A stretch of DNA of 64,000 nucleotides. It comes from Ectocarpus siliculosus (taxonomy: Eukaryota > Sar > Phaeophyceae > Ectocarpales > Ectocarpaceae). The DNA is taken from assembly GCA_000310025.1 (NCBI GenBank), contig FN649758.1, positions 3,708,665 to 3,772,664 of the forward strand. The letters are read 5' to 3'. The translations under genes and the position numbers were made by a program. Below, one piece after another: positions 1 through 64,000 of the stretch. Below the pieces are notes generated by a model. That model was not told the origin of the DNA. It made no database searches and was given only the letters and a program-made list of their open reading frames with translations. How positions within the stretch are numbered: position 1 is the stretch's first letter; every line of letters starts with the position of its first letter.

Positions 1-31
<31 letters not shown>

Positions 32-125
32 GTACTCATAGTCGTGCATGCCGTAGTCGTTAGACCATTGACCTCGCATCCCACAAAGCCGGGACGGAGC
101 ACGCCGGGTTCTCACCGGACCAGGG
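1..125. repeat. Poly-G run plus 95-bp dispersed direct repeat, copy 1
   Basis: Thirty G residues open the window and are followed directly by about 95 bases that recur almost unchanged at 5345-5439, again directly after a G run. Copy 2 differs by a few single-base changes. No coding sense was seen. The G run could form quadruplexes or could be an assembly-difficult homopolymer. Confidence 0.8.
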
Positions 126-329
126 GAGCGGGGGCGGCAGAATGACAGGCTTGGTGGTAAGTGTTGGGGTTGAGAACGACGGCGTTTACGAACAAAGGAA
201 TAACGACCTCTGCGCCGGTAGTCGCTCGCAGGCATCTCCTGTACGAAGGGTAATGAATCGTCGACAATCATTATCTACCAATCAACACACCGGCGAATCG
301 AACACCTCTTGATATTTCGTTCCGCGTAC

Positions 330-3300
330 CTGCTCGACCTTGGCGTTCGCGCCGGAATACAGCACCAGCCATGTGCTCTTGTTGAACGAGCGGCTAGCTC
401 CAAGGTAGATGTCAGTAGGGTTATGCGTCTCGGGTGTGGAAGAGCCCTAAATGGGTCGAAACCGGGGCCAACAGAACGCCGACGAGGGGAGGGGCGAGTG
501 AATTTTGTTGCAAGTAGCTCGGGGGGTGGCACCTACGTGACGCCTACAAAATGAAAGGCGAGTGTGTGTGGTGACGCATGCCGCGCAAGGTGCCTGCCCA
601 GCAGCAGCGCTCGGTCACGTACATAACGCCGTGAGCGGAAAAGCAACGACAGTTTTCCGAGTTGCTCGGCAACTCGGTAGCTAAAACGGTGTTGATATTC
701 ACCTTGCGCAGGTTGCTGTCGACAACGGACAGGTCAGCCTCCATGAGATCCATTTTGCATATGCGTTGGTCATTGTCCAGCCGCGACTCTGTCTGCAGCA
801 CACGTGAAAACGCAGGAACCGTCACACATCGAAGTTGGTTGTGGTTCTCCTAGACAATATTGAGAAGGTGTGGGGAGGGAAAAGGTGTTCGCCCGAGTTT
901 TTGAGTTGGCTTTTGCGAGGTCCGCTGGTAGATCGCTCCTGCAACAGAATAGTGAGCGCATGGGGTCGTATCGCGCAACGTCAGATCATCGTAGTGGGGG
1001 GATGGAACATCGGGCTACGTAATGACCACGCCTGCGACAGAAATCCCCGCCTTGCACTTCCTTCTCGCGAAGAGGACGGAGGGCATGCATGCCGCGTGGA
1101 AAGTGTACTGACATGACGGCATCGTCCTTTTGCAGAAACACCACTGAACCGGCGACAACGAAACAACATTGAAGGGTGCCACCAACGACAGACGATGAAC
1201 ACGTAGGGGAACTCCAGGTGTTGCGAAGAGAACATGTGTACCTGCTGTTTCTCTCTGGCAGTTTGTGGCGGCCGGAGTGAGACCGATGGGGGTGCCCATT
1301 CGGCTACCACAGCCGTACCCCGGATGGTGCGCGCGATATAGCCCTCGATGTCGGGCCTCCCGAAGTTGACGGCCACGGGGTGTTGCCCACGGGGGCGCCC
1401 CTTTTGGACTTGGCAAGGTTGGGGGCCCTTGCGCTTCTTTCCTCGCCGTTCTCCTCCTCCTCGTGCGCTCCGGGCGCCCGCTTGAACCTGATAGCGAGAT
1501 TTATCGTCCGTGACAAAGAGTAAACCAAGCCACCCGTACAGCGTTCATCTGTGATAGGAACGTAGGTGCACCTCCCAATATGCCTACCCGGTCGAGCTGC
1601 CTATGAGCCAAGGCACCTTCCCATCTTCGAAAGTTCATATTGAACGCTTTCTTCGCCCATCAGCCGCACCGAGGTAAGGCCATTTATTACGGTTCCTTTT
1701 TTCGGCTGTCTTTTTCAATTTTCATCCCAAAAAAAGACAACTGGCCAAATAACCCCTTCTTAAAGATCGACAACCCTGTAGCAGGCCAGTAGCCATAATA
1801 TGAGTCTGTACAATGCAACAGGGAATCTTCGCTCGATAGGCGCCAGGTGCACAAACATGTGGTGACTGATCAAGAAGATCTGAAGGCAACACTGTGCAAC
1901 TTTCTTCGAGACCCGGACAATAGGAACAAGGCGGCCGAGACTCCTTGTCAACCACTTCCCATCTGTCCTCATCGGTGCTGTCTTCCCCCCCACTTCCGTC
2001 CCTCCCATCGCAATCGATATACAGTACCTACCTTTGAGTAATCCAGGAAATCTTCGCTGTCGTTGTCCGGACCGCTCTCCGGTGCAAACGCAGAACTGCT
2101 CTCCGGGTCTTCCTTGAGCAATCCCAGATACTCGTCCATGCTGGCCTGCCCTGTTGGGAGCTCCGGTCTGCCAAGGACATGGGCGCTCTCGAGAGCGTCA
2201 ACGACGGCAGTGGAGTCCGAGCGGTAGGATGACGGTCTGGAGGAGAAAGTGGAGGTGTTTGCGGTAGTGGCTACAACTTCACGCCTCGCCGGCGCGAGGA
2301 GGTCTACCATCCGTCTCCTGGTCTTGTCACTTTGCTTCCCGGTCAGGTAAACGGTGCTTTTAACCTGGCGCAACTGTTTCGGGTGCGTCCAGGGGGCAAA
2401 GGCGGGCACACCCGGGCAGGAACGGGAGAGAGGTCGGATTTCGAGAGCGAGGACGGGGAGGGCATCAACATCCTGAGGGCCTTCGTGCAACACAGTTCAC
2501 ATGCGTGGTGATCGACGATCTCGTCCATGTGAACTCGTTGGGGAGAGAGTTCTGCGTTCGTTCTGCTTCCAAACAAATGGGAGTGGATGGCATGAGGACA
2601 CACGCAATCCATATAAACACACAGGAGTGTGTCTTTCGAACACGATGACATGCCGGCAGATCTCACGATCTAGGAGGCCCCACCGAGACGAAAGTAAGTA
2701 CAGAGCGCAGTGTTGGCCAATGTATCAGTTCCCCCTGCTTGGAGGACCGGCTGACGTTTCCCCGCGCTTCCACCCTAGGGACCCAGCCCAAGGATGGACG
2801 AGCACAACCAACCGTGATTCCCTGCTTGAGCTCGTGGAAACCGAAACAAATGTGTCGCTTCAGTACACCGGCAACTCCAGTCACAAAAAGAGAAATCCAT
2901 GTATGCCCGCCACCGCTTGCACCCCCTCGTCATCCACACCTGTTTTTCGAACATGGCCACCAGTCCTGCGTCCCGACAGCACCACAGCAGGTGAACGTTC
3001 TTCGTCTTGCGGAATCTGACGTGGCGGCGGCAGTTTGTGGGGCCCAAGAAATCGTACCCGTGATGATGGTTCAAGATGTGCGGGAAACGACGTGGCGGGA
3101 ATCATGAGCTCTTGAGGAGACCTATTGTAAGTACCGATGTGGATGTGGATGCGGGATGTGGTACCCACCGCGGGTTGTTTTACTGCACCCGCACGGTGAA
3201 ACGAGCCAATAACTAGGTGAAGTTGTTCCACACCTTCTTGCCGATGGCTTGGAGGATCTATCGACAGGAATGTGTCAAGCAGCGCAACAGGGAAGTCCTA

Positions 3301-6300
3301 GCTTCACCCATGGCGATACCTTGGATGATGCACGCCAAATGCGGGCTTACGGTGGTGGTCACAACACCCCTGAGGTGAAGTCAAATAGCACACCGAGCAT
3401 GATCCCGCCACAAACGACCGTATAGTCTATGGCATTCCAAAACAGATGAATTGTTCAATTGTGGGGCGCGTTTTTTTGCCGTCCCCTGTGTAGAACCCAG
3501 TAGCGAAAATATATTCAAGCATTTGTTGCAGCCGTACGAATGTGAGGACCACGAAGGACAAGTTGTGCCAAAAGAAGCTGACCTTTCAGCGACGGAGACG
3601 GCCGGAGTTACACCCACTCCCGTGCAAACCAACAACACTGCGAATTGTTGAGTATGCATTCGTTCGCGACCGTGTTGGCCGGGACGGTGGCAGACACGAA
3701 CAAGGGTGCGAGTGGGTATGGGTCGGGTTAGAAACAGGGGTGTGGCGTTTTCGAGGACGTAATAGCAGTGCTGGAAACAAAACAGATGGATTGGTGTTCT
3801 TCCCGTCCAAGGAGACGCCCGTAGTGCTCTCCGCTCTTCGGGTTTGTGCTAACAGCCTACCTATTGCATAGTGTGGGCGCTGGCCTCAACCTTTAAGGGG
3901 ACCTCGCACCCGCGTGGGTAGATTCACGCATGCGTTGATGGCTGATTCCTTGCATGCAACGCTCCATGCAAGCACCGCAGAAGGAAGGCGCAACGAAACG
4001 TGCATATCCGGCGGGATTCCGGCTTGTGCGCCAAGTGGGTGGTGACTGCTGTGCCGGGATATGAGTGATTACAGTATATCCCCCGAGTTCAGAGGATTGG
4101 GGTAGCTACCACCGACTTACATTTGGCTCGCGTTATCTACAGGCGATCAAGCAGCGTTGTGAACAATTGGTGAATGAGTTGTGGCGTGGGGTACACTATT
4201 CCCGTTGGCCGAGCATCATCATACCATTATCGAAGTAAACGGCCTGCTCCGCTACGCTGGGCTGTGCGGCGGTGATCCACAGGGGCATCCTCGGGTGCTC
4301 GAGGGACAGGCGGAACAGTTCGTTCGTCCAATCACCCACCTGATATGGTCGAATTTTGCGGCAAACATACGTTCTTATGCATACGACGCGGTCAAAAATG
4401 GAGAAAGATACACCGAGAAACGACGGTGCCCCTGCCACCTGCCGCAAGCCGCACTTCAAGGTTAGGAAGTGGCTTTACGCGGAACGGAAGACACGGAACG
4501 CAGCAGTGCCGATGTTTACCGAGACGAACCGTCACTGCCTAAAATCGGTAGAGACAAGATGCTCGCCCACACGCGGATCAGTGATTAGTTTGGAATCGGA
4601 TGCGCCATTAACTCTCACCGCCTCCACGTGAAGACCCGCTCTTGGATTGGGCCCCGGAACCGGGAAGAGGGAGAAGGGGTGCCACTCCGAAACACTTATC
4701 GCCGGGCAATTCACCTGCACGTACGCGCCAGGCTGGTACTTGTACCCACTGCCGAACATTTTGATATTCGAGAAGCAATGTTTGTCAGCGAGCGACGTTT
4801 TCATGTTGCGTGAACATTCCTGGCGGCGGTCATCTACGGTGCGCTGAAACGGTTTCCTTTCAGGTTCAGAAAACATGTCGCGCATGGGTTAATTTGCAAC
4901 CGCCCTATTGGCCGGGCAAGAAAATCGTATCTTCGCAGGTATAGGAGCTTGGGTACCATATCCTATCTCCCGTGTGCGTCTACGAGGAAAAAAAGTAGGT
5001 GAAGAACGGTTCGCATCGTGCAGTCTCCATCCAACAAGGCGAAAAAGTGTGGTGTTGACCTTAGAGCAAGATGACGTTCTTGCCTTGCACCCAGACCCGT
5101 TGCGAAAACGTCTACAGTGTAGTTCAACCCGAACGATTCCTTGTCATTGCGGTTACAGTGCTACGGCAGTGTTGGTAGGCGTGTTGGCTTGTTGTATACC
5201 TCACACACCAAACTGATTCAAACACCAAGGTCGTGCAGAATGATTGTCTGCTTCTGTCTCCGTTTGTTGACATTCTCTCAATAAATAGGAACTAGGTTAC
5301 CCGAAAGCCCCCCCCGCCCATTGGGGGGGGGGGGGGGGGGGGGGTGTACTCATAGTCGTGCATGCCGTAGTCGTTTGACCATTGACCTCGCATCCCTACA
5401 AAGCCGGGACGGAGCACGCCGGGTTCTCACCGGACCAGGCTCTCACATCACCAAGCGCGAAGCTCCGTGAGGTATTTGGCGAGTCGCATGAAGGGTGAGC
5501 TGCCATCCTGCTAAGGGTGTTCGGCATCTTGTGCTTACTTCCTTGCGTACGGATGACAGCTACGTATGACTTAATTTATTTTCTGGTGCTTTCACTTCCA
5601 GAGACAGTTGTAAGCACTGTGTAACTGCCTCGAGGAAGCTTGACCATTTTAACACAACGTGGTGCGATCATCCCCCGTTGCGCGGAGTGAGGATTCTCCA
5701 CCCCGCACAACATGATCTACTCGACCACCATTATGGTTACCGCCAAAAAAAAAACCAGAGGTAAAAAAAAAAACGGTAACCTGGTTGCCGAGTTCACGAA
5801 GTGAATTGGCTTGTTTTACAACGTCGTTGCCAAGCGACGAAAACCCAATCCCGATGGCAAACACCGAGTGGGGGGCTTGTTTTACAACGTCGTTGCCAAG
5901 CGACGAAAACCCAAACCCCGATGGCAAACACCGGGGGGGGCGGGGGGGCACAATTCGAAGAGAGTTGAGGAGATGTCACCGTACGTGTGAAGGACGTGAA
6001 TGATCTTTTGCGAAGGGAAAGGAAATATGCCGATACACATATTGTGAATGATGAAGGTATGCATGTGACGAGGTTATGGGTAAGTTGCACAGGTGACAAG
6101 GTCGGTACAGCCCGAAGATGGCACAGAGAATCCGTCGAGACAGACGTGGCGCTAATTCCAGCTTGACCGGGTAGGAGCATGGTGTGCACGTAATGGCAGG
6201 AATGAATGATGAAGAACGTGAAATAAGTAGTTGGTATGATTATGTGTAAAAGACGCACGTGAAGTGCAAGTGAATTCTGTCGCACCCTCCCAATGCACAC

Positions 6301-9300
6301 GCACGCATATTGGTACATACTACGCAACTTGCAGATCGAAAACGGATATCAGATCCATAAGTGCACGGGTGAGCCCGTGCTGAAATGAAACGACGTCCAA
6401 TGTTGCATGAAACATTCCAGCCAAACAAATACGGCAGGCCGCCGTTGAAGGGATAAAATCAAAAATTCGCATGCCGAGATGCCAGAAGCAGCTTTGGAAT
6501 TGTGCCGTAAAGGCCAATGAAACGTATATGAGGATGGCGCAAGGACGAAGACGATGGGCCCCTGAAAAATACGCGAATATACGAGAAAAAAAATACTGAA
6601 TTAATATGATAGCACGGGATAGTTAACCAGCACGAACCGAGCATTCCGAAAGCGCGAACGTTCCAACCTATACTAAGGAATGCATTCCGAAAAAGCTTGA
6701 TCGCAAAGAAAGACAGTGCCAAAGGACGAAGGCGAAGAATTCGCGCGTGTGTTGCAGAAGAGACGATGCAAAATAAAAAAGATGAACGTGGAATACTCGG
6801 TGAGAACGAACCGAGCATTCCGAGAGCGCCAAGGGCCCAACTTATACTCAGGAAAGCATACCGAAAGCTTACTAGCAAAGACAGTGTCCGAGGACAGAGG
6901 CGACGCGCATGAGAAGTGGCGTGACTGTTGCCTAAGAGACCACAGAAAAAAAAAAAAGATGAACATGGAATTCTCGGCCAGGACGAACCGAGCATTCCGA
7001 AAGCACAAAGGGTCCAACGTATACTGAGGAAGGCGTACCGAAAGGCTGAACTTCGTCGAAGATAGTGTCCGAGTACGGATTGGCGTGACTGTTGCCGAAG
7101 AGACGATGGAAAATAAATATAAAACATGAAGAACATGGAATACTCGGTGGGCACGAACCGAGCATTCCGAAAGCGCAAAGGGTCCAACCTATACTCAAGA
7201 TGGCATACCGAAAGGTTAGTCGCAAAGACAGTGTCCGAGGACGAAGGCGGAGCTGCACGCGTTTTGAGAAATGGCGTGGCTGTTGCAGGCGAGACGATAG
7301 AAAATAGGAAATATCAAAATAATGCAGAAAAAAAAGTTCCTGTCACACCTGTACATAAGAAATGAAGGAGGATGGAAGCAGGTGACGCGCTCCACGGAGG
7401 AAACGGAAAGAACAAGAAGAAAGCAGTCAGGCAACGAAGATACGTACACGCAATGTAGAGACCAAAACATGAAAAAAACTACCATTCAGTTTACCAATGA
7501 GAAGCAGACGTTGAGGAGGGAAACGGGAAAAGAAGCAGAAGGTGCATACTTGTACAGGTACAATAGCAGCGGGTTGAAAACAACGTTGTTCACCGTGGCG
7601 TACCCATCACGATTAATTCTGTCGTGGGTAGTCAAAATAGACTAATCATGCCATCTGACCTACAAACTCGGGATAGACCGACGTACAAATGACCGTGCGC
7701 GAAAGGATCCTGCGTGAGGTCCAAGCAAGTACACGGTCAGGCGTTTGTCCTTGGGCACGGTGGACGGTGACGCTAAAAAAACACAAGCGCACGGGGAGAA
7801 TTGGACCCTCTTCGCGGCTACTCCTTGCCACATGACGAAGCTGAAACTAATACGAGGAAGCCAGTGTATGGTTCCGTGGTCGTCCAAGGTTTGACCCTGT
7901 AGAACATGTGCCTACTGTCCAACACAACGACCTTCGACGATTGGTAAGATCGTGCTGTGTGTAGGCAATTGCAGTACAACTGCTGTACAGCACTGCTGCT
8001 GCTGCTTCGACCATACGCATTTGTATGTCCCGACCGCAACTACTGGTGACAGACCGTCTCCAGTACGTATCTCCTGGAATGCCGTTCTCTCCGACGCGTT
8101 ATGCAGTGAGGGCGCTCCTAGAATCATGGCATGGCGTCTATACATGATGAGCACGGTACGCATATATCCGCCAAAGACTCAACCCAGTCACACAACAACA
8201 AACTAATATCCGCAAGACTCCACCACAACATAGACAGCAGTAGTCCATTTTCCTGTCCGTACGTTTATGCATACCATATTTGCCACAATATCGCACACCG
8301 TGTCTACTCGCCTGCGTACGTCGTCTTCGTCGGTATATTGAGGTGTCTTCGATCGGTGGTGGAGACCATAGTATCACACAGGGTGATGTTGAAACGTTTA
8401 CTTGTGGTCGTGGCAGGCGTGCGTATGTGGGTTATGTGTAGTGGCTTCCCGCGAGACTGTCGGGAACGTTATGCGAGACAGCAGAACGATCTTGGTGACG
8501 TTCTTCGAAATTTCTGTTTCCAGTTGTTCTCGGGTGGTGGTGTGGTTGTGGTTTACTGGATGTACCAGGAGGGCACGATCTTTACCCATCCGTGCTACAA
8601 TGTCCCACATACCTTGTGTGCGCGTGTCGTTGTCGATTGTCGCGTGAGGCCTCCTGTACGAACCTACAGTAGTGGGCACATGCTGTGCGTGTACCCTGCA
8701 TGCCGGGGAGTGTGCTGGTGACAACGGGTCCTTTTTTCGTGTTGGTTTTCAGCAACATTCTCACACGCGCGTTCGCCATCTAGGCGCTGCCAACGCTGAG
8801 GGAATGGTTGGGGTGGTATCATGAAGACGCATACGCGGCTGTGCCGTATCGTGCTGTGTGTAGGCAATTGCAGTACAACTGCTACAGCACTGTTGCTATG
8901 TAGACCATATGTATGTGCGTTTGTATGTCCGGACCGCAACTACTGCTGACAGACCTCCGCCAGTGTGTATCTCCTGGACTGCCGTTCTCTCCGACGCGTT
9001 TCATGCAATGAGGTCACTCCTGGTATCATGCCACGGCGTCTATACATGGTGGGCACGGTACTCATATATCCGCCAAAGACTCAAGCCACTCACACAACAA
9101 CAAATTCATATCCACCAAGACTCCACCCAGTTACACAACAACAGCAATTTTTTTTTGTATTTTTCTTCATATTTTTCGTAGTCTATTTTCAAGTAAAATG
9201 ACGGCCCACGGTCGACGACGTTCTGGGAGTATTGTAATTAATTAACATGATCCCCAAAGCCCCGTTATTGATGCCTGTCGCCAGCGAGACTCACGCTGGC

Positions 9301-11515
9301 AGATCGAACCGGACTAGCGTGCCCCTCCCGACTGGCTTGTAGATCGGCGAACTCAACCTGAAAGTCCTGTGTTTTTAAGTGAAGCGGGTGCGCAACATAT
9401 ATATACATATTGTAGTACCGGAAGGGGACAAAGCGGATAGTGTCTCTCCCAATTTCCCCCCGTTGTGCAGCTCATCATTCACCAGACAAGAAATATCACC
9501 TTCTCCGGCATAAGGCGTGCCCACGATCGTCGCTACAGAAGAAACGTGACCAGGTTGACGCTTCTCTTTGTACCGCGGATGAAGAACATTTGATCAACGA
9601 CAAACTAGCGGCGAGTGGACAGTGCTCCCCTGCACTTTGGAGTGCGGCAGAAAACTGACTCAATATTGTATACGTATAGCGTGCGAATCCGCTGCGTGTT
9701 GCTCTTCTGTAGGTTCTTCATTTTATCTGTAGTTCGTGGGGAATTCCCTGCGACTAGTCATGGACTGCGCAATCCCATCGTATTTCCTATTACTGCTCAA
9801 CACTGTCCTACCTATGCTTCCTCTCTGCAGAACGATTGATGAACACAACACTGAATACACCAAACGGTGAGAACACCGAGACATCGCCACTTGTTGTTGG
9901 CATCATCCATGGGCCAACAAGGAACGCCCAACACGAATATTTCAGCTACCTGTTCCGAAGGTAAGGACACAAAATAGCCGTATGCCGGACGCTCACATTC
10001 TAGTTGTGAAATAGAAGCGATCCAGCAGGTACCACACCAAGAGCACGGCGCCGAGGGCCTTGAGTCGCGTCCCGTGGAAGCAGAGGGCCACCATGAATGG
10101 AATGAACAACATATGCAGATACTTCCTCGTCTCGAACGTGACCTGAGGGGATAATGTCCGAAAGCAATGAAAACAGAGACAGAAGCGCACGCCGGGGGCG
10201 AACGTCGGTTAGCACAACATCTGCACCGGAGCAGAACATCGTCAGGGGAACATCTACCAGGACCTGGGATATGTCCAAGCAATAGTGTTGGATGAGCTCG
10301 TCAGGGACGATGGCAGGAAGGAGTGCAGCCAACGTTCGATGGATCGATGTCTTCTCTGTCATGTAAACCCGATTAGCACCACAGAACGTTTGCAGCCAAA
10401 GTAACGCATGTGCCACAGACAGACGACAGCAACAACACACAGAGAAGTTTCTAGTTGAACAGAAGAAACTGCTGTGGTTTAGACTATTGCGAATCAAGAA
10501 GAAGGTTTGCCTCATTACCCTTTGGAAACCCGGGATTACCAGAGGAATCTCTGCTGTTGTTTCTGTCGGTCCGTGGAGGAGAGCTCGTTGCAGCTGCAGT
10601 GATTAGTGGGAGAGAAAGGACGGAAGGTACCGAGCACGTCAAGAGACGGAAGGACGGCAGTGACTGCCCAATGTTGGTGGCGGCAGGTTAGCATTTCGTG
10701 GATCTTACCCTTTCCTTGAGACACCCGACGGACATGGGAAGGGCAACAGGAAGCACGAGCAGGAACGCAACCAGGCCCGACAGGTTCATCTCGTCTTTGA
10801 CGACGTGGTGTGGACGGCGCTGCAGGATCCCAATGACGACGTGGCATGCGCTGTGAATGGCGCTGCAGAGCATCGCCAGAATGCCGAAGTCTAATTGGAA
10901 CCACGGAGAGCATACACGCAAGATGTGCCCATCAATTTTGAGACTACCACGCGTAGGAATGTCGGTTGTGGAGCAGGCATTTAATCAGGTTAGATGGAAG
11001 CGGCGCAGCCGGCGAGCTCGCTCGACCCACCAAAGATACACGGAGAGAAGCATACTTGAAGAATATGTGCTGTTGGGCCTTGTGTTCCAAGCGACAACTT
11101 CAAAGAACGGCGGTCAATATCAAAATACCCAACACGGCATTGTTTGCTAGGCCTTCCCCTCGAGATAATACGTGATGCGCCACACCTATAGGACCGCCTG
11201 GCCTCTCGCTGCGGCCATCGCCGTAACCTCGGGCAACGTTGTACACGGAATTCTGGTAGGACATGAAGCCCACAGCGACAACGACGCCCACTTCACGCAT
11301 CAAAACAACCGAACATATTCATTCCAATCTCTCAAAATGGACTCACATTTGTGTGGTGTGTGAGAAGGTTCGAAATCGACGATGTGGGCTAACCAGCTGT
11401 AGTGCAGGACGTAGCGTGTTGCATAGCACTTCGAAACGATGCACACGGTGATGCTCGGGATCAACGCCCCAGCCGTTAGCCTCGCGACGGACATCAGGGC
11501 CATCTCGGCGGTGGA
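330..11515 (-). CDS. Multi-exon ferric-reductase/NADPH-oxidase-like flavocytochrome (partial exon model)
   Basis: A membrane oxidoreductase of the FRE/NOX superfamily: electrons pass from NADPH through FAD and paired haems across a membrane to oxygen or metal. Exons read on the minus strand. Exon 10943-10709 has IHSACH, a transmembrane-3-like histidine pair, and a following hydrophobic helix. It joins in phase to 10142-9997, which has YLH, 12 residues, then FHG, the second haem helix. A chain of five phase-consistent exons follows: 4748-4619 (YQPGAYV and EWHPFS, FAD binding); 4339-4225 (GDWTNE); 3637-3583 (GVGVTP, NADPH binding); 3015-2940 (HLLWCCRDAG); 2364-2032 (VYLTGK). Plausible additions are FGRPDIEG near 1380-1290, and 397-330 (LVLYSGAN, where a Cys is usual). 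Plausible N-terminal exons are 11515-11347 (helix, then donor GTGAGT) and 11290-11186. Unresolved: one linking exon near 5.1 kb (perhaps 5111-5060), the true start and the true stop. The gene may be intact or slightly decayed. Family identity is firm; the full model is not. Confidence 0.72.
5307..5439. repeat. C-run/G-run inverted tract and 95-bp direct repeat, copy 2
   Basis: A short C run, then CCATT, then 22 G residues, can fold as a hairpin. The 95 bases after it repeat positions 31-125 at roughly 97 percent identity by eye. The pair lies 5.3 kb apart in the same orientation, so it is not an LTR pair around a recognisable element; the DNA between is the 3' half of the NOX-like gene. Confidence 0.75.
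5809..5940. repeat. 66-bp tandem duplication
   Basis: Two adjacent near-identical copies begin with GGCTTGTTTTACAACG at about 5809 and 5875, and each ends in a G-rich run. They are intronic with respect to the NOX-like gene. Open frames here on both strands are repeat artefacts. Confidence 0.8.
6600..7310. repeat. Tandem repeat, four units of about 175 bp
   Basis: The core ACGAACCGAGCATTCCGA recurs at about 6632, 6807, 6984 and 7154, each followed by similar flanks (a purine-rich stretch, then CGAAGGCG-like sequence, then GAAGAGACGATG). Units differ by substitutions and small indels. Long open frames on both strands arise from the repeat and look non-coding. The array lies inside the long intron of the NOX-like gene. 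Confidence 0.85.
7947..8235. repeat. ~285-bp direct repeat, copy 1
   Basis: It starts at ATCGTGCTGTGTGTAGGC and matches 8848-9136 along its length with scattered differences. The 5' edge of the similarity is sharp and the 3' edge is fuzzy. I found no target-site duplication or TG..CA termini, so a solo LTR-element reading is not supported; a ~900-bp segmental duplication with divergence in between fits as well. Confidence 0.8.
8848..9136. repeat. ~285-bp direct repeat, copy 2
   Basis: Partner of 7947-8235 in the same orientation, about 901 bp downstream. It contains the same CGTTCTCTCCGACGCG and CATATATCCGCCAAAGACTC blocks. The copy ends near a T-rich run at 9148. Neither copy encodes a recognisable protein. 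Confidence 0.8.
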
Positions 11516-14500
11516 TTCTACGCATGCCGTTGGGGTCCTTCCAATGCCAGGACACCAGGAGTTTTTGGTACGGGATGCGGCAACGTTGGTTGCCTTTTCC
11601 TATTGTGCTCAAATCGTGGGTCCCCCCGCAATCTCTATTCACGTACAGAATATTGTTCTTCCTACATGCAATGATAAACAACACGCCCAACATTCCGCCC
11701 CCCACCTCTAAGCGCGTTGTGCCACGGCAACCAGTCTACTTTGGTGGCAGTGTTTGGTGGACAGAAAGCTCTCCCGTCATATGTTCGCACACCTCACCCA
11801 ACGTCGTGTTTCGAATAATATCGTTTTACTTCGCCAGAGTCAACGTTTCGGCAGGCTAAACTATAATTGCTTCAACATCGCCTCTCCAGCTTCTACCACC
11901 GTCGAAGACTGGGCTCGCTCCGTCCTTAGGTGACCATGTCATACAGGCTTCCGTTGCGAAATGAGTTTTATGGGTTCTGTTCGCCTCTCCAAGAAACATG
12001 AAACACTCAGTCAGCAACACCAACGCACATGCTACCTACTACTGCGGCACCTATCCGGCACCCACAACGCTGTCGACGCGGGGTCCGGGCGCCGCAAGAA
12101 ACGCTGGGGCTAGCTGTCGGAGGTGCGTTCCGAAAAGTAATTGTCTTACCTCATCGCGCACAATTTCCCCGAAATCTGATCGTATCCATTGCTCCACAGT
12201 CCCACGACGTTCCATAACGCAACCAGCAGTGTAATCTAGGATGTCGTTCAGAAGGGGACGAATTACGGAATATCAACTATTGACAAAATCTGCGAAGACA
12301 AAATGTGTGCCGAGGGAAACGAAAATATGTTGACTCTTATCGGTGGAAGAGAGGTAGATTCATAAAGTTCTTGGCAAGCCAGAAAATGCATACGGAGGAA
12401 ACGCTAGGGTGTCTGCGAATCACTTTTGACTACAGCATGCGTGCTTGACGGATCATGTAGGCCGGGCGGTGCCAGAGTCATGATTACCACTGGATACGTC
12501 ACGCCATAATTTCACCACAGTGAGCAGTCATATCATGTTGGTCGCGTTCCGTTAGCTCCGTCGCATCTCAGCACTAGAAGAATGAAGGACAACAATCCGG
12601 CGACCGTGCGGGACAGAGATATGGCATTCTTGTTCAATGGCGTTTCCCGCGATAAAGCTCTACTACTGTACTACTACCCAAACGTGCAGGACAAACTGTA
12701 TTTTATGGCCATCGCGTCGAGCTACGACGTCGATAGCTGCTGAGTTTGATTGTTCTTTCGACAAAATCCACACTGCATCCTTGTTGTCTCGAAATTTCAC
12801 CCCGCAACGGTGCACGTCAACGTGTGGTCCATGTAAACGACGATTTGCTTGTGTCATCCCTTTTTCCGCTTTTTCGTGATAATAGGGTTGAATGTACGAA
12901 TTTAAGCTACAAGACCGTTCGTTGGACGCCGTATGAACGCAAAAAAGTGGACAAATGCCATCTTGTAGTGTAAGTAGAATTTCTCGGTTACACCATGAGC
13001 GGTACCACATTGGAGCAAACGTAATTGAGATCGATAGAATAGCAATTCTTCGCAACAGTTCCTGCGCCGACGAATGAATGAATGTACCAGAGGCATGCGG
13101 AAAAAATAAACTACGAGTGATATTCGATCGAATGACTCATGTGCCCGTCGGCAGCGGGGACTATATATTTCTACATCTAGAAATTCTTAGACACCTGCAT
13201 CACAAGTGGGGCGCACCAGTTTCAAAATAGTCGCGGTGGTCACGCGTCCGTCCCTCTTCACGGCAGGCTCGTGGCCCTTAATCCTACCGCCGTGTGCGCC
13301 ACCGAGACTAGTAGGTCTGCTTTCCCCGTCGACGCTGGTGGCGCCAGACTCGTGATCAACATCACGAACAGAGTGGGCACCTCTATCTAGGTTAAAGATG
13401 ACCACTCGAGACATCCTCTTGTTACTTCCAGCGGCGGTTCTTCGCGCGGTCGAAATGGTGCAGAATCGAGTGTGTATCGAAGAGCGGCAGAGACAGAGAA
13501 AGAGAAACGACGAGCAGGAGAAACACAGCGGAATCATGGGGGGAGTTGGACATTAGAACCTGTGTTACTCGCATCGCCGTATCACGTTTTGAAACTGTTT
13601 TTGCCTTGAAGATGACCTCGGGCAAGCTAAGAGTGCGATGATACTCCAAACGTTCTTGTCCAGCAGGCCGCTTATCGCAAATCATTATTCCCTTTGTTCA
13701 TGAGTATCTGGACGGACCACGGATAAATGAAGCGGTGGTGGGGGCTATGTAGACAAACACATCAATCACCGATTGCGACATTCTTGACACATACTGCGGC
13801 ACCATAGCCATCCCTACGATCCGCTGTGTGAACCGCGCGCGGGAAACCTTGGTCTACCATGCCCGGTGGTACGCTCTGTGTTTCACTACTGTGTGACCCC
13901 TGTGTGCCTCTCCCCTCTCCTCGGCCTCGGGCTCTCCTCGGCCGGGTCCGAAGCTGCTTAATGAAGAGTTTTCTTGGAATGTTTCATTACAAGAAAGTCA
14001 TGGGGCACTCATGGAACTTTTCACGAACGTTCGTGAAAAATGTCATGGAATTCCTTAGAAATCCATCGGCCTGCTATTTCATTCCATGAAAGTACAATGG
14101 AAGATTCATGGAATTTTCATGGACTTCCATGAAATGCTACATGTTTCATAGAAGAGTACGAATGTGCATGCCCCGTATGCCCCCTCTCAACGCGAAAGAG
14201 CAACATATCATGCCAGTGCGGTAGGGACCATACCGCACACACTGAAGCCTACAATAGGTTACACAGGAGGAAGGCCAAAAGAGTAGGTCTTGTTTTCGAC
14301 AAACTTGCGTGGTTCTGGGATCGGACTATGTAGATCGTTGAATGACGAAAGGACGGAATTCCCACACAACCCGTCACGGCGTTTAGACGTGTGGAGCGCT
14401 GAGCACTCTCTTCTTGGCGTTACCCGTTTTACTTATTCACACCTCGCATGGGGATGAAACATCGATCGATGCAACGAGGTAGTCCTGGCCCTGTACCTAC

Positions 14501-17300
14501 TGCGTCTTACTCGCCCGACAGTGTGGGTATGAATATGTCATATATATAGGTAGAACAGCTGATGATGTGAAACACATGTTCCGGGCCGAACGGTGTCTCG
14601 CTACCAACTCTTCATTCAAAAATACGATTTTTTTATAAGCGATGTACAGCACCATAATCGTGCAAGTACCACCGCCGCGTTTCTTCCACTTCAATCTCAG
14701 CTTGAAAATATCGTTCGCGGCGTTGTTCGTTTGAGGCCGCTGCTACATCTTGCTTGACTAACCGTCCTATAGTGTACGAATCAGTGACAGGTTATGGGGG
14801 CCCAGAAAAATGAAAATGTCGCGTCCCCTTCATTGGGAGGGGCTGCAGTCCCGAGGGACGAAGGTTGACTCTTGGCCTCCGTATTCATCGTGCCCCCAAA
14901 TATGCACTGGAGGGACACTTTCCATACTAAAACCGAGTCAGCATTTTTTTCCAGTACCAGGCTACAGTATGCATACCCGGTACGTGCATACGCGTACCAC
15001 ACTGAAAATACGTTTGAAAACTGAGGGAGATTGCATGCCTTACGACTAAAAGGGTGCTACACACAAAACGCCCGACTACCCAACAGTACCTAACACATTT
15101 CTTCTACACCTTCCCAACATAACATATATGAGACACACAAGACAGCTACCAAATGCTTTCTGTGTTGAGCCTGCTACCCACAGGGGAGATGTCCCTATAT
15201 GCTGTCTGGGAAGTCATAGACCTACAGGTACTTTCTGACGCTATGAAAATGCATTGCTTATCTGTCTCAGACTTTCTATATTTTCTATGATAGAGATGGA
15301 TTCGTTTTGTCGTATTAAGAAGAAAAAAAAGGGGGGGAGGCTGCAAGGTCAGAAAACCAAGTTGGGGTTGGTTGTTGCGCGGCTTTAGGTCAGCAACACG
15401 CGCCCGTCACACGCAGATTGAGGCAAGGGGGAAGAAGAGCGCCGGAACGAACCGCCGCAACCGACGACGTAGTGGAGGTGGCAGCACCGCCAGCAAAGGG
15501 CAGAAAGGAGGAAGAGCACGCAGTTGCCTTCTGGTGACGCACCGCAAGAGTATTCTCTGCTTCTACTAGAGAGAGCGTGTTTGACTTCGATGTGCCCCCG
15601 CCCCCCAAAAAACACCCTCTCCCCAACGCTTGAAATGCGATACACAGCACTTCGTACAGGGCTGCCGGCCATGTGTGTGTACTTCCTGTCGCTGTATGTA
15701 CTGGTGCGAGTTCGTGTGCTGGGGTTGAGAGGGCAACACAGACGACATGCACACGCATGATGCACGCACACTCAACGGACTTGCTGTGCACATATATATC
15801 TCCCGAACCGCTCGTTCGTCCGCTAGGCGGAAAACTGTCCTACTGGAAATACTGTATGTATGTGCGGAAACATTTTGGAGTGTGTGCGGACACACGTGTT
15901 GTTGGTGGCGCGCCAACTCCAGGGCCTTTGCGCTGGGCGCTGGGTTTTACTTGGGCGGCCGCTGGACATGCTCTTGCAGACTGTGTGTGTGTGCGCGCGT
16001 GTGGGTGGTGCCTGATGATGTGTTGTGTGTGATGCCTGATGTGTTGTTTCGAACAAAGTAGAAACGTTGGCATTTTTTTCCATAAAAAAAACGAGCCTCC
16101 CTCCTGACATTTTTTTTCCTCATCTTGGGTTCTGGCGAGACTGTCAGGAACGATCCTCAGAACGATGTCTTAATTCAAAATATATTCCCTTATTTCAGCT
16201 TTTTTTTTGGTCCGAAACTCTTGCAAGATGACTCTGTTCACACCGCACCCCGCTACTATACGGTGTCCAACTATATGGGAATGGAAGCTCGTTATTTTCA
16301 GTCGATCGGATGGGGAATTTTGGAGAACCTTTCGAACACACGAAAGAGACTGTACAGCAGTGGATTGTGCAATCGCATAGTCCACCGCATGCCCAATAAC
16401 CTACAATACCACAGTAGACTACTGCTGTACGTATGCACTCGGAGTCTTCGTTTCCAGGAAATGGGCAACTGAATGAAACGTTCTAAAGGCAGCGAGCGGG
16501 GTACACGCATGAACCCCTCCCAAAGGACAGCAGTTGCAGATCATCAACGGAGCAGACAAGGCCGCACGGAGGCAAGAAGCGTCTGACAGGCGTAGTAGCG
16601 GTATGTACAGCAGTATATGCAGTTGTAGCATCAGCAGCAGACACGATCTTCAGAAGCACATAAGACTGCTACCTCTGCTGTATTCACTTACCACCCGATC
16701 CAGGAGAGAGAGGTTCCTCTGCCGATCTCTTGCAGATCACCTCCTCCGTCTAGCACCGGCCCACAGTATCGCCAAAGACCTGAGCCGTGGAGTACGGCCG
16801 GGGATCAAACACGTACCCTCCCGCGCACTGCTGGCAGTCACAAGCCAATTTAGGAGTTACGCCGGCGAAGGCTTGCGGCCCAAGCAGTGAGAGATCACAG
16901 CCACGGAAGGGTGCGTCCCCAGTTGAGTCAGCAGCGAGAGTGAAAGCCTTCTGTAGTACGCTATGAACGGTTCTCTCTGCGTTCGCAGCAGGAAGGGTTG
17001 CTGACGATGGGTTGGCAATACAGTTGGGTTGCTTGACCGGCGTTTGAGTCTCCACTGTGCGTCGTAACCAACACAAGAACCGGTTTTAATCCATGATGAT
17101 GTGAGATCGACACACACACGTACCTTCTGCTTCTATGCAGATCCATGCAGAAAATTGCTACAGGCCTTTTATGAAGGGATGACTGGAATGAGCAGAACAA
17201 GAAGTATCATGTTATACATGTACTCACAGCATGGCGATCGAGTCGTGACACATTATATGCTTCTTTAACAACGGAAGGCCTTACCCAACTTCAGAAGTTT
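11516..17300. other. Gene-poor stretch, no supported gene
   Basis: Short open frames only. Possible upstream exons of the NOX-like gene may lie at 12.65-12.85 kb and 13.4-13.56 kb on the minus strand; the latter would encode a hydrophobic N-terminal helix. No motif confirms them. A CATG-rich palindromic tract sits at 13975-14155. TA microsatellites and T/A runs occur elsewhere. Confidence 0.4.
13975..14155. repeat. CATG-palindrome tract A
   Basis: Dense succession of TTCATGGAA, CCATGAAA and related self-complementary words. It is the same word family as the tracts at 49995-50255, 55285-55620 and 56140-56605. There is no fixed period; it looks like a composition-driven palindromic low-complexity repeat rather than a gene. 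Confidence 0.75.
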
Positions 17301-17308
17301 TTTTTTTG

Positions 17309-17645
17309 TGCTTTGTTGCACTTAGACTAAGCCAATAAACTATCCAACAAACAAAGTGCCGACTACGACATAAGAGAAGGCGTGACAAGCCGAAATCGTT
17401 CTCGTATATCCGACTTTCTCTTGAGTACCAGTGGTACATTTTGAGAAAATTATCTTACATCATGCTTTGTTGCACTTAGACTAAACCAATAAACTATCCA
17501 ACAAAGCGCCGACTACGACATAAGAGAAGGTGTGGCAAGCCGAAATCTTTCTCGTATATCCGACTTTCTCTTGACTACCAGGTATTTTCTCTTGTAACGC
17601 GAGTACTACTGGTGGTACAGTTAGTTGAGAAAATTATCTTACATC
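17309..17645. repeat. Tandem duplication, ~155 and ~182 bp units
   Basis: Two adjacent copies begin with GCTTTGTTGCACTTAGACTA and end in GAGAAAATTATCTTACATC. Copy 2 has a ~30-bp insertion near its end. No coding content is visible. Confidence 0.8.
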
Positions 17646-20600
17646 GTAACCAATTTTTCAAGGGCCGTTTAGGGCAGCGATGGATGCTTTCAAAATGGAT
17701 TAAGGAATAATAAAAACACACCCACAGTCGAACGGGATGTGGTGGAGTCCTTTCAGTTACTGGAGGGAAAACGGCTGGGTACTGGACTTATTTCGAGTAT
17801 TTTTAATTAAGTGGATGTCAGAGCTTGCTTGGCTTCTCTCGACCAGACCAGTGATTGCTTATCTTCCAAGCGCTTGGCCTTACGAAGATGACAGGAAACG
17901 CTCATGTATGATCGGGTACGGCCAAGCAGCGGCTTCCCGCTGCGCAGGGCATGCATGGTGTCTGCAGCCGTGTACGTGTGCTGCGTGTTGTGAAACTGCT
18001 GTAGAGCGATTTCTCGGCTCGAATTCCTCAGGAAAAAGACAATTTTTCTCTTTTATCAGTTTTAGCTTGTCTGTGAGAAGCCCCTTTTTCTACTTTTTTT
18101 GTTCTCATATATATATGGTATGTATATATCGTCTCCTATCGTCTCCTCAAAACCGAAAATTGCTTAATTTCTGGAGATGGTATGGATTAATTAAATTTGC
18201 CAGAGCAGTGGCAAGTGTGAGAGGGTTCGTAGAAGAACTGTTCCTCCGTACACGATTTCGCTCATTATACAGAGGCCGGGCTGCACTGACACCAGGGCTA
18301 TTCGTTGTTTTTTGCTGTTGAGAAAGAAAGGAGTTTTTAACCTCACAATGTATCGAAGAGTGGGCCGCGTGTGTGCGACGGGACAGACATACATCCGTCC
18401 GTGAGCTTACACGCCTTGAGTTCAACTCTTTTAACTTTGGCGATTTTTACACATGGCCAAAAAGCGGCGCCTGCAAGCAGTTGCTCCTGAAATAATTGAT
18501 CATGCCTCCTGCCTCCATATATATATATTCTCCCCAAACCCAAAAACAATGAATTAAATCAAACACCCCCATATTTATTCTTCTCTTGCAACTACATGAC
18601 ACATCGTAGCCGGCGCTGCTGTACGATACGCCGTATTTTTTGTAGAGCGTGCACATTCACAAGCGTTGGGAACATTGCCTACAGCAATAGGGCGCATCGT
18701 TTGTCGCGCTTGTTCAACAGATAGAAGTGGTGTAGAGCATCAAGCTGTAGAATCATCACAACTGTTAGGGATTGGTCATTGCATCAGACAGCAATATGTA
18801 CTGTAGTCTCATACATCGTCCGTCGTATCACTACGAAATAGTGAAGGTATTTTTCAAAACAAGTTATTTTGCGTGTGCTATGCATACAGCAGTAGACAAC
18901 ACATACATGTACTGCGTTATTGCCCATTATTTTTCTGAAGATATGCATGCATGCAGATATCTATTAAAAAAAACGAGGTCTGTCTGCGGTGACGCAATAA
19001 CGGGGACTGCGCGATCCACACAGCCTCCCACTGTTCTACCTTAGTCATGTTATGTACCTGTCTGTGCGTCCTTGCAGGTCACGGATGCAATGCACGGGAC
19101 AAAGTTGGTCTAAATATGCTACTGGGTGATGTGCACAACCATACAACAATATCAGTGTCCGAGAAAGGCCAGCCCGGAATGCGCGATGATGATAGTCGTT
19201 GCGGTATGACACACACACACAACAGCCTCCCTCTGCTGTGCAGCAGATGGGCATCGCGCCCTTTACGTGTTGGCCACTGCACGTAACCGTGACACAGCGA
19301 CCGTGAAAACTCGTCGACGTCACGACAGCAAGGCAGTACATTGAGGAATAATTCGGAAAAGAAATGAATCTCACTGTTCCTACTTTTCGTGTCGATTTTT
19401 CCGGAGAGGAATCTCAGGTTGTTGGCCGGTGCATGATTATGTTCCGAAGACGTGTTCGTTTCTTCAATGTCATGGGGAGTCTTCGGAACACAACACATAC
19501 TTTGTGATATTCCATCGGCAGCAGAACGATGTGTCCTCCACATATTGATTTTCGAACTCTTTGGGAAAATCGGAAAGGACCGAGCTATTTGGAGACTGCA
19601 TGTACTCGTGCAGACTACGATGTCAGAAATGAAGGAGTAGAGGCGCCAATATTTTTGTGCTTGTGATCCACGACCGATCGTGGTGTAGAATGGGATGTTG
19701 TCTTTGTCGGGAGAGAAGGCCTGACTGAGTCGCGCCATGCCAACCCACCATGCGTACATGGCATTTAAATGTATGACAATATCGTAGGTACGCGAAATAT
19801 TCCGAAAATGAGTTACTTGTAGAGCCATCACATGCTTATACAGTATGTGTATACATAAAATTATCATGGGCTGTAGCTGTGGGAGAACCTTCGATGCGCT
19901 ACGGGCGCTCACATCTTCTAGATTTTCCAAAGATCCATGTTGTATTCCAAGAGTTATCAAATGAAGATCATCACCCACCTCCCGTCCAAGCGCCCACACT
20001 GATCACCACTCCTCACTCTCCTCCACACCCACTCGTCACCCTCCTTCCAGCCCCACCCGCCGCACACTGGTCACTCGCCTCCACACCTGTTCTCCCACAC
20101 ATAGCAGTTCCCGGGCCGATCATCGACCAGAGAGCGGTGAGTTCACTCACCCAGTCCTGTGAAATATGGCTTGTGTTCGTTCGTCCCATCTATTCTGGCC
20201 CCGGTGTACAGGCCTATCGAGGTACATGTACTTTCTGTGTGTGTTTTTATTATTCCTTAAATGTACATTCCTGACGCATCAGCCCGGGTTACACAAGGAA
20301 AAGGCCACAAAGGAGCTTTTTCATGTTCTTGTGTTATTTGCCTCACCTCTCTCCTGCGGTGTTTGCCTTAGTTTTTGTCGCGAGCAGGTTCAGCCATCCC
20401 TTTCCCTCGCCTCGTCGACGGTGAAGCCGAAGTGTGTTCACTCACGACCTAGACTAAATGTTTATCGCTTTCCACTACAGGTTGCCGGGAACAGTAGGAT
20501 ATCCCGGGAAAAAGCCCTCTGGAGGGAGAATCGAACCCTTGGGGCATTTAATATTCCCAATCGGTTCCTTGTGTAGAGTGTCTTGTAAATTATCGCCTGG

Positions 20601-20760
20601 TCGCAAAGCACCTGTATCCATTTACGTATGAAGTTGGAACAGCGTGCGTGTTTATCCCGTGAATATATAGACAGTCGACAAGCCCTCAACGAACAAACTG
20701 ACTAGCTTACGGCCATATCGACGTGTTGGGATCAATTCGGAGCACCACATCGATGCCGAA
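17646..20760. other. Stretch with one long unassigned frame, otherwise nothing recognised
   Basis: AT-rich runs, TATATATA microsatellites and short frames. The only notable open frame is on the minus strand at 19079-19999, listed separately. Confidence 0.4.
19079..19999 (-). CDS. Unassigned open frame, ~306 codons
   Basis: A frame without stops for about 306 codons. It opens with GTG rather than ATG; the first internal ATG is about 45 codons in. I recognise no domain, signal peptide or clear helix. Composition is ordinary, with no repeat to explain its length, so it may be an exon, a decayed gene or chance. There is no neighbouring gene to support a role. Confidence 0.2.
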   Translation of the reverse strand: MWALGREVGDDLHLITLGIQHGSLENLEDVSARSASKVLPQLQPMIILCIHILYKHVMALQVTHFRNISRTYDIVIHLNAMYAWWVGMARLSQAFSPDKDNIPFYTTIGRGSQAQKYWRLYSFISDIVVCTSTCSLQIARSFPIFPKSSKINMWRTHRSAADGISQSMCCVPKTPHDIEETNTSSEHNHAPANNLRFLSGKIDTKSRNSEIHFFSELFLNVLPCCRDVDEFSRSLCHGYVQWPTRKGRDAHLLHSRGRLLCVCVIPQRLSSSRIPGWPFSDTDIVVWLCTSPSSIFRPTLSRALHP

Positions 20761-20764
20761 TCCT

Positions 20765-20876
20765 TGCTGATTGAGTGAACCAAAATGTCACTATATCAAC
20801 CCAACCTCTACTGTCACACAAAAACAGAGCAACAGTATCAACCCAGGTTCGATGCATATTACCGAACCAGAGCACT
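20765..20876. repeat. ~110-bp dispersed repeat, copy 1
   Basis: Begins TGCTGATTGAGTGAAC and contains CAGTATCAACCCAGGTT. It recurs at 21503-21611, and in inverse orientation at the window end (about 63930-64000). The second copy marks the outer edge of the inverted duplication visible here. Confidence 0.75.
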
Positions 20877-21670
20877 GATGAGGCCTCAGGTGCCAAGCGT
20901 CGCCGCTCTCTCAATAATCGAAAGCCACATCAACCATGATTGCCTTCCATCAGCAGCCCATCGTTCAGTAGATGGAAAACCAAAATGGTTGCTTGAACAA
21001 TGTCTGGTGCATCTATCTTTCCCGTCAAGAACTCAAGTAGGGTGAAGCATTTCCCCCCACCCACTGGGGGCGGGCGGGGCATACGGTGAATGAGGTCGAG
21101 CAGTTCTGCGAGAACGGTCGACGTGCGCCGCGCGTCTATGGTCGATGCTGACAATCAATTTGTGCGGAGCCTTTCCACCATTTCATTTCGTGTGCGTAAT
21201 GTATAGTTGTGTTCAAGGAATTCATTCGTCCCGTACAACCAAGACGCACGTCACTAATTCATCCCGAACGATTCACATACATCCCTTTTCTCGCGTTAGA
21301 GTTTTGACGATAGCACCGACTGTATCATGATGTACAGCGGTAACTGCTGCAGGAAGAAGAGAATATTTGTGACCCGAGAAACAAAGAATGAAGGGGATAT
21401 ATATACAAACATTCGTGGTCCCCATGGGGATGAAGCAAACGAAAGAAGAGTCGGTATTGAGTGTGCGAGGTACATAATTACACTAAATGGCTGTAAGGTG
21501 TTGTGCTGATTGAGTGAACGTATTGGTCACTCTATCAACCCGAGGTTTACTACTATGCAAACCCAGAGCAGCAGTATCACCCCAGGTTTGATGCATACTA
21601 CCGAACCAGACCCCACCGCCCTGGCAAATTCTTTTCGATAAATGCGCAATCCAAACACCACTAACCCGCC

Positions 21671-21780
21671 ATGGGACACCCATGGGACACCCATGGGCCG
21701 CCCATGGGCGCATTATTGGATGCCCATGGTATGCCAATGGGCGGTCCACTGGGCGGCCCATCAAGTGCCCACGGTGGGCA
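21671..21780. repeat. CCCATGGG palindrome tract
   Basis: Repeated CCCATGGGACA and CCCATGGGC words, each an NcoI-like 8-bp palindrome. A second patch lies at 21990-22080. The inverse arm has the matching tract at 63835-63885. The extra segment of this arm begins inside the tract. Confidence 0.75.
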
Positions 21781-23371
21781 CTTCAACATAGAACTTCGCC
21801 GCCGGCGTATCACCCTCGAACTTAGCCACGTTCACATCAACCTTGAACTTGACAACGAGCGCTTACCTAGCAGTGGGCTTGGGGTTCGGGTGACGGTTTG
21901 CGAAAAGGTTATTAGCCGCTATAGGGCCCGTTCCAAAGCATATAATCTAGTGTTTAGAAGTACACTGCCTCGTTCGGTTGAAGGGCTCTCATTGGCTGCC
22001 CATGGGCTTCTCTTAAGATGTTCATGGGCCGCCCACGGCCTGCCCACGGGCTACGCATAGGTGTCCCATGGGTCGTTTGGGAAAACTGTAGAATGTGTGG
22101 GAGACTCTACATGCGCCGAGACTGTCACCTTAGTCCTCAGTGCCGCGAGCCCGGGTTACTTCCTTGCAAGACATGGAAGTTTCGCATGCTGTGCATGCCA
22201 TTGACCACGCGCCCTCGACAGGACAGACCACTGTTTTTGTTCCCACAGGACGGTTACCGATGGCCAATCGTTCCTGCCTACTTTGCCAAAGGTGGCTCAA
22301 GAATGTCTTCCTTACGTAGTCTATCGATCCCATCGATATCACCTCCCGCCTTTCCAACCCACTTGTTACGCCCCATACGGCTACCGTCTTTTCCTGGCCA
22401 TTCCATCCCTCAAACATCTCGCTGTACCTTCCGTCTACTCAGTCATGTACACTTCTCTCTCCTTGTACAACGAACACTCCGCAACTACATGAACCTAGTC
22501 TTCGCACTCAACGTTGCAATCCCATTTGAACTTGTCGTCTTCATCGTCTACCTTCGGAAATCTTCGTCTACGTCCTCGAAGGCCAATGTCCCCGGTCCTG
22601 AATTTGACCTTCAGCTTTGTCCCTGAATCCCTTGGTCCATGTAGGTACTCCTTGAACCCTGTTCCTTCTTTCAATCCATACACTTCTAGACCTTTGGATT
22701 CTGTCCTTAGATTATGTTCATTTCTTTCGGCTTAGGGTTAGGGTTATTCTGTTCATTTCTCTCGGCACAAGCAACAGATATCTTCTCCTTGAACCCCTCT
22801 AGACCCTCTGTTTCCAGCGTTCCACCTTCTTCGTCCATTTCGAACCCCTTCCATACGTCCTGTACAACCTTGACCCATTCCGTGGGTTGTACAAGTACAC
22901 CCGTCTTCTTGTTTGCCCACTTCGCCTCCAAGGTAATTCTCGGCAACCTCTCCTCTCCCACACCTCTGCCATGTCAGCGAAAGGCGGTACGTAGGGCAGG
23001 CGCTTTTCCCTCAGTATTATATTGTAAACTCCTAAATAGACCGGGGCGCACCTCTAAACCAAGTTGTTCTATCCAATATTCTCACTCCAAACGAAAGCTG
23101 AAAGTATGCTAAAATCAAGATGAACGCATCATAAGCTCTTCTGCTATATTTGAATGCATAATACGTTTAAACATGCACAGAACGGAAGCCAGCTTGGCAT
23201 GGGCGTGCCTGGTCCGAGATAAAATTCGCAAAACATGAGATATTCGGGAAGTCAAAAGGAGGCCACGCGAACCGTGTAGCCCCACGTCACCGTTATGTTA
23301 GTTCGCCCCCCCCCCCCCCCCTCGTAGGATGGCTCTTCAAAGCCGTATCCGTGCTCGCCCAAAATCGGATG
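21723..23371. mobile_element. 1.65-kb insertion in the left arm, flanked by GGATG
   Basis: The inverse arm reads straight through GGATG at 63827-63831. Here two copies of GGATG (21718-21722 and 23367-23371) bracket the extra DNA, as expected of an insertion with a 5-bp target duplication. A microhomology deletion in the other arm is the alternative. The interior holds a decayed non-LTR-type coding relic on the minus strand and a long C run near 23311-23327. Confidence 0.55.
22130..22970 (-). pseudogene. Decayed LINE-like C-terminal relic
   Basis: On the minus strand, frames at 22961-22707, 22683-22495 and 22417-22130 follow one another. The middle frame ends ...WDCNVECED, an in-frame TAG (22495-22497), then VHVVAECSLYKEREVY. 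The spacing of Cys, Cys, His and Cys with a following tyrosine/arginine pattern is that of the zinc-finger tail found behind many non-LTR reverse transcriptase/RNase H regions. Stops and frame changes show it is dead. The catalytic RT core was not seen, so the assignment rests on this tail only. Confidence 0.4.
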
Positions 23372-23573
23372 GTGCACGTCGAATGACGGAACGGCAAGGT
23401 TTCGACGTCAATCAGCAACAAGACATTCCAGGAGGTCCAGAAGGCCAGTGGATGTTCCTCGCATCGTTCACTTTACCGTATGCAGAATGAAGTTCGTTTG
23501 GTGGAAGCCCACAAGCCTCTTCTGCAACCCTTGGCCTCGCGCGCCCGCTTCCTTGTCCAATCGGCAGAGAACC

Positions 23574-24714
23574 ATGAAGCTGGCGGCTCACATCATCAAG
23601 GCCATCCTCGCCGTCTGCATCGGACCGCTGCTTCTGGCTCCCACTGTCTCCGCTAGGACCTCCTCGGCCTTCGCCGACGCCGAAAACTCGTTCTACGACT
23701 ACAGCGGCGATGAATTTGAACTAGTCAAGAATTTCGACTTCAATCAGTGCGACTACAACACGTGGATGTGCTGCTGGGACGGCAGGAATGGACTAGCTGT
23801 AAAAGACAACACGGTAAGACGTGACAAAATGCCGTCCGTTTTCAGGGCGGCGCTTGCCACACACCCTTTGTAGACTTCGTCGCGTTGAACGAGCCACAGG
23901 CTCGATGAGACGCCGTACCCCCCCACCACCAATAGCGATGATTCTCGCTGTTCGTGTTTATATTCGGAATTCTACAAATACATGTCAACGCCACCATAGT
24001 GACAATGACACCCTTGATGTACGTCGTCACGCGCAAGCACAGGACGTTCATGTGAATATGGTGCTCAATTGCTGATGTTTTCTCCCGCATTTCTACGCGC
24101 AGGATGTCTGCAGCTACAGAGGCGAAGAGTTCCCCGGGGATTCCGAAGGGCCTGTGCACTGCCACGGGTTTGTGTGGCCTGAGAACGCGAGCGACGACTT
24201 CATCAAATATTTGGCGCTGGACGTCGCTTTCATCAACCACGTGGACGAGAAGGCCTACACCGGAAAGTGAGTCTGCGCAGGTTATGTTGATGAGTATGTG
24301 GTGCGTCGGGTTTACTACATTGAAAGACACTTTCACAAGCAATCAGCAGGTAGGTGCGTGTTGCCAATTCTGGTCGAATCGTTCGATACCCAACAGTCCA
24401 CCCACATGCGCCGTCCCTTCTGCGATACCCACATACATCTCGTTGACACCCGGCCCCATCCTCTCCGCCTCCCGCCATGTTTTCAACTTGTTCTCCAACC
24501 CAGCATTCCGGGGGCTCCAGTGTGCCACTGCTTGGAAGAGATGCCAGAGGTATCTCGGGCCGATTGCACCCAGTACAGGAAAGCTAATCTGGCCGGAAGC
24601 GACTTCATGGCGTGCTCGAAAAACGATCTCAGGCGCGCGTACAAGGAGTTGTACCCGACTGGTCGCGGCCGAGACCTACTTGTCAAAAAGTGTGACAACC
24701 GTTACGGTATGTAG
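23574..24714 (+). CDS. Secreted Cys-rich protein, three exons (left-arm copy)
   Basis: Exons 23574-23813, 24103-24266 and 24504-24714 join in phase with GTAAGA and GTGAGT donors and CAG acceptors, giving 204 residues. The product starts with a signal-peptide-like hydrophobic N-terminus of about 26 residues. Mature-protein motifs are MCCWDGRNG, DNTDVC, HCHGFVW, the Cys-His-Cys of APVCHCLEEMP, VSRADCT and a late KKCDN. From memory these match a conserved extracellular family of diatoms and brown algae with no assigned function; disulfide bonding is likely. The last exon contains GGTATGT, a strong donor, just before the stop, so an additional 3' exon is possible. The paralogue lies in inverse orientation at 63627-62492. 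Confidence 0.75.
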
Positions 24715-25791
24715 GTTCATTGGGTCTTCTGGCTTGACGTGGTGCATAGACTAAGCCTGCGGCTGCTTGTTCCCAAGATGTGTTCGGAGGAAGACCTGCC
24801 GCAGTGGCGGTTGCCGTTGGTCTCCGTGTGTAGTACTGTTCCCCATGCTGGGTCCTTTCCCCCGTTGCACGCGGGTTTCTGTTTTGTACTACTGCATGGA
24901 TCTCTACGGCTCATGATGGGACATGTACGTAGAGAACGTCTCTGTGGCAATATTCTGTACACTTCGAGTTACACCTTGTCGTAGGTAGCCCACAGGGTCG
25001 AAGGATAGTTGCCATACGGCATCGTAGCAGGCTTCCGGTAGAGCGGAAGAGAGAGAAGAGGCTTGGCTGAAACCGGGCCCCAATTGGGGAACAAGTGGGT
25101 GCAACTTCTTTGCGCTCCAGATATACCTGGTAAAACGTTGGGTGGGGGGAGGGGGGTGCTGCTGGGCATCCTTTAGACGACTTGGTGCACCGAATGTTTG
25201 TTCGGTTTGGTATTTCCGTGTTGTTCGTGCCTCCTACAGTAGACAGTGATATTGGTGCCTCTTTGCATGGTACATGTTTATCTAGTAAAGTCATTCATTA
25301 GTGTGTATTTGTTGAGTTTGTATGTTGTCTGCATGGTAAGACCTTGCCTCCTGGGACGTGCTGTTGCGTCGAGGACAGGTAAACGCTTAGCGAGTCGTAC
25401 CTTTTGCTGCATCATATTCTGTATTGTAAGATTGTTGTCCTCTAGGCTGACTGGTTCGATGCCTCCTCGGACCTGCACTATTAGACTATTGCTCAGGCAA
25501 GGGTCGGTGTAATGGATCAACTGGAAGTAAAGAATGAGTTTGTGAAATTATTCGGCGCTCTGTCTTTCATGGTACGCTATGTGTTGCTGACGCGCGGTTG
25601 AGTGGTGTGTGTTGCAGTGTTTGGCACTACCATGGCTTCAGTATTAAGTAGCCAGTTTGACTCGTTCAAATACTATCAGTCAATGTCGCTATGTCATGTC
25701 GTAGATAAAATTCCGTGTGGCCTGTCATATTCGGAATAAGGAAACATAGTGGTTGATGGTCTAGTCTATGTTCCATATCCAGGTTATGATG

Positions 25792-26960
25792 AAAGTTTGT
25801 TGTCGAAGACCGAACATATAGTTTATTGTGCACGGAAGAATTCGGAACATCTCCCAGATCTACGTGTGTGTTTGGGTTCTTGTTGTGCCGCCCTGGAGGC
25901 GCGTTGGTTCGGATGTCTTGGTTCGGTTTTCTGGGGTCCCAAAAAGAGACTGGTCTCACGGAGTTCTCATTCTTCTGCCTCGCTGCTCCTGCGGCAAATG
26001 TTTGATAGACGCTTGTCCACTGGACCCAAGGGCCACGTTGTGAGAAAGACATAATATGTACCATGCAACCCGCTTTGGAGTCACGCGGCAGAAGGGCAGC
26101 AGCTAGCTGCATCGAAATTTGGACGATAGCTAGCAATCATGTCGTGGCTTTTCTCTCACTGGGCTGAGGGACGAGGGCGGGATGATGATGAAGCATGCTT
26201 GGCCGGAGCTCACTGCCGCGCAGGGGACTGCTACTACTCTGGAACCCAACACCCCGTGTGGTATGTGCTTTCGTATCAAATCCCATCATGGGTTGGCAGA
26301 ATCACTCATCTTATGACAGCAGTACTGCCACCGTGTGAGCGGTGCAACTCCGACGTAGTCTATATATATGCAATTAATTTCGGATGTATCCATACGACGC
26401 CGCCACATGAGATCACACAACAAGCGCCTTCGCCCGTAGTCTACTCAACGATCTGCCGTGCGTGGTGCTATTTGTACGAGGATCGTGCGTGAGCTACTCT
26501 TGCCTGCCTCGCCAACGCGCGGTTTCTGCAATCGTACCACACGACAAGCAGCAACTCTATCTATGTTGCACATATGCATTCATCGAGAGGCCCCTTTGTA
26601 CGGGAGGGCGTGTACTGTAGTCGTCTGGGTTATGCGTACTCTACCCTCAGACCGCTCCTCAACCGAATACACTGAATATGATACAACGCCCGCATGGAAA
26701 TGTAGGTTCGGGGAGACTGTTTCGAGACAGCAGGCACGGTACATGACACAAGATAACACACCCCCTGGGCCGATTGTTCAACGAAAATCGTGTACACACA
26801 TTCATGCACACCAAGAAATGTCATAGAACGCTGCGAGAAAGCAATCGTGTGCCCGAAAACGTACGCACAGATGCATATACATGCACTCATACTAATAACA
26901 CGTGGATGTATGCGCTCGTTATAAAACGATGTATACGTGCGCTGCGTGTGGGGCGTTCTG
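25792..26960. other. Spacer, nothing recognised
   Basis: Between the end of the duplicated arm and the satellite only short open frames occur. No RNA gene or transposon terminus was recognised. Confidence 0.5.
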
Positions 26961-26964
26961 CAAC

Positions 26965-29900
26965 ATCCTTGACAATAAGTCGCTTGTACGGTGCCCTGCT
27001 ACTAAGTGTGTGGCTGGCTTCGGCCACCGCCGCACTCTCAGTAGGTTAGTCGGATCCGGAGTGCAAAAATTAATACTGCGTGACAATTCGCTTGTACGGT
27101 GCCCTCTTACTGAGTGTGTGGCTGGGTTAGGCCACCGCCGCACTCTCAGTAGGTCAGTCGGATCCGGAGTGCAAAAATTGATACTGCTTGACACAATACG
27201 TCGCTTGTACGGTGCCCTCTTACTGAGCGCGAGGCTGGCTTCGGCCACCGCCGCACTCTCAGTAGGGTCAGTCGGATCCGGAGCACAAATACACACAATA
27301 GTCACTTCTACGGTGCCCTGCTACTGAGTGTGTGGCTGGCTTCGACCACCGCCGCACTCTCAGTAGGTTAGTCGGATCCGGAGTGCAAATACACACAATA
27401 GTCACTTGTACGGTGCCCTGCTACTGAGTGTGTGGCTGGCTTCGACCACCGCCGCACTCCCAGTAGGTCAGTCGGATCCGGAGTGCAAATACTAATAATA
27501 GTCACTTCTACGGTGCCCTGTTACTGAGTGTGTGGCTGGCTTCGACCACCGCCGCACTCGCAGTAGGTCAGTCGGATCCGGAGTGCAAATACTAATAATA
27601 GTCACTTGTACGGTGCCCTGTTACTGAGTGTGTGGCTGGCTTCGACCACCGCCGCACTCTCCGTAGGTTAGTCTGATCCGGAGTGCAAAGTTCATATTGC
27701 TTGACACAATATGTCGCTTGTACGGTGCCCTGTTACTGAGCGCGAGGCTGGCTTCGGCCACCGCCGCACTCTCAGTAGGTCAGTCTGATCCGGAGCTCGA
27801 ATACAAACAATAGTCACTTGTATGGTGCCCTGCTACTGAGTGTGTGGCTGGCTTCGACCACCGCCGCACTCTCAGTAGGTTAGTCGGATCCGGAGTGCAA
27901 ATACAAATAATAGTCACTTGTACGGTGCCCTCTTACTCAGTGTGTGGCTGACCACCGCCGCACTCTCAGCAGGTCAGTCGGATCCGGAACTCGAATACAA
28001 ATAATATTCACTTGTACGGTGCCCTGCTACTGAGTGTGTGGCTGGCTTCGACCACCGCCGCACTCTCAGTAGGTTAGTCGGATCCGGAGTGCAAAAATTT
28101 ATTAGTGCTTGACACAATACGTCGCGTGTACGGTGCCCTGCTACTAAGCGCGAGGGGCTTCGACCACCGCCGCACTCTCAGTAGGTCAGTCGGATCCGGA
28201 ACTCGAATACAAACAACAGTCACTTGTACGGTGCCCTGCTACTGAGTGTGTGGCTGGCTTCGACCACCGCCGCACTCTCAGTAGGTCAGTCGGATCCGGA
28301 GTGCAAATACTAATAATAGTCACTTGTACGGTGCCCTGTTACTGAGTGTGTGGCTGGCTTCGACCACCGCCGCACTCTCCGAAAGTTAGTCGGATCCGGA
28401 GTGCAAAGGTTTAATACTGCTTGACACAATACGTCGCTTGTACGGTGCCCTCTTACTGAGCGCGAGGCTGGCTTCGGCCGCCGCCGCACTCTCACTAGGT
28501 TAGTCGGATCCGGAGCACAAATGCACACAATAGTCACTTGTACGGTGCCCTGCTACTGAGTGTGAGGCTGGCTTCGACCACCGCCGCACTCTCAGTAGAT
28601 CAGTCGAATCCGGAGTGCAAATACACACAATAGTCACTTGTACGGTGCCCTGCTACTGAGTGTGTGGCTGGCTTCGACCACCGCCGCACTCTCAGGAGGT
28701 CAGTCGGATCCGGAGTGCAAATACTAATAATAGTCACTTGTACGGTGCCCTGCTACTGAGTGTGTGGCTGGCTTCGACCACCGCCGCACTCTCAGTAGGT
28801 CAGTCGGATCCGGAGTGCAAATACTAATAATAGTCACTTGTACGGTGCCCTCCTACTGAGTGTGTGGCTGGCTTCGGCCACCGCCGCACTCTCAGTAGGT
28901 CAGTCGGATCCGGAACTCGAGTACAAACAATGGTCACTTGTACGGTGCCCTGTTACTGAGTGTGTGGCTGGCTTCGACCACCGCCGCACTCTCAGTAGGT
29001 TAGTCGGATCCGGAGTGCAAATACACACAATAGTCACTTGTACGGTGCCCTCTTACTGAGTGTGTGGCTGGCTTCGGCCACCGCCGCACTCCCAGTAGGT
29101 CAGTCGGATCCGGAGTGCAAATACTAATAATAGTCACTTGTACGGTGCCCTGCTACTGAGTGTGTGGCTGGCTTCGACCACCGCCGCACTCTCAGTAGGT
29201 CAGTCGGATCCGGAGTGCAAATACAAATAATATTCACTTGTACGGTGCCCTCTTACTGAGTGTGTGGCTGGCTTCGACCACCGCCGCACTCTCCGTAAGT
29301 TAGTCGGATCCGGAGTGCAAAGGTTTAATACTTCTTGACACAATACGTCGCTTGTACGGTGCCCTCTTACTGAGCGCGAGGCTGGCTTCGACCACCGCCG
29401 CACTCTCAGTAGGTCAGTCGGATCCGGAGCTCGAATACAAACAATGGTCACTTGTACGGTGCCCTGTTACTGAGTATGTGGCTGGCTTCGACCACCGCCG
29501 CACTCTCAGTAGGTTAGTCGGATCCGGAGTGCAAATACTAATAGTAGTCACTTGTACGGTGCCCTCTTACTGAGTGTGTGGCTGACCACCGCCGCACTCT
29601 CAGTAGGTCAGTCGGATCCGGAGTGCAAATACTAATAATAGTCACTTGTACGGTGCCCTCTTACTGAGTGTGTGGCTGACCACCGCCGCACTCTCAGCAG
29701 GTTAGTCGGATCCGGAGTGCAAAAGTTTAATAGTGCTTGACACAATACGTCGCTTGTACGGTGCCCTCTTACTGAGCACGAGGCTGGCTTCGGCCGCCGC
29801 CGCACTCTCAGTAGGTTAGTCGCATCCGGAGTGCAAAATTCATATTGCTTGACATAACAAGTCCCTTGTACGGTGCCCTGCTACTGAGTGTGAGGCTGGG

Positions 29901-31125
29901 TTCGGCCACCGCCGCACTCTCAGTAGGTCAGTCGGATCCGGAGCTCGAATAAAAACAATAGTCACTTGTACGGTGCCCTGCTACTGAGTGTGTGGCTGGC
30001 TTCGACCACCGCCGCACTCTCAGTAGGTTAGTCGGATCCGGAGTGCAAATACAAATAGTATTCACTTGTACGGTGCCCTCTTACTGAGTGTGTGGCTGAC
30101 CACCGCCGCACTCTCAGCAGGTTAGTCGGATCCGGAGTGCAAAAATTTAATAGTGCTTGACACAATGCGTCGCGTGTACGGTGCCCTGTTACTGAGCGCG
30201 AGGCTGGCTTCGGCCACCGCCGCACTCTCAGTAGGTCAGTCGGATCCGGAGCTCGAATACAAACAATAGTTACTTGTCCGGTGCCCTGCTACTGAGTGTC
30301 TGGCTGGCTTCGGCCACCGCCGCACTCTCAGTAGGTTAGTCGGATCCGAAGTGCAAACATTTAATAGTGCTTGACACAATGCGTCGCTTGTACGGTGCCC
30401 TCTTACTGAGCACGAGGCTGGCTTCGGCCGCCGCCGCACTCTCAGTAGGTTAGTCGTATCTGGAGTGCAAAATTCATATTGCTTGACATAACAAGTCCCT
30501 TGTACGGTGCCCTGCTACTGAGTGTGAGGCTGGCTTCGGTCACCGCCGCACTCTCAGTAGGTCAGTCGGATCCGGAGCTCGAATACAAACAATAGTCACT
30601 TGTACGGTGCCCTGTTACTGATTGTGAAGCTGGCTTCGGCCACCGTCACACTCTCAGTAGATTAGTCAGATCCGGAGCGCAAATACAATAATGATAGTCG
30701 CTTGGACGGTGTGCTGCTGCTGATTGTGAGGCTGGCTTCGGCCGCTGCCAAACTCTAAGTAGGTTAGTCGGATCCGGAGCGCAGTTTATGATAGCCACTT
30801 TCTACGATGCCCTGTTACTAAGCGTGTGGCTGGCTTTGGCCACCGCCGCACTAATGCCATCGTCGCACTCTAGTAGATTAGTCGAATCCGGAGTGCAATA
30901 AATCGCTCGAACGGTGCCCTGTTACTGAGCTCATGGCTGGCTTAAGCCATTGTCGAACGCTCGGTAGGTTCGTCGGACCCGGCGTGTAATAACGACCCTT
31001 ACCTTAACCCTAAACGTTGTGACTGGCTTCGGTCAGCGCCACAAACTCAGTAGGTTAGTCGATCAGGAGTACAAGAATAGTCGCTTTTACGGTACCCTGG
31101 CTGCTGATCGAGGCCGGCTTCGGCC
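26965..31125. repeat. Satellite array, about 40 units of ~100 bp
   Basis: Unit: TACGGTGCCCTGCTACTGAG, then a GC-rich core, then CTCAGTAGGTTAGTCGGATC and an AT-rich spacer. Most units are 97-101 bp. A second class of ~112 bp carries a spacer with TGCTTGACACAATACGTCGC. Most units contain GGATCC. Units 27.3-29.7 kb are very uniform; those past about 30.6 kb diverge progressively. Open frames of 65-140 codons on both strands are repeat artefacts. The core can fold as a UUCG-loop hairpin (see findings). Confidence 0.95.
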
Positions 31126-31129
31126 ATGG

Positions 31130-33425
31130 TGTGGTAGTTGTTCCTTCGTCCGCCTCGGCAAAAGCGCAATGGACGTACCGAACATAACATAGAATGCGAT
31201 AGAAACAGGAAAACGAGTTGGCTCCGCAGCGATCCACCCATGCATGTCGGCGAATGCAATGCACCTTTCTTTCTGCATCGCTACCCATATGCCCCCCCCG
31301 CTGCATCTGTACCAGGCAATCTCGTCCATTATGTATTTTCTGTTGCTCTTATGCTGTGGGGCGGGGAGGGGGGGGCACAACATCGACCGCATGAATTGGT
31401 CTGAAATTTTGTGTGCTCTTGCGCGAACAGATGCTTCTGGACTCTCTACATAAATACCCGTGTCCTTCTCCATAAATTCCCGCGGGGGGGGCTTTCCAGA
31501 GGTTGCGTGTACGCAATCTCTGGCCCGTTCCCGAAGTGTTCCTCACTACGCTCATGCAAAACGGTTGCGTCCGTATCGATGACAGCAGCAAAATACGTCA
31601 CACACGCGCTGCTCGTCTTCCGTGCGGACGCTGTGCAGAATGTGAAGGAAGTTGCTGAAATCACATGGAAAAGTAACCGATATTGCTTCCGGATTGTCGC
31701 ACGAAACTAAGCGGCACGTGCCTCAGAGCTCGAGACTCGTCATGAAAAACTGAGCCCTAGTTCCGTAATGAAAAACCTGACGACCATGAACCTTTATACA
31801 GGGTTCCGATAGTCCACGTCCTAAACTGCTGTTTATCATCGCAGGGCCCCACGTCGTTTGCTTCCAGCTATCACCTGCTGAAGTGGAGTACGACGTCCGG
31901 AAGAAACCCAGAGAAGTTTTTTTTTACCTTTCCCACATGACACCCTGTGCTGAGGGGGAAACGCACCCTGCGCCCGACTCTGGTATCCATGCCGACTGTA
32001 TGTTTCTTTCGTTGGGCGACAGACGTGGGTCGCGCCTCGTGCATCGGCTCGTGCTGGTATTTCCGCACACAGGTTCGAAGACAGTTCCTCGCCACACCAG
32101 TCTATCTTGACGCCGAACTCCGCTTTTATGTCTCGGTTGTCGAATACCACGTTATCAGGGGCTAGGTTTGGGGGAATCAACGCCTCCACTGGTACAGCAT
32201 TTTCTCCCGGCATGATCTGTCTCAGAACGGCTACATTCAACGCCGCAACATTTATTTCCCGACACGCATGTTTATTGCTCGTGGTGCGTGTGCACATGCG
32301 CGTCCGCTTAATTGCTTTCGTGGCACAAAAAAAAAAAAAAAAATGCACTCCGTCAAGTGTCGATGATCGTGAAGATGATTTTCCTGGTATAGCGGTGTTC
32401 GCCACCTAAAATCGTTGCGGTCGCATTTTTGGAATCGATCTACCGTAGATGCATGATACCCGGGAATGTCCTCACGGAACTTGATCATGTCTCGAACGAT
32501 GCATAGCTGTGAAAGCGTCGAGTTCGAACTACATGCGCGCTAATCAAGTGAGCGCTCAGTAACCAACAGAGACGATCGCTGTCAAGCCATCGTATTCTTT
32601 CCCGTGATAAAGCCATGTGCTGTACGGTCCCATTGTCTGTTTATCATGAGCCGCGCCGTAAGCTGAACCGCCCCAAGGAATTCGATGTGGCACCACGAAT
32701 TCCCACACCAGAACAAAAAAAAAAAAAAAAACGATACCATGCCTCGCACACGTCGCCTGACCCCATGGCTGCCCGTCCAGGCTATGTCCGAATGCCCACG
32801 AAATTTGGTGGCCCGGATGCACGATAGCGTATCCCCGTCGTTTTCTTCTTCCATTTCTCTTTTTCTCGTGTTTTTCGTCATGTTTCTCCGTGTAGTGAGA
32901 CATTCCAGGCACCAGGCGGATCATTTCGCGAATGCCTCAATAGATACAAGAGGGAATCAAGCAAGCCCATGAAAACCAACATACTGCGCGGGCCTATGGC
33001 GATCAAGAAGGGCAAGACAAACGACACTCAGCGCTTCCTACAGTAGTGCCCCACAGTTGGTCATCGCCAATCGGTACTGCACACCACCACCGAGAGACAG
33101 ACTGGGGTCTCTCCGAGGTAGCGCTCGCCGGTGTGCTTCTTGGTGGAGGACCTCTCTGAGTCCTTCCGGTTTGGGGTCTTTTGGGCGGGCGGGGCGGCAC
33201 GAAGCCCAACGGCTGAGCTGTGCCATTCCGTTTCGCGATCAAATTTCACATAGGGTGTGTATTGTACCAGTTCTGTACTGATAATATAAGTGTATTGTAC
33301 CACCTCGGACCACCCGACGGGTTATACTGTTGTCTCCCGAAGAAGTTATCGCACGACTTCGAATTGGGTGTTTTCTGTATGGTAGCGTACCATTGGGAGG
33401 CTCAATCGTCCGAAACTGCTACTGT
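31130..33425 (-). CDS. Possible exons of an unidentified minus-strand gene
   Basis: Several minus-strand frames have non-random protein-like sequence with nearby splice signals: about 31640-31520, 31400-31190, 32240-32110 (motifs ENAVPVEALIPPNL and VVFDNRDIKAEFG) and 32510-32415 (MIKFREDIPGYHAS). A poly-A run at 32327-32343 and another at 32715-32731 interrupt the region. I could not join the exons in phase or name a family. It may be a gene, a pseudogene or chance. The rest of the stretch up to the LTR shows nothing. Confidence 0.25.
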
Positions 33426-33429
33426 ACAA

Positions 33430-33725
33430 TGTTAAGGAGTGTGGCTGCTAGCTTAAATAGGGTACATCTTATTGTTGATAGGATGTGGGCCGGTCCCAGG
33501 AGGTATACCCTTCAGACACCTACCCTCTTAGGATTTGTCTAGTCTGCGTACCCCCTGAGGTGAAGTTGGATCCCCACTTCACCTCAGACCCTTGCTGATC
33601 GTCTCTCAGAAATAACAAGCAACTTTCTCATCTCTACGTGATCGTGGACAAGCGTGTCAACGACAGAACCTACCTTCATCTATCTCTAGGAGCAAGCTAC
33701 CGCCGACGGCTTCCCCTCCTTTAAA
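33430..33725 (+). repeat. 5' LTR of the Ty3/gypsy element
   Basis: Starts TGTTAAGGAG and ends CTCCTTTAAA, an imperfect inverted terminal repeat. It contains a perfect 12-bp inverted repeat (33555-33587: CTGAGGTGAAGT, 9-base loop, complement). No clear TATA box was assigned. Confidence 0.95.
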
Positions 33726-33745
33726 CTTGGCGTCAGCGGCATTAC
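33726..33745 (+). promoter_or_regulatory. Probable primer-binding site
   Basis: CTTGGCGTCAGCGG directly follows the LTR, where a tRNA 3' end would pair to prime minus-strand DNA synthesis. The cognate tRNA was not determined. Confidence 0.4.
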
Positions 33746-33888
33746 ACGGTAAGCAGGTGCTGGACGCGGCCTCCACACTGCTGTGTGTTGTTGTCACGCT
33801 TTCTTCACAATCACTGGGTTGTTGGTTATTTGGTCTCACCACCCACGAGAATCTAGACTTAGCCTTCTCTGCTTCTTCTCCTGTCGAG

Positions 33889-36800
33889 ATGCTGGCTTGC
33901 GATGCGTTTGCTAAGCGTCCGCGGGACTGGGACCTTGCGAAGGATACGCGCCTCGGCGGTCATCGCGATGTTGTAGGTGATTTTTCCTACGTTCGCCGCC
34001 CCTCCCGAGCTATTTTGTCTGCATCGGTCCATGAAGTTATTTCGGTGGCGGACACGCTTTGCATGCAGCAACCGGAGTTGTTGCCTTTGTGTAGTGGGAC
34101 TCGAGATGATAGCATGCTTCCCGCGTCCGCTACCACCTCTACTGCATTCATGCCGGCGTACCGGCCGATGTCCGCGGATTTCCCTGTGGTGCTCTCCGAT
34201 TTGACTCCGCTTGTTTCGACGTGGAGAGCATTGTGTGCACACAAATTGGGTGTCAGCCGCCCCACCAGCCTTCCCTCCATTTTTCGCAATCACATGGAAA
34301 TTTGTTTTGGAGCATCATTCACCCTCAAGGCATTTGAATTAGAAACCTTTCACCAGCGCAAACCCACAGCGGTCTTTGCTCGCACTTCGGCACCCGTTGT
34401 GGAGGAACGCCGTGCTGCTCTGCGTGTGTTTTGGTCGGACAATCTCGTGTCTCCATTTAATACCGGTCCTTTTGTGCTAGCTTCCACTGCTGTGTATGCG
34501 TGGCATGGTGTGCTTTTGGACGCCTTTTCTGCTTGGTTGGATCCGCTTCAACCTCGTGTGCATCAAGCTTTTATCACCGGGCGTATGCTATCCTGTGGGT
34601 ATCTCCGTTTTTCGCATGGACCTCGGCTTGCTTCTACCGCGATTACGCCCCGCTTTACTGTTTCCGCTGAAATCGGTTCTGCTGTCGCAACAGCGGTTGG
34701 GGGTGACACATCTGCTGTTGCTGGCCGTTCTGCACTTGTAAAAATCGATAGTAGCTGCCCTTCCTTTGGCCCTGTCTTTTTGAAAAAAGAGAACACCATG
34801 TCCAGCGGATACGTGGAACTGATGGACGGCAATGAGGAAATCCTCGATTACGAGGCCGAGGGCGAGCCGTCCACCGCGGAGCTGATTGCAGGGGCCGGGA
34901 CGGGCGACAAGAGCGAGTCCACTCCAGGCGAGTCCACAGCTGATGACCTGAGGAACAACATCGCCACGGCGGCTCCGGCGGACCTGGAACAGGCGTACAC
35001 CGCTGGACGGATCTCCCTGCGCGACGTGGTCAGGGCAGCTCGTTTGTCTCCTGGTTCCCCCATTTGCGCTCGCCCTTTCTCGCTCCCGCAGGAAGACACG
35101 GTGATGCACTTGCCGCAAGATGAGTTCGTCGCCTATCAAGAATTGACCGAGATGTGGCACCGCGGTCTGGCTAGCAAGGTCGCGGCGGCGGAAGAGCGGA
35201 AGCTGCTGGAGGAGCGTGAGGCTGCTCTGGCGGATGATGCGAGGAAGCAGGAGGAGGAGCGTCAGGCTGCTCTGGCGGAGGCTGCGAGGAAGCAGGCGAA
35301 GGAGCGTGAGGCTGCTCTGGCGGAAGCTGCGAGGAAGCAGGAGGAGGAGCGTCAGGCTGCTCTGGCGGAGGCTGCGAGGAAGCAGGAGGAGGAGCGCGAG
35401 GCTGCTCGGGCTGCTGCGCAGAAGAAAGCGGAACTAGCGGCGCGCGAGGAGTATGTCCGGGCTGCCAGGGCGAAGCAGGGGGCGCTCCGACCACGGCTGG
35501 AGGACCTCGAGCACCGGCCGCAAGCTTCAACTTTGCTTTCGCGACCCGCCCATCGTCGGGTCGTGCCCCCTCCCACGCCCCAGGCGGCTCCGGAAGTGGC
35601 TGCTGCTCCCCAGTTTTCTGTGACGCTGGGTAGGCCGGCCGGGGATGCCGACGGCGCGTCGGACGACGAAGCCAAGGAGTACAGGTTTCAAGCGGAGTAC
35701 ACAGCGTTCCTGTCCCGTCCCCTTTCCACGCCCACACACGTGATCACCTTCCATGATGCTGATCGAACTAGTGCCCTTTTTGCGTGGGCTGGCCTCCAAC
35801 AAATTGTGCGTGACCGCTGTCCCGATTCTTATACAGACCTTGGTTTTGCACATCTTGTATCGAGTCCATTCCTCGACCAGCTTGAACCGTCCTTACGACG
35901 GAGTGTGTTTCGGTTAGTGTCTGCTCTCCGTAGGGCTTCTTTCACCGAGGGTCCCCAGGGAACAGCGGTGGTGGTGCACAATGGGGGAATTCGGTTGCCG
36001 CTAGCTCGTACTACAACTAACGAAGATTTCCAGCATGATCTGCAGCTCCCTCAGCAGGATTCTGCAAGCCGTGTCCATGCTTCCGGAGGGACCAAGGACT
36101 ACAGTCTATCGGCGGCTCCTGCCTCCACCAGCCGGAGGAGCCGTTGGGGTGATCAAGCCCCCACGGACAAGAGCGGGACGGCCGAGCGCACTTCGCGAAG
36201 GCCGGGTGTCGAAGATGGCGGGCGGGGGTACGCGGGAACCCAACCTCCCAGATCTTCGTCCAAGCGTCGACACCGCGAGAGCCGGAGCAGGAGCCGGAGC
36301 CGGAGCACCGACCGACAGCAACGTCACGCGCCTTCGTCTCGGCGTGGTCGCAGCCGGAGCAGCGACCGTCGCGGGAGCAACACGCCTTCGCATAGGCGTA
36401 GCCGCAGCCGGAGCCCGACGAGGAGCGGGGGCAACAGCAGGGCGACCAGCTCGGACGGCGGTCGAGGGGGCAAAGGGCGACGGAAGTCAGGTCGGGGTCG
36501 CAGGCAAGTGCAGTATGATCGGTGTGATTTTCGTAGTTCTGGGCTGTTGGGGGAACGCAAGAATGCCTCAGAAGATGGTTCTCTCTGTTCTTCGCCACGG
36601 GTTTTGCGCCCCCCCGCTGATGTAGGACCGCCGCCCGTGTCTACTTTGGCGTTCAAACTTGCCAACATGCAACTTCGTGAACATTCCGCCGCGGTTAAAA
36701 GCCATGCCCCTACACACACCGTGGTAGCTCCGCCCACATCTTCCTTGCCTTTGGACGAACGGGTTGGTTCACCGCACAATGCTGCATCACACGCCTCGAC

Positions 36801-37518
36801 TTCGGCTTCCCGTACTGAAATGCTGTTGGAACAAGTGCTCACTCTCCTGCGCGCGCAAACGCCTGGCCACGTTGTGGATGCTGCTGCCGACTCGAATGTA
36901 CCACCTTCTGTGCCCTCGAACGCCCCTAGCATACCATTTTCCGCCCCACCTTTTTCGTCACGAGCGCATTTGGCACCACTGCAAGACCACGCTTCGAGTT
37001 CCTCGGGAGTTCGTCCAGGGCACGAGGTTCATGAAGAGGCGGCTGCCAGGGCCACGGCAGTGTCATCGTCATCAGCGCCGACCGCTCCAGCTCTGCCGCA
37101 ACCGCCTTTGGTGGTGCCATCAGCGTCGACCGCCCCAGCTCTGCCACAACAGCCTTTGGTGGTGCCCCCCCCCCTCCCGCGTCCGTCTATCCTGCTCGAT
37201 CCTTGCTTGGCGACCGGCCACGTCATCGCGTCACCGGCCCACGCGACATCGCCGTTGCCTCCGGATGATGCTAGCTTACCTTTGTCTTCCACGGGGGCGA
37301 GAGCGCGGCAGGAGGCTTTGGACGCCGCGGACGCCGCTGCAGCGGAGGCCGACACCATTCGCATTCAAGACAAGATGGACAAACTGAAGCCGGAACAACT
37401 TGATAGTGTCACACGCTTGCCCCTTGGTTCTGATCCCGATGAATTTGCTCGTTTCGCGTCTAGCTGCAAGGGCGTGGTCACCGAGATCCTCAACAAAAGC
37501 GACGTCAAACGCAAGTAG
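33889..37518 (+). CDS. Element ORF1: coiled-coil and SR-repeat protein (Gag N-terminal part or accessory)
   Basis: The frame is open from the primer-binding site; the first ATG is 33889 (1209 residues). A second well-placed ATG at 34798 (ACCATGT) would give 906. Features in order: an unassigned region; an acidic stretch; a charged Ala/Glu/Arg/Lys coiled coil encoded around 35180-35470 with repeated ARKQEEER; a region around 35640-36010 without known motif; an arginine-serine block (36260-36480) with SRSRSRS repeats, like splicing-factor SR domains; a Pro/Ala-rich tail. It stops at TAG 37516-37518. The -1 frame is open through this point into ORF2, so ORF1 and ORF2 may be one Gag separated by a programmed or accidental shift. 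Function is unknown; SR blocks usually bind RNA or nuclear import and splicing proteins. Confidence 0.8.
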   Translation: MLACDAFAKRPRDWDLAKDTRLGGHRDVVGDFSYVRRPSRAILSASVHEVISVADTLCMQQPELLPLCSGTRDDSMLPASATTSTAFMPAYRPMSADFPVVLSDLTPLVSTWRALCAHKLGVSRPTSLPSIFRNHMEICFGASFTLKAFELETFHQRKPTAVFARTSAPVVEERRAALRVFWSDNLVSPFNTGPFVLASTAVYAWHGVLLDAFSAWLDPLQPRVHQAFITGRMLSCGYLRFSHGPRLASTAITPRFTVSAEIGSAVATAVGGDTSAVAGRSALVKIDSSCPSFGPVFLKKENTMSSGYVELMDGNEEILDYEAEGEPSTAELIAGAGTGDKSESTPGESTADDLRNNIATAAPADLEQAYTAGRISLRDVVRAARLSPGSPICARPFSLPQEDTVMHLPQDEFVAYQELTEMWHRGLASKVAAAEERKLLEEREAALADDARKQEEERQAALAEAARKQAKEREAALAEAARKQEEERQAALAEAARKQEEEREAARAAAQKKAELAAREEYVRAARAKQGALRPRLEDLEHRPQASTLLSRPAHRRVVPPPTPQAAPEVAAAPQFSVTLGRPAGDADGASDDEAKEYRFQAEYTAFLSRPLSTPTHVITFHDADRTSALFAWAGLQQIVRDRCPDSYTDLGFAHLVSSPFLDQLEPSLRRSVFRLVSALRRASFTEGPQGTAVVVHNGGIRLPLARTTTNEDFQHDLQLPQQDSASRVHASGGTKDYSLSAAPASTSRRSRWGDQAPTDKSGTAERTSRRPGVEDGGRGYAGTQPPRSSSKRRHRESRSRSRSRSTDRQQRHAPSSRRGRSRSSDRRGSNTPSHRRSRSRSPTRSGGNSRATSSDGGRGGKGRRKSGRGRRQVQYDRCDFRSSGLLGERKNASEDGSLCSSPRVLRPPADVGPPPVSTLAFKLANMQLREHSAAVKSHAPTHTVVAPPTSSLPLDERVGSPHNAASHASTSASRTEMLLEQVLTLLRAQTPGHVVDAAADSNVPPSVPSNAPSIPFSAPPFSSRAHLAPLQDHASSSSGVRPGHEVHEEAAARATAVSSSSAPTAPALPQPPLVVPSASTAPALPQQPLVVPPPLPRPSILLDPCLATGHVIASPAHATSPLPPDDASLPLSSTGARARQEALDAADAAAAEADTIRIQDKMDKLKPEQLDSVTRLPLGSDPDEFARFASSCKGVVTEILNKSDVKRK

Positions 37519-37547
37519 ACTTTCACTTCCTCCACCTGGGTCGCAGG

Positions 37548-38678
37548 ATGGCTTCCGTTGTTGCGCAAACGTGTCGTGCTGCTGTCGTTGAAGGTCAAAC
37601 CACCAACCGTGCCACGCTGGAATTTCTTGATGCCACTTACCAACAGGTAGAAAACCATCTGCGCAAGGAACCGGCCGGGCCCTCGACGTACGCGTTCTTC
37701 ATCCAGAAATTGGCGGCTGCCTGGGACACTCAAGACAAGAGCTCGGGGATTGATCGTCTTCGTAGTTTTGGCGTGTCCACCGGCGAGACTTACGGAGAAT
37801 ACATTCGTCGCTATAAGGCTCTGGCCATGACCGTCATGGTTTCTCACCACGCGTTCAAGCCTTCGGATGCGCAAGTGCAGATAGCTGTTCGAGACTCCAT
37901 GTTGAAGCAGTTTCCCGTAGTGTCTGGACAGGTGTACAAGGATGAGCAGCTCTCCATGGAAGCCCCTTTTGGGCGACATGCTTCGTGCTTGGACGATATG
38001 TGGGATGTGTTGGACAAGCGTGCATTCGCGCACACGCCGGCGGTACATGGGGACGATTTTTTTTCGGTGTCTTCCACGAATGCTAGGAGTTCGTCTGCTG
38101 TTTCGCGTGCTGTAGCTTCTTCGGCGTTGCATTCGTCGGTGACCCCTTCGTGGAGCCGAGGTTCTTCGGCTGCGGTGATGAGTGTTGACCCCCTGCCTAA
38201 TGATGATCGGGACCCTTTTCTGTTGCACTACAGCGACTGGCCGTTGCAAGGACACTTTCAAGAGGTGTACAATGTCGCTAGTGAGATGGCTCTAACCAAG
38301 AATGATCCGCCATTGTTCACCCCCTTGGTCTCAGCTGAAGACCGCCGCAACGCGCTTCGGCCGTACAAGGGCAAGTGCCTCAACTGCTTAGGCGAAGATC
38401 ACTCCTTCAAATCCTGTACTCGTGGTTTCATTAACGCCACAGGCCTGCTTAACAATGACATCAAGCTCTGCATGGAAAAAGATCCCGCACTTTGGAGTCG
38501 GTGGAAAAAGCGCATGACCTCGTATAGACGCCCTACAGGACACAACCCACCCCGTAATCACTCCTCCGGACGAGCCCGCCGCTCATTTGACACATCGGAC
38601 ATGAAACAGTCCTCACACACAGAACCCTCGTCGGAGACTTCCACTTCGGCTAAGAGGGGCTGGAAGGGTAAGAAATGA
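37548..38678 (+). CDS. gag: Element ORF2: Gag capsid/nucleocapsid
   Basis: 376 residues from ATG 37548. The middle has the retrotransposon Gag pattern (FFIQKLAAAW ... GETYGEYIRRYKAL), which forms the capsid. A CX2CX4HX4C zinc knuckle, CLNCLGEDHSFKSC, at residues 277-290 binds element RNA. The tail is basic and Ser-rich. The frame ends at TGA 38676-38678 but stays open without another stop for 448 more codons (ORF3), a Gag-readthrough arrangement. The start codon lies 29 bases after the ORF1 stop. Confidence 0.88.
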   Translation: MASVVAQTCRAAVVEGQTTNRATLEFLDATYQQVENHLRKEPAGPSTYAFFIQKLAAAWDTQDKSSGIDRLRSFGVSTGETYGEYIRRYKALAMTVMVSHHAFKPSDAQVQIAVRDSMLKQFPVVSGQVYKDEQLSMEAPFGRHASCLDDMWDVLDKRAFAHTPAVHGDDFFSVSSTNARSSSAVSRAVASSALHSSVTPSWSRGSSAAVMSVDPLPNDDRDPFLLHYSDWPLQGHFQEVYNVASEMALTKNDPPLFTPLVSAEDRRNALRPYKGKCLNCLGEDHSFKSCTRGFINATGLLNNDIKLCMEKDPALWSRWKKRMTSYRRPTGHNPPRNHSSGRARRSFDTSDMKQSSHTEPSSETSTSAKRGWKGKK

Positions 38679-40025
38679 CTTGCCGATGGCGGAGTTCAGC
38701 CGGTACTGCCGTCAACAGCAACCACCGTGCACCCTTTTGGAGTCTCCCAAGATGTTCGTGTACAGCCTACTTCTTTGGATACTCCCGATGTCCCCAAATC
38801 ACGTTTAGTTTCTCGGCCCGCCTCCTCGTCGCCCGCCTCCTCGTCGCCCGCCTCATCGTCTGCTGGTATTGGACATGACAAACCCACTCCGGCACAACCT
38901 TTGTGGTGTGGGCGACAGGGAGGTAAGACGTCGAGCGGTTCACCCCTGCTCACCTCGTCGTCTCGGGTTACAGAAGGAACAAGAACCTCGTCTACTACTG
39001 TTCGCCAAGACTCTTCTGGTGTTGTCAGCCGGGCCTCTTCTCGGATAGCACACGAGCCTTCTTCTACATTCGCCAGGGATCCCGTCGATTCTCCTTCTCT
39101 TTCGCGGCTTTCGTTGTCTTCGACCGTCCGCTGCCCCCGTGTGACAGCACCTGATACGAATGCGTCTTCCTCTGCTGCCCACAACGTGCTGACTGCACCA
39201 CTGCCATCGGGATCGGATGGTAGTGCCCACCATTCTGTGGAAGGTTCGGCTCCTTTGTCACGGGGGAGTAGTCCAGAGCGCCCTGCGTCCATTCACACAC
39301 ATCCGTCTGCCGCAGGAAAGACTTCTCCTATCGAACGGGTCTCTCATAGCCGAATGGCCTCTGCTAACATTGACCTCGCCGGAGCCGCCGCTCGTAGGCC
39401 GCCCTCCGGATCATGGACCGGAACGACTTCGCCCGCTCCTCCCTCGCTTTCTGGGTCCTCCCCGTCGGAGATGAGGACCCGTCCGCTTGGCTCACCCCCG
39501 CCCGTGCCTGGTGCCCGCTCTTTGCCCCTCCGCCCTGCACCGGCTCCGCCGTTTGATGACAAATGCGAGTACGCTTCGGATGACGTCCTCCTCTTCTGGA
39601 AACCTCCGTCTGTGTTCTCGCAATGGACTCCCTCGGCTTTTGACGTACTGGGGGTACGTTATTCATGTGGTGAGCTATTTATGATGTCTGAAAAAGCGAA
39701 GTTGTTTGGGGATATGACGTCGTATGACAAAATCATGGCGGCAACCGATCCTAAGACACACAAGTACTTAGGTCGTAACGTACGTCCTTTTGACTATGCC
39801 GAATGGGAGCGTCGTCGAGAAGAGATCGTGCTTACGGGGTCGTATGCCAAATTCGCTCAGAACCACGACATGAAACAACATTTACTGGAGACGGGTACCC
39901 GCCTCCTTGCGGAAGCCAGCCCCTTTGATCGTGTTTGGGGTATCGGCATGTCTGCATGCTTTCCGGAGGCTAGCATTTCATCCAAGTGGGCGTCTAGCGG
40001 TAAAAACTTGTTGGGAAAAGCTTGA
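38679..40025 (+). CDS. Element ORF3: Pro/Ser-rich linker plus NADAR (YbiA-like) domain
   Basis: In frame with Gag after the TGA, with no ATG at its head, so it is best read as a readthrough extension. The first ~290 codons are Ser/Pro/Thr-rich linker. From about 39565 a NADAR/DUF1768 domain follows: VLLFWKPPSVFSQW, CGELFMMSEKAKLFGD, KYLGRNVRPFD, WERRREEIVL, KFAQN, LLETG, EASPFDRVWGIGM, NLLGKA. NADAR enzymes cleave N-glycosidic or ADP-ribose linkages; known members include YbiA and guanine-ADP-ribose hydrolases of DarG1 type. The conserved C-terminal LMxVRxxL is missing before the TGA (40023-40025) but is encoded in the -1 frame at once (LMEVRRLL), which opens Pol. Residues typical of the fold are kept, so activity is plausible. 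Confidence 0.85.
   Translation, partial: LADGGVQPVLPSTATTVHPFGVSQDVRVQPTSLDTPDVPKSRLVSRPASSSPASSSPASSSAGIGHDKPTPAQPLWCGRQGGKTSSGSPLLTSSSRVTEGTRTSSTTVRQDSSGVVSRASSRIAHEPSSTFARDPVDSPSLSRLSLSSTVRCPRVTAPDTNASSSAAHNVLTAPLPSGSDGSAHHSVEGSAPLSRGSSPERPASIHTHPSAAGKTSPIERVSHSRMASANIDLAGAAARRPPSGSWTGTTSPAPPSLSGSSPSEMRTRPLGSPPPVPGARSLPLRPAPAPPFDDKCEYASDDVLLFWKPPSVFSQWTPSAFDVLGVRYSCGELFMMSEKAKLFGDMTSYDKIMAATDPKTHKYLGRNVRPFDYAEWERRREEIVLTGSYAKFAQNHDMKQHLLETGTRLLAEASPFDRVWGIGMSACFPEASISSKWASSGKNLLGKA
40013..40019 (+). promoter_or_regulatory. Predicted -1 ribosomal frameshift site G GGA AAA
   Basis: The heptamer fits X XXY YYZ in the ORF3 frame (codons GGA AAA), then GCT and the TGA stop. Slipping back one base gives GGG AAA AGC TTG ATG GAA, which enters the Pol frame and completes the NADAR domain with no gap. 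The closely related G GGA AAC is the site used by several retroviruses. A GC-rich stretch follows that could form the stimulatory structure. Confidence 0.75.
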
Positions 40026-43000
40026 TGGAAGTTCGGCGCCTTTTGCGGGATCATCCCCTGTCTGGCGAAGCTCTCCCCGCCTCCACTTCCCCCACCCCCC
40101 CCATTTCGCAGCCTCTTCCCCATGGCCGTAGACGCATCCACGAGGTTGCTACCGCGGCCGGTTCGTCGTCACGGGAGGACCGGGGTGAAGACCCAGCTTG
40201 TCTCCGTTTGGACGCTCCGGGGGACCATGCTCCTGGTGTTCATCTGGTGGCCTCGACCTCCGTTTGTGCAGACCAACCTCCTCTTCTGGAACACGGGCCC
40301 GATCTGGTCGGCGGCACGCTCCTGTTGGACTCGGACTCTTACACCACCCGGGTTCTGCTGCATGGAGGACCTACAGCCACTTCTCAACTCGCGCGAGTGG
40401 CACTGCTGGACTCTGGGTCTCCTGCGTCTTTTGTGTCCGACTCCGTGGTCACCGCCATGATCGCCACTGGAGCCTTGACAGCTGGCAGCGTTCGTGTTTC
40501 GCCCTCTCGTCGTTGGGGTGGGTTTGGTGATGGACCCGCCCTTGTGACCACTCGGTCAGTTCGTCTCACCGTTAATTTTCTTCATGGAGCTCGAGCTACC
40601 GCTTCTTTGGCGGTCTGGGCCTGCGTTGTTCCAGATGCCGCCATGGGGCACGCCGTGCTTCTGGGTCGTGATAGCTGGATGCGGTTCAACTCTCGCGTGT
40701 TCACCACCCTCCCCCACCCTGGACCGGACGGCCGGGTTATGGGCGAGCTCACGCTCTCTCCGCGTTTCGCCGCTGGCGCTTGTGTTTACGCTACACACGA
40801 CGACGCTCCTGCCTCTTCGTTTCACCTCAAATATGCAGGGAGCTCGGGCATTTCCTTGGGGCCGGAGCCTGCCCTTGTTGAGGTGGACCTCGTCCGTTCT
40901 TCGGGCATGCCTGCGCTGATCGGCGAATATCTCGTATCGTTCCGACCTGAAGTGGGTGCACTTTCGTCCCCCGATGCATTTGTTTCCAATGGTCTTCAGC
41001 GTATTCCCCTTGCAGGTTGTGCCGAATTGGAGCCGGGCGACGTTCTTGGCGTGTCTGCTGCACCGATATTACGAGTACCGGTAGAAACCCTGATGGCGGC
41101 TCCATCTTCGACTCCCACCGCCCCCCCGTCCTCTACATCACCGCATCGGGTCAACGCCGTTGGCCCCAAGTCCGGGACTCGCCGCTCTCCGGACCCAGCC
41201 TCCGCCCCGCCTCCTCCGAAGCCGCCTCCACAAGAACTGCTTGACCGCTTCTCCGAGGCCCAGCGCTCCAGTTTTCTGCGATTGTGGACTAGGCTGCCCG
41301 CACATATGCACGACATCGCTTTCGATCTACACAACCCGGGATGGACACCGGAGGCTATTGATCGTTTGGCCGACGCCCTTGTTGAGTATTCCGACGTGTT
41401 CTCTACTTCGAAAACCGATTTTGGTTCCTGCACCGTCATGCCATTCACTCTTTTTGTCCCCGCAGGGACGAAGCCCGTTGCATCACGCCCGTATCGTATT
41501 AACCCGTTAATGCAGAAGAAAGTGGATGCCGTCTTGGACCAGTATTTGGCGGCAGGGCTCATTCAGCATTCCACTTCTCCCTGGGCTTCTCCCCTGGTCG
41601 TCATCCCCAAGAAGGACGGATCGGTTCGCATCGCCGTCAACTACAAACGACTCAACGCCCTGGTGGACTTGGATGGACAACCTCTCCCTCGGGTGGACGG
41701 TATCTTGGATTCTCTCTACACCGGGAAAGTGTTCTCCATCTTCGATCTCAATTCGGCCTTCCACCAGATCGTTTGTGACGAAGACACTGTCCCGCTCACC
41801 GCCTTTTGCACTCCCACGCAGTTGTTCGAATGGCTTCGGATGCCGCAAGGAGCCAACGCAAGCCCGTCTTGGTTCGTCAAGGTCATCAACAGAGTGGTGC
41901 ACGGTCTGGAGCGTGTGCTTGCCTATCTGGATGATGTTATCTGTTTCGATGAGGAACTTCTGGGACACGTGCTCAACATGACCGAGTTTTTCAAACGGCT
42001 ACGCCAGTACAACCTCAAGCTGTCTCCAGGGAAGGCTCGTGTCGGCGCCACCCACGCCAATTTCCTCGGTCACACCATCTCCCCGGCTGGGGTTAGCCCT
42101 GATGGCGTCAAGGTTCGGGCGCTCACGCACATGCCGCCGCCGACGAATGTTAAGCAGCTTAGGAGCCTCCTCGGTGGCCTCAGCTACTACCGGAAATTCC
42201 TTCAGAATCTCGCCACCAAGGTGCGGCCTCTCAACTCTCTTCTCAAACAAGGCGTCCCCTTCAAGTACACCCCGGGCATGGTCAAGGTTGTCAAAACGTT
42301 GTTGAGCGAACTCGCGCGTCCCCCGATTTTGGTCTTCCCGGATTGGGCTGCGGTCGAGGACAACAGCCGTCCTCTCCGTTTGTGCTCCGACGCGTGCATT
42401 GACGGCTTTGGAGCCTCCCTGGAACAAGAACAACTCGATGGCTCGGTAAGACCCATTGTGTACATCAGCCGCGCTACTCTTCCGGCGGAGCGGAACTGGA
42501 CTGTTCTGGATCTGCAAGCTGGTGGCATTGTTTGGGCCATTATGCGCCTTCGGGGCTATTTGTGGTCAACCAAGTTCATCATCTATTCAGATCACAAAGC
42601 CTTAGAGAGCATTGGCAAGGTTGGAGAACACAACGCCAGGGTACAACGATGGCTCGAATTCCTGTCCAACTTCACCTACACCCTGAAATATCGGAAAGGT
42701 TCGGCAAACGGCAACGCGGATTTCCTTTCGCGGCTGCCTTTACCAGCACAAGACACGGACACAACCGGCCCCGATTGCATTGATGGTGTCGATCACGCTG
42801 GTGTCTTCCTCATTCGGGCTTGTGGACTCAACTATCACTCGTCGTCTACGCCGGAGGTCGGTTTGGGTGGGCTCCGCCCTCCCTGCTCGGCGGGAGCCTT
42901 TTCACCCCCAGCGCTACAGCCATCCGATTTTGGGGATTTTCGCCGTCATCACCCGCGCCGGCTGGATGTTCGATCGAACTCACCGATTGATTATCAAGAT

Positions 43001-45823
43001 TTTCGGAGGTCTTCGGGAGTCTTCGTGGTCTCACATGTTTCCGCGTCTCCGGTGCCTGTTTCCTCTTTGGCTCCGGCTACGTCCCGCGGAATGTCTCCGG
43101 CCGCGTCTCTGGCGAATAGATATGTGCACGTCCTGTCTTCGCTTCCGGAGCGGGGACCGCTCATTTCTTCACGAACTCGGGCCAAGACCACCGCTGCTAC
43201 TGGAGGCGCCGTCACCGGTCCCACCTATTTCGGACGCCAGCCGCGGGCTACCATCGTCCCTCGGGCATCGTCCACTGCCCGTAGTCCTAGCAGGTCCCGC
43301 TCGACAAACAAGACCATCCGGACCGGCACGCGTCCCCTGCCGTCATCTGCGAAGCCAACGTCGGCGTTTTCGTCGACTGCCTCTGCGCCACCGGTGCCTT
43401 CGCCGGCATCGGCGCGCGCTGCATCCTCGGTTTTGCCTTCTATCCAGGTTTCGCCTGGGACTTCGCCCCTCCCGATGCCTCCTCCTAGGGTGACACCGCT
43501 GTCTGCAACTTCACCAGTCGTTGAGGCTCCTCGTTCTACAGCCTCTTCCGTGGGATCGCTTGACTCTGGGTTGGAGCCGACTGACTTGGACCCCTCACAT
43601 TTGCGAGCTTGCGTTCAGAGCTTCGGCACTGTGGACTGGGCTAGGGAACAACAGCGGGAGAGCGAATGCGTGGTGGCTATGCGTTTTCTGTCTCGTGGCT
43701 CTCCCTCCCCACCCCCTTCTGACTTGCTCACCCTTAGTGCCCCGCTCCGCTCCCCTCGGTTAGACGATGTCCTTGCGTTGGCGGCGAAAACCAGGCTGCA
43801 CACGACCGATGATAACGTCACCCTTCTCGTACATAAATCGGCGCCATCGCCGATCGGACGCTCTGGTGGCAGGACCACTCGTCTACCGGATACTGGTGTG
43901 CCCCGTGTCTACGTGCCCATGCTGATGCGTCCGTGGGTCCTTCATGCCTGCCATACCGCCGCGTCCTTCCATCTCGGTGTTCATCGTACACAACGTCCGC
44001 TTGAGCGTTTCTACTGGTGGATTGGTCTGGATCGTTCTGTGCGCTGGTGGCTTCGAGCGTGTTTGGTGTGTCAAGCTCGCAAGACTTCGCGTCAAACCGC
44101 TCGGTGGCCCGTCATCGCTATGCCATTGCCACAGGGGCCTGGTACGGTCGTCGGCGTCGACTTCTTCGGACCCCTGCCCGTGACTGCCAAGGGCAACTCC
44201 TACATTTTGTTGTTCACAGACCGTTTCAGCCGGAGAGCCGACATGTTCGCGGTTACAGCGGCGGAATTTACGGCGAAAGGGACGGCTCACATCTTCGTCA
44301 ACCAGTACATGACCAAGTGGGGATGTCCGACTACGTTATTGTCGGACAACGGACTGCATTTCTGCTCGAAGCTCTCCATGGCGATCTACGAGGTGATGAA
44401 AATCAAGAAAGTCACCACCAGCTCCTACCACCCGCAAACCAACGGCGGCACGGAACGCGTCAATCACACGATGGCTCAGATGCTTGCGGTAGTCGTCAAC
44501 GAACAGCAAAACGATTGGGACGTACATCTCCCGCACGTTGAATTTGCCTACAACAATTCCGTGAACCAGTCGACTGGATTGGCGCCGAACGAGATCCATA
44601 TCGGACGCATTCCGCGGCTTCCGCTTTCAGTCTTCGATCATCCAACGGTAGGTGGTCATCAAAACTTAGCCCGTGACCAACTCGAGTACTGCAACTTGGC
44701 TGTCGATCGTCAGCGCCGGGCCTACGACCTGGTCCGTGAGTACAACGCCCTGAAGATCTCGCGAGTCGAACGCCGTAATTCATCCCTGCTGGACGCCATC
44801 CACAAGCTCCCGCAATTTACTGTTGGCGGGTGGGCTTGGGTCTACAACACGGCTGCTACAATTCGACAGGGTGTGAGGAAGGACACGGATCAACAGGTGC
44901 TCAAGGCCAAATTCGCGCTTTCCTGGACGGGGCCTTACAAAGTTCTTGCGGTGGGTCCCGCTTCGGCCGACGCCACCCCAGATGGAAGCCCGTTGGCGCG
45001 TAAACTCCTCTACCTGGACCTGCCTTCTGATCTTTCCGGCCCCGCAGCTCGATGTCGCGTATCTGTCCTTCGTTGCAAGCCCTGTCGCAATCCATACGAG
45101 ACAGACGACCTGCCCCAATCTCTACCCGCTGAGCTTTCGCGTTATGTCCTGCACTCTTTCGGCGATAAATGTCCACCGTTGCACGTCACCGCAGATGATG
45201 TGTCGGTGCCTGTCGGGCGCCTCGAGGTCGACTACATTTCGGGACACCAATTGGTGCGGGGCCGTAGCGGCGTTCTCGCTGTCCTGTACCAGACGCATTG
45301 GCTAGGCCTGACTACTCCTTCTTGGGAACGGGAGTCCGACCTCGATCAATTCCGTCGACACATCCTCTTGTACTGGTCTCGAGAGGTCTGCCAAAGCAAG
45401 CAGGGTAACCGCACGTATCGAGTGGCTCGGACACGCGCGGCACAACGGGAGCTAGCCCGGAATCGTGGCGAACGCTATTTGCCTCCTGGGGCTGACCTTG
45501 TGCTTCACGCGACTTGGCTCCGTCGTTTCAGCATTTCGCCCCTTCCAGTTGGAGCGCGGCTGTGGTACAAGGCCCGCGACGGATTATGGTGGACAGGACG
45601 TATTGGTGCTCATCAGGACGGCTCGTACATCGTTCGATTTCTGGATGACCCGGGCCCCAGCGTTCTCCCTCTGCCTGCGCACCTCTACTCCACCGCCTTG
45701 GACGCCGTCTGTGGATCGTGGTGTTTAGAAAAACATCGCTCGCGCCCTTTGGGCGACGCCCGGGATCGCACTCCTCCCATTACTGACTCCTTACCGTCGG
45801 CTGTTCCCAATATCTCTTCCTAG
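40025..45823 (+). CDS. pol: Pol polyprotein: protease, RT, RNase H, integrase, chromodomain-like, Tudor-like
   Basis: The frame opens at 40022; the first ATG (40025) overlaps the ORF3 stop as TGATG. Numbering is from that ATG. Protease LLDSGSP (D129). RT motifs: VNYKRLNALVDLD, FSIFDLNSAFHQ, FLGHTISPAGV and AYLDDV with Y634-L-D-D. RNase H has acidic residues D789 (CSDACIDG) and D856 (YSDHKAL). Where other elements have the catalytic Glu, this one reads TVLDLQAGG with Gln. Integrase has a His/Cys zinc region (CLVCQARK) and a perfect D1379-D1441-E1477 triad with 35 residues between the last two. After it, residues ~1730-1785 resemble a chromodomain (TPSWERESDL) and ~1843-1886 a Tudor-like barrel (GARLWYKARDGLWWTGRIG). 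It replicates the element and inserts the cDNA, with the C-terminal modules likely steering integration to modified chromatin. Confidence 0.95.
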   Translation: MEVRRLLRDHPLSGEALPASTSPTPPISQPLPHGRRRIHEVATAAGSSSREDRGEDPACLRLDAPGDHAPGVHLVASTSVCADQPPLLEHGPDLVGGTLLLDSDSYTTRVLLHGGPTATSQLARVALLDSGSPASFVSDSVVTAMIATGALTAGSVRVSPSRRWGGFGDGPALVTTRSVRLTVNFLHGARATASLAVWACVVPDAAMGHAVLLGRDSWMRFNSRVFTTLPHPGPDGRVMGELTLSPRFAAGACVYATHDDAPASSFHLKYAGSSGISLGPEPALVEVDLVRSSGMPALIGEYLVSFRPEVGALSSPDAFVSNGLQRIPLAGCAELEPGDVLGVSAAPILRVPVETLMAAPSSTPTAPPSSTSPHRVNAVGPKSGTRRSPDPASAPPPPKPPPQELLDRFSEAQRSSFLRLWTRLPAHMHDIAFDLHNPGWTPEAIDRLADALVEYSDVFSTSKTDFGSCTVMPFTLFVPAGTKPVASRPYRINPLMQKKVDAVLDQYLAAGLIQHSTSPWASPLVVIPKKDGSVRIAVNYKRLNALVDLDGQPLPRVDGILDSLYTGKVFSIFDLNSAFHQIVCDEDTVPLTAFCTPTQLFEWLRMPQGANASPSWFVKVINRVVHGLERVLAYLDDVICFDEELLGHVLNMTEFFKRLRQYNLKLSPGKARVGATHANFLGHTISPAGVSPDGVKVRALTHMPPPTNVKQLRSLLGGLSYYRKFLQNLATKVRPLNSLLKQGVPFKYTPGMVKVVKTLLSELARPPILVFPDWAAVEDNSRPLRLCSDACIDGFGASLEQEQLDGSVRPIVYISRATLPAERNWTVLDLQAGGIVWAIMRLRGYLWSTKFIIYSDHKALESIGKVGEHNARVQRWLEFLSNFTYTLKYRKGSANGNADFLSRLPLPAQDTDTTGPDCIDGVDHAGVFLIRACGLNYHSSSTPEVGLGGLRPPCSAGAFSPPALQPSDFGDFRRHHPRRLDVRSNSPIDYQDFRRSSGVFVVSHVSASPVPVSSLAPATSRGMSPAASLANRYVHVLSSLPERGPLISSRTRAKTTAATGGAVTGPTYFGRQPRATIVPRASSTARSPSRSRSTNKTIRTGTRPLPSSAKPTSAFSSTASAPPVPSPASARAASSVLPSIQVSPGTSPLPMPPPRVTPLSATSPVVEAPRSTASSVGSLDSGLEPTDLDPSHLRACVQSFGTVDWAREQQRESECVVAMRFLSRGSPSPPPSDLLTLSAPLRSPRLDDVLALAAKTRLHTTDDNVTLLVHKSAPSPIGRSGGRTTRLPDTGVPRVYVPMLMRPWVLHACHTAASFHLGVHRTQRPLERFYWWIGLDRSVRWWLRACLVCQARKTSRQTARWPVIAMPLPQGPGTVVGVDFFGPLPVTAKGNSYILLFTDRFSRRADMFAVTAAEFTAKGTAHIFVNQYMTKWGCPTTLLSDNGLHFCSKLSMAIYEVMKIKKVTTSSYHPQTNGGTERVNHTMAQMLAVVVNEQQNDWDVHLPHVEFAYNNSVNQSTGLAPNEIHIGRIPRLPLSVFDHPTVGGHQNLARDQLEYCNLAVDRQRRAYDLVREYNALKISRVERRNSSLLDAIHKLPQFTVGGWAWVYNTAATIRQGVRKDTDQQVLKAKFALSWTGPYKVLAVGPASADATPDGSPLARKLLYLDLPSDLSGPAARCRVSVLRCKPCRNPYETDDLPQSLPAELSRYVLHSFGDKCPPLHVTADDVSVPVGRLEVDYISGHQLVRGRSGVLAVLYQTHWLGLTTPSWERESDLDQFRRHILLYWSREVCQSKQGNRTYRVARTRAAQRELARNRGERYLPPGADLVLHATWLRRFSISPLPVGARLWYKARDGLWWTGRIGAHQDGSYIVRFLDDPGPSVLPLPAHLYSTALDAVCGSWCLEKHRSRPLGDARDRTPPITDSLPSAVPNISS

Positions 45824-45939
45824 CGTCGCCGTTTTAGGTTCGAGTTGGTCTATCTTGGATTTTGTTTGTTTGTTTGTTTGTTTGTTTGTTTGTTCGTTTG
45901 TTTGTTTTTTTTGTTTTTGTTTTTGTTTTCTCCGTGTGG

Positions 45940-46139
45940 TTTGCCTCTGAACACTTGGAAAAAGAGTTCCCCAAGTTTCGTCGGTGTTCTTTGCCTCTGA
46001 ACACTTGGAAAAAGAGTTCCCCAAGTTTCGTCGGTGTTGTTTGCCTCCGAACACTTGGAAAAAGAGTTCCCCCAGTTTCGTCGGTGTTCTTTGCCTCTGA
46101 ACACTTACACAACGAGTTCCCCAAGTTTCGTCGGTATGT
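45940..46139 (+). repeat. Four 50-bp tandem repeats downstream of pol
   Basis: Units start at 45940, 45990, 46040 and 46090, each with TTTGCCTCTGAACACTTGGA and CCCAAGTTTCGTCGGT. The fourth unit is the most diverged, and a fifth partial copy trails to about 46175. The period is not a multiple of three, so frames run through all three phases; it is unlikely to be coding. Confidence 0.9.
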
Positions 46140-47149
46140 TCGCCTCTGACCAGGCAAACACCGAGTTTCTCGTGTTTCCCTTGGTTCGCCTTTTGCCACC
46201 TCATTTTTTATTTTTAGCTCCACCGTGTCGCCGAAGTGTCATCTAGGCCTGTTACTTCGGGCTTCCATCCCGTGGCGTCGTCTTCTCCCGTGGACATTCG
46301 TCGTCATCCACACTTCGTTCTACTTCGTCTCCGTCATCGCTCCCTGCAGGCGACGCCTTCATCATCGTCGAGCCCTTGAGTCGTTGTGTTGTTGTGTGTA
46401 TCTCTGCGACTTTTCTGTGTTGTTTGAGTCTTCCTGTGTTGTGCGTTGCCAGCGAGCCAGGGCAAGTTCGTCAGATCGCTTCTCAGACGTTGATCATTCA
46501 TGCTTTGCATTCTTGGTTTTCTTTGCGTCTTGCCGTGGCCGCCTCTCTATACGGTTTGAGTTCTCTGACACGCTGGAAATTGTTGTCAGTGTGTTCGCCT
46601 GTCATTCATTTCTCCTGCCCTTCTTTGACGCTTTCCTAGATTGGTTGCGTTGATATCTTCCCCTTTACGTCGCGTCCAGTATCAAAGGCCGTATTCGTTC
46701 GGAAATTTGCTTGGGTTTTGAGTTTTGTTGCCGTATTTTGGGGCTCTCTCGGGTAGTCGCCCTCATTCCTCCCATTGTCATACGCGCGGGTGCGCGTAAA
46801 AGAGTGGTGTGTGGCGTTTAGGTTTTGACTTTATTTCTCTTGCCGTCGTCTGTTGCGGATAGCGTGCTGTGCAGCACTACATATTTTTCTTGGCCTTATC
46901 CCTTCATTGGTAGGAGCGTTGTCATTGAGATGTCGATGTGTTGTCTCGTGGCCGTTCGCATCCATCTTTCGTCTCAATGATGGTGTGGGGGTTGATTCGG
47001 GATGTTTCTACAACTCACCCTCCTTTTTGGATGTTTTGTGAAGAGTCATATCTTCGATTCATGAGCATCAATCGTCAGCTAAAATCTTCGTTGTAGCTTT
47101 TAGGATTTGAGCATTGATTTGAGTATAGAATCTGCATATATGATATTCA

Positions 47150-47160
47150 GGGTGGGCTAG
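47150..47160 (+). promoter_or_regulatory. Probable polypurine tract
   Basis: GGGTGGGCTAG abuts the 3' LTR, where plus-strand DNA synthesis would start. It is weakly purine-pure, so the exact primer is uncertain. Confidence 0.35.
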
Positions 47161-47456
47161 TGTTAAGGAGTGTGGCTGCTAGCTTAAATAGGGCACATCT
47201 TATTGTTGATAGGATGTGGGTCGGTCCCAGGAGGTATACCCTTCAGACACCTACCCTCTTAGGATTTGTCTAGTCTGCGTACCCCCTGAGGTGAAGTTGG
47301 ATCCCCACTTCACCTCAGACCCTTGCTGATCGTCTCTCAGAAATAACAAGCAACTTTCTCATCTCTACGTGATCGTGGACAAGCGTGTCAACGACAGAAC
47401 CTACCTTCATCTATCTCTAGGAGCAAGCTACCGCCGACGGCTTCCCCTCCTTTAAA
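47161..47456 (+). repeat. 3' LTR of the Ty3/gypsy element
   Basis: Same length as the 5' LTR with two base differences in its first ~70 bases. It carries the same 12-bp hairpin at 47286-47318. Confidence 0.95.
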
Positions 47457-47460
47457 ACAA

Positions 47461-49994
47461 CAGTTTCGTCCCGTCTGGTGGTATTCGGAGGGAGATTTGT
47501 GTTTAGTAGCAGAGACACGTTAGGATACCGCGGAGGCTTTGTGCCGTGCGGGACGTGTGGCACGGGGAAAGTCTCCCTCCGTAGGCCACAGAAAATATTA
47601 ATCAAGGCAATTCGAAAGCAAAACAATAAATCTAGATTTTAAAAATATATCAAACCAGTAGAAAGTTCCAGGAAAAAAACAGAGGACTCGCGTGCTTAGA
47701 TATATATGCATCGTTGTCACAAATGGAGGGCGGGGGGCCAATCCTTAACCCTAGTCAAAGTACCGTAGAGGACTCGCGACGGATGTCGTGTAGAACTCAC
47801 GGACGGCAGCAGAATAGCAACGAGTCAGCCAGGATACGGAACTGTATCGGGAATAAAAGGGTCGACTTCTCTAGCGTAGTTATCCCGAAAACGACCTCGG
47901 TGTGGGTAGTGTACAATGGTGTGCCGGGACTCCTACGTTTGCAGTCGCAGACTCCTGGTTGGTATTATTTGCGGGGAGTGAGACAGGTTTGTAAGCGTCA
48001 GCGCCGCGCCTCGTAGTCCATGTGGCTGGCGAGACCATGGGCGTTCCGTGTGTCTCACTCTCCAACGTGAGACCTAGGAATCGAAGCAAAATATTGGAAC
48101 AACTCGAGAGAACACCAATCAATAAAGACACACACTTGGGACACAATATGTGTACCGCACCGGAGTCACTAGCCTCTGCTGTGTGAAACGCACGTACGAG
48201 AACCTTGGTGTACTGTACCATCCTCGTGTGAGGTGGTTCGCTGAGTGATGTCTACTGTGTGATGCCCCCACTCGTTTTGGCTTGCTGTGCACATATCTCT
48301 CAAGCCGCGTGTCCTCTTGTTGGTAAAAGTCTGTAACGATATGTAACACTTAAAAACCTGCTTGACTTCAGTATGGAAAGTGTCCCTCACGCGTTTTAGG
48401 GGTACATTTTGTCTAAACCCGTCTAACCTCATGTCAGTTATTTGTGGACCTCCTCTCTCTTGGACATCAGGCATGCTTGGGCTCAAACCTCAGCTCAAAG
48501 GACGAGCCGAAGGTTCAGTAGCTTTCATGTCTATCCGCAAGAGGCCCAAATGGGCGCGTGAATATTTTTGCTGTCACTAACTACACGGGGTTTCACTACG
48601 TACGTTTTGCCAGCGCCGGTGGCGCCGATGATATATTGGAAGAACAACGACACACGACGGAAGGGAGCAGCTCCTTGTGGCAGGATAGGGGCACCCCCTG
48701 GATAAGGGTACATTTTCTCCAAATGGCACCCCCGTAGGCTTACGGGCACTCCTCCTCCCTTCTGGGAATTCCCCCCCCACAAGGACCGCTGCTCCTTATC
48801 CACTCACAGTTGTTGTTGTGTTCATGTTTCATCCTCTTCATACCTAGCCCGCGTTCCGCGCTCACAAGTCGAGAGTGAGAACGAGGGTTGAAATCCTCGT
48901 CACAGCAACCTACAATCATTGTCATGCTCCAGTACACCACAATCAATCGTCGGAGAAATATTTCACCCCCGAAGCAAATCTCCAAACCACCACCCCCACA
49001 CCACACATGTGATGGCTACTGAGAATCACAGTGCAGGCGACAAGGGCCAACGGGGACTGATCACGACGGGTCCGGTCGTAGCAAATGTGGGGATGACTAC
49101 TCATACTTCGGCAAAAAAGCAAATCAGCCCACACCCTTGGGGATGTAGGCTTGCTTGTGGATGATGACGGTTGTCCCGTATCGGTTCTCGAAGAGGTGTT
49201 AAGAAAAAACAAATACACACACAGAAAGACTATACCCATTCGAGATATGCCCACAGTCGAATGGGATGTGTTGTACATTGTCGTTGAAACATACACTTTC
49301 CCTAATTTGTTCTTGAGTTGGTGCGTGCTCTCTCCGCTGTGTGTCGCGCAAGCAGAACAAACAAACCCTATGCAGCAAGGGTCAAAGGCAAATCTCAAGT
49401 GCTGCGTGTGAGCATGTACGTACCCTGTGCAGCTGCAGCGCGGCGTACCCACTCACCTGTTGTGCCGCTGGACTCTTAGTACGAGAGGCTTGGCTCTGAG
49501 TACGCAAATCCGCCCGAAGGAAGATGGATTGGTGGAAATGTAAAAGCTTGATCAGTGGAGACCAGAAAGAATGTAGAGAAACAGAGTGAAACCACTGAGG
49601 TGGATCTCTCCAGAAAAACAGATGGATATTGTAGTGAACCCGAGGAAAGCAGAGGTGTTAGAGGATTGGGCGAGTGCGCGCGCTCGTCCTCGAAATCATG
49701 GACTCATACCTATCCAACAACGTCGACCAATCACACGTGTGGAGAATACGGTACTGGTAAGCTAAGATATGTTCCTGAAAAAGATTACTTCAACACCATG
49801 CTCTCGAACTAGCCACGTATGCACATAAAGTGCTGTACTTGCAAGTACTACTTGCACTGTGTCCGAGAATACAGCTTCAGCAACTGAACTACTTCCAAAT
49901 TCGGCTCTTGAGCGCACACAAATATTCATTCGTTCAAACACGCATGTCTGAGTTACTTGCGGCCAGTCATCTACATTGTAGAATTCTTTAGTGA
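47461..49994. other. Intergenic stretch, nothing coding recognised
   Basis: Short open frames only. Positions about 47620-47725 are similar, in inverse orientation, to 56660-56750 (shared AAATATATCAAACCAGTA and GCATCGTTGTCACAAA), marking a small dispersed repeat just outside the Ty3 element. Confidence 0.5.
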
Positions 49995-50255
49995 AATATT
50001 TCATGGACCTCCTCCATGGACTTCGATGAAACCAGTCCTTGGACTTCCATGGACTTTCATGAAATGTTTCATGGAAGTCCATGGAAGTCCATGGAAAAAT
50101 GAAAATTTTCATGGAAGTCCATGGAACTCCATGACACCTTGTTCATGGAAGTCCATGGAACTCCATGACACCTTGTTCATGGAAGTCCATGGAACTCCAT
50201 GAAATATTTCATCATGGAAGTAAGTCTATGAAACATTTCATGGACGTTCAAGAAA
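49995..50255. repeat. CATG-palindrome tract B
   Basis: Dense CCATGGAAGTCCATGGAA and TTTCATGAAA-like palindromes, including a 45-bp unit repeated near 50115-50205. It ends about 80 bp before the gag-only LTR element, whose other side resumes the same repeat at 55285, suggesting the element split one older tract. Confidence 0.85.
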
Positions 50256-50333
50256 TATTCCAGTGACGCCAACTTGGTTGACAAATGCCGACAATGAGCC
50301 TTGGCTGTGTTCGACATTGATTTCCATGATATG

Positions 50334-50523
50334 TGTTTGGGTGCGGTAGCCCGTCAGAGGCCGAAAGAGAAAGAAGGTTGACTCAAGACCTTTGTTGATT
50401 AGAGAGTGAGAGACATGCGGTAGGCAACACCATCGCCATGCAGCATGCCCATCAACACATTTCATCCGCGTACCCCCCGGAGGCCCCGTAGAAAGTTGTA
50501 TACTCTGCCGAGCACCCCAAACA
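50334..50523 (-). repeat. LTR of the gag-only element (3' side on minus strand)
   Basis: 190 bp, near-identical to 55076-55264, with TG..CA ends and an inverted terminal match GTTTGGG(G)TGC/GCACCC(C)AAAC. Confidence 0.9.
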
Positions 50524-50536
50524 GCCCCCCTGCTCG
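50524..50536 (-). promoter_or_regulatory. Polypurine tract of the gag-only element
   Basis: On the minus strand GAGCAGGGGGGC directly precedes the LTR. Very similar AGCAGGGGGGCTG words recur at about 51090 and 51200, see findings. Confidence 0.6.
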
Positions 50537-52249
50537 CTACGAGATACGATCTACGAAATCCTCGTCACGACTATCAGTGCCAGGTAAAACGGTGATAAAT
50601 CAAACTACGCATCCACACGGAAATCATCCACCATTCATTCCAATTCAAACAATTTCCCGATAAAACAATGTTCTACGAAATCTGTCGATCTCCCAATAAA
50701 ACATGCTCTACGAAATCTTTCAAATCTTCTGATGATATCAAATTACTATCTCCTAAAAGGTCTGTCAATAAACAATTCACCCTCTTGAGAAAAATGCTTT
50801 ACCAAATTCTCAAGAAGTCAAAACACAAGCAGTCACCCTTGGAAAAATACCCAGCAAAGATACACATTACATCAGAATCAATCACGTCAGAACGGGGACG
50901 GGTAACTCCGGGAAAACGTGTCCAACGTCCTGACTTACTCAGAACAAATTCCTCAGATAAACATATATGTTTCAACTCATTGACCAGCTCAAATAACCTT
51001 CGGAAGCACAAAGGCTTCAACCATGACTTACGAGAACATGCCAAATCCTTCCTCCAATACCCAATACCTTGACAAACATACCAGTCCAACAGCCCCCCTG
51101 CTGTAACATCCATCCCAAACACGATGAAACCAAACAAACAAGTCCAAAACAAACATGAAGAAACCAACAAATCCAAAACAGACAATCAACAATCCAGCAG
51201 CCCCCCTGCTGGGCCATTTCATACGAACGCAACGAAAATCCCATTCAATATTCAATTCCATGTCACCTCCGCAGGTAAAACGCGGAGAACGATCCAAACA
51301 TGAACTACCCAAATCCCATAAACCAACATCAGTTCCATATAAAATCCCCAGGGAAAACACGGAAAATCTCAACATGAACTACCAAACCCGATGTCAGAAA
51401 CACTGCTTGTTGTGCTGCGGCGGACAGCATGGTATCACATTAGAAACACTGCTTGTTGTGCTGCGGCGGACAGCATGGCATCACATCCCCCCCCCCATGA
51501 TTTCCGACAGCAGTGCAACAATCAGGCGTGATTCCGCAAAATCCAGCATGCCAATTCTGCATCCAACTTCATCAACTCCAAACCGAAACAAGAAAACAAA
51601 ACATATCAAAGAAAAGGCGTCACACGTCCAGCACATACCAGTCTGCCGTACAGGCCTACTTGAGAAGGAAAATTGCTACTCCGCAAGAATTGACTCGTCG
51701 GGTACGGTACATCGGAGGGACAGAGAAACGGTGCGTGCCCCCCAACGTCTTTACCCAGCACGTCGCACGCCAAGCCAACGCCTACTTGCATATATCCAGT
51801 ACCATCAGAAAAACATAGCGGTAACTATCATAGAGAATGTTATCCCAACAAAGAAGGAAAAACCAAAGTGGAACAAACCGTACGCAGAAACTATACTACC
51901 ACCGCCATTTGAGATATTTTCCTGGCAAACAACAGCCCCCCGGCCGCAACATTCCATTTGCCTCCCAGAAAAACAATAATCTACCATGGAGATTCCCTGC
52001 CATTTGGCCGTGGAAATTAGTGTCCCTGCAAGGTAAAACGCGGGTGGGCATCTCTACAAAACAAAACAAAAACAAATCCAAACCTGCAAATGTGCCAACG
52101 ATAGGAAAAATGCAGAATTGTATCTGAAGATAAAACACAAGAACAGCATCCTGCACCAAACAAATTTCAGAAAAGTGACAATAATACGCAAACAAACATC
52201 ACGTGCCTTGGCGAGTTTAAGACCCCAGCAGAAGTCGCGCTGCTTGCCG

Positions 52250-54824
52250 TCATTGTTGGACTCGCCCGGTCCTCCGAACTCCCTTCCCCGCTTCATGATC
52301 CTCCTGTCGTTGTTCCGGTCGCGAACACGGGCTCCCCGGCCGTTGCCCCCGCGACATCTTTCCACGGTCGAACGGGGTGTCCATCCCCATCACCAGCCCC
52401 ACTCTCCCAGCCTTCAGCCGGCACAGCTTCCTCGGGTCGAAGGGGCGCAGCAGTGCCCCAAACCAGGCCACATCCATCCCCTCTGCCTCGTCGTTGCTAC
52501 TGCTGCCGATGCTGCTGCCGCTACTGCTGCTGGAGCCATCGCCCAGGTCGTCCACCCCGGGATAGTTGGCGCCGCGCACCCCCGAACACACGGTGCCGGG
52601 ATCGAAAGGGTGCGTGGACGCCCCCCTCTCGCCACAGACGCTGTCACCCCAGCAGCCATCAACCTCACCTGCGCACCAACCGCCATCATCGCTACCGTCG
52701 TCGATGCCGTTGACCACCGCTTCTCCGTTGCTGGCCGCCCCCCCAACCGATATGGTGGGGGAAACGTTACCGACGGTTGCCATCGAAGCGGCCGGTGCCG
52801 TCGCCGTGGTCGCGGGTCGTGCCGTCACCGATGTCGCCACTCCAGCCGCCGATGCCGCCACTGCAGCCACCTGCGCGGGCTCTCGAGCCATTCTCCCCGC
52901 CGCCACAGCGGGAGAAACAACACCGTCGGGTGCCGCCGCCGTCGCCGCTGGAACCGCCGTCGATACCAACGCTCCAACCACCATTGCTCCGGTTGTTCTC
53001 CCCGCCACCGTCGCGGAGATAACAGTGTCGCCGGGCACCGCCGCCGTCGCCGCTGGAACCGCGGCCGATGCCGCTACTCCAGCTGTCGCCGCGAGCCCTC
53101 CGGGCGCTTCCTCTGCCGTCGCTGCGAAGGTAACACTACCGCCGCCGTAGGTCGCCACCGTCGCCTCTGGAGCTGCTGCCGATGCCGCCGCTCCTGCCGC
53201 CACTGCAGGGACCCCGGCAATTCCCCCCGCCGCCGTCGCTGCGAGGGAAACACTACCGCCGCTGAAGGTCGCCGCCGTCGCCTCTGGAGCTGCTGCCGAT
53301 GCCGCCGCTCCTGCCACCATTGCAGGGACCCCGGCAATTCCCCCCGCCGCCGTCGCGGCGACAACACTACCGCCGCCGTAGGTCGCCGCCGTCGCCGCTG
53401 GAGCTTCCGCCGATGCCGCCGCTCGTGCTGCCACGGCGGGGACTCGGGTCATTCCCCCTGCCGCCGTCGCGGGGGGAACACTGTCGCCAGAGGTCACCGC
53501 CGTTGCCGCTGGAGCTGCTGCCGATGCCGCCGCTCCTGCTGCCACCGCGGGGACTCCGTCCACCCCCCCTGCCACCGCCGCGGGGAAAACACTGCCGCCA
53601 GAGGTCGCCGCCGTCGCCGCTGGAGCTGCCGCCGATGCCGCCGCTCGTGCTGCCACCGCGGGGACTCGGGTCATCCCCCCTGCCGCCGTCGCGGGGGGAA
53701 CACTACCGCCAGAGGTCGCCGCCATCGCCGCCGGAGCTGCTGCCGATGCCGCCGCTCCTGCCGCCACCGCGGGGACCCCGGCCGTTCCCCCCGCCGCCGC
53801 CGCGGGGAAAACACTGCCGCCGGAGATCGCCGCCGTCGCCGCTGGAGCTGCTGCCGATGCCGCCACTCCAGTCGCCAACGCAGGCGCTCCGGCCATTTCT
53901 CCCGCCCCAGCAGCGGGGAAAACATCATCGCAGACACTGCCACCAGCGTGAACCATGTCCACAGAATCATTCCATCCAAACCATCCGTCATCATCACCGT
54001 CCACAGCGCCGCCAGCGTGAACCACGTCGACGAAATCAGAGCGGTACTCGCTCTCTGCCATCACCTCGCCGCCAACGTGAACCAGGTCGACAAAATCAGA
54101 GCGGTACTCGCTCTCTACCACCACCTGCTGCTGTACGACCGAGCTTCCACCGATGTCCATGCAGCTGCCGCCGCCATTGACGCCCATCCAGCAGCCACCG
54201 CGGACGATACGGCCGTCATCCTCGCCGCTGCTGCCATGAAGATGCACGGCGCAGTTCCACCACATATGGCCGTACTGACCACAGGCGCCGCACGTACCCT
54301 CGAACCTGCGGGGTGCGGCGCATTCTTCGCCGTGGTGGCCGTTCCTGCCGCACCGAGTGCAATGGTATACCGTACCAGGCGGAGGGGGTGATTCCTGCTG
54401 GAAATACACGGCGTTGCTCCCGCAGTCATATATCCCACCAACTCCGGTTGGCGGCAGCTGCTGTTGCTGCCGCGCCAACTGCTGGTGCTGCCGCGCCTGG
54501 TGGCTCTGAGTGAAAACAGCAGTGTTGGTTCTGCTGAGGGACAAAACCACCACCAGAACACTGCTGTACCTGCGATGGCTGCTGCTGCCATTGAGCACTC
54601 CATCGCTGCTGCTGTTGTTGTTGTTGTTGCTGCCGCCTAAGTCTCTCCTTCTCATACTCGGCAGCCTCCGCAGCTCTGAGCACCTTCACCAGCCTCTCCA
54701 CCTCCGACTCGGCAGCTCGTAGCTTCTCTGCTGCATTGCGCGACCTCTCCTCCATCTTGATGCGCACAACTGTAGTCTCCTCCCTTTGCGAATCTCTTCC
54801 TATTCCGCCGCTTCTCTCCGCCAT
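52250..54824 (-). pseudogene. gag: Gag-like protein with coiled coil, two CCHC knuckles and Ala-rich repeats (frame break)
   Basis: The start is ATG at 54824-54822. The first frame (132 codons) encodes a coiled coil (EERSRNAAEKLRAAESEVER) and a glutamine run. Coding sense then continues in another frame, overlapping 54655-54426, to a stop at 52250. That frame has two zinc knuckles, CTRCGRNGHHGEEC and CGACGQYGHMWWNC, both CX2CX4HX4C, as in nucleocapsids. Next come two GG-rich repeats with SEYRSDFVD, then about ten Ala/Gly-rich repeats of ~37 residues. The frame change lies near a short T run (54523-54526) and could be a one-base mutation or a programmed shift. Long open frames on the plus strand are shadows of the GC-rich repeats. 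The likely role is packaging of the element's own RNA. Confidence 0.75.
52890..53935 (-). repeat. ~111-bp tandem repeats encoding Ala-rich repeats
   Basis: About ten GC-rich units with a period near 105-111 bp and every length divisible by three, so the minus frame stays open. Each unit encodes an AAGAAASAAAPAATAA-like block plus GGSV.PAA. Plus-strand frames also stay open for the same reason. Confidence 0.85.
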
Positions 54825-55075
54825 AGTCTACACTTGAAAAATATCCCGTACCCTGCTGTCCCAGCCCTGAAGCGCTGTCCCAGCATTACACCCCCTGCTG
54901 TCCCGGTCCCCGATGGCCACCGTCCCAGCTATACACTACCCGCTGCCGTGCTGTCCCGTCCCCGTTGGCCACGTCCCAGCTTAGCTATATATATCGTATT
55001 CGCCGCCCCATTGGCCCGGCACATACAGCTCAGACGCCAATACCCACTACCAACACCAGGCCGTACAATATATTG

Positions 55076-55264
55076 TGTTTGGGTGCGGTAGCCCGTCAGA
55101 GGCCGAAAGAGAAGAAGGTTGACTCAAGACCTTTGTTGATTAGAGAGTGAGAGACATGCGGTAGGCAACACCATCGCCATGCAGCATGCCCATCAACACA
55201 TTTCATCCGCGTACCCCCCGGAGGCCCCGTAGAAAGTTGTATACTCTGCCGAGCACCCCAAACA
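55076..55264 (-). repeat. LTR of the gag-only element (5' side on minus strand)
   Basis: 189 bp. On the minus strand it is followed by CAATATATTGTACGG, the place of the primer-binding site. The flank is ATATG. Confidence 0.9.
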
Positions 55265-55284
55265 ATATGTGTGCATGGGCTTTT

Positions 55285-55620
55285 CATTGGACTTCCAAGA
55301 AAAAATTTACTTGTTTTCACGGAGCTCCATGGACTTCCAAGAATCTTTTCATGGGACTCCTTTCACTTCCATGAAAAGTTTCATGGAACTCTTTGGACCC
55401 TCCATGAAATTGAGTTCCATGAAAAATTTCATGGAAGTCCATGGAGCTCCACGGAAATTTTCATGGAAGTCCATGGACGTCCATGGAACTCTTCATGAAA
55501 TATTTCATGGAAGCCCAAGGAGTTCCATGAAATGCTATGAAATATTTCATGAAAGTCCAAGGAGTTTCATGAAAAGTTCCATGGAGCTCCACGGACTCCC
55601 ATAAAAACTTTCATGGAACA
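55285..55620. repeat. CATG-palindrome tract C
   Basis: Continues the word family of tract B after the gag-only element, with many TTTCATGGAA and CCATGAAA palindromes. Apparent proteins rich in Trp, Met, His and Ser on both strands are artefacts. Confidence 0.85.
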
Positions 55621-56139
55621 TAAAAAAAACAATTGAGAAAACTATCATTATAATAATTGAGATGAATCACACGGCGGGCTCAAGGTGCATCTGCTCCAAG
55701 CCGAAAGAAAAATGAGTGGTGGACGCTTCCTCCGCCCATCAGCAGAGCCGCGGGAGAAGTCAAACGGTCGGGCACAACAACGTCGCCGACGGCCTCCACC
55801 GCCAGCTCGTCGCGTTCAGCAATGAATGGGTGTCCCATCACAGCCAGCCCCGATCTGGCGAACCGTCGAATATTGGAGGGGCGGAGGAAGGCGAAACGGA
55901 AAAACATTTCCAACCGGTACCTAGCCATTGCCGAGTGAGGTAAGAGGTGCGTTTCGAAACCCTTGTCCAAGGGAGTGTCGTGAACACAAATTCAAGACAC
56001 TCGGTTAGTTATGTAGGCCTACTGTACACAACATAATCGAAAATCGGGGAAATTTTTTTCCGTTTTGGGGGGGGTGGGGACATTTCCCCATGTATCCTCG
56101 GGTTTTCCGCCGACGCGTCGACGCTTCGGCGTCCCGCCC
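55621..56139. other. Spacer, nothing recognised
   Basis: Only short frames; a 75-codon plus frame at 55716-55943 has no recognisable motif. A G-rich run is at 56068-56080. Confidence 0.45.
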
Positions 56140-56605
56140 TCGCATGGAACATTTAATGGATGTTCATGGGCTTTCATGAAGCATTTCATGAACGTTCATG
56201 GATTTTAACGAAATGTTTCATGGACTTCCATGGCCTTTCATGAAATATTTCATGACAAACCATGGACGTCCATGAAACATTCCATGGACGTTCATGGCCT
56301 ATCATGAAATGTTTCATGACAAACCATGGGCACACAAGCGTCCATGTTTCATGACAAACCATGGGCACACAAGCGTCCATGATATTGTTCCATGAAATGT
56401 TTCATGACATGGAGTGAAATGATTTCATGGAACGTATCATGACAAAAATGTCATGGACATCCATGGAACTTTTCATGGAATGCCGTGAAAACTTTCTTTC
56501 ATGGAATTCGATGGATTTCCATGGAAGGCCGTGGATATTTCATGGAAGTCCCTGGAAGTCCATAGACTTCCATGGACTCCATGAAACTTTTCATGGAAAA
56601 GTACG
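56140..56605. repeat. CATG-palindrome tract D
   Basis: The longest of the four tracts, with TTTCATGACAAACCATGG repeated several times and a 48-bp unit duplicated near 56310-56375. Confidence 0.85.
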
Positions 56606-56965
56606 AAAATGTGTAAGCCCCCTTGCGGCGGTACATATCGTTTCACGAAACAAGTCGAAGATGTTTGTGACAACGATGCATAAATCTATTCAACCACACA
56701 GGGCTGGATAACTGGAACTTTATACTGGTTTGATATATTTTTTAAATCTAGACATAACCTGGATATGGAACGTAGACTAGAACATCAACCAACTACAGTA
56801 TGTTTCCTTATTCCGAATAAGACAGGCCACACGGAATTTTATCTACGACATGACATAGCGACATTGACAGTATTTGAACGAGTCAAACTGGCTACTTATT
56901 ACTGAAGCCACGGTAGTGCCAAACATTCCAACACACACGACTCAACCACGCGTCGGCAACACATA

Positions 56966-59900
56966 CCGTTCTGAAGCTTTAGCTTCAGTCTCATCTTTCA
57001 ATATCCGTGGGTGGGTGGAACTTTTATTCGCATAGCCCACCCCTTGCCCGACCCTGTCTCAAATGCCGATCTCGAGCTACAGTGTAAACCTCGCGGCGCC
57101 CGAAGTATGGTTCGGTAGGCAATCGCAAACCATTACCCCTCCCCGAGTTTCAGCAGCTTCCACCTGCTGTGGCCGACACGACTCGGCCTTGACTGTTCCT
57201 TGTCTGTTTCGCCATGGGAACGGCCGGTTGAACAGCGAAAGAGGGTCCTTGCGTCCTGCGCGCCACAATCGTTTTTATTTTTGTTTCTGAGTGACCTTTC
57301 TGCTGTTGCTGAATTGCTTCAGACAAGGTTGAAGGCTATCGTGTCTGTCGCTTTGGGGTGCACCCGTCGCGCAGAAGGCGATGTGCGTCGCTTACTTTGT
57401 CGCCTGCGTGTCGTTATACATGAAAAGGAACAGCAGCACAACAGTTGAGACAGACAACAACAGGCCTTTTTTCTCTCTTGCTGCATATGCATGGATGGGT
57501 GGTATGCATCGTAGTAGTCTAAGCGGCATATGCATGGGTGGCATACATCGAATAAGGGTGTTGATGCTTTTTGAGTCTGCTGCGTAGTCAGTCGTAAATT
57601 GAGCGATAAGGAAAGGTAAAGGTAGATGGCAGCACAACCTTATTTACAACAGAAAGTGAGGAATGACAACCAACAGCCTGCTCCTCTTGTGCAGCGGTGC
57701 ACATCTATCGCGGACGGACTACTGTAGTTCGTCCGTGTAGTCATGATTTCTGTTCTCACTTCGTCACAGAAGGATGAAAGTCCGCACTACTCTAGTCTAG
57801 TTCCAACTCGGCGACTTGTGGTTGTTGTGTTTGTTGTTACTGAGCCCACTTCGGATACCGCCGTTCGGTGCAGATTGATGTCTGACAGCCTGCGGTGGGC
57901 CAAAGGGACGAGAGTGAGTGAGTGTCTTCTCGAGAGTGAATGCCTTGTCTTCTCTCCGCTCTCTTCTTTTAGTCTACCTGTCTCTCTCTCGCCTTTCGCC
58001 GGTGGGGTCCCAACAACATCAAACTACGTCAAGCGCAGTGGTTTTGCATTTTGCTGAGTAAGAGGCTACCCGTGCACCGGCTGCTGCATGAGAGGCAATG
58101 TGCGCTACTTGTTTTTTGTCAAGCAATGGACTTGGGGCCCTACCTAATGCTGGACATGCAGTACTACGTGACATGTTCCAGCGGCCCAGAGCGAGCGACG
58201 ACCACGGTGGGTTTTCTATGCTCCTTTTGCCTCCTCCCTCAAGCCTGTCGCGCCTGGCTCACTTGGCTTTGATCTTCTTTTTTCATTTTTCATGCTTTGT
58301 TTGTTGGGGTCCCCCAGCCACGCGCCCACCATTATTTTTTTTTGGGAGGGGTGTTTACTTGCCATGTTCATGACTGCGCCCCGGACTTTTTACTCGTACC
58401 CCGTCCATTCCACTTGTCAACACACCACCACATCCTATTGTACCATGCCCACCGACACGTCCAAGGCTTGGGGAAATTTTGAAGCTTTAGCTTCAGTCTC
58501 ATCGTTCAATATCCGTGGAAGTTTCATTCGCATGCCCCACCCCTGCCCGACCCGGTCTAAAATGCTGATTTCGAGCTACAGTGCAAATCTCGTGGCGCCT
58601 CGAGTGTTTGTTCTTGAGTGACCATTGTACACATGCGGCTGCTGCTGCGGTTGCTGCTGTTATGGTCGGAATGTGCTGCAATGGTCGTACGGTTATCGTA
58701 GTCAGGTTTGACAACAGTCTGTTCGTTCGTATAGCGGTAGCGGTGCGCATCTATCGCGACGGCAAGCGCATTGAGATAATAGTTCGTCCGTCGTGCTTCT
58801 AGTCTACACAGAAAGATAGTCGTGTTCTTCTTTGTTGCCACTTCATACCAGAAAAGAAAGAAAGTCTCCACCAACTTAGAGTATCTCCACAGCAGTTCGG
58901 AAATGACGACTATTTTTCTTTTGTCGTGTTTTCGTTGTTGCTGAGCGCACACCGGATGTCGCCGTTCGTTACACGTGTTCAAGCCTGCGGTGGACAGAGG
59001 GGTGAGAGTGAATTCTCGAGTCTCCCTTCCTTTGGTCTACCTCTGTCTCTCCGTTGCATTTTCGCCGTTAGGGTCCCCAATAACATCGAACGTCAACGGC
59101 AATCGTTTTGCGTCTTGCTGAATTGGAGGCTACCCGTGTACCCGGCTGCTGCATGTGAGGCGATGGGCGCCGCCTCTTTCCGTCGAGCAATGCGCATGGC
59201 CCCTACGGTTCGCCGCACATGCAGTGCTGTGTGACAGCTTCCAGCGGTTCAGATCGTCGACGGTGTTTTTCGCCGGTAGAGCCCCAGAACAACGCGAACC
59301 CTGCCACTGTTACATTGTTTTGGGGTCCCCCACTCACCCGCCCATCCATGAATTTCAGCAGTTAGGTTTCGTTGGGGGGATGTTTTTCTTGGCATGTCCA
59401 TGACGTGTTGCCCCGAGCGAGTATGGTTCGGTAGGGACTCGCAAACCATGACCCCTCCCCTAGTTTGAGCATCAGCTTCGTTCGGCCTCCTGTGACGGAC
59501 AAGAAGACCGGAAATTGTCTCGCCATCCAAACAACAGTCGGCCAGTTGAAAAAAAGAGGGTCCGGTCCGCCGAATTTTTTTGTTTTAATGTTTCCCTGCC
59601 GACAAATAACCTCGGCTACGGCAGTGCAAATCTCATGGCGCCTCAAGTAAGTACGGTTCCGTAAAGAATTGCAAAACACGACCCCTCCCCGACTTTGAGT
59701 ATAGTTTCCACCTCCTGCGGCGGATAAGACCGACGTCAAACCCTAGGTTTTGTCTGTCTGTGTCGCCATGTCGTCGCCATCCACGAACAGCAGTTGGAGA
59801 GTCACAACAAAGAGGGTCCGCTTCGCCACCAAGAAAACATTTTTTTTTTCGATTCTTATATTATAGCTGGATATGATGCTACTATATAGCTGTGGTTGAG

Positions 59901-61642
59901 CTTGAGGGATAGGGTGTACGGCGGCATATTCTATGCGAAGAGTTAACGCCTTCCTCGCGTAACGATGCGCATCTCCCATGGCAAGCAGAATGGATGACGT
60001 CATCATGACGCTATTTCTTGTGACTACAAGTTCAAGTTCGCCCGGGCGTTATTGTTCTTGCTGGAGAAAGATACTAAACTTCTGCTACGTACCAGTCCGT
60101 GCATGTATCCGGCTACTGCATGTGAGGTTGTGGGTGCTGCCCCTGCTGTTTGCTACGGTACATGGAAAGCTTCCAGTGGGTCAGAGCGGCAAGGGGTCTT
60201 GTTTCTTCACTTGTTTCTTTGGCTCTGCTCTCCTCTACTTCTTCTTTGTTTCCTGTCGCTGGCGGTCTCTCTTTTGTTATCGCCCTTCGTTCTTGCTTGC
60301 AAGAAACTGTGAGGATGTAAAATGGCTGAGTCTGACTGTTTCTTAGGGTCCCCCGCCCACCCACGACCCACCTGTCGGCATGATTCATTTGTGGTCTCCA
60401 ATATTTTCAGCAGTAGTGGTCTATTACAGGACATACATGCGCTACTACTGCTGCGTCCATGGGTGGGTGCAACAGAAGAGCTCCGGGGACTGGTGGTCTT
60501 CTGACCTGATCGCAGAGAGAGGTTCCTGCCACTACCACAATACGACTCTTATGAAATGTCCATGACGGGGAACGCGTCCTACGCCTCTTCTCTTTTTTCC
60601 CCTCTCTCCCGTCCGGTTCTTCTTTCGTTTCGGAGAGGAAACCTACTGTGAAAAGCGCATCCTCTGGGGTCCGCATTCATTTAGTCCCGGATTCTTTCCC
60701 AGCGTACGGAAGAACGCGTTCTGGGTGTGGTCTCCTATTCATTCGGGTGTGACGTGCGCACTACATGTATGTATGTAAACGAAAAAAACAGATCAACGAG
60801 ATGATTCTTGAAAGTATGGAGTCCCTCGCCACAAAACAGTGCGTGCGCATGGATGGGCGTAGTGAGATATGCCGGTCGAAGACTGACGGTTTTTTCGGGT
60901 GCGCGTGAGGTCGCCTCTAACATTCGTTTGCTCATTCTTTGCTTCATTGTCCAGTCTATAGTTACTACCTCGCATAGCGTATTGAAGCGAGCGGAGGGTC
61001 CTAGACTAATCTATCGTCGACCTGCGGGCCCTTTTTCCGGTCCATCATGTTCTCGTAGAACTTTTTTGCGTAAGTTAGCCTATGACCACGGCGGGAATCG
61101 ACCGCGTCAAGTTAAGTGTCAGACTATCATACAGAATAGTACCAACAGACGAAGGTACAAGAAGGTGCTGGGTAGAGAGAACAGAACGAACACGGTTTTT
61201 TGTAATTTATTGTGAAGACATCAACAACCACGGTACTGCTGGGTTCGTCCATGGATAGTTTTTGCAGCACTTTTTATTTTTTTACTATTCGTGATGTACC
61301 GGCAGAAGTAGGTGACATAATATATCGCATCATCAATATTCACAGCTAATAATGTTAGTCCACGGCGACGAGGATATCAAACGAGAGGATTGTGTCGGAA
61401 AGCTATCGGTGCCAACGCCGCCCGGCCACGATATTATATCATCAGCTGTGGAGTAATCGAGCTTTGAAAAATTAAAATTGTTCAGGGGGTGTGATATCTG
61501 ATGTCATCTACTCTGTGTGTAGAACTCTTTGTCGTGCTCGGTAGGCGAGCGTGTCGCGGTGTGCGCCATCGACTTTATTAACCGCTAAAAAACTGGAAAG
61601 CTTCAGACAGGCAACGCGACGATACTCGTCGAGTTGCTATCA
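56966..61642. mobile_element. 4.7-kb insertion of degenerate long repeats in the right arm
   Basis: Absent from the other arm, which reads across near 25570-25578. Inside, blocks recur in the same order: GAAGCTTTAGCTTCAGTCTC (56971 and 58481); ATGGTTCGGTAGG with ACCCCTCCCC (57108, 59420 and a degraded form at 59652); TTTGCxTxTTGCTGA, then a TACCCGTG..CCGGCTGCTGCATG block (58066, 59128, 60103); GGGTCCCCC (58306, 59322, 60348). So it consists of about three diverged units of 1.0-1.5 kb. No long coding frame, terminal inverted repeat or clear target duplication was found. Confidence 0.6.
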
Positions 61643-62491
61643 CATGAAAGACAGAGCGCCGAATAATTTCACACACTCATTCTCTACTTCCAGTTGATCC
61701 ATTACACCGACCCTTGCCTGAGCAATAGTACAGGTCCGAGGAGGCATCGAACCAGTCAGCCTAGATGACAACAATCTTACAATACAGAATATGATGCAGC
61801 AAAAGGTGCTGTTCGCTAAGCGTTTACCTGTCCTCGACGCAACGGCAGGTCCCAGGAGGCAAGGTCTTACCATCCAGACAACATACAAACTCAACAAATA
61901 CACACTAATGAATGACTTTACTAGATATACATGTACCATGCAAAGAGGCACCAATATCACTGTCTACTGTAGGAGGCACGAACAACACGGAAATACCAAA
62001 CCGAACAAACTTTCGGTGCACCAAGTCGTCTAAAGGATGCCCAGCAGCACCCCCTCCCACCACCCAACGTTTTACCAGGTATATCTGGAGCGCAAAGAAG
62101 TTGTACCCACTTGCTCCCCAATTGGGGCCCGGTTTCAACCAAGCCTCTTCTCTCTCTTCCGCTCTACCGGAAGCCTGCTACGATGCCGTATGGCAACTAT
62201 CCTTCGACCCTGTGGGCTACAACAAGGTGTAACTCGAAGTGTACAGAATATTGCCACAGAGACGTTCTCTACGTACATGTCCCATCATGAGCGGTAGAGA
62301 TCCATGCAGTAGTACAAAACAGAAACCCGCGTGCCACGGGGAAAAAAGACCCAGCATGGGGAACAGTACTACACAGAGAGCCCGACGGCAAGCGCCACTG
62401 CGGCAGGTCTTCCTCCGGACACAACTCGGGAACAAGCAGCCGCAGGCTTTGCATCACGTCAAGCCAGAAGACCCAATGAAACTACATATCT

Positions 62492-63627
62492 TTAACGGTT
62501 GTCACACTCTTTGACAAGAAGAGATCGGCCGCGACCAGTCGGGTACAACTCCTTGTACGCGCGTCTGAGATCGTTTTTCGAGCACGCCATGAAGTCGCTT
62601 CCGGCCAGATTAGCTTTCCTGTACTGGGTGCAATCGGCCCGGGATACCTCTGGCATCTCTTCCAAGCAGTGGCACACTGGAGCCCCCGGAATGCTGGGTT
62701 GGAGAAAAGTTGAAAACATGGCGGGAGGCGGAGCGGATGGGGCCGGGTGTCAACGAGATGTATGTGGGTATCGCAGAAGGGACGGCGCATGTGGGTGGAC
62801 AGTTGGGTATCGAACGATTCGACCAGAATTGGCAACACGCGCCTACCTGCTGATTGCTTGTGAAAGTATAGGTTCAATGTAGTAAACCCGACGCACCACA
62901 TACTCATCAACATAACCTGTGCAGACTCACTTTCCGGTGTAGGCCTTCTCGTCCACGTGGTTGATGAAAGCGACGTCCAGCGCCAAATATTTGATGAAGT
63001 CGTCGCTCGCGTTCTCAGGCCACACAAACCCGTGGCAGTGCACAGGCCCTTCGGAATCCCCGGGGAACTCTTCGCCTCTGTAGCTACAGACATCCTGCGC
63101 GTAGAAATGCGGGAGAAAACATCAGCAATTGAGCACCATATTCACATGAACGTCCTGTGCTTGCGCGTGACGACGTACATCAAGGGTGGGTGTCATTGTC
63201 ACTATGGTGGCGTTGACATGTATTTGTAGAATTCCGAATATAAACACGAACAGCGAGAATCATCGCTATTGGTGGTGGGGGGGTACGGCGTCTCATCGAG
63301 CCTGTGGCTCGTTCAACGCGACGAAGTCTACAAAGGGTGTGTGGCAAGCGCCGCCCTGAAAACGGATGGCATTTTGTCACGTCTTACCGTGTTGTCTTTT
63401 ACAGCTAGTCCATTCCTGCCGTCCCAGCAGCACATCCACGTGTTGTAGTCGCACTGGTTGAAGTCGAAATTCTTGACTCGTTCAAATTCGTCGCCGCTGT
63501 AGTCGTAGAACGAGTTTTCGGCGTCGGCGAAGGCCGAGGAGGTCCTAGCGGAGACGGTGGGAGCCAGAAGCAGCGGTCCGATGCAGACGGCGAGGATGGC
63601 CTTGATGATGTTAGCTGCCAGCTTCAT
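62492..63627 (-). CDS. Secreted Cys-rich protein, three exons (right-arm paralogue)
   Basis: Exons 63627-63388, 63094-62931 and 62693-62492 have the same lengths and phases as the left copy for exons 1 and 2. The product is 201 residues. Differences include the last residues: here the frame ends KECDNR then TAA, and the GGTATGT donor-like word of the left copy is lost. Signal peptide, CCWDGRNG, HCHGFVW and the CHC motif are all kept, so this copy also looks functional. Inverse orientation and matching introns show duplication of genomic DNA, not retroposition. Confidence 0.75.
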
Positions 63628-63834
63628 GGTTCTCTGCCGATAGGACAAGGAAGCGGGCGCGCGAGGCCAGGGTTGCAAAATGGCTTGTGGGCGGTCACGG
63701 AACGAACTTCATTCTGCATACGGTAAAGTGAACGATGCGAGGAACGTCCACCGGCCTTCTGGACCTCCTGGAATGTCTTGTTGCTAATTGACGTCGAAAC
63801 CTTGTCGTTCCGCATACGACGTGCACCATCCAAT

Positions 63835-63885
63835 AATGCGCCCATGGGCGGCCCATGGGTGTCCCATTGGTGTCCCATGGCGGGT
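63835..63885. repeat. CCCATGGG palindrome tract, inverse copy
   Basis: Matches the left-arm tract at 21671-21722 without the following 1.65-kb insertion, giving the uninterrupted state of that locus. Confidence 0.8.
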
Positions 63886-64000
63886 TAGTGGTGTTGAGAA
63901 TGCGCATTTATCGAAAATAATTTGCCAGGGTTGGGTCTGGTTCGGTAGTATGCATCAAACCTGGGGTGATACTGCTGCTTTGGGTTTGCATAGTAGTAAA

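Follow-up and report, generated by a model that had tools for sequence, protein, structure and literature searches.

A 14-kb Ty3/Gypsy LTR retrotransposon in the 189-Mb genome of Ectocarpus siliculosus carries a NADAR domain at the N-terminus of Pol, and this domain was shown to be under purifying selection. The element lies at 33430-47456 of the window, the stretch of 64,000 nucleotides that was analysed. Sequence comparison supports an intact active site in which the ADP-ribose-contact residues are retained. We regard as about evenly balanced the full reading that a YbiA-type NADAR is made within this Gag-Pol by UGA readthrough, enters particles with the reverse transcriptase (RT) and likely removes ADP-ribose from element RNA or cDNA. 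The NADAR-Gypsy fusion itself is already in print, since Dinatale et al. (2025, PMC12477816) describe it in Ectocarpus, e.g. in Gypsy-12_Ec32; an earlier note on this DNA had left open whether it was described. The available text of PMC12477816 is silent on how the UGA is placed, on selection acting on the domain, on retention of its active site and on a tie to an algal cellular gene. New here are the UGA layout, the selection test, the marking of a lineage, and the grouping with algal cellular NADARs apart from bacteria.

The features of the element are collected in the table. Its assignment to Ty3/Gypsy follows from the LTRs, the target-site duplication and the order RT, RNase H, integrase, with the integrase core below its cut-off. 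Gag was assigned by motif and position, as the CCHC zinc knuckle CLNCLGEDHSFKSC occupies 38376-38417 and Pfam gave one sub-threshold unrelated match and no Gag match; 45-bp tandem repeats lie at 35208-35411 inside the N-terminal Gag part. The protease region showed the D-S-G motif alone and no Pfam protease match. NADAR follows the Gag zinc knuckle and precedes the protease motif and RT, at the Pol N-terminus as in the Gypsy lineage of Dinatale et al. However, that lineage is described with a C-terminal chromodomain, and a Pfam search of the present element at E<=1 found none. The likeness to Gypsy-12_Ec32 is one of description and does not imply family-level identity with its consensus.

Features of the NADAR-bearing element, in window positions
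Feature	Position	Strand	Evidence or remark
5' LTR, 296 bp	33430..33725	+	blastn 99.3% to 3' LTR, 2 mismatches/296, gap-free
Likely 4-bp target-site duplication ACAA	33426-33429 and 47457-47460		flanks both LTRs
N-terminal part of long Gag (ORF1 of the earlier note)	33727..37518	+	ORF limits; the true start may lie elsewhere
C-terminal Gag part with CCHC zinc knuckle	37548..38678	+	TGA at end
Gag stop TGA then C, predicted readthrough site	38676..38679	+	common to copies
Ser/Pro-rich low-constraint linker	38679..39557	+	dN/dS
NADAR domain	39594..40022	+	Pfam, phmmer, AlphaFold2, Foldseek
Last NADAR motif LMEVRRLL, Pol frame in window copy	40022..40060	+	
Aspartic protease motif D-S-G (LLDSGSPASF)	40409..40417	+	motif level
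Reverse transcriptase	41603..42079	+	PF00078, E 1.4e-25
RNase H	42359..42673	+	PF17917, E 4e-26
Integrase zinc-binding domain	43913..44086	+	PF17921, E 6.8e-13
Integrase core	44135..44434	+	PF00665, E 2e-6, 28.4 bits, below curated cut-off 32.6
3' LTR	47161..47456	+	blastn vs 5' LTR

The earlier note had read NADAR motifs between Gag and protease at 39565..40060. All of them are present there, and the limits are right within about ten codons. The call held up in a profile search by hmmscan (window 38679-40022), which matched PF08719 strongly (E 7.7e-40; score 137.2 bits, cut-off 35.1; profile positions 2-154 of 163) and thus rules out a chance motif match. By phmmer, the domain matched the ADP-ribose-bound NADAR of P. 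nicotianae (8bau) at E 9.7e-14. An AlphaFold2 model (pLDDT 96.4) gave 8bau as the top Foldseek match (E 3.1e-11, TM 0.85) and YbiA 2b3w at TM 0.69, so a NADAR fold is predicted.

As for the active site, 11 of the 13 ADP-ribose contact positions named for 8bau were identical in the element domain by the phmmer alignment, namely E43, K50, K75, G78, R79, V81, W89, R93, E125, D130 and W133 in P. nicotianae numbers; the other two are Y84, replaced by F, and D86, replaced by Y. Counted from window position 39540 as residue 1, the domain residues are E45, K52, K75, R79, W89, R93, E125, D130 and W133. Among the alignable own-genome pieces, E43 is kept in 49/50, K50 in 49/50 and E125 in 48/50, while the D86 position is variable (Y in 38/51). 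The glutamate at 125 falls within strand 122-125 of the predicted model and is of the YbiA type, not the aspartate of the DarT1-associated antitoxin. The residue after the first catalytic-site glutamate is L in the window copy and one other, and Q in 36 of the 38 readable sequences. Conservation was further measured over 12 distant own-genome copies, drawn from the 21 outside two close groups after nine broken or partial ones were excluded: nine side-chain sites were 96% identical to the window versus 61% elsewhere, a value equalled by 45 of 100,000 random nine-site sets.

The domain is widespread in the genome, with at least 150 NADAR matches above cut-off, 22 of them inside open frames of more than 2,000 aa. 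Its presence in the element is not decay. Over four distant pairs, dN/dS was 0.17-0.20 for NADAR (95% ranges within 0.09-0.32) and 0.70-0.79 for the linker (ranges 0.51-1.13; pooled 0.73). The RT value was 0.03-0.04, hence NADAR is less constrained than RT. Meanwhile, the NADAR and RT distances correlated over 12 elements (Mantel r 0.95, with none of 5,000 shuffles as high), indicating that NADAR has long been kept as part of the element. One copy, L042, gave a Gag dN/dS above 1, which was disregarded because L042 has no blastn match in the Gag region. It was also observed that dN/dS in group B was elevated (gag 0.64, RT 0.46), probably owing to badly aligned copies.

The earlier note had described separate ORFs, and here the copies told otherwise. 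ORF1 and the zinc-knuckle part of Gag share a frame in 32/37 testable sequences, Gag and NADAR in 26/35, and NADAR and Pol in 19/38; copies deviating from the single frame bear indels of their own. The interruption common to the copies is one TGA that parts Gag from NADAR. By global alignment it is followed by C in 34 of 40 sequences, the remaining six having no alignable site, and L041 is counted among the 34 though it has no blastn match across the site. The same TGA and C, in the same frame, occur in subfamilies L061 and L062 (NADAR 55-57% identical); the Gag end of L063 was too broken for the comparison. As this UGA-C is the sole interruption kept after Gag, NADAR-Pol is likely made by its readthrough. 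Gag and pol of the Candida retrotransposon Tca2 are likewise parted by UGA, with a potential 3' pseudoknot named in PMC2194720, whereas the RNA just 3' of the present UGA had no unusual fold (z -0.38) by a method that is blind to pseudoknots.

A programmed -1 frameshift across NADAR was considered for the offset between ORF3 and Pol, where a slippery-looking run is present. It was rejected: over the window and 39 copies, the domain continues past the LMEVRRLL junction in one frame in 31/40 sequences. The other nine are the window itself, six that break before this point or are heavily degraded, and L040 and L043, whose extraction ends short. The offset is therefore private to the window copy, in which LMEVRRLL does stand in the Pol frame as the earlier note said, and the frame breaks of the window copy are its own.

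Related domains in known systems were compared. The P. nicotianae NADAR (PMC11543638) shares the fold and the contacts counted above, but lies outside any retrotransposon and is 28% identical by structural alignment. The Tx1 LINE NADARs of Pacific oyster, known here from the description in PMC12477816, are likewise in a retrotransposon protein, although that protein is ORF1 of a LINE and the domain is called divergent there. Nidovirus and other RNA-virus polyproteins join NADAR to a polymerase polyprotein as well (PMC9503650); those domains sit in replicases, and Foldseek hits so named were 21-27% identical in structural alignments. The likeness to DarG1 drawn in the earlier note stands in part, as the equivalents of its E88, K95 and K115 are kept in the element (E43, K50 and K75). 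However, the catalytic Asp171 of DarG1 is a glutamate in the element, and searching the genome exon by exon, an approach limited by introns, gave no match to a DarT partner (PF14487).

In the preferred reading, the UGA after Gag would be read through to give NADAR-Pol, NADAR would be packaged into element particles with RT, and it would strip ADP-ribose from element RNA or cDNA, the host modification being countered presumably ADP-ribosylation of the element nucleic acid. The nearest biochemistry bearing on such likely erasure, and on the counter-defence put forward in the earlier note, is that of the NADARs assayed in two papers, an oomycete one included, which are reported to remove ADP-ribose from guanine (PMC11543638, PMC11125620). 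The E. coli YbiA acts in vitro yet fails to protect cells from DarT1 (PMC11125620), and E125, which places the domain with YbiA, counts against the preferred reading. The same holds for the failure to identify a host writer, the L next to the first catalytic-site glutamate of the window copy, the ordinary RNA fold after the UGA, the weaker constraint on NADAR than on RT and the two long relatives that lack NADAR. It is possible instead that the domain acts on small ADP-ribose or NAD-derived molecules, or in element RNA processing, and not on ADP-ribosylated bases. The YbiA-type glutamate would fit this, small ADP-ribose derivatives are argued to be the main substrates of phage NADARs (PMC9503650), and RNA processing is the role hypothesised by Dinatale et al. 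(PMC12477816). On the other hand, being fused into a polyprotein points to a substrate that is bound and close by, not to a metabolite of the cytosol, and the NADARs of eukaryotic RNA viruses are argued to target macromolecular ADP-ribosylation (PMC9503650). That the domain is a metabolic N-glycosidase, the role put forward for YbiA in riboflavin biosynthesis (PMC7922944, PMC9503650), is very improbable: YbiA is of the same superfamily, but among solved structures the nearest is the oomycete NADAR with bound ADP-ribose, not YbiA, and why a retrotransposon should retain such an enzyme for long is not evident.

Protein substrates are a rather improbable reading, by which ADP-ribose would be removed from, e.g., Gag or insertion-site chromatin to counter silencing. 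PARP-like exon matches do occur in the host genome, but the four are weak (E 4.5e-6 to 4.3e-4; two of them contain an internal stop; 0/14 control genomes gave a signal in this exon-by-exon search), and no assayed NADAR is seen to act on proteins in the available portions of the literature. We give still less weight to a non-catalytic exaptation, in which the fold would serve as a tether that binds nucleic acid or ADP-ribose, or as a structural part of Pol; NADAR adjoins Gag and the variable D86 contact is lost, but the distal-ribose glutamates E43 (49/50) and E125 (48/50) and the lysine K50 (49/50) are kept. Finally, many copies are broken as expected of a captured passenger without function, a reading that is next to negligible given the co-inheritance with RT and the lineage-wide presence; the dN/dS of NADAR against that of the linker rules out a dead passenger.

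ADP-ribosylation of nucleic acids is a defence among bacteria and phages. A selected NADAR beside RT is a concrete place to seek a eukaryotic counterpart, and the selection and active-site results make the published annotation a testable claim. The role of NADARs across eukaryotes is called unclear in PMC11125620. Exon-by-exon searches of the host genome for DarT, Tpt1/KptA and PARP identified no writer acting on nucleic acid, Tpt1/KptA giving no match. We would venture only tentatively that the Gypsy lineage packages a nucleic-acid de-ADP-ribosylase by readthrough and so protects its RNA and growing cDNA against a putative algal guanine-ADP-ribosylation defence, with the cellular NADAR as a host copy exchanged between host and element, whether by capture into the element or by domestication from it.

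NADAR marks one Gypsy lineage, which is new relative to the published annotation. It was found in 23 of 44 relatives, three of these (P0122, P0147 and P0191) being partial or oddly placed. None of the three outcomes that the earlier note named as contrary to its reading was observed, since the profile hit is strong, the active-site residues are kept and the domain recurs in related elements. Among the 21 relatives without it, 19 are truncated, i.e. have fewer than 650 residues ahead of the RT segment (with 641, P0159 is borderline), and P0141 and P0169 are long.

A brown-algal cellular NADAR gene was also found in the own genome (L060) and as P0004, P0005, P0008 and P0009, 52-58% identical to the element domain. 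In contrast to the element, it lies in four pieces in the genome, has an N-terminal cysteine motif, is 227-252 aa long and lacks Pol. A quick tree took 113 of 151 rows; a row had to span three quarters of the domain, except that own-genome rows were kept regardless. In a 55-row tree drawn from these, the elements and algal cellular rows formed one clade (96/93) that also took in P0036, a metagenome protein on a long branch; a group without P0036 was tolerated (p-AU 0.337). The 54-row tree had six new rows and lacked P0127, P0128, P0001, three near-identical own copies and the outgroup rows P0034, P0036, P0041, P0081 and P0135; it joined elements and cellular rows at 98/98 against 19 outgroup rows, two fungal-named, one from EukProt and none bacterial-named. 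Named bacterial NADARs were therefore added in an 80-row tree, which uses 34 of the best 80 of 201 loci; the nearest among those best 80, from a Myxococcales MAG, is 55% identical.

Element NADARs thus group with algal cellular NADAR genes. PMC12477816 suggests horizontal transfer on the basis of bacterial blastp hits. In the 80-row tree, elements, cellular rows and P0036 stood apart from all 34 bacterial rows (95/86), hence the tree does not support a recent transfer straight from bacteria into the element, and the whole element and cellular group may be of older bacterial source. Within the group, the elements came together at 64/68 with the cellular gene as sister in the 55-row tree, while the cellular gene was nested in the elements in the 54-row tree (83/74) and, with P0036 also nested, in the 80-row tree (84/80); the elements as one clade were not rejected in either (p-AU 0.55 and 0.363, respectively).

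The element in the window that bears NADAR has the Ty3/Gypsy order of reverse transcriptase (RT), RNase H and integrase domains in Pfam, with the integrase core below the curated cut-off. The earlier note had placed a NADAR domain between Gag and protease, and the profile search bore this out: PF08719 (E 7.7e-40, 137.2 bits) lies between the Gag zinc knuckle and the protease motif. The Pol C-terminus gave no Pfam match at E ≤ 1. In the available text of Dinatale et al. (2025, PMC12477816), chromodomains or a Tudor domain are reported for Ectocarpus Gypsy lineages. The same text describes a NADAR-retrotransposon fusion for Ectocarpus sp. 7 and suggests an RNA-processing role; no further report of such a fusion was found in the literature searched.

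Features of the element and its surroundings (positions in the window unless contig C24 of the same genome is named)
Feature	Position	Remarks
Large tandem array, ~100-bp units	26972-30852	31 units at 27193-30357; ~2.6 kb upstream of element
LTR retrotransposon	33430-47456	two 296-bp LTRs differing at 2 positions; ACAA at both flanks
Gag zinc knuckle	38376-38417	
Ser/Pro-rich linker	38679-39557	between Gag stop and NADAR
Residue after first active-site glutamate	39675-39677	L in the window copy and one other copy (L038); of 38 readable sequences, 36 have Q
Protease motif	40409-40417	motif level only
Pol C-terminus	45000-45820	by eye chromodomain-like, then a Tudor-like stretch
Four 50-bp tandem repeats	45940-46149	between Pol end and 3' LTR
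111-bp GC-rich tandem repeats, 8 copies	52996-53924	surrounding stretch 67% G+C
Brown-algal cellular NADAR gene	C24:2124500-2128000	four pieces

We aligned the NADAR of the element by phmmer to 8bau, the Phytophthora nicotianae NADAR structure with ADP-ribose. Residue numbers from the available text of PMC11543638 were carried to the 8bau chain via a two-residue offset, after which all 13 named letters agree. Eleven of these 13 contact positions are identical in the element (E43, K50, K75, G78, R79, V81, W89, R93, E125, D130 and W133), while Y84 is replaced by F, retaining the aromatic ring, and D86 by Y. Hence the loss of active-site residues considered in the earlier note was not seen in this alignment. 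Among 51 pieces from the same genome, E43 and K50 are each conserved in 49 of 50 alignable sequences and E125 in 48 of 50. After 9 broken or partial copies had been set aside, 12 distant ones were compared: the nine side-chain sites were 96% identical to the window versus 61% at other sites, a value reached by 45 of 100,000 random nine-site sets. The AlphaFold2 model (pLDDT 96.4) extends to residue 161 and does not include the last helix. Foldseek ranked 8bau top (TM 0.85) and YbiA next (TM 0.69).

All 150 scored candidates (of 230) in the whole genome (189.5 Mb, 492 contigs) passed the cut-off, giving at least 150 NADAR matches, with broken and partial copies included. Stop-free open frames of 2,014-2,580 aa enclose 22 of the 150, leaving out two rows with one stop and two with frames of 6,365 and 10,887 aa; the piece at the 10,887-aa location contains N. 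The adjoining linker served as internal control for selection. In four chosen between-subfamily pairs (copies L020 and L031, each against L042 and L044), dN/dS was 0.17-0.20 for NADAR, 0.70-0.79 for the linker and 0.03-0.04 for RT; pooled over pairs of copy groups A-D and B-D, it was 0.17 for NADAR and 0.73 for the linker. Constraint on NADAR is thus weaker than on RT.

Reading frames were compared in the window and 39 further copies, in pieces of ~5 kb. ORF1 lies in the same frame as the Gag part with the zinc knuckle in 32 of the 37 sequences that could be tested; the figure is 26 of 35 for Gag with NADAR and 19 of 38 for NADAR with Pol. NADAR is open in one frame beyond the window's break point in 31 of 40 sequences; the nine exceptions are the window, six copies broken earlier or degraded, and two outside the extracted coverage. 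The interruption common to the copies is the Gag stop: global alignment shows this TGA with a C after it in 34 of the 40 sequences (including L041, a copy without a blastn match at the site), the other six having no alignable site. TGA-C is again the sole stop in frame from the zinc knuckle to NADAR in subfamilies L061 and L062 (NADAR identity 57% and 55%); the sequence of a third subfamily, L063, is too degraded there for a reading. Termination at UGA-C is leaky. Because the common interruption is a single TGA-C in this context, NADAR-Pol is likely to be made by readthrough of the Gag stop. The RNA downstream of the stop showed no unusual fold in the window copy (z -0.38).

When the protein collection was searched with the NADAR region of an element frame, 23 proteins were obtained, 9 having both RT and NADAR by precomputed Pfam domains. 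Proteins from this search and the best 120 of 1,075 RT-search matches formed the RT set. The screen of related elements, as proposed in the earlier note, showed that relatives do contain the domain: of the 44 proteins whose RT shares 50% identity or more with that of the window, 23 have NADAR. Nineteen of the 21 without it begin too close to RT to contain it, whereas P0141 and P0169 are long enough yet lack it. P0141 and P0117, both from Ectocarpus sp. CCAP 1310/34, are RT relatives 95-96% identical in the RT protein search. Below 50% RT identity (maximum 41%), NADAR occurs in 1 of 79 proteins, P0129, from the same strain. NADAR and RT distances of 12 elements were correlated (Mantel r 0.948, 0 of 5,000 shuffles). 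The share of NADAR-bearing relatives and this correlation together mark NADAR as an old, co-inherited feature of one Gypsy lineage, also present in other public assemblies.

As to the origin of the domain, bacterial transfer to the element was suggested from blastp in the available text of PMC12477816. Among the named bacterial NADARs compared, the nearest by identity is from a Myxococcales MAG (55%). The window's genome also holds a cellular NADAR gene, and related genes occur in Ectocarpus, Pylaiella and Scytosiphon. Against an Ectocarpus protein, three of its pieces match at 83%, 95% and 90%, and the fourth at 62% over a stretch running beyond its exon. Together with the RT relatives of 95-96% identity, these matches make an Ectocarpus-like brown alga the likely host. 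In a tree that included 34 named bacterial NADARs, 32 element rows and 5 cellular rows formed one group separate from all bacterial rows (branch supports 95/86), with the long-branch protein P0036 inside; trees without the named bacteria gave this group 96/93 and 98/98. Because elements and cellular rows group apart from every bacterial row, the trees favour an exchange of the domain between the alga and the element over its direct acquisition by the element from bacteria. AU tests reject neither arrangement of the branching order inside the group, and the older source of both may have been bacterial. Near the N-terminus, the cellular NADARs L060, P0004, P0005, P0008 and P0009 share a cysteine/histidine motif with the pattern PGCSxxC...HDYCGxTHA; fungal PARP-like proteins have similar motifs. 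The available text of PMC7922944 describes Esi0017_0056, an Ectocarpus NADAR protein of 391 aa that is induced by stress and may be either cellular or element-borne.

The NADARs assayed in the available texts of PMC11543638 and PMC11125620 remove ADP-ribose from guanine. In the most likely mode of action, NADAR at the head of Pol would be produced at readthrough level, would enter particles together with RT, and could clear ADP-ribose from element RNA or cDNA. Exon-by-exon genome searches, whose sensitivity is restricted by introns, gave 0 matches for DarT, 0 for Tpt1 and four weak matches for PARP, and no ADP-ribosyl writer was identified in them. In the environmental proteins P0133-P0136, several ADP-ribose erasers are joined in a single chain; P0134 combines microbial PARG, ADP-ribosylglycohydrolase, NADAR and Macro domains.
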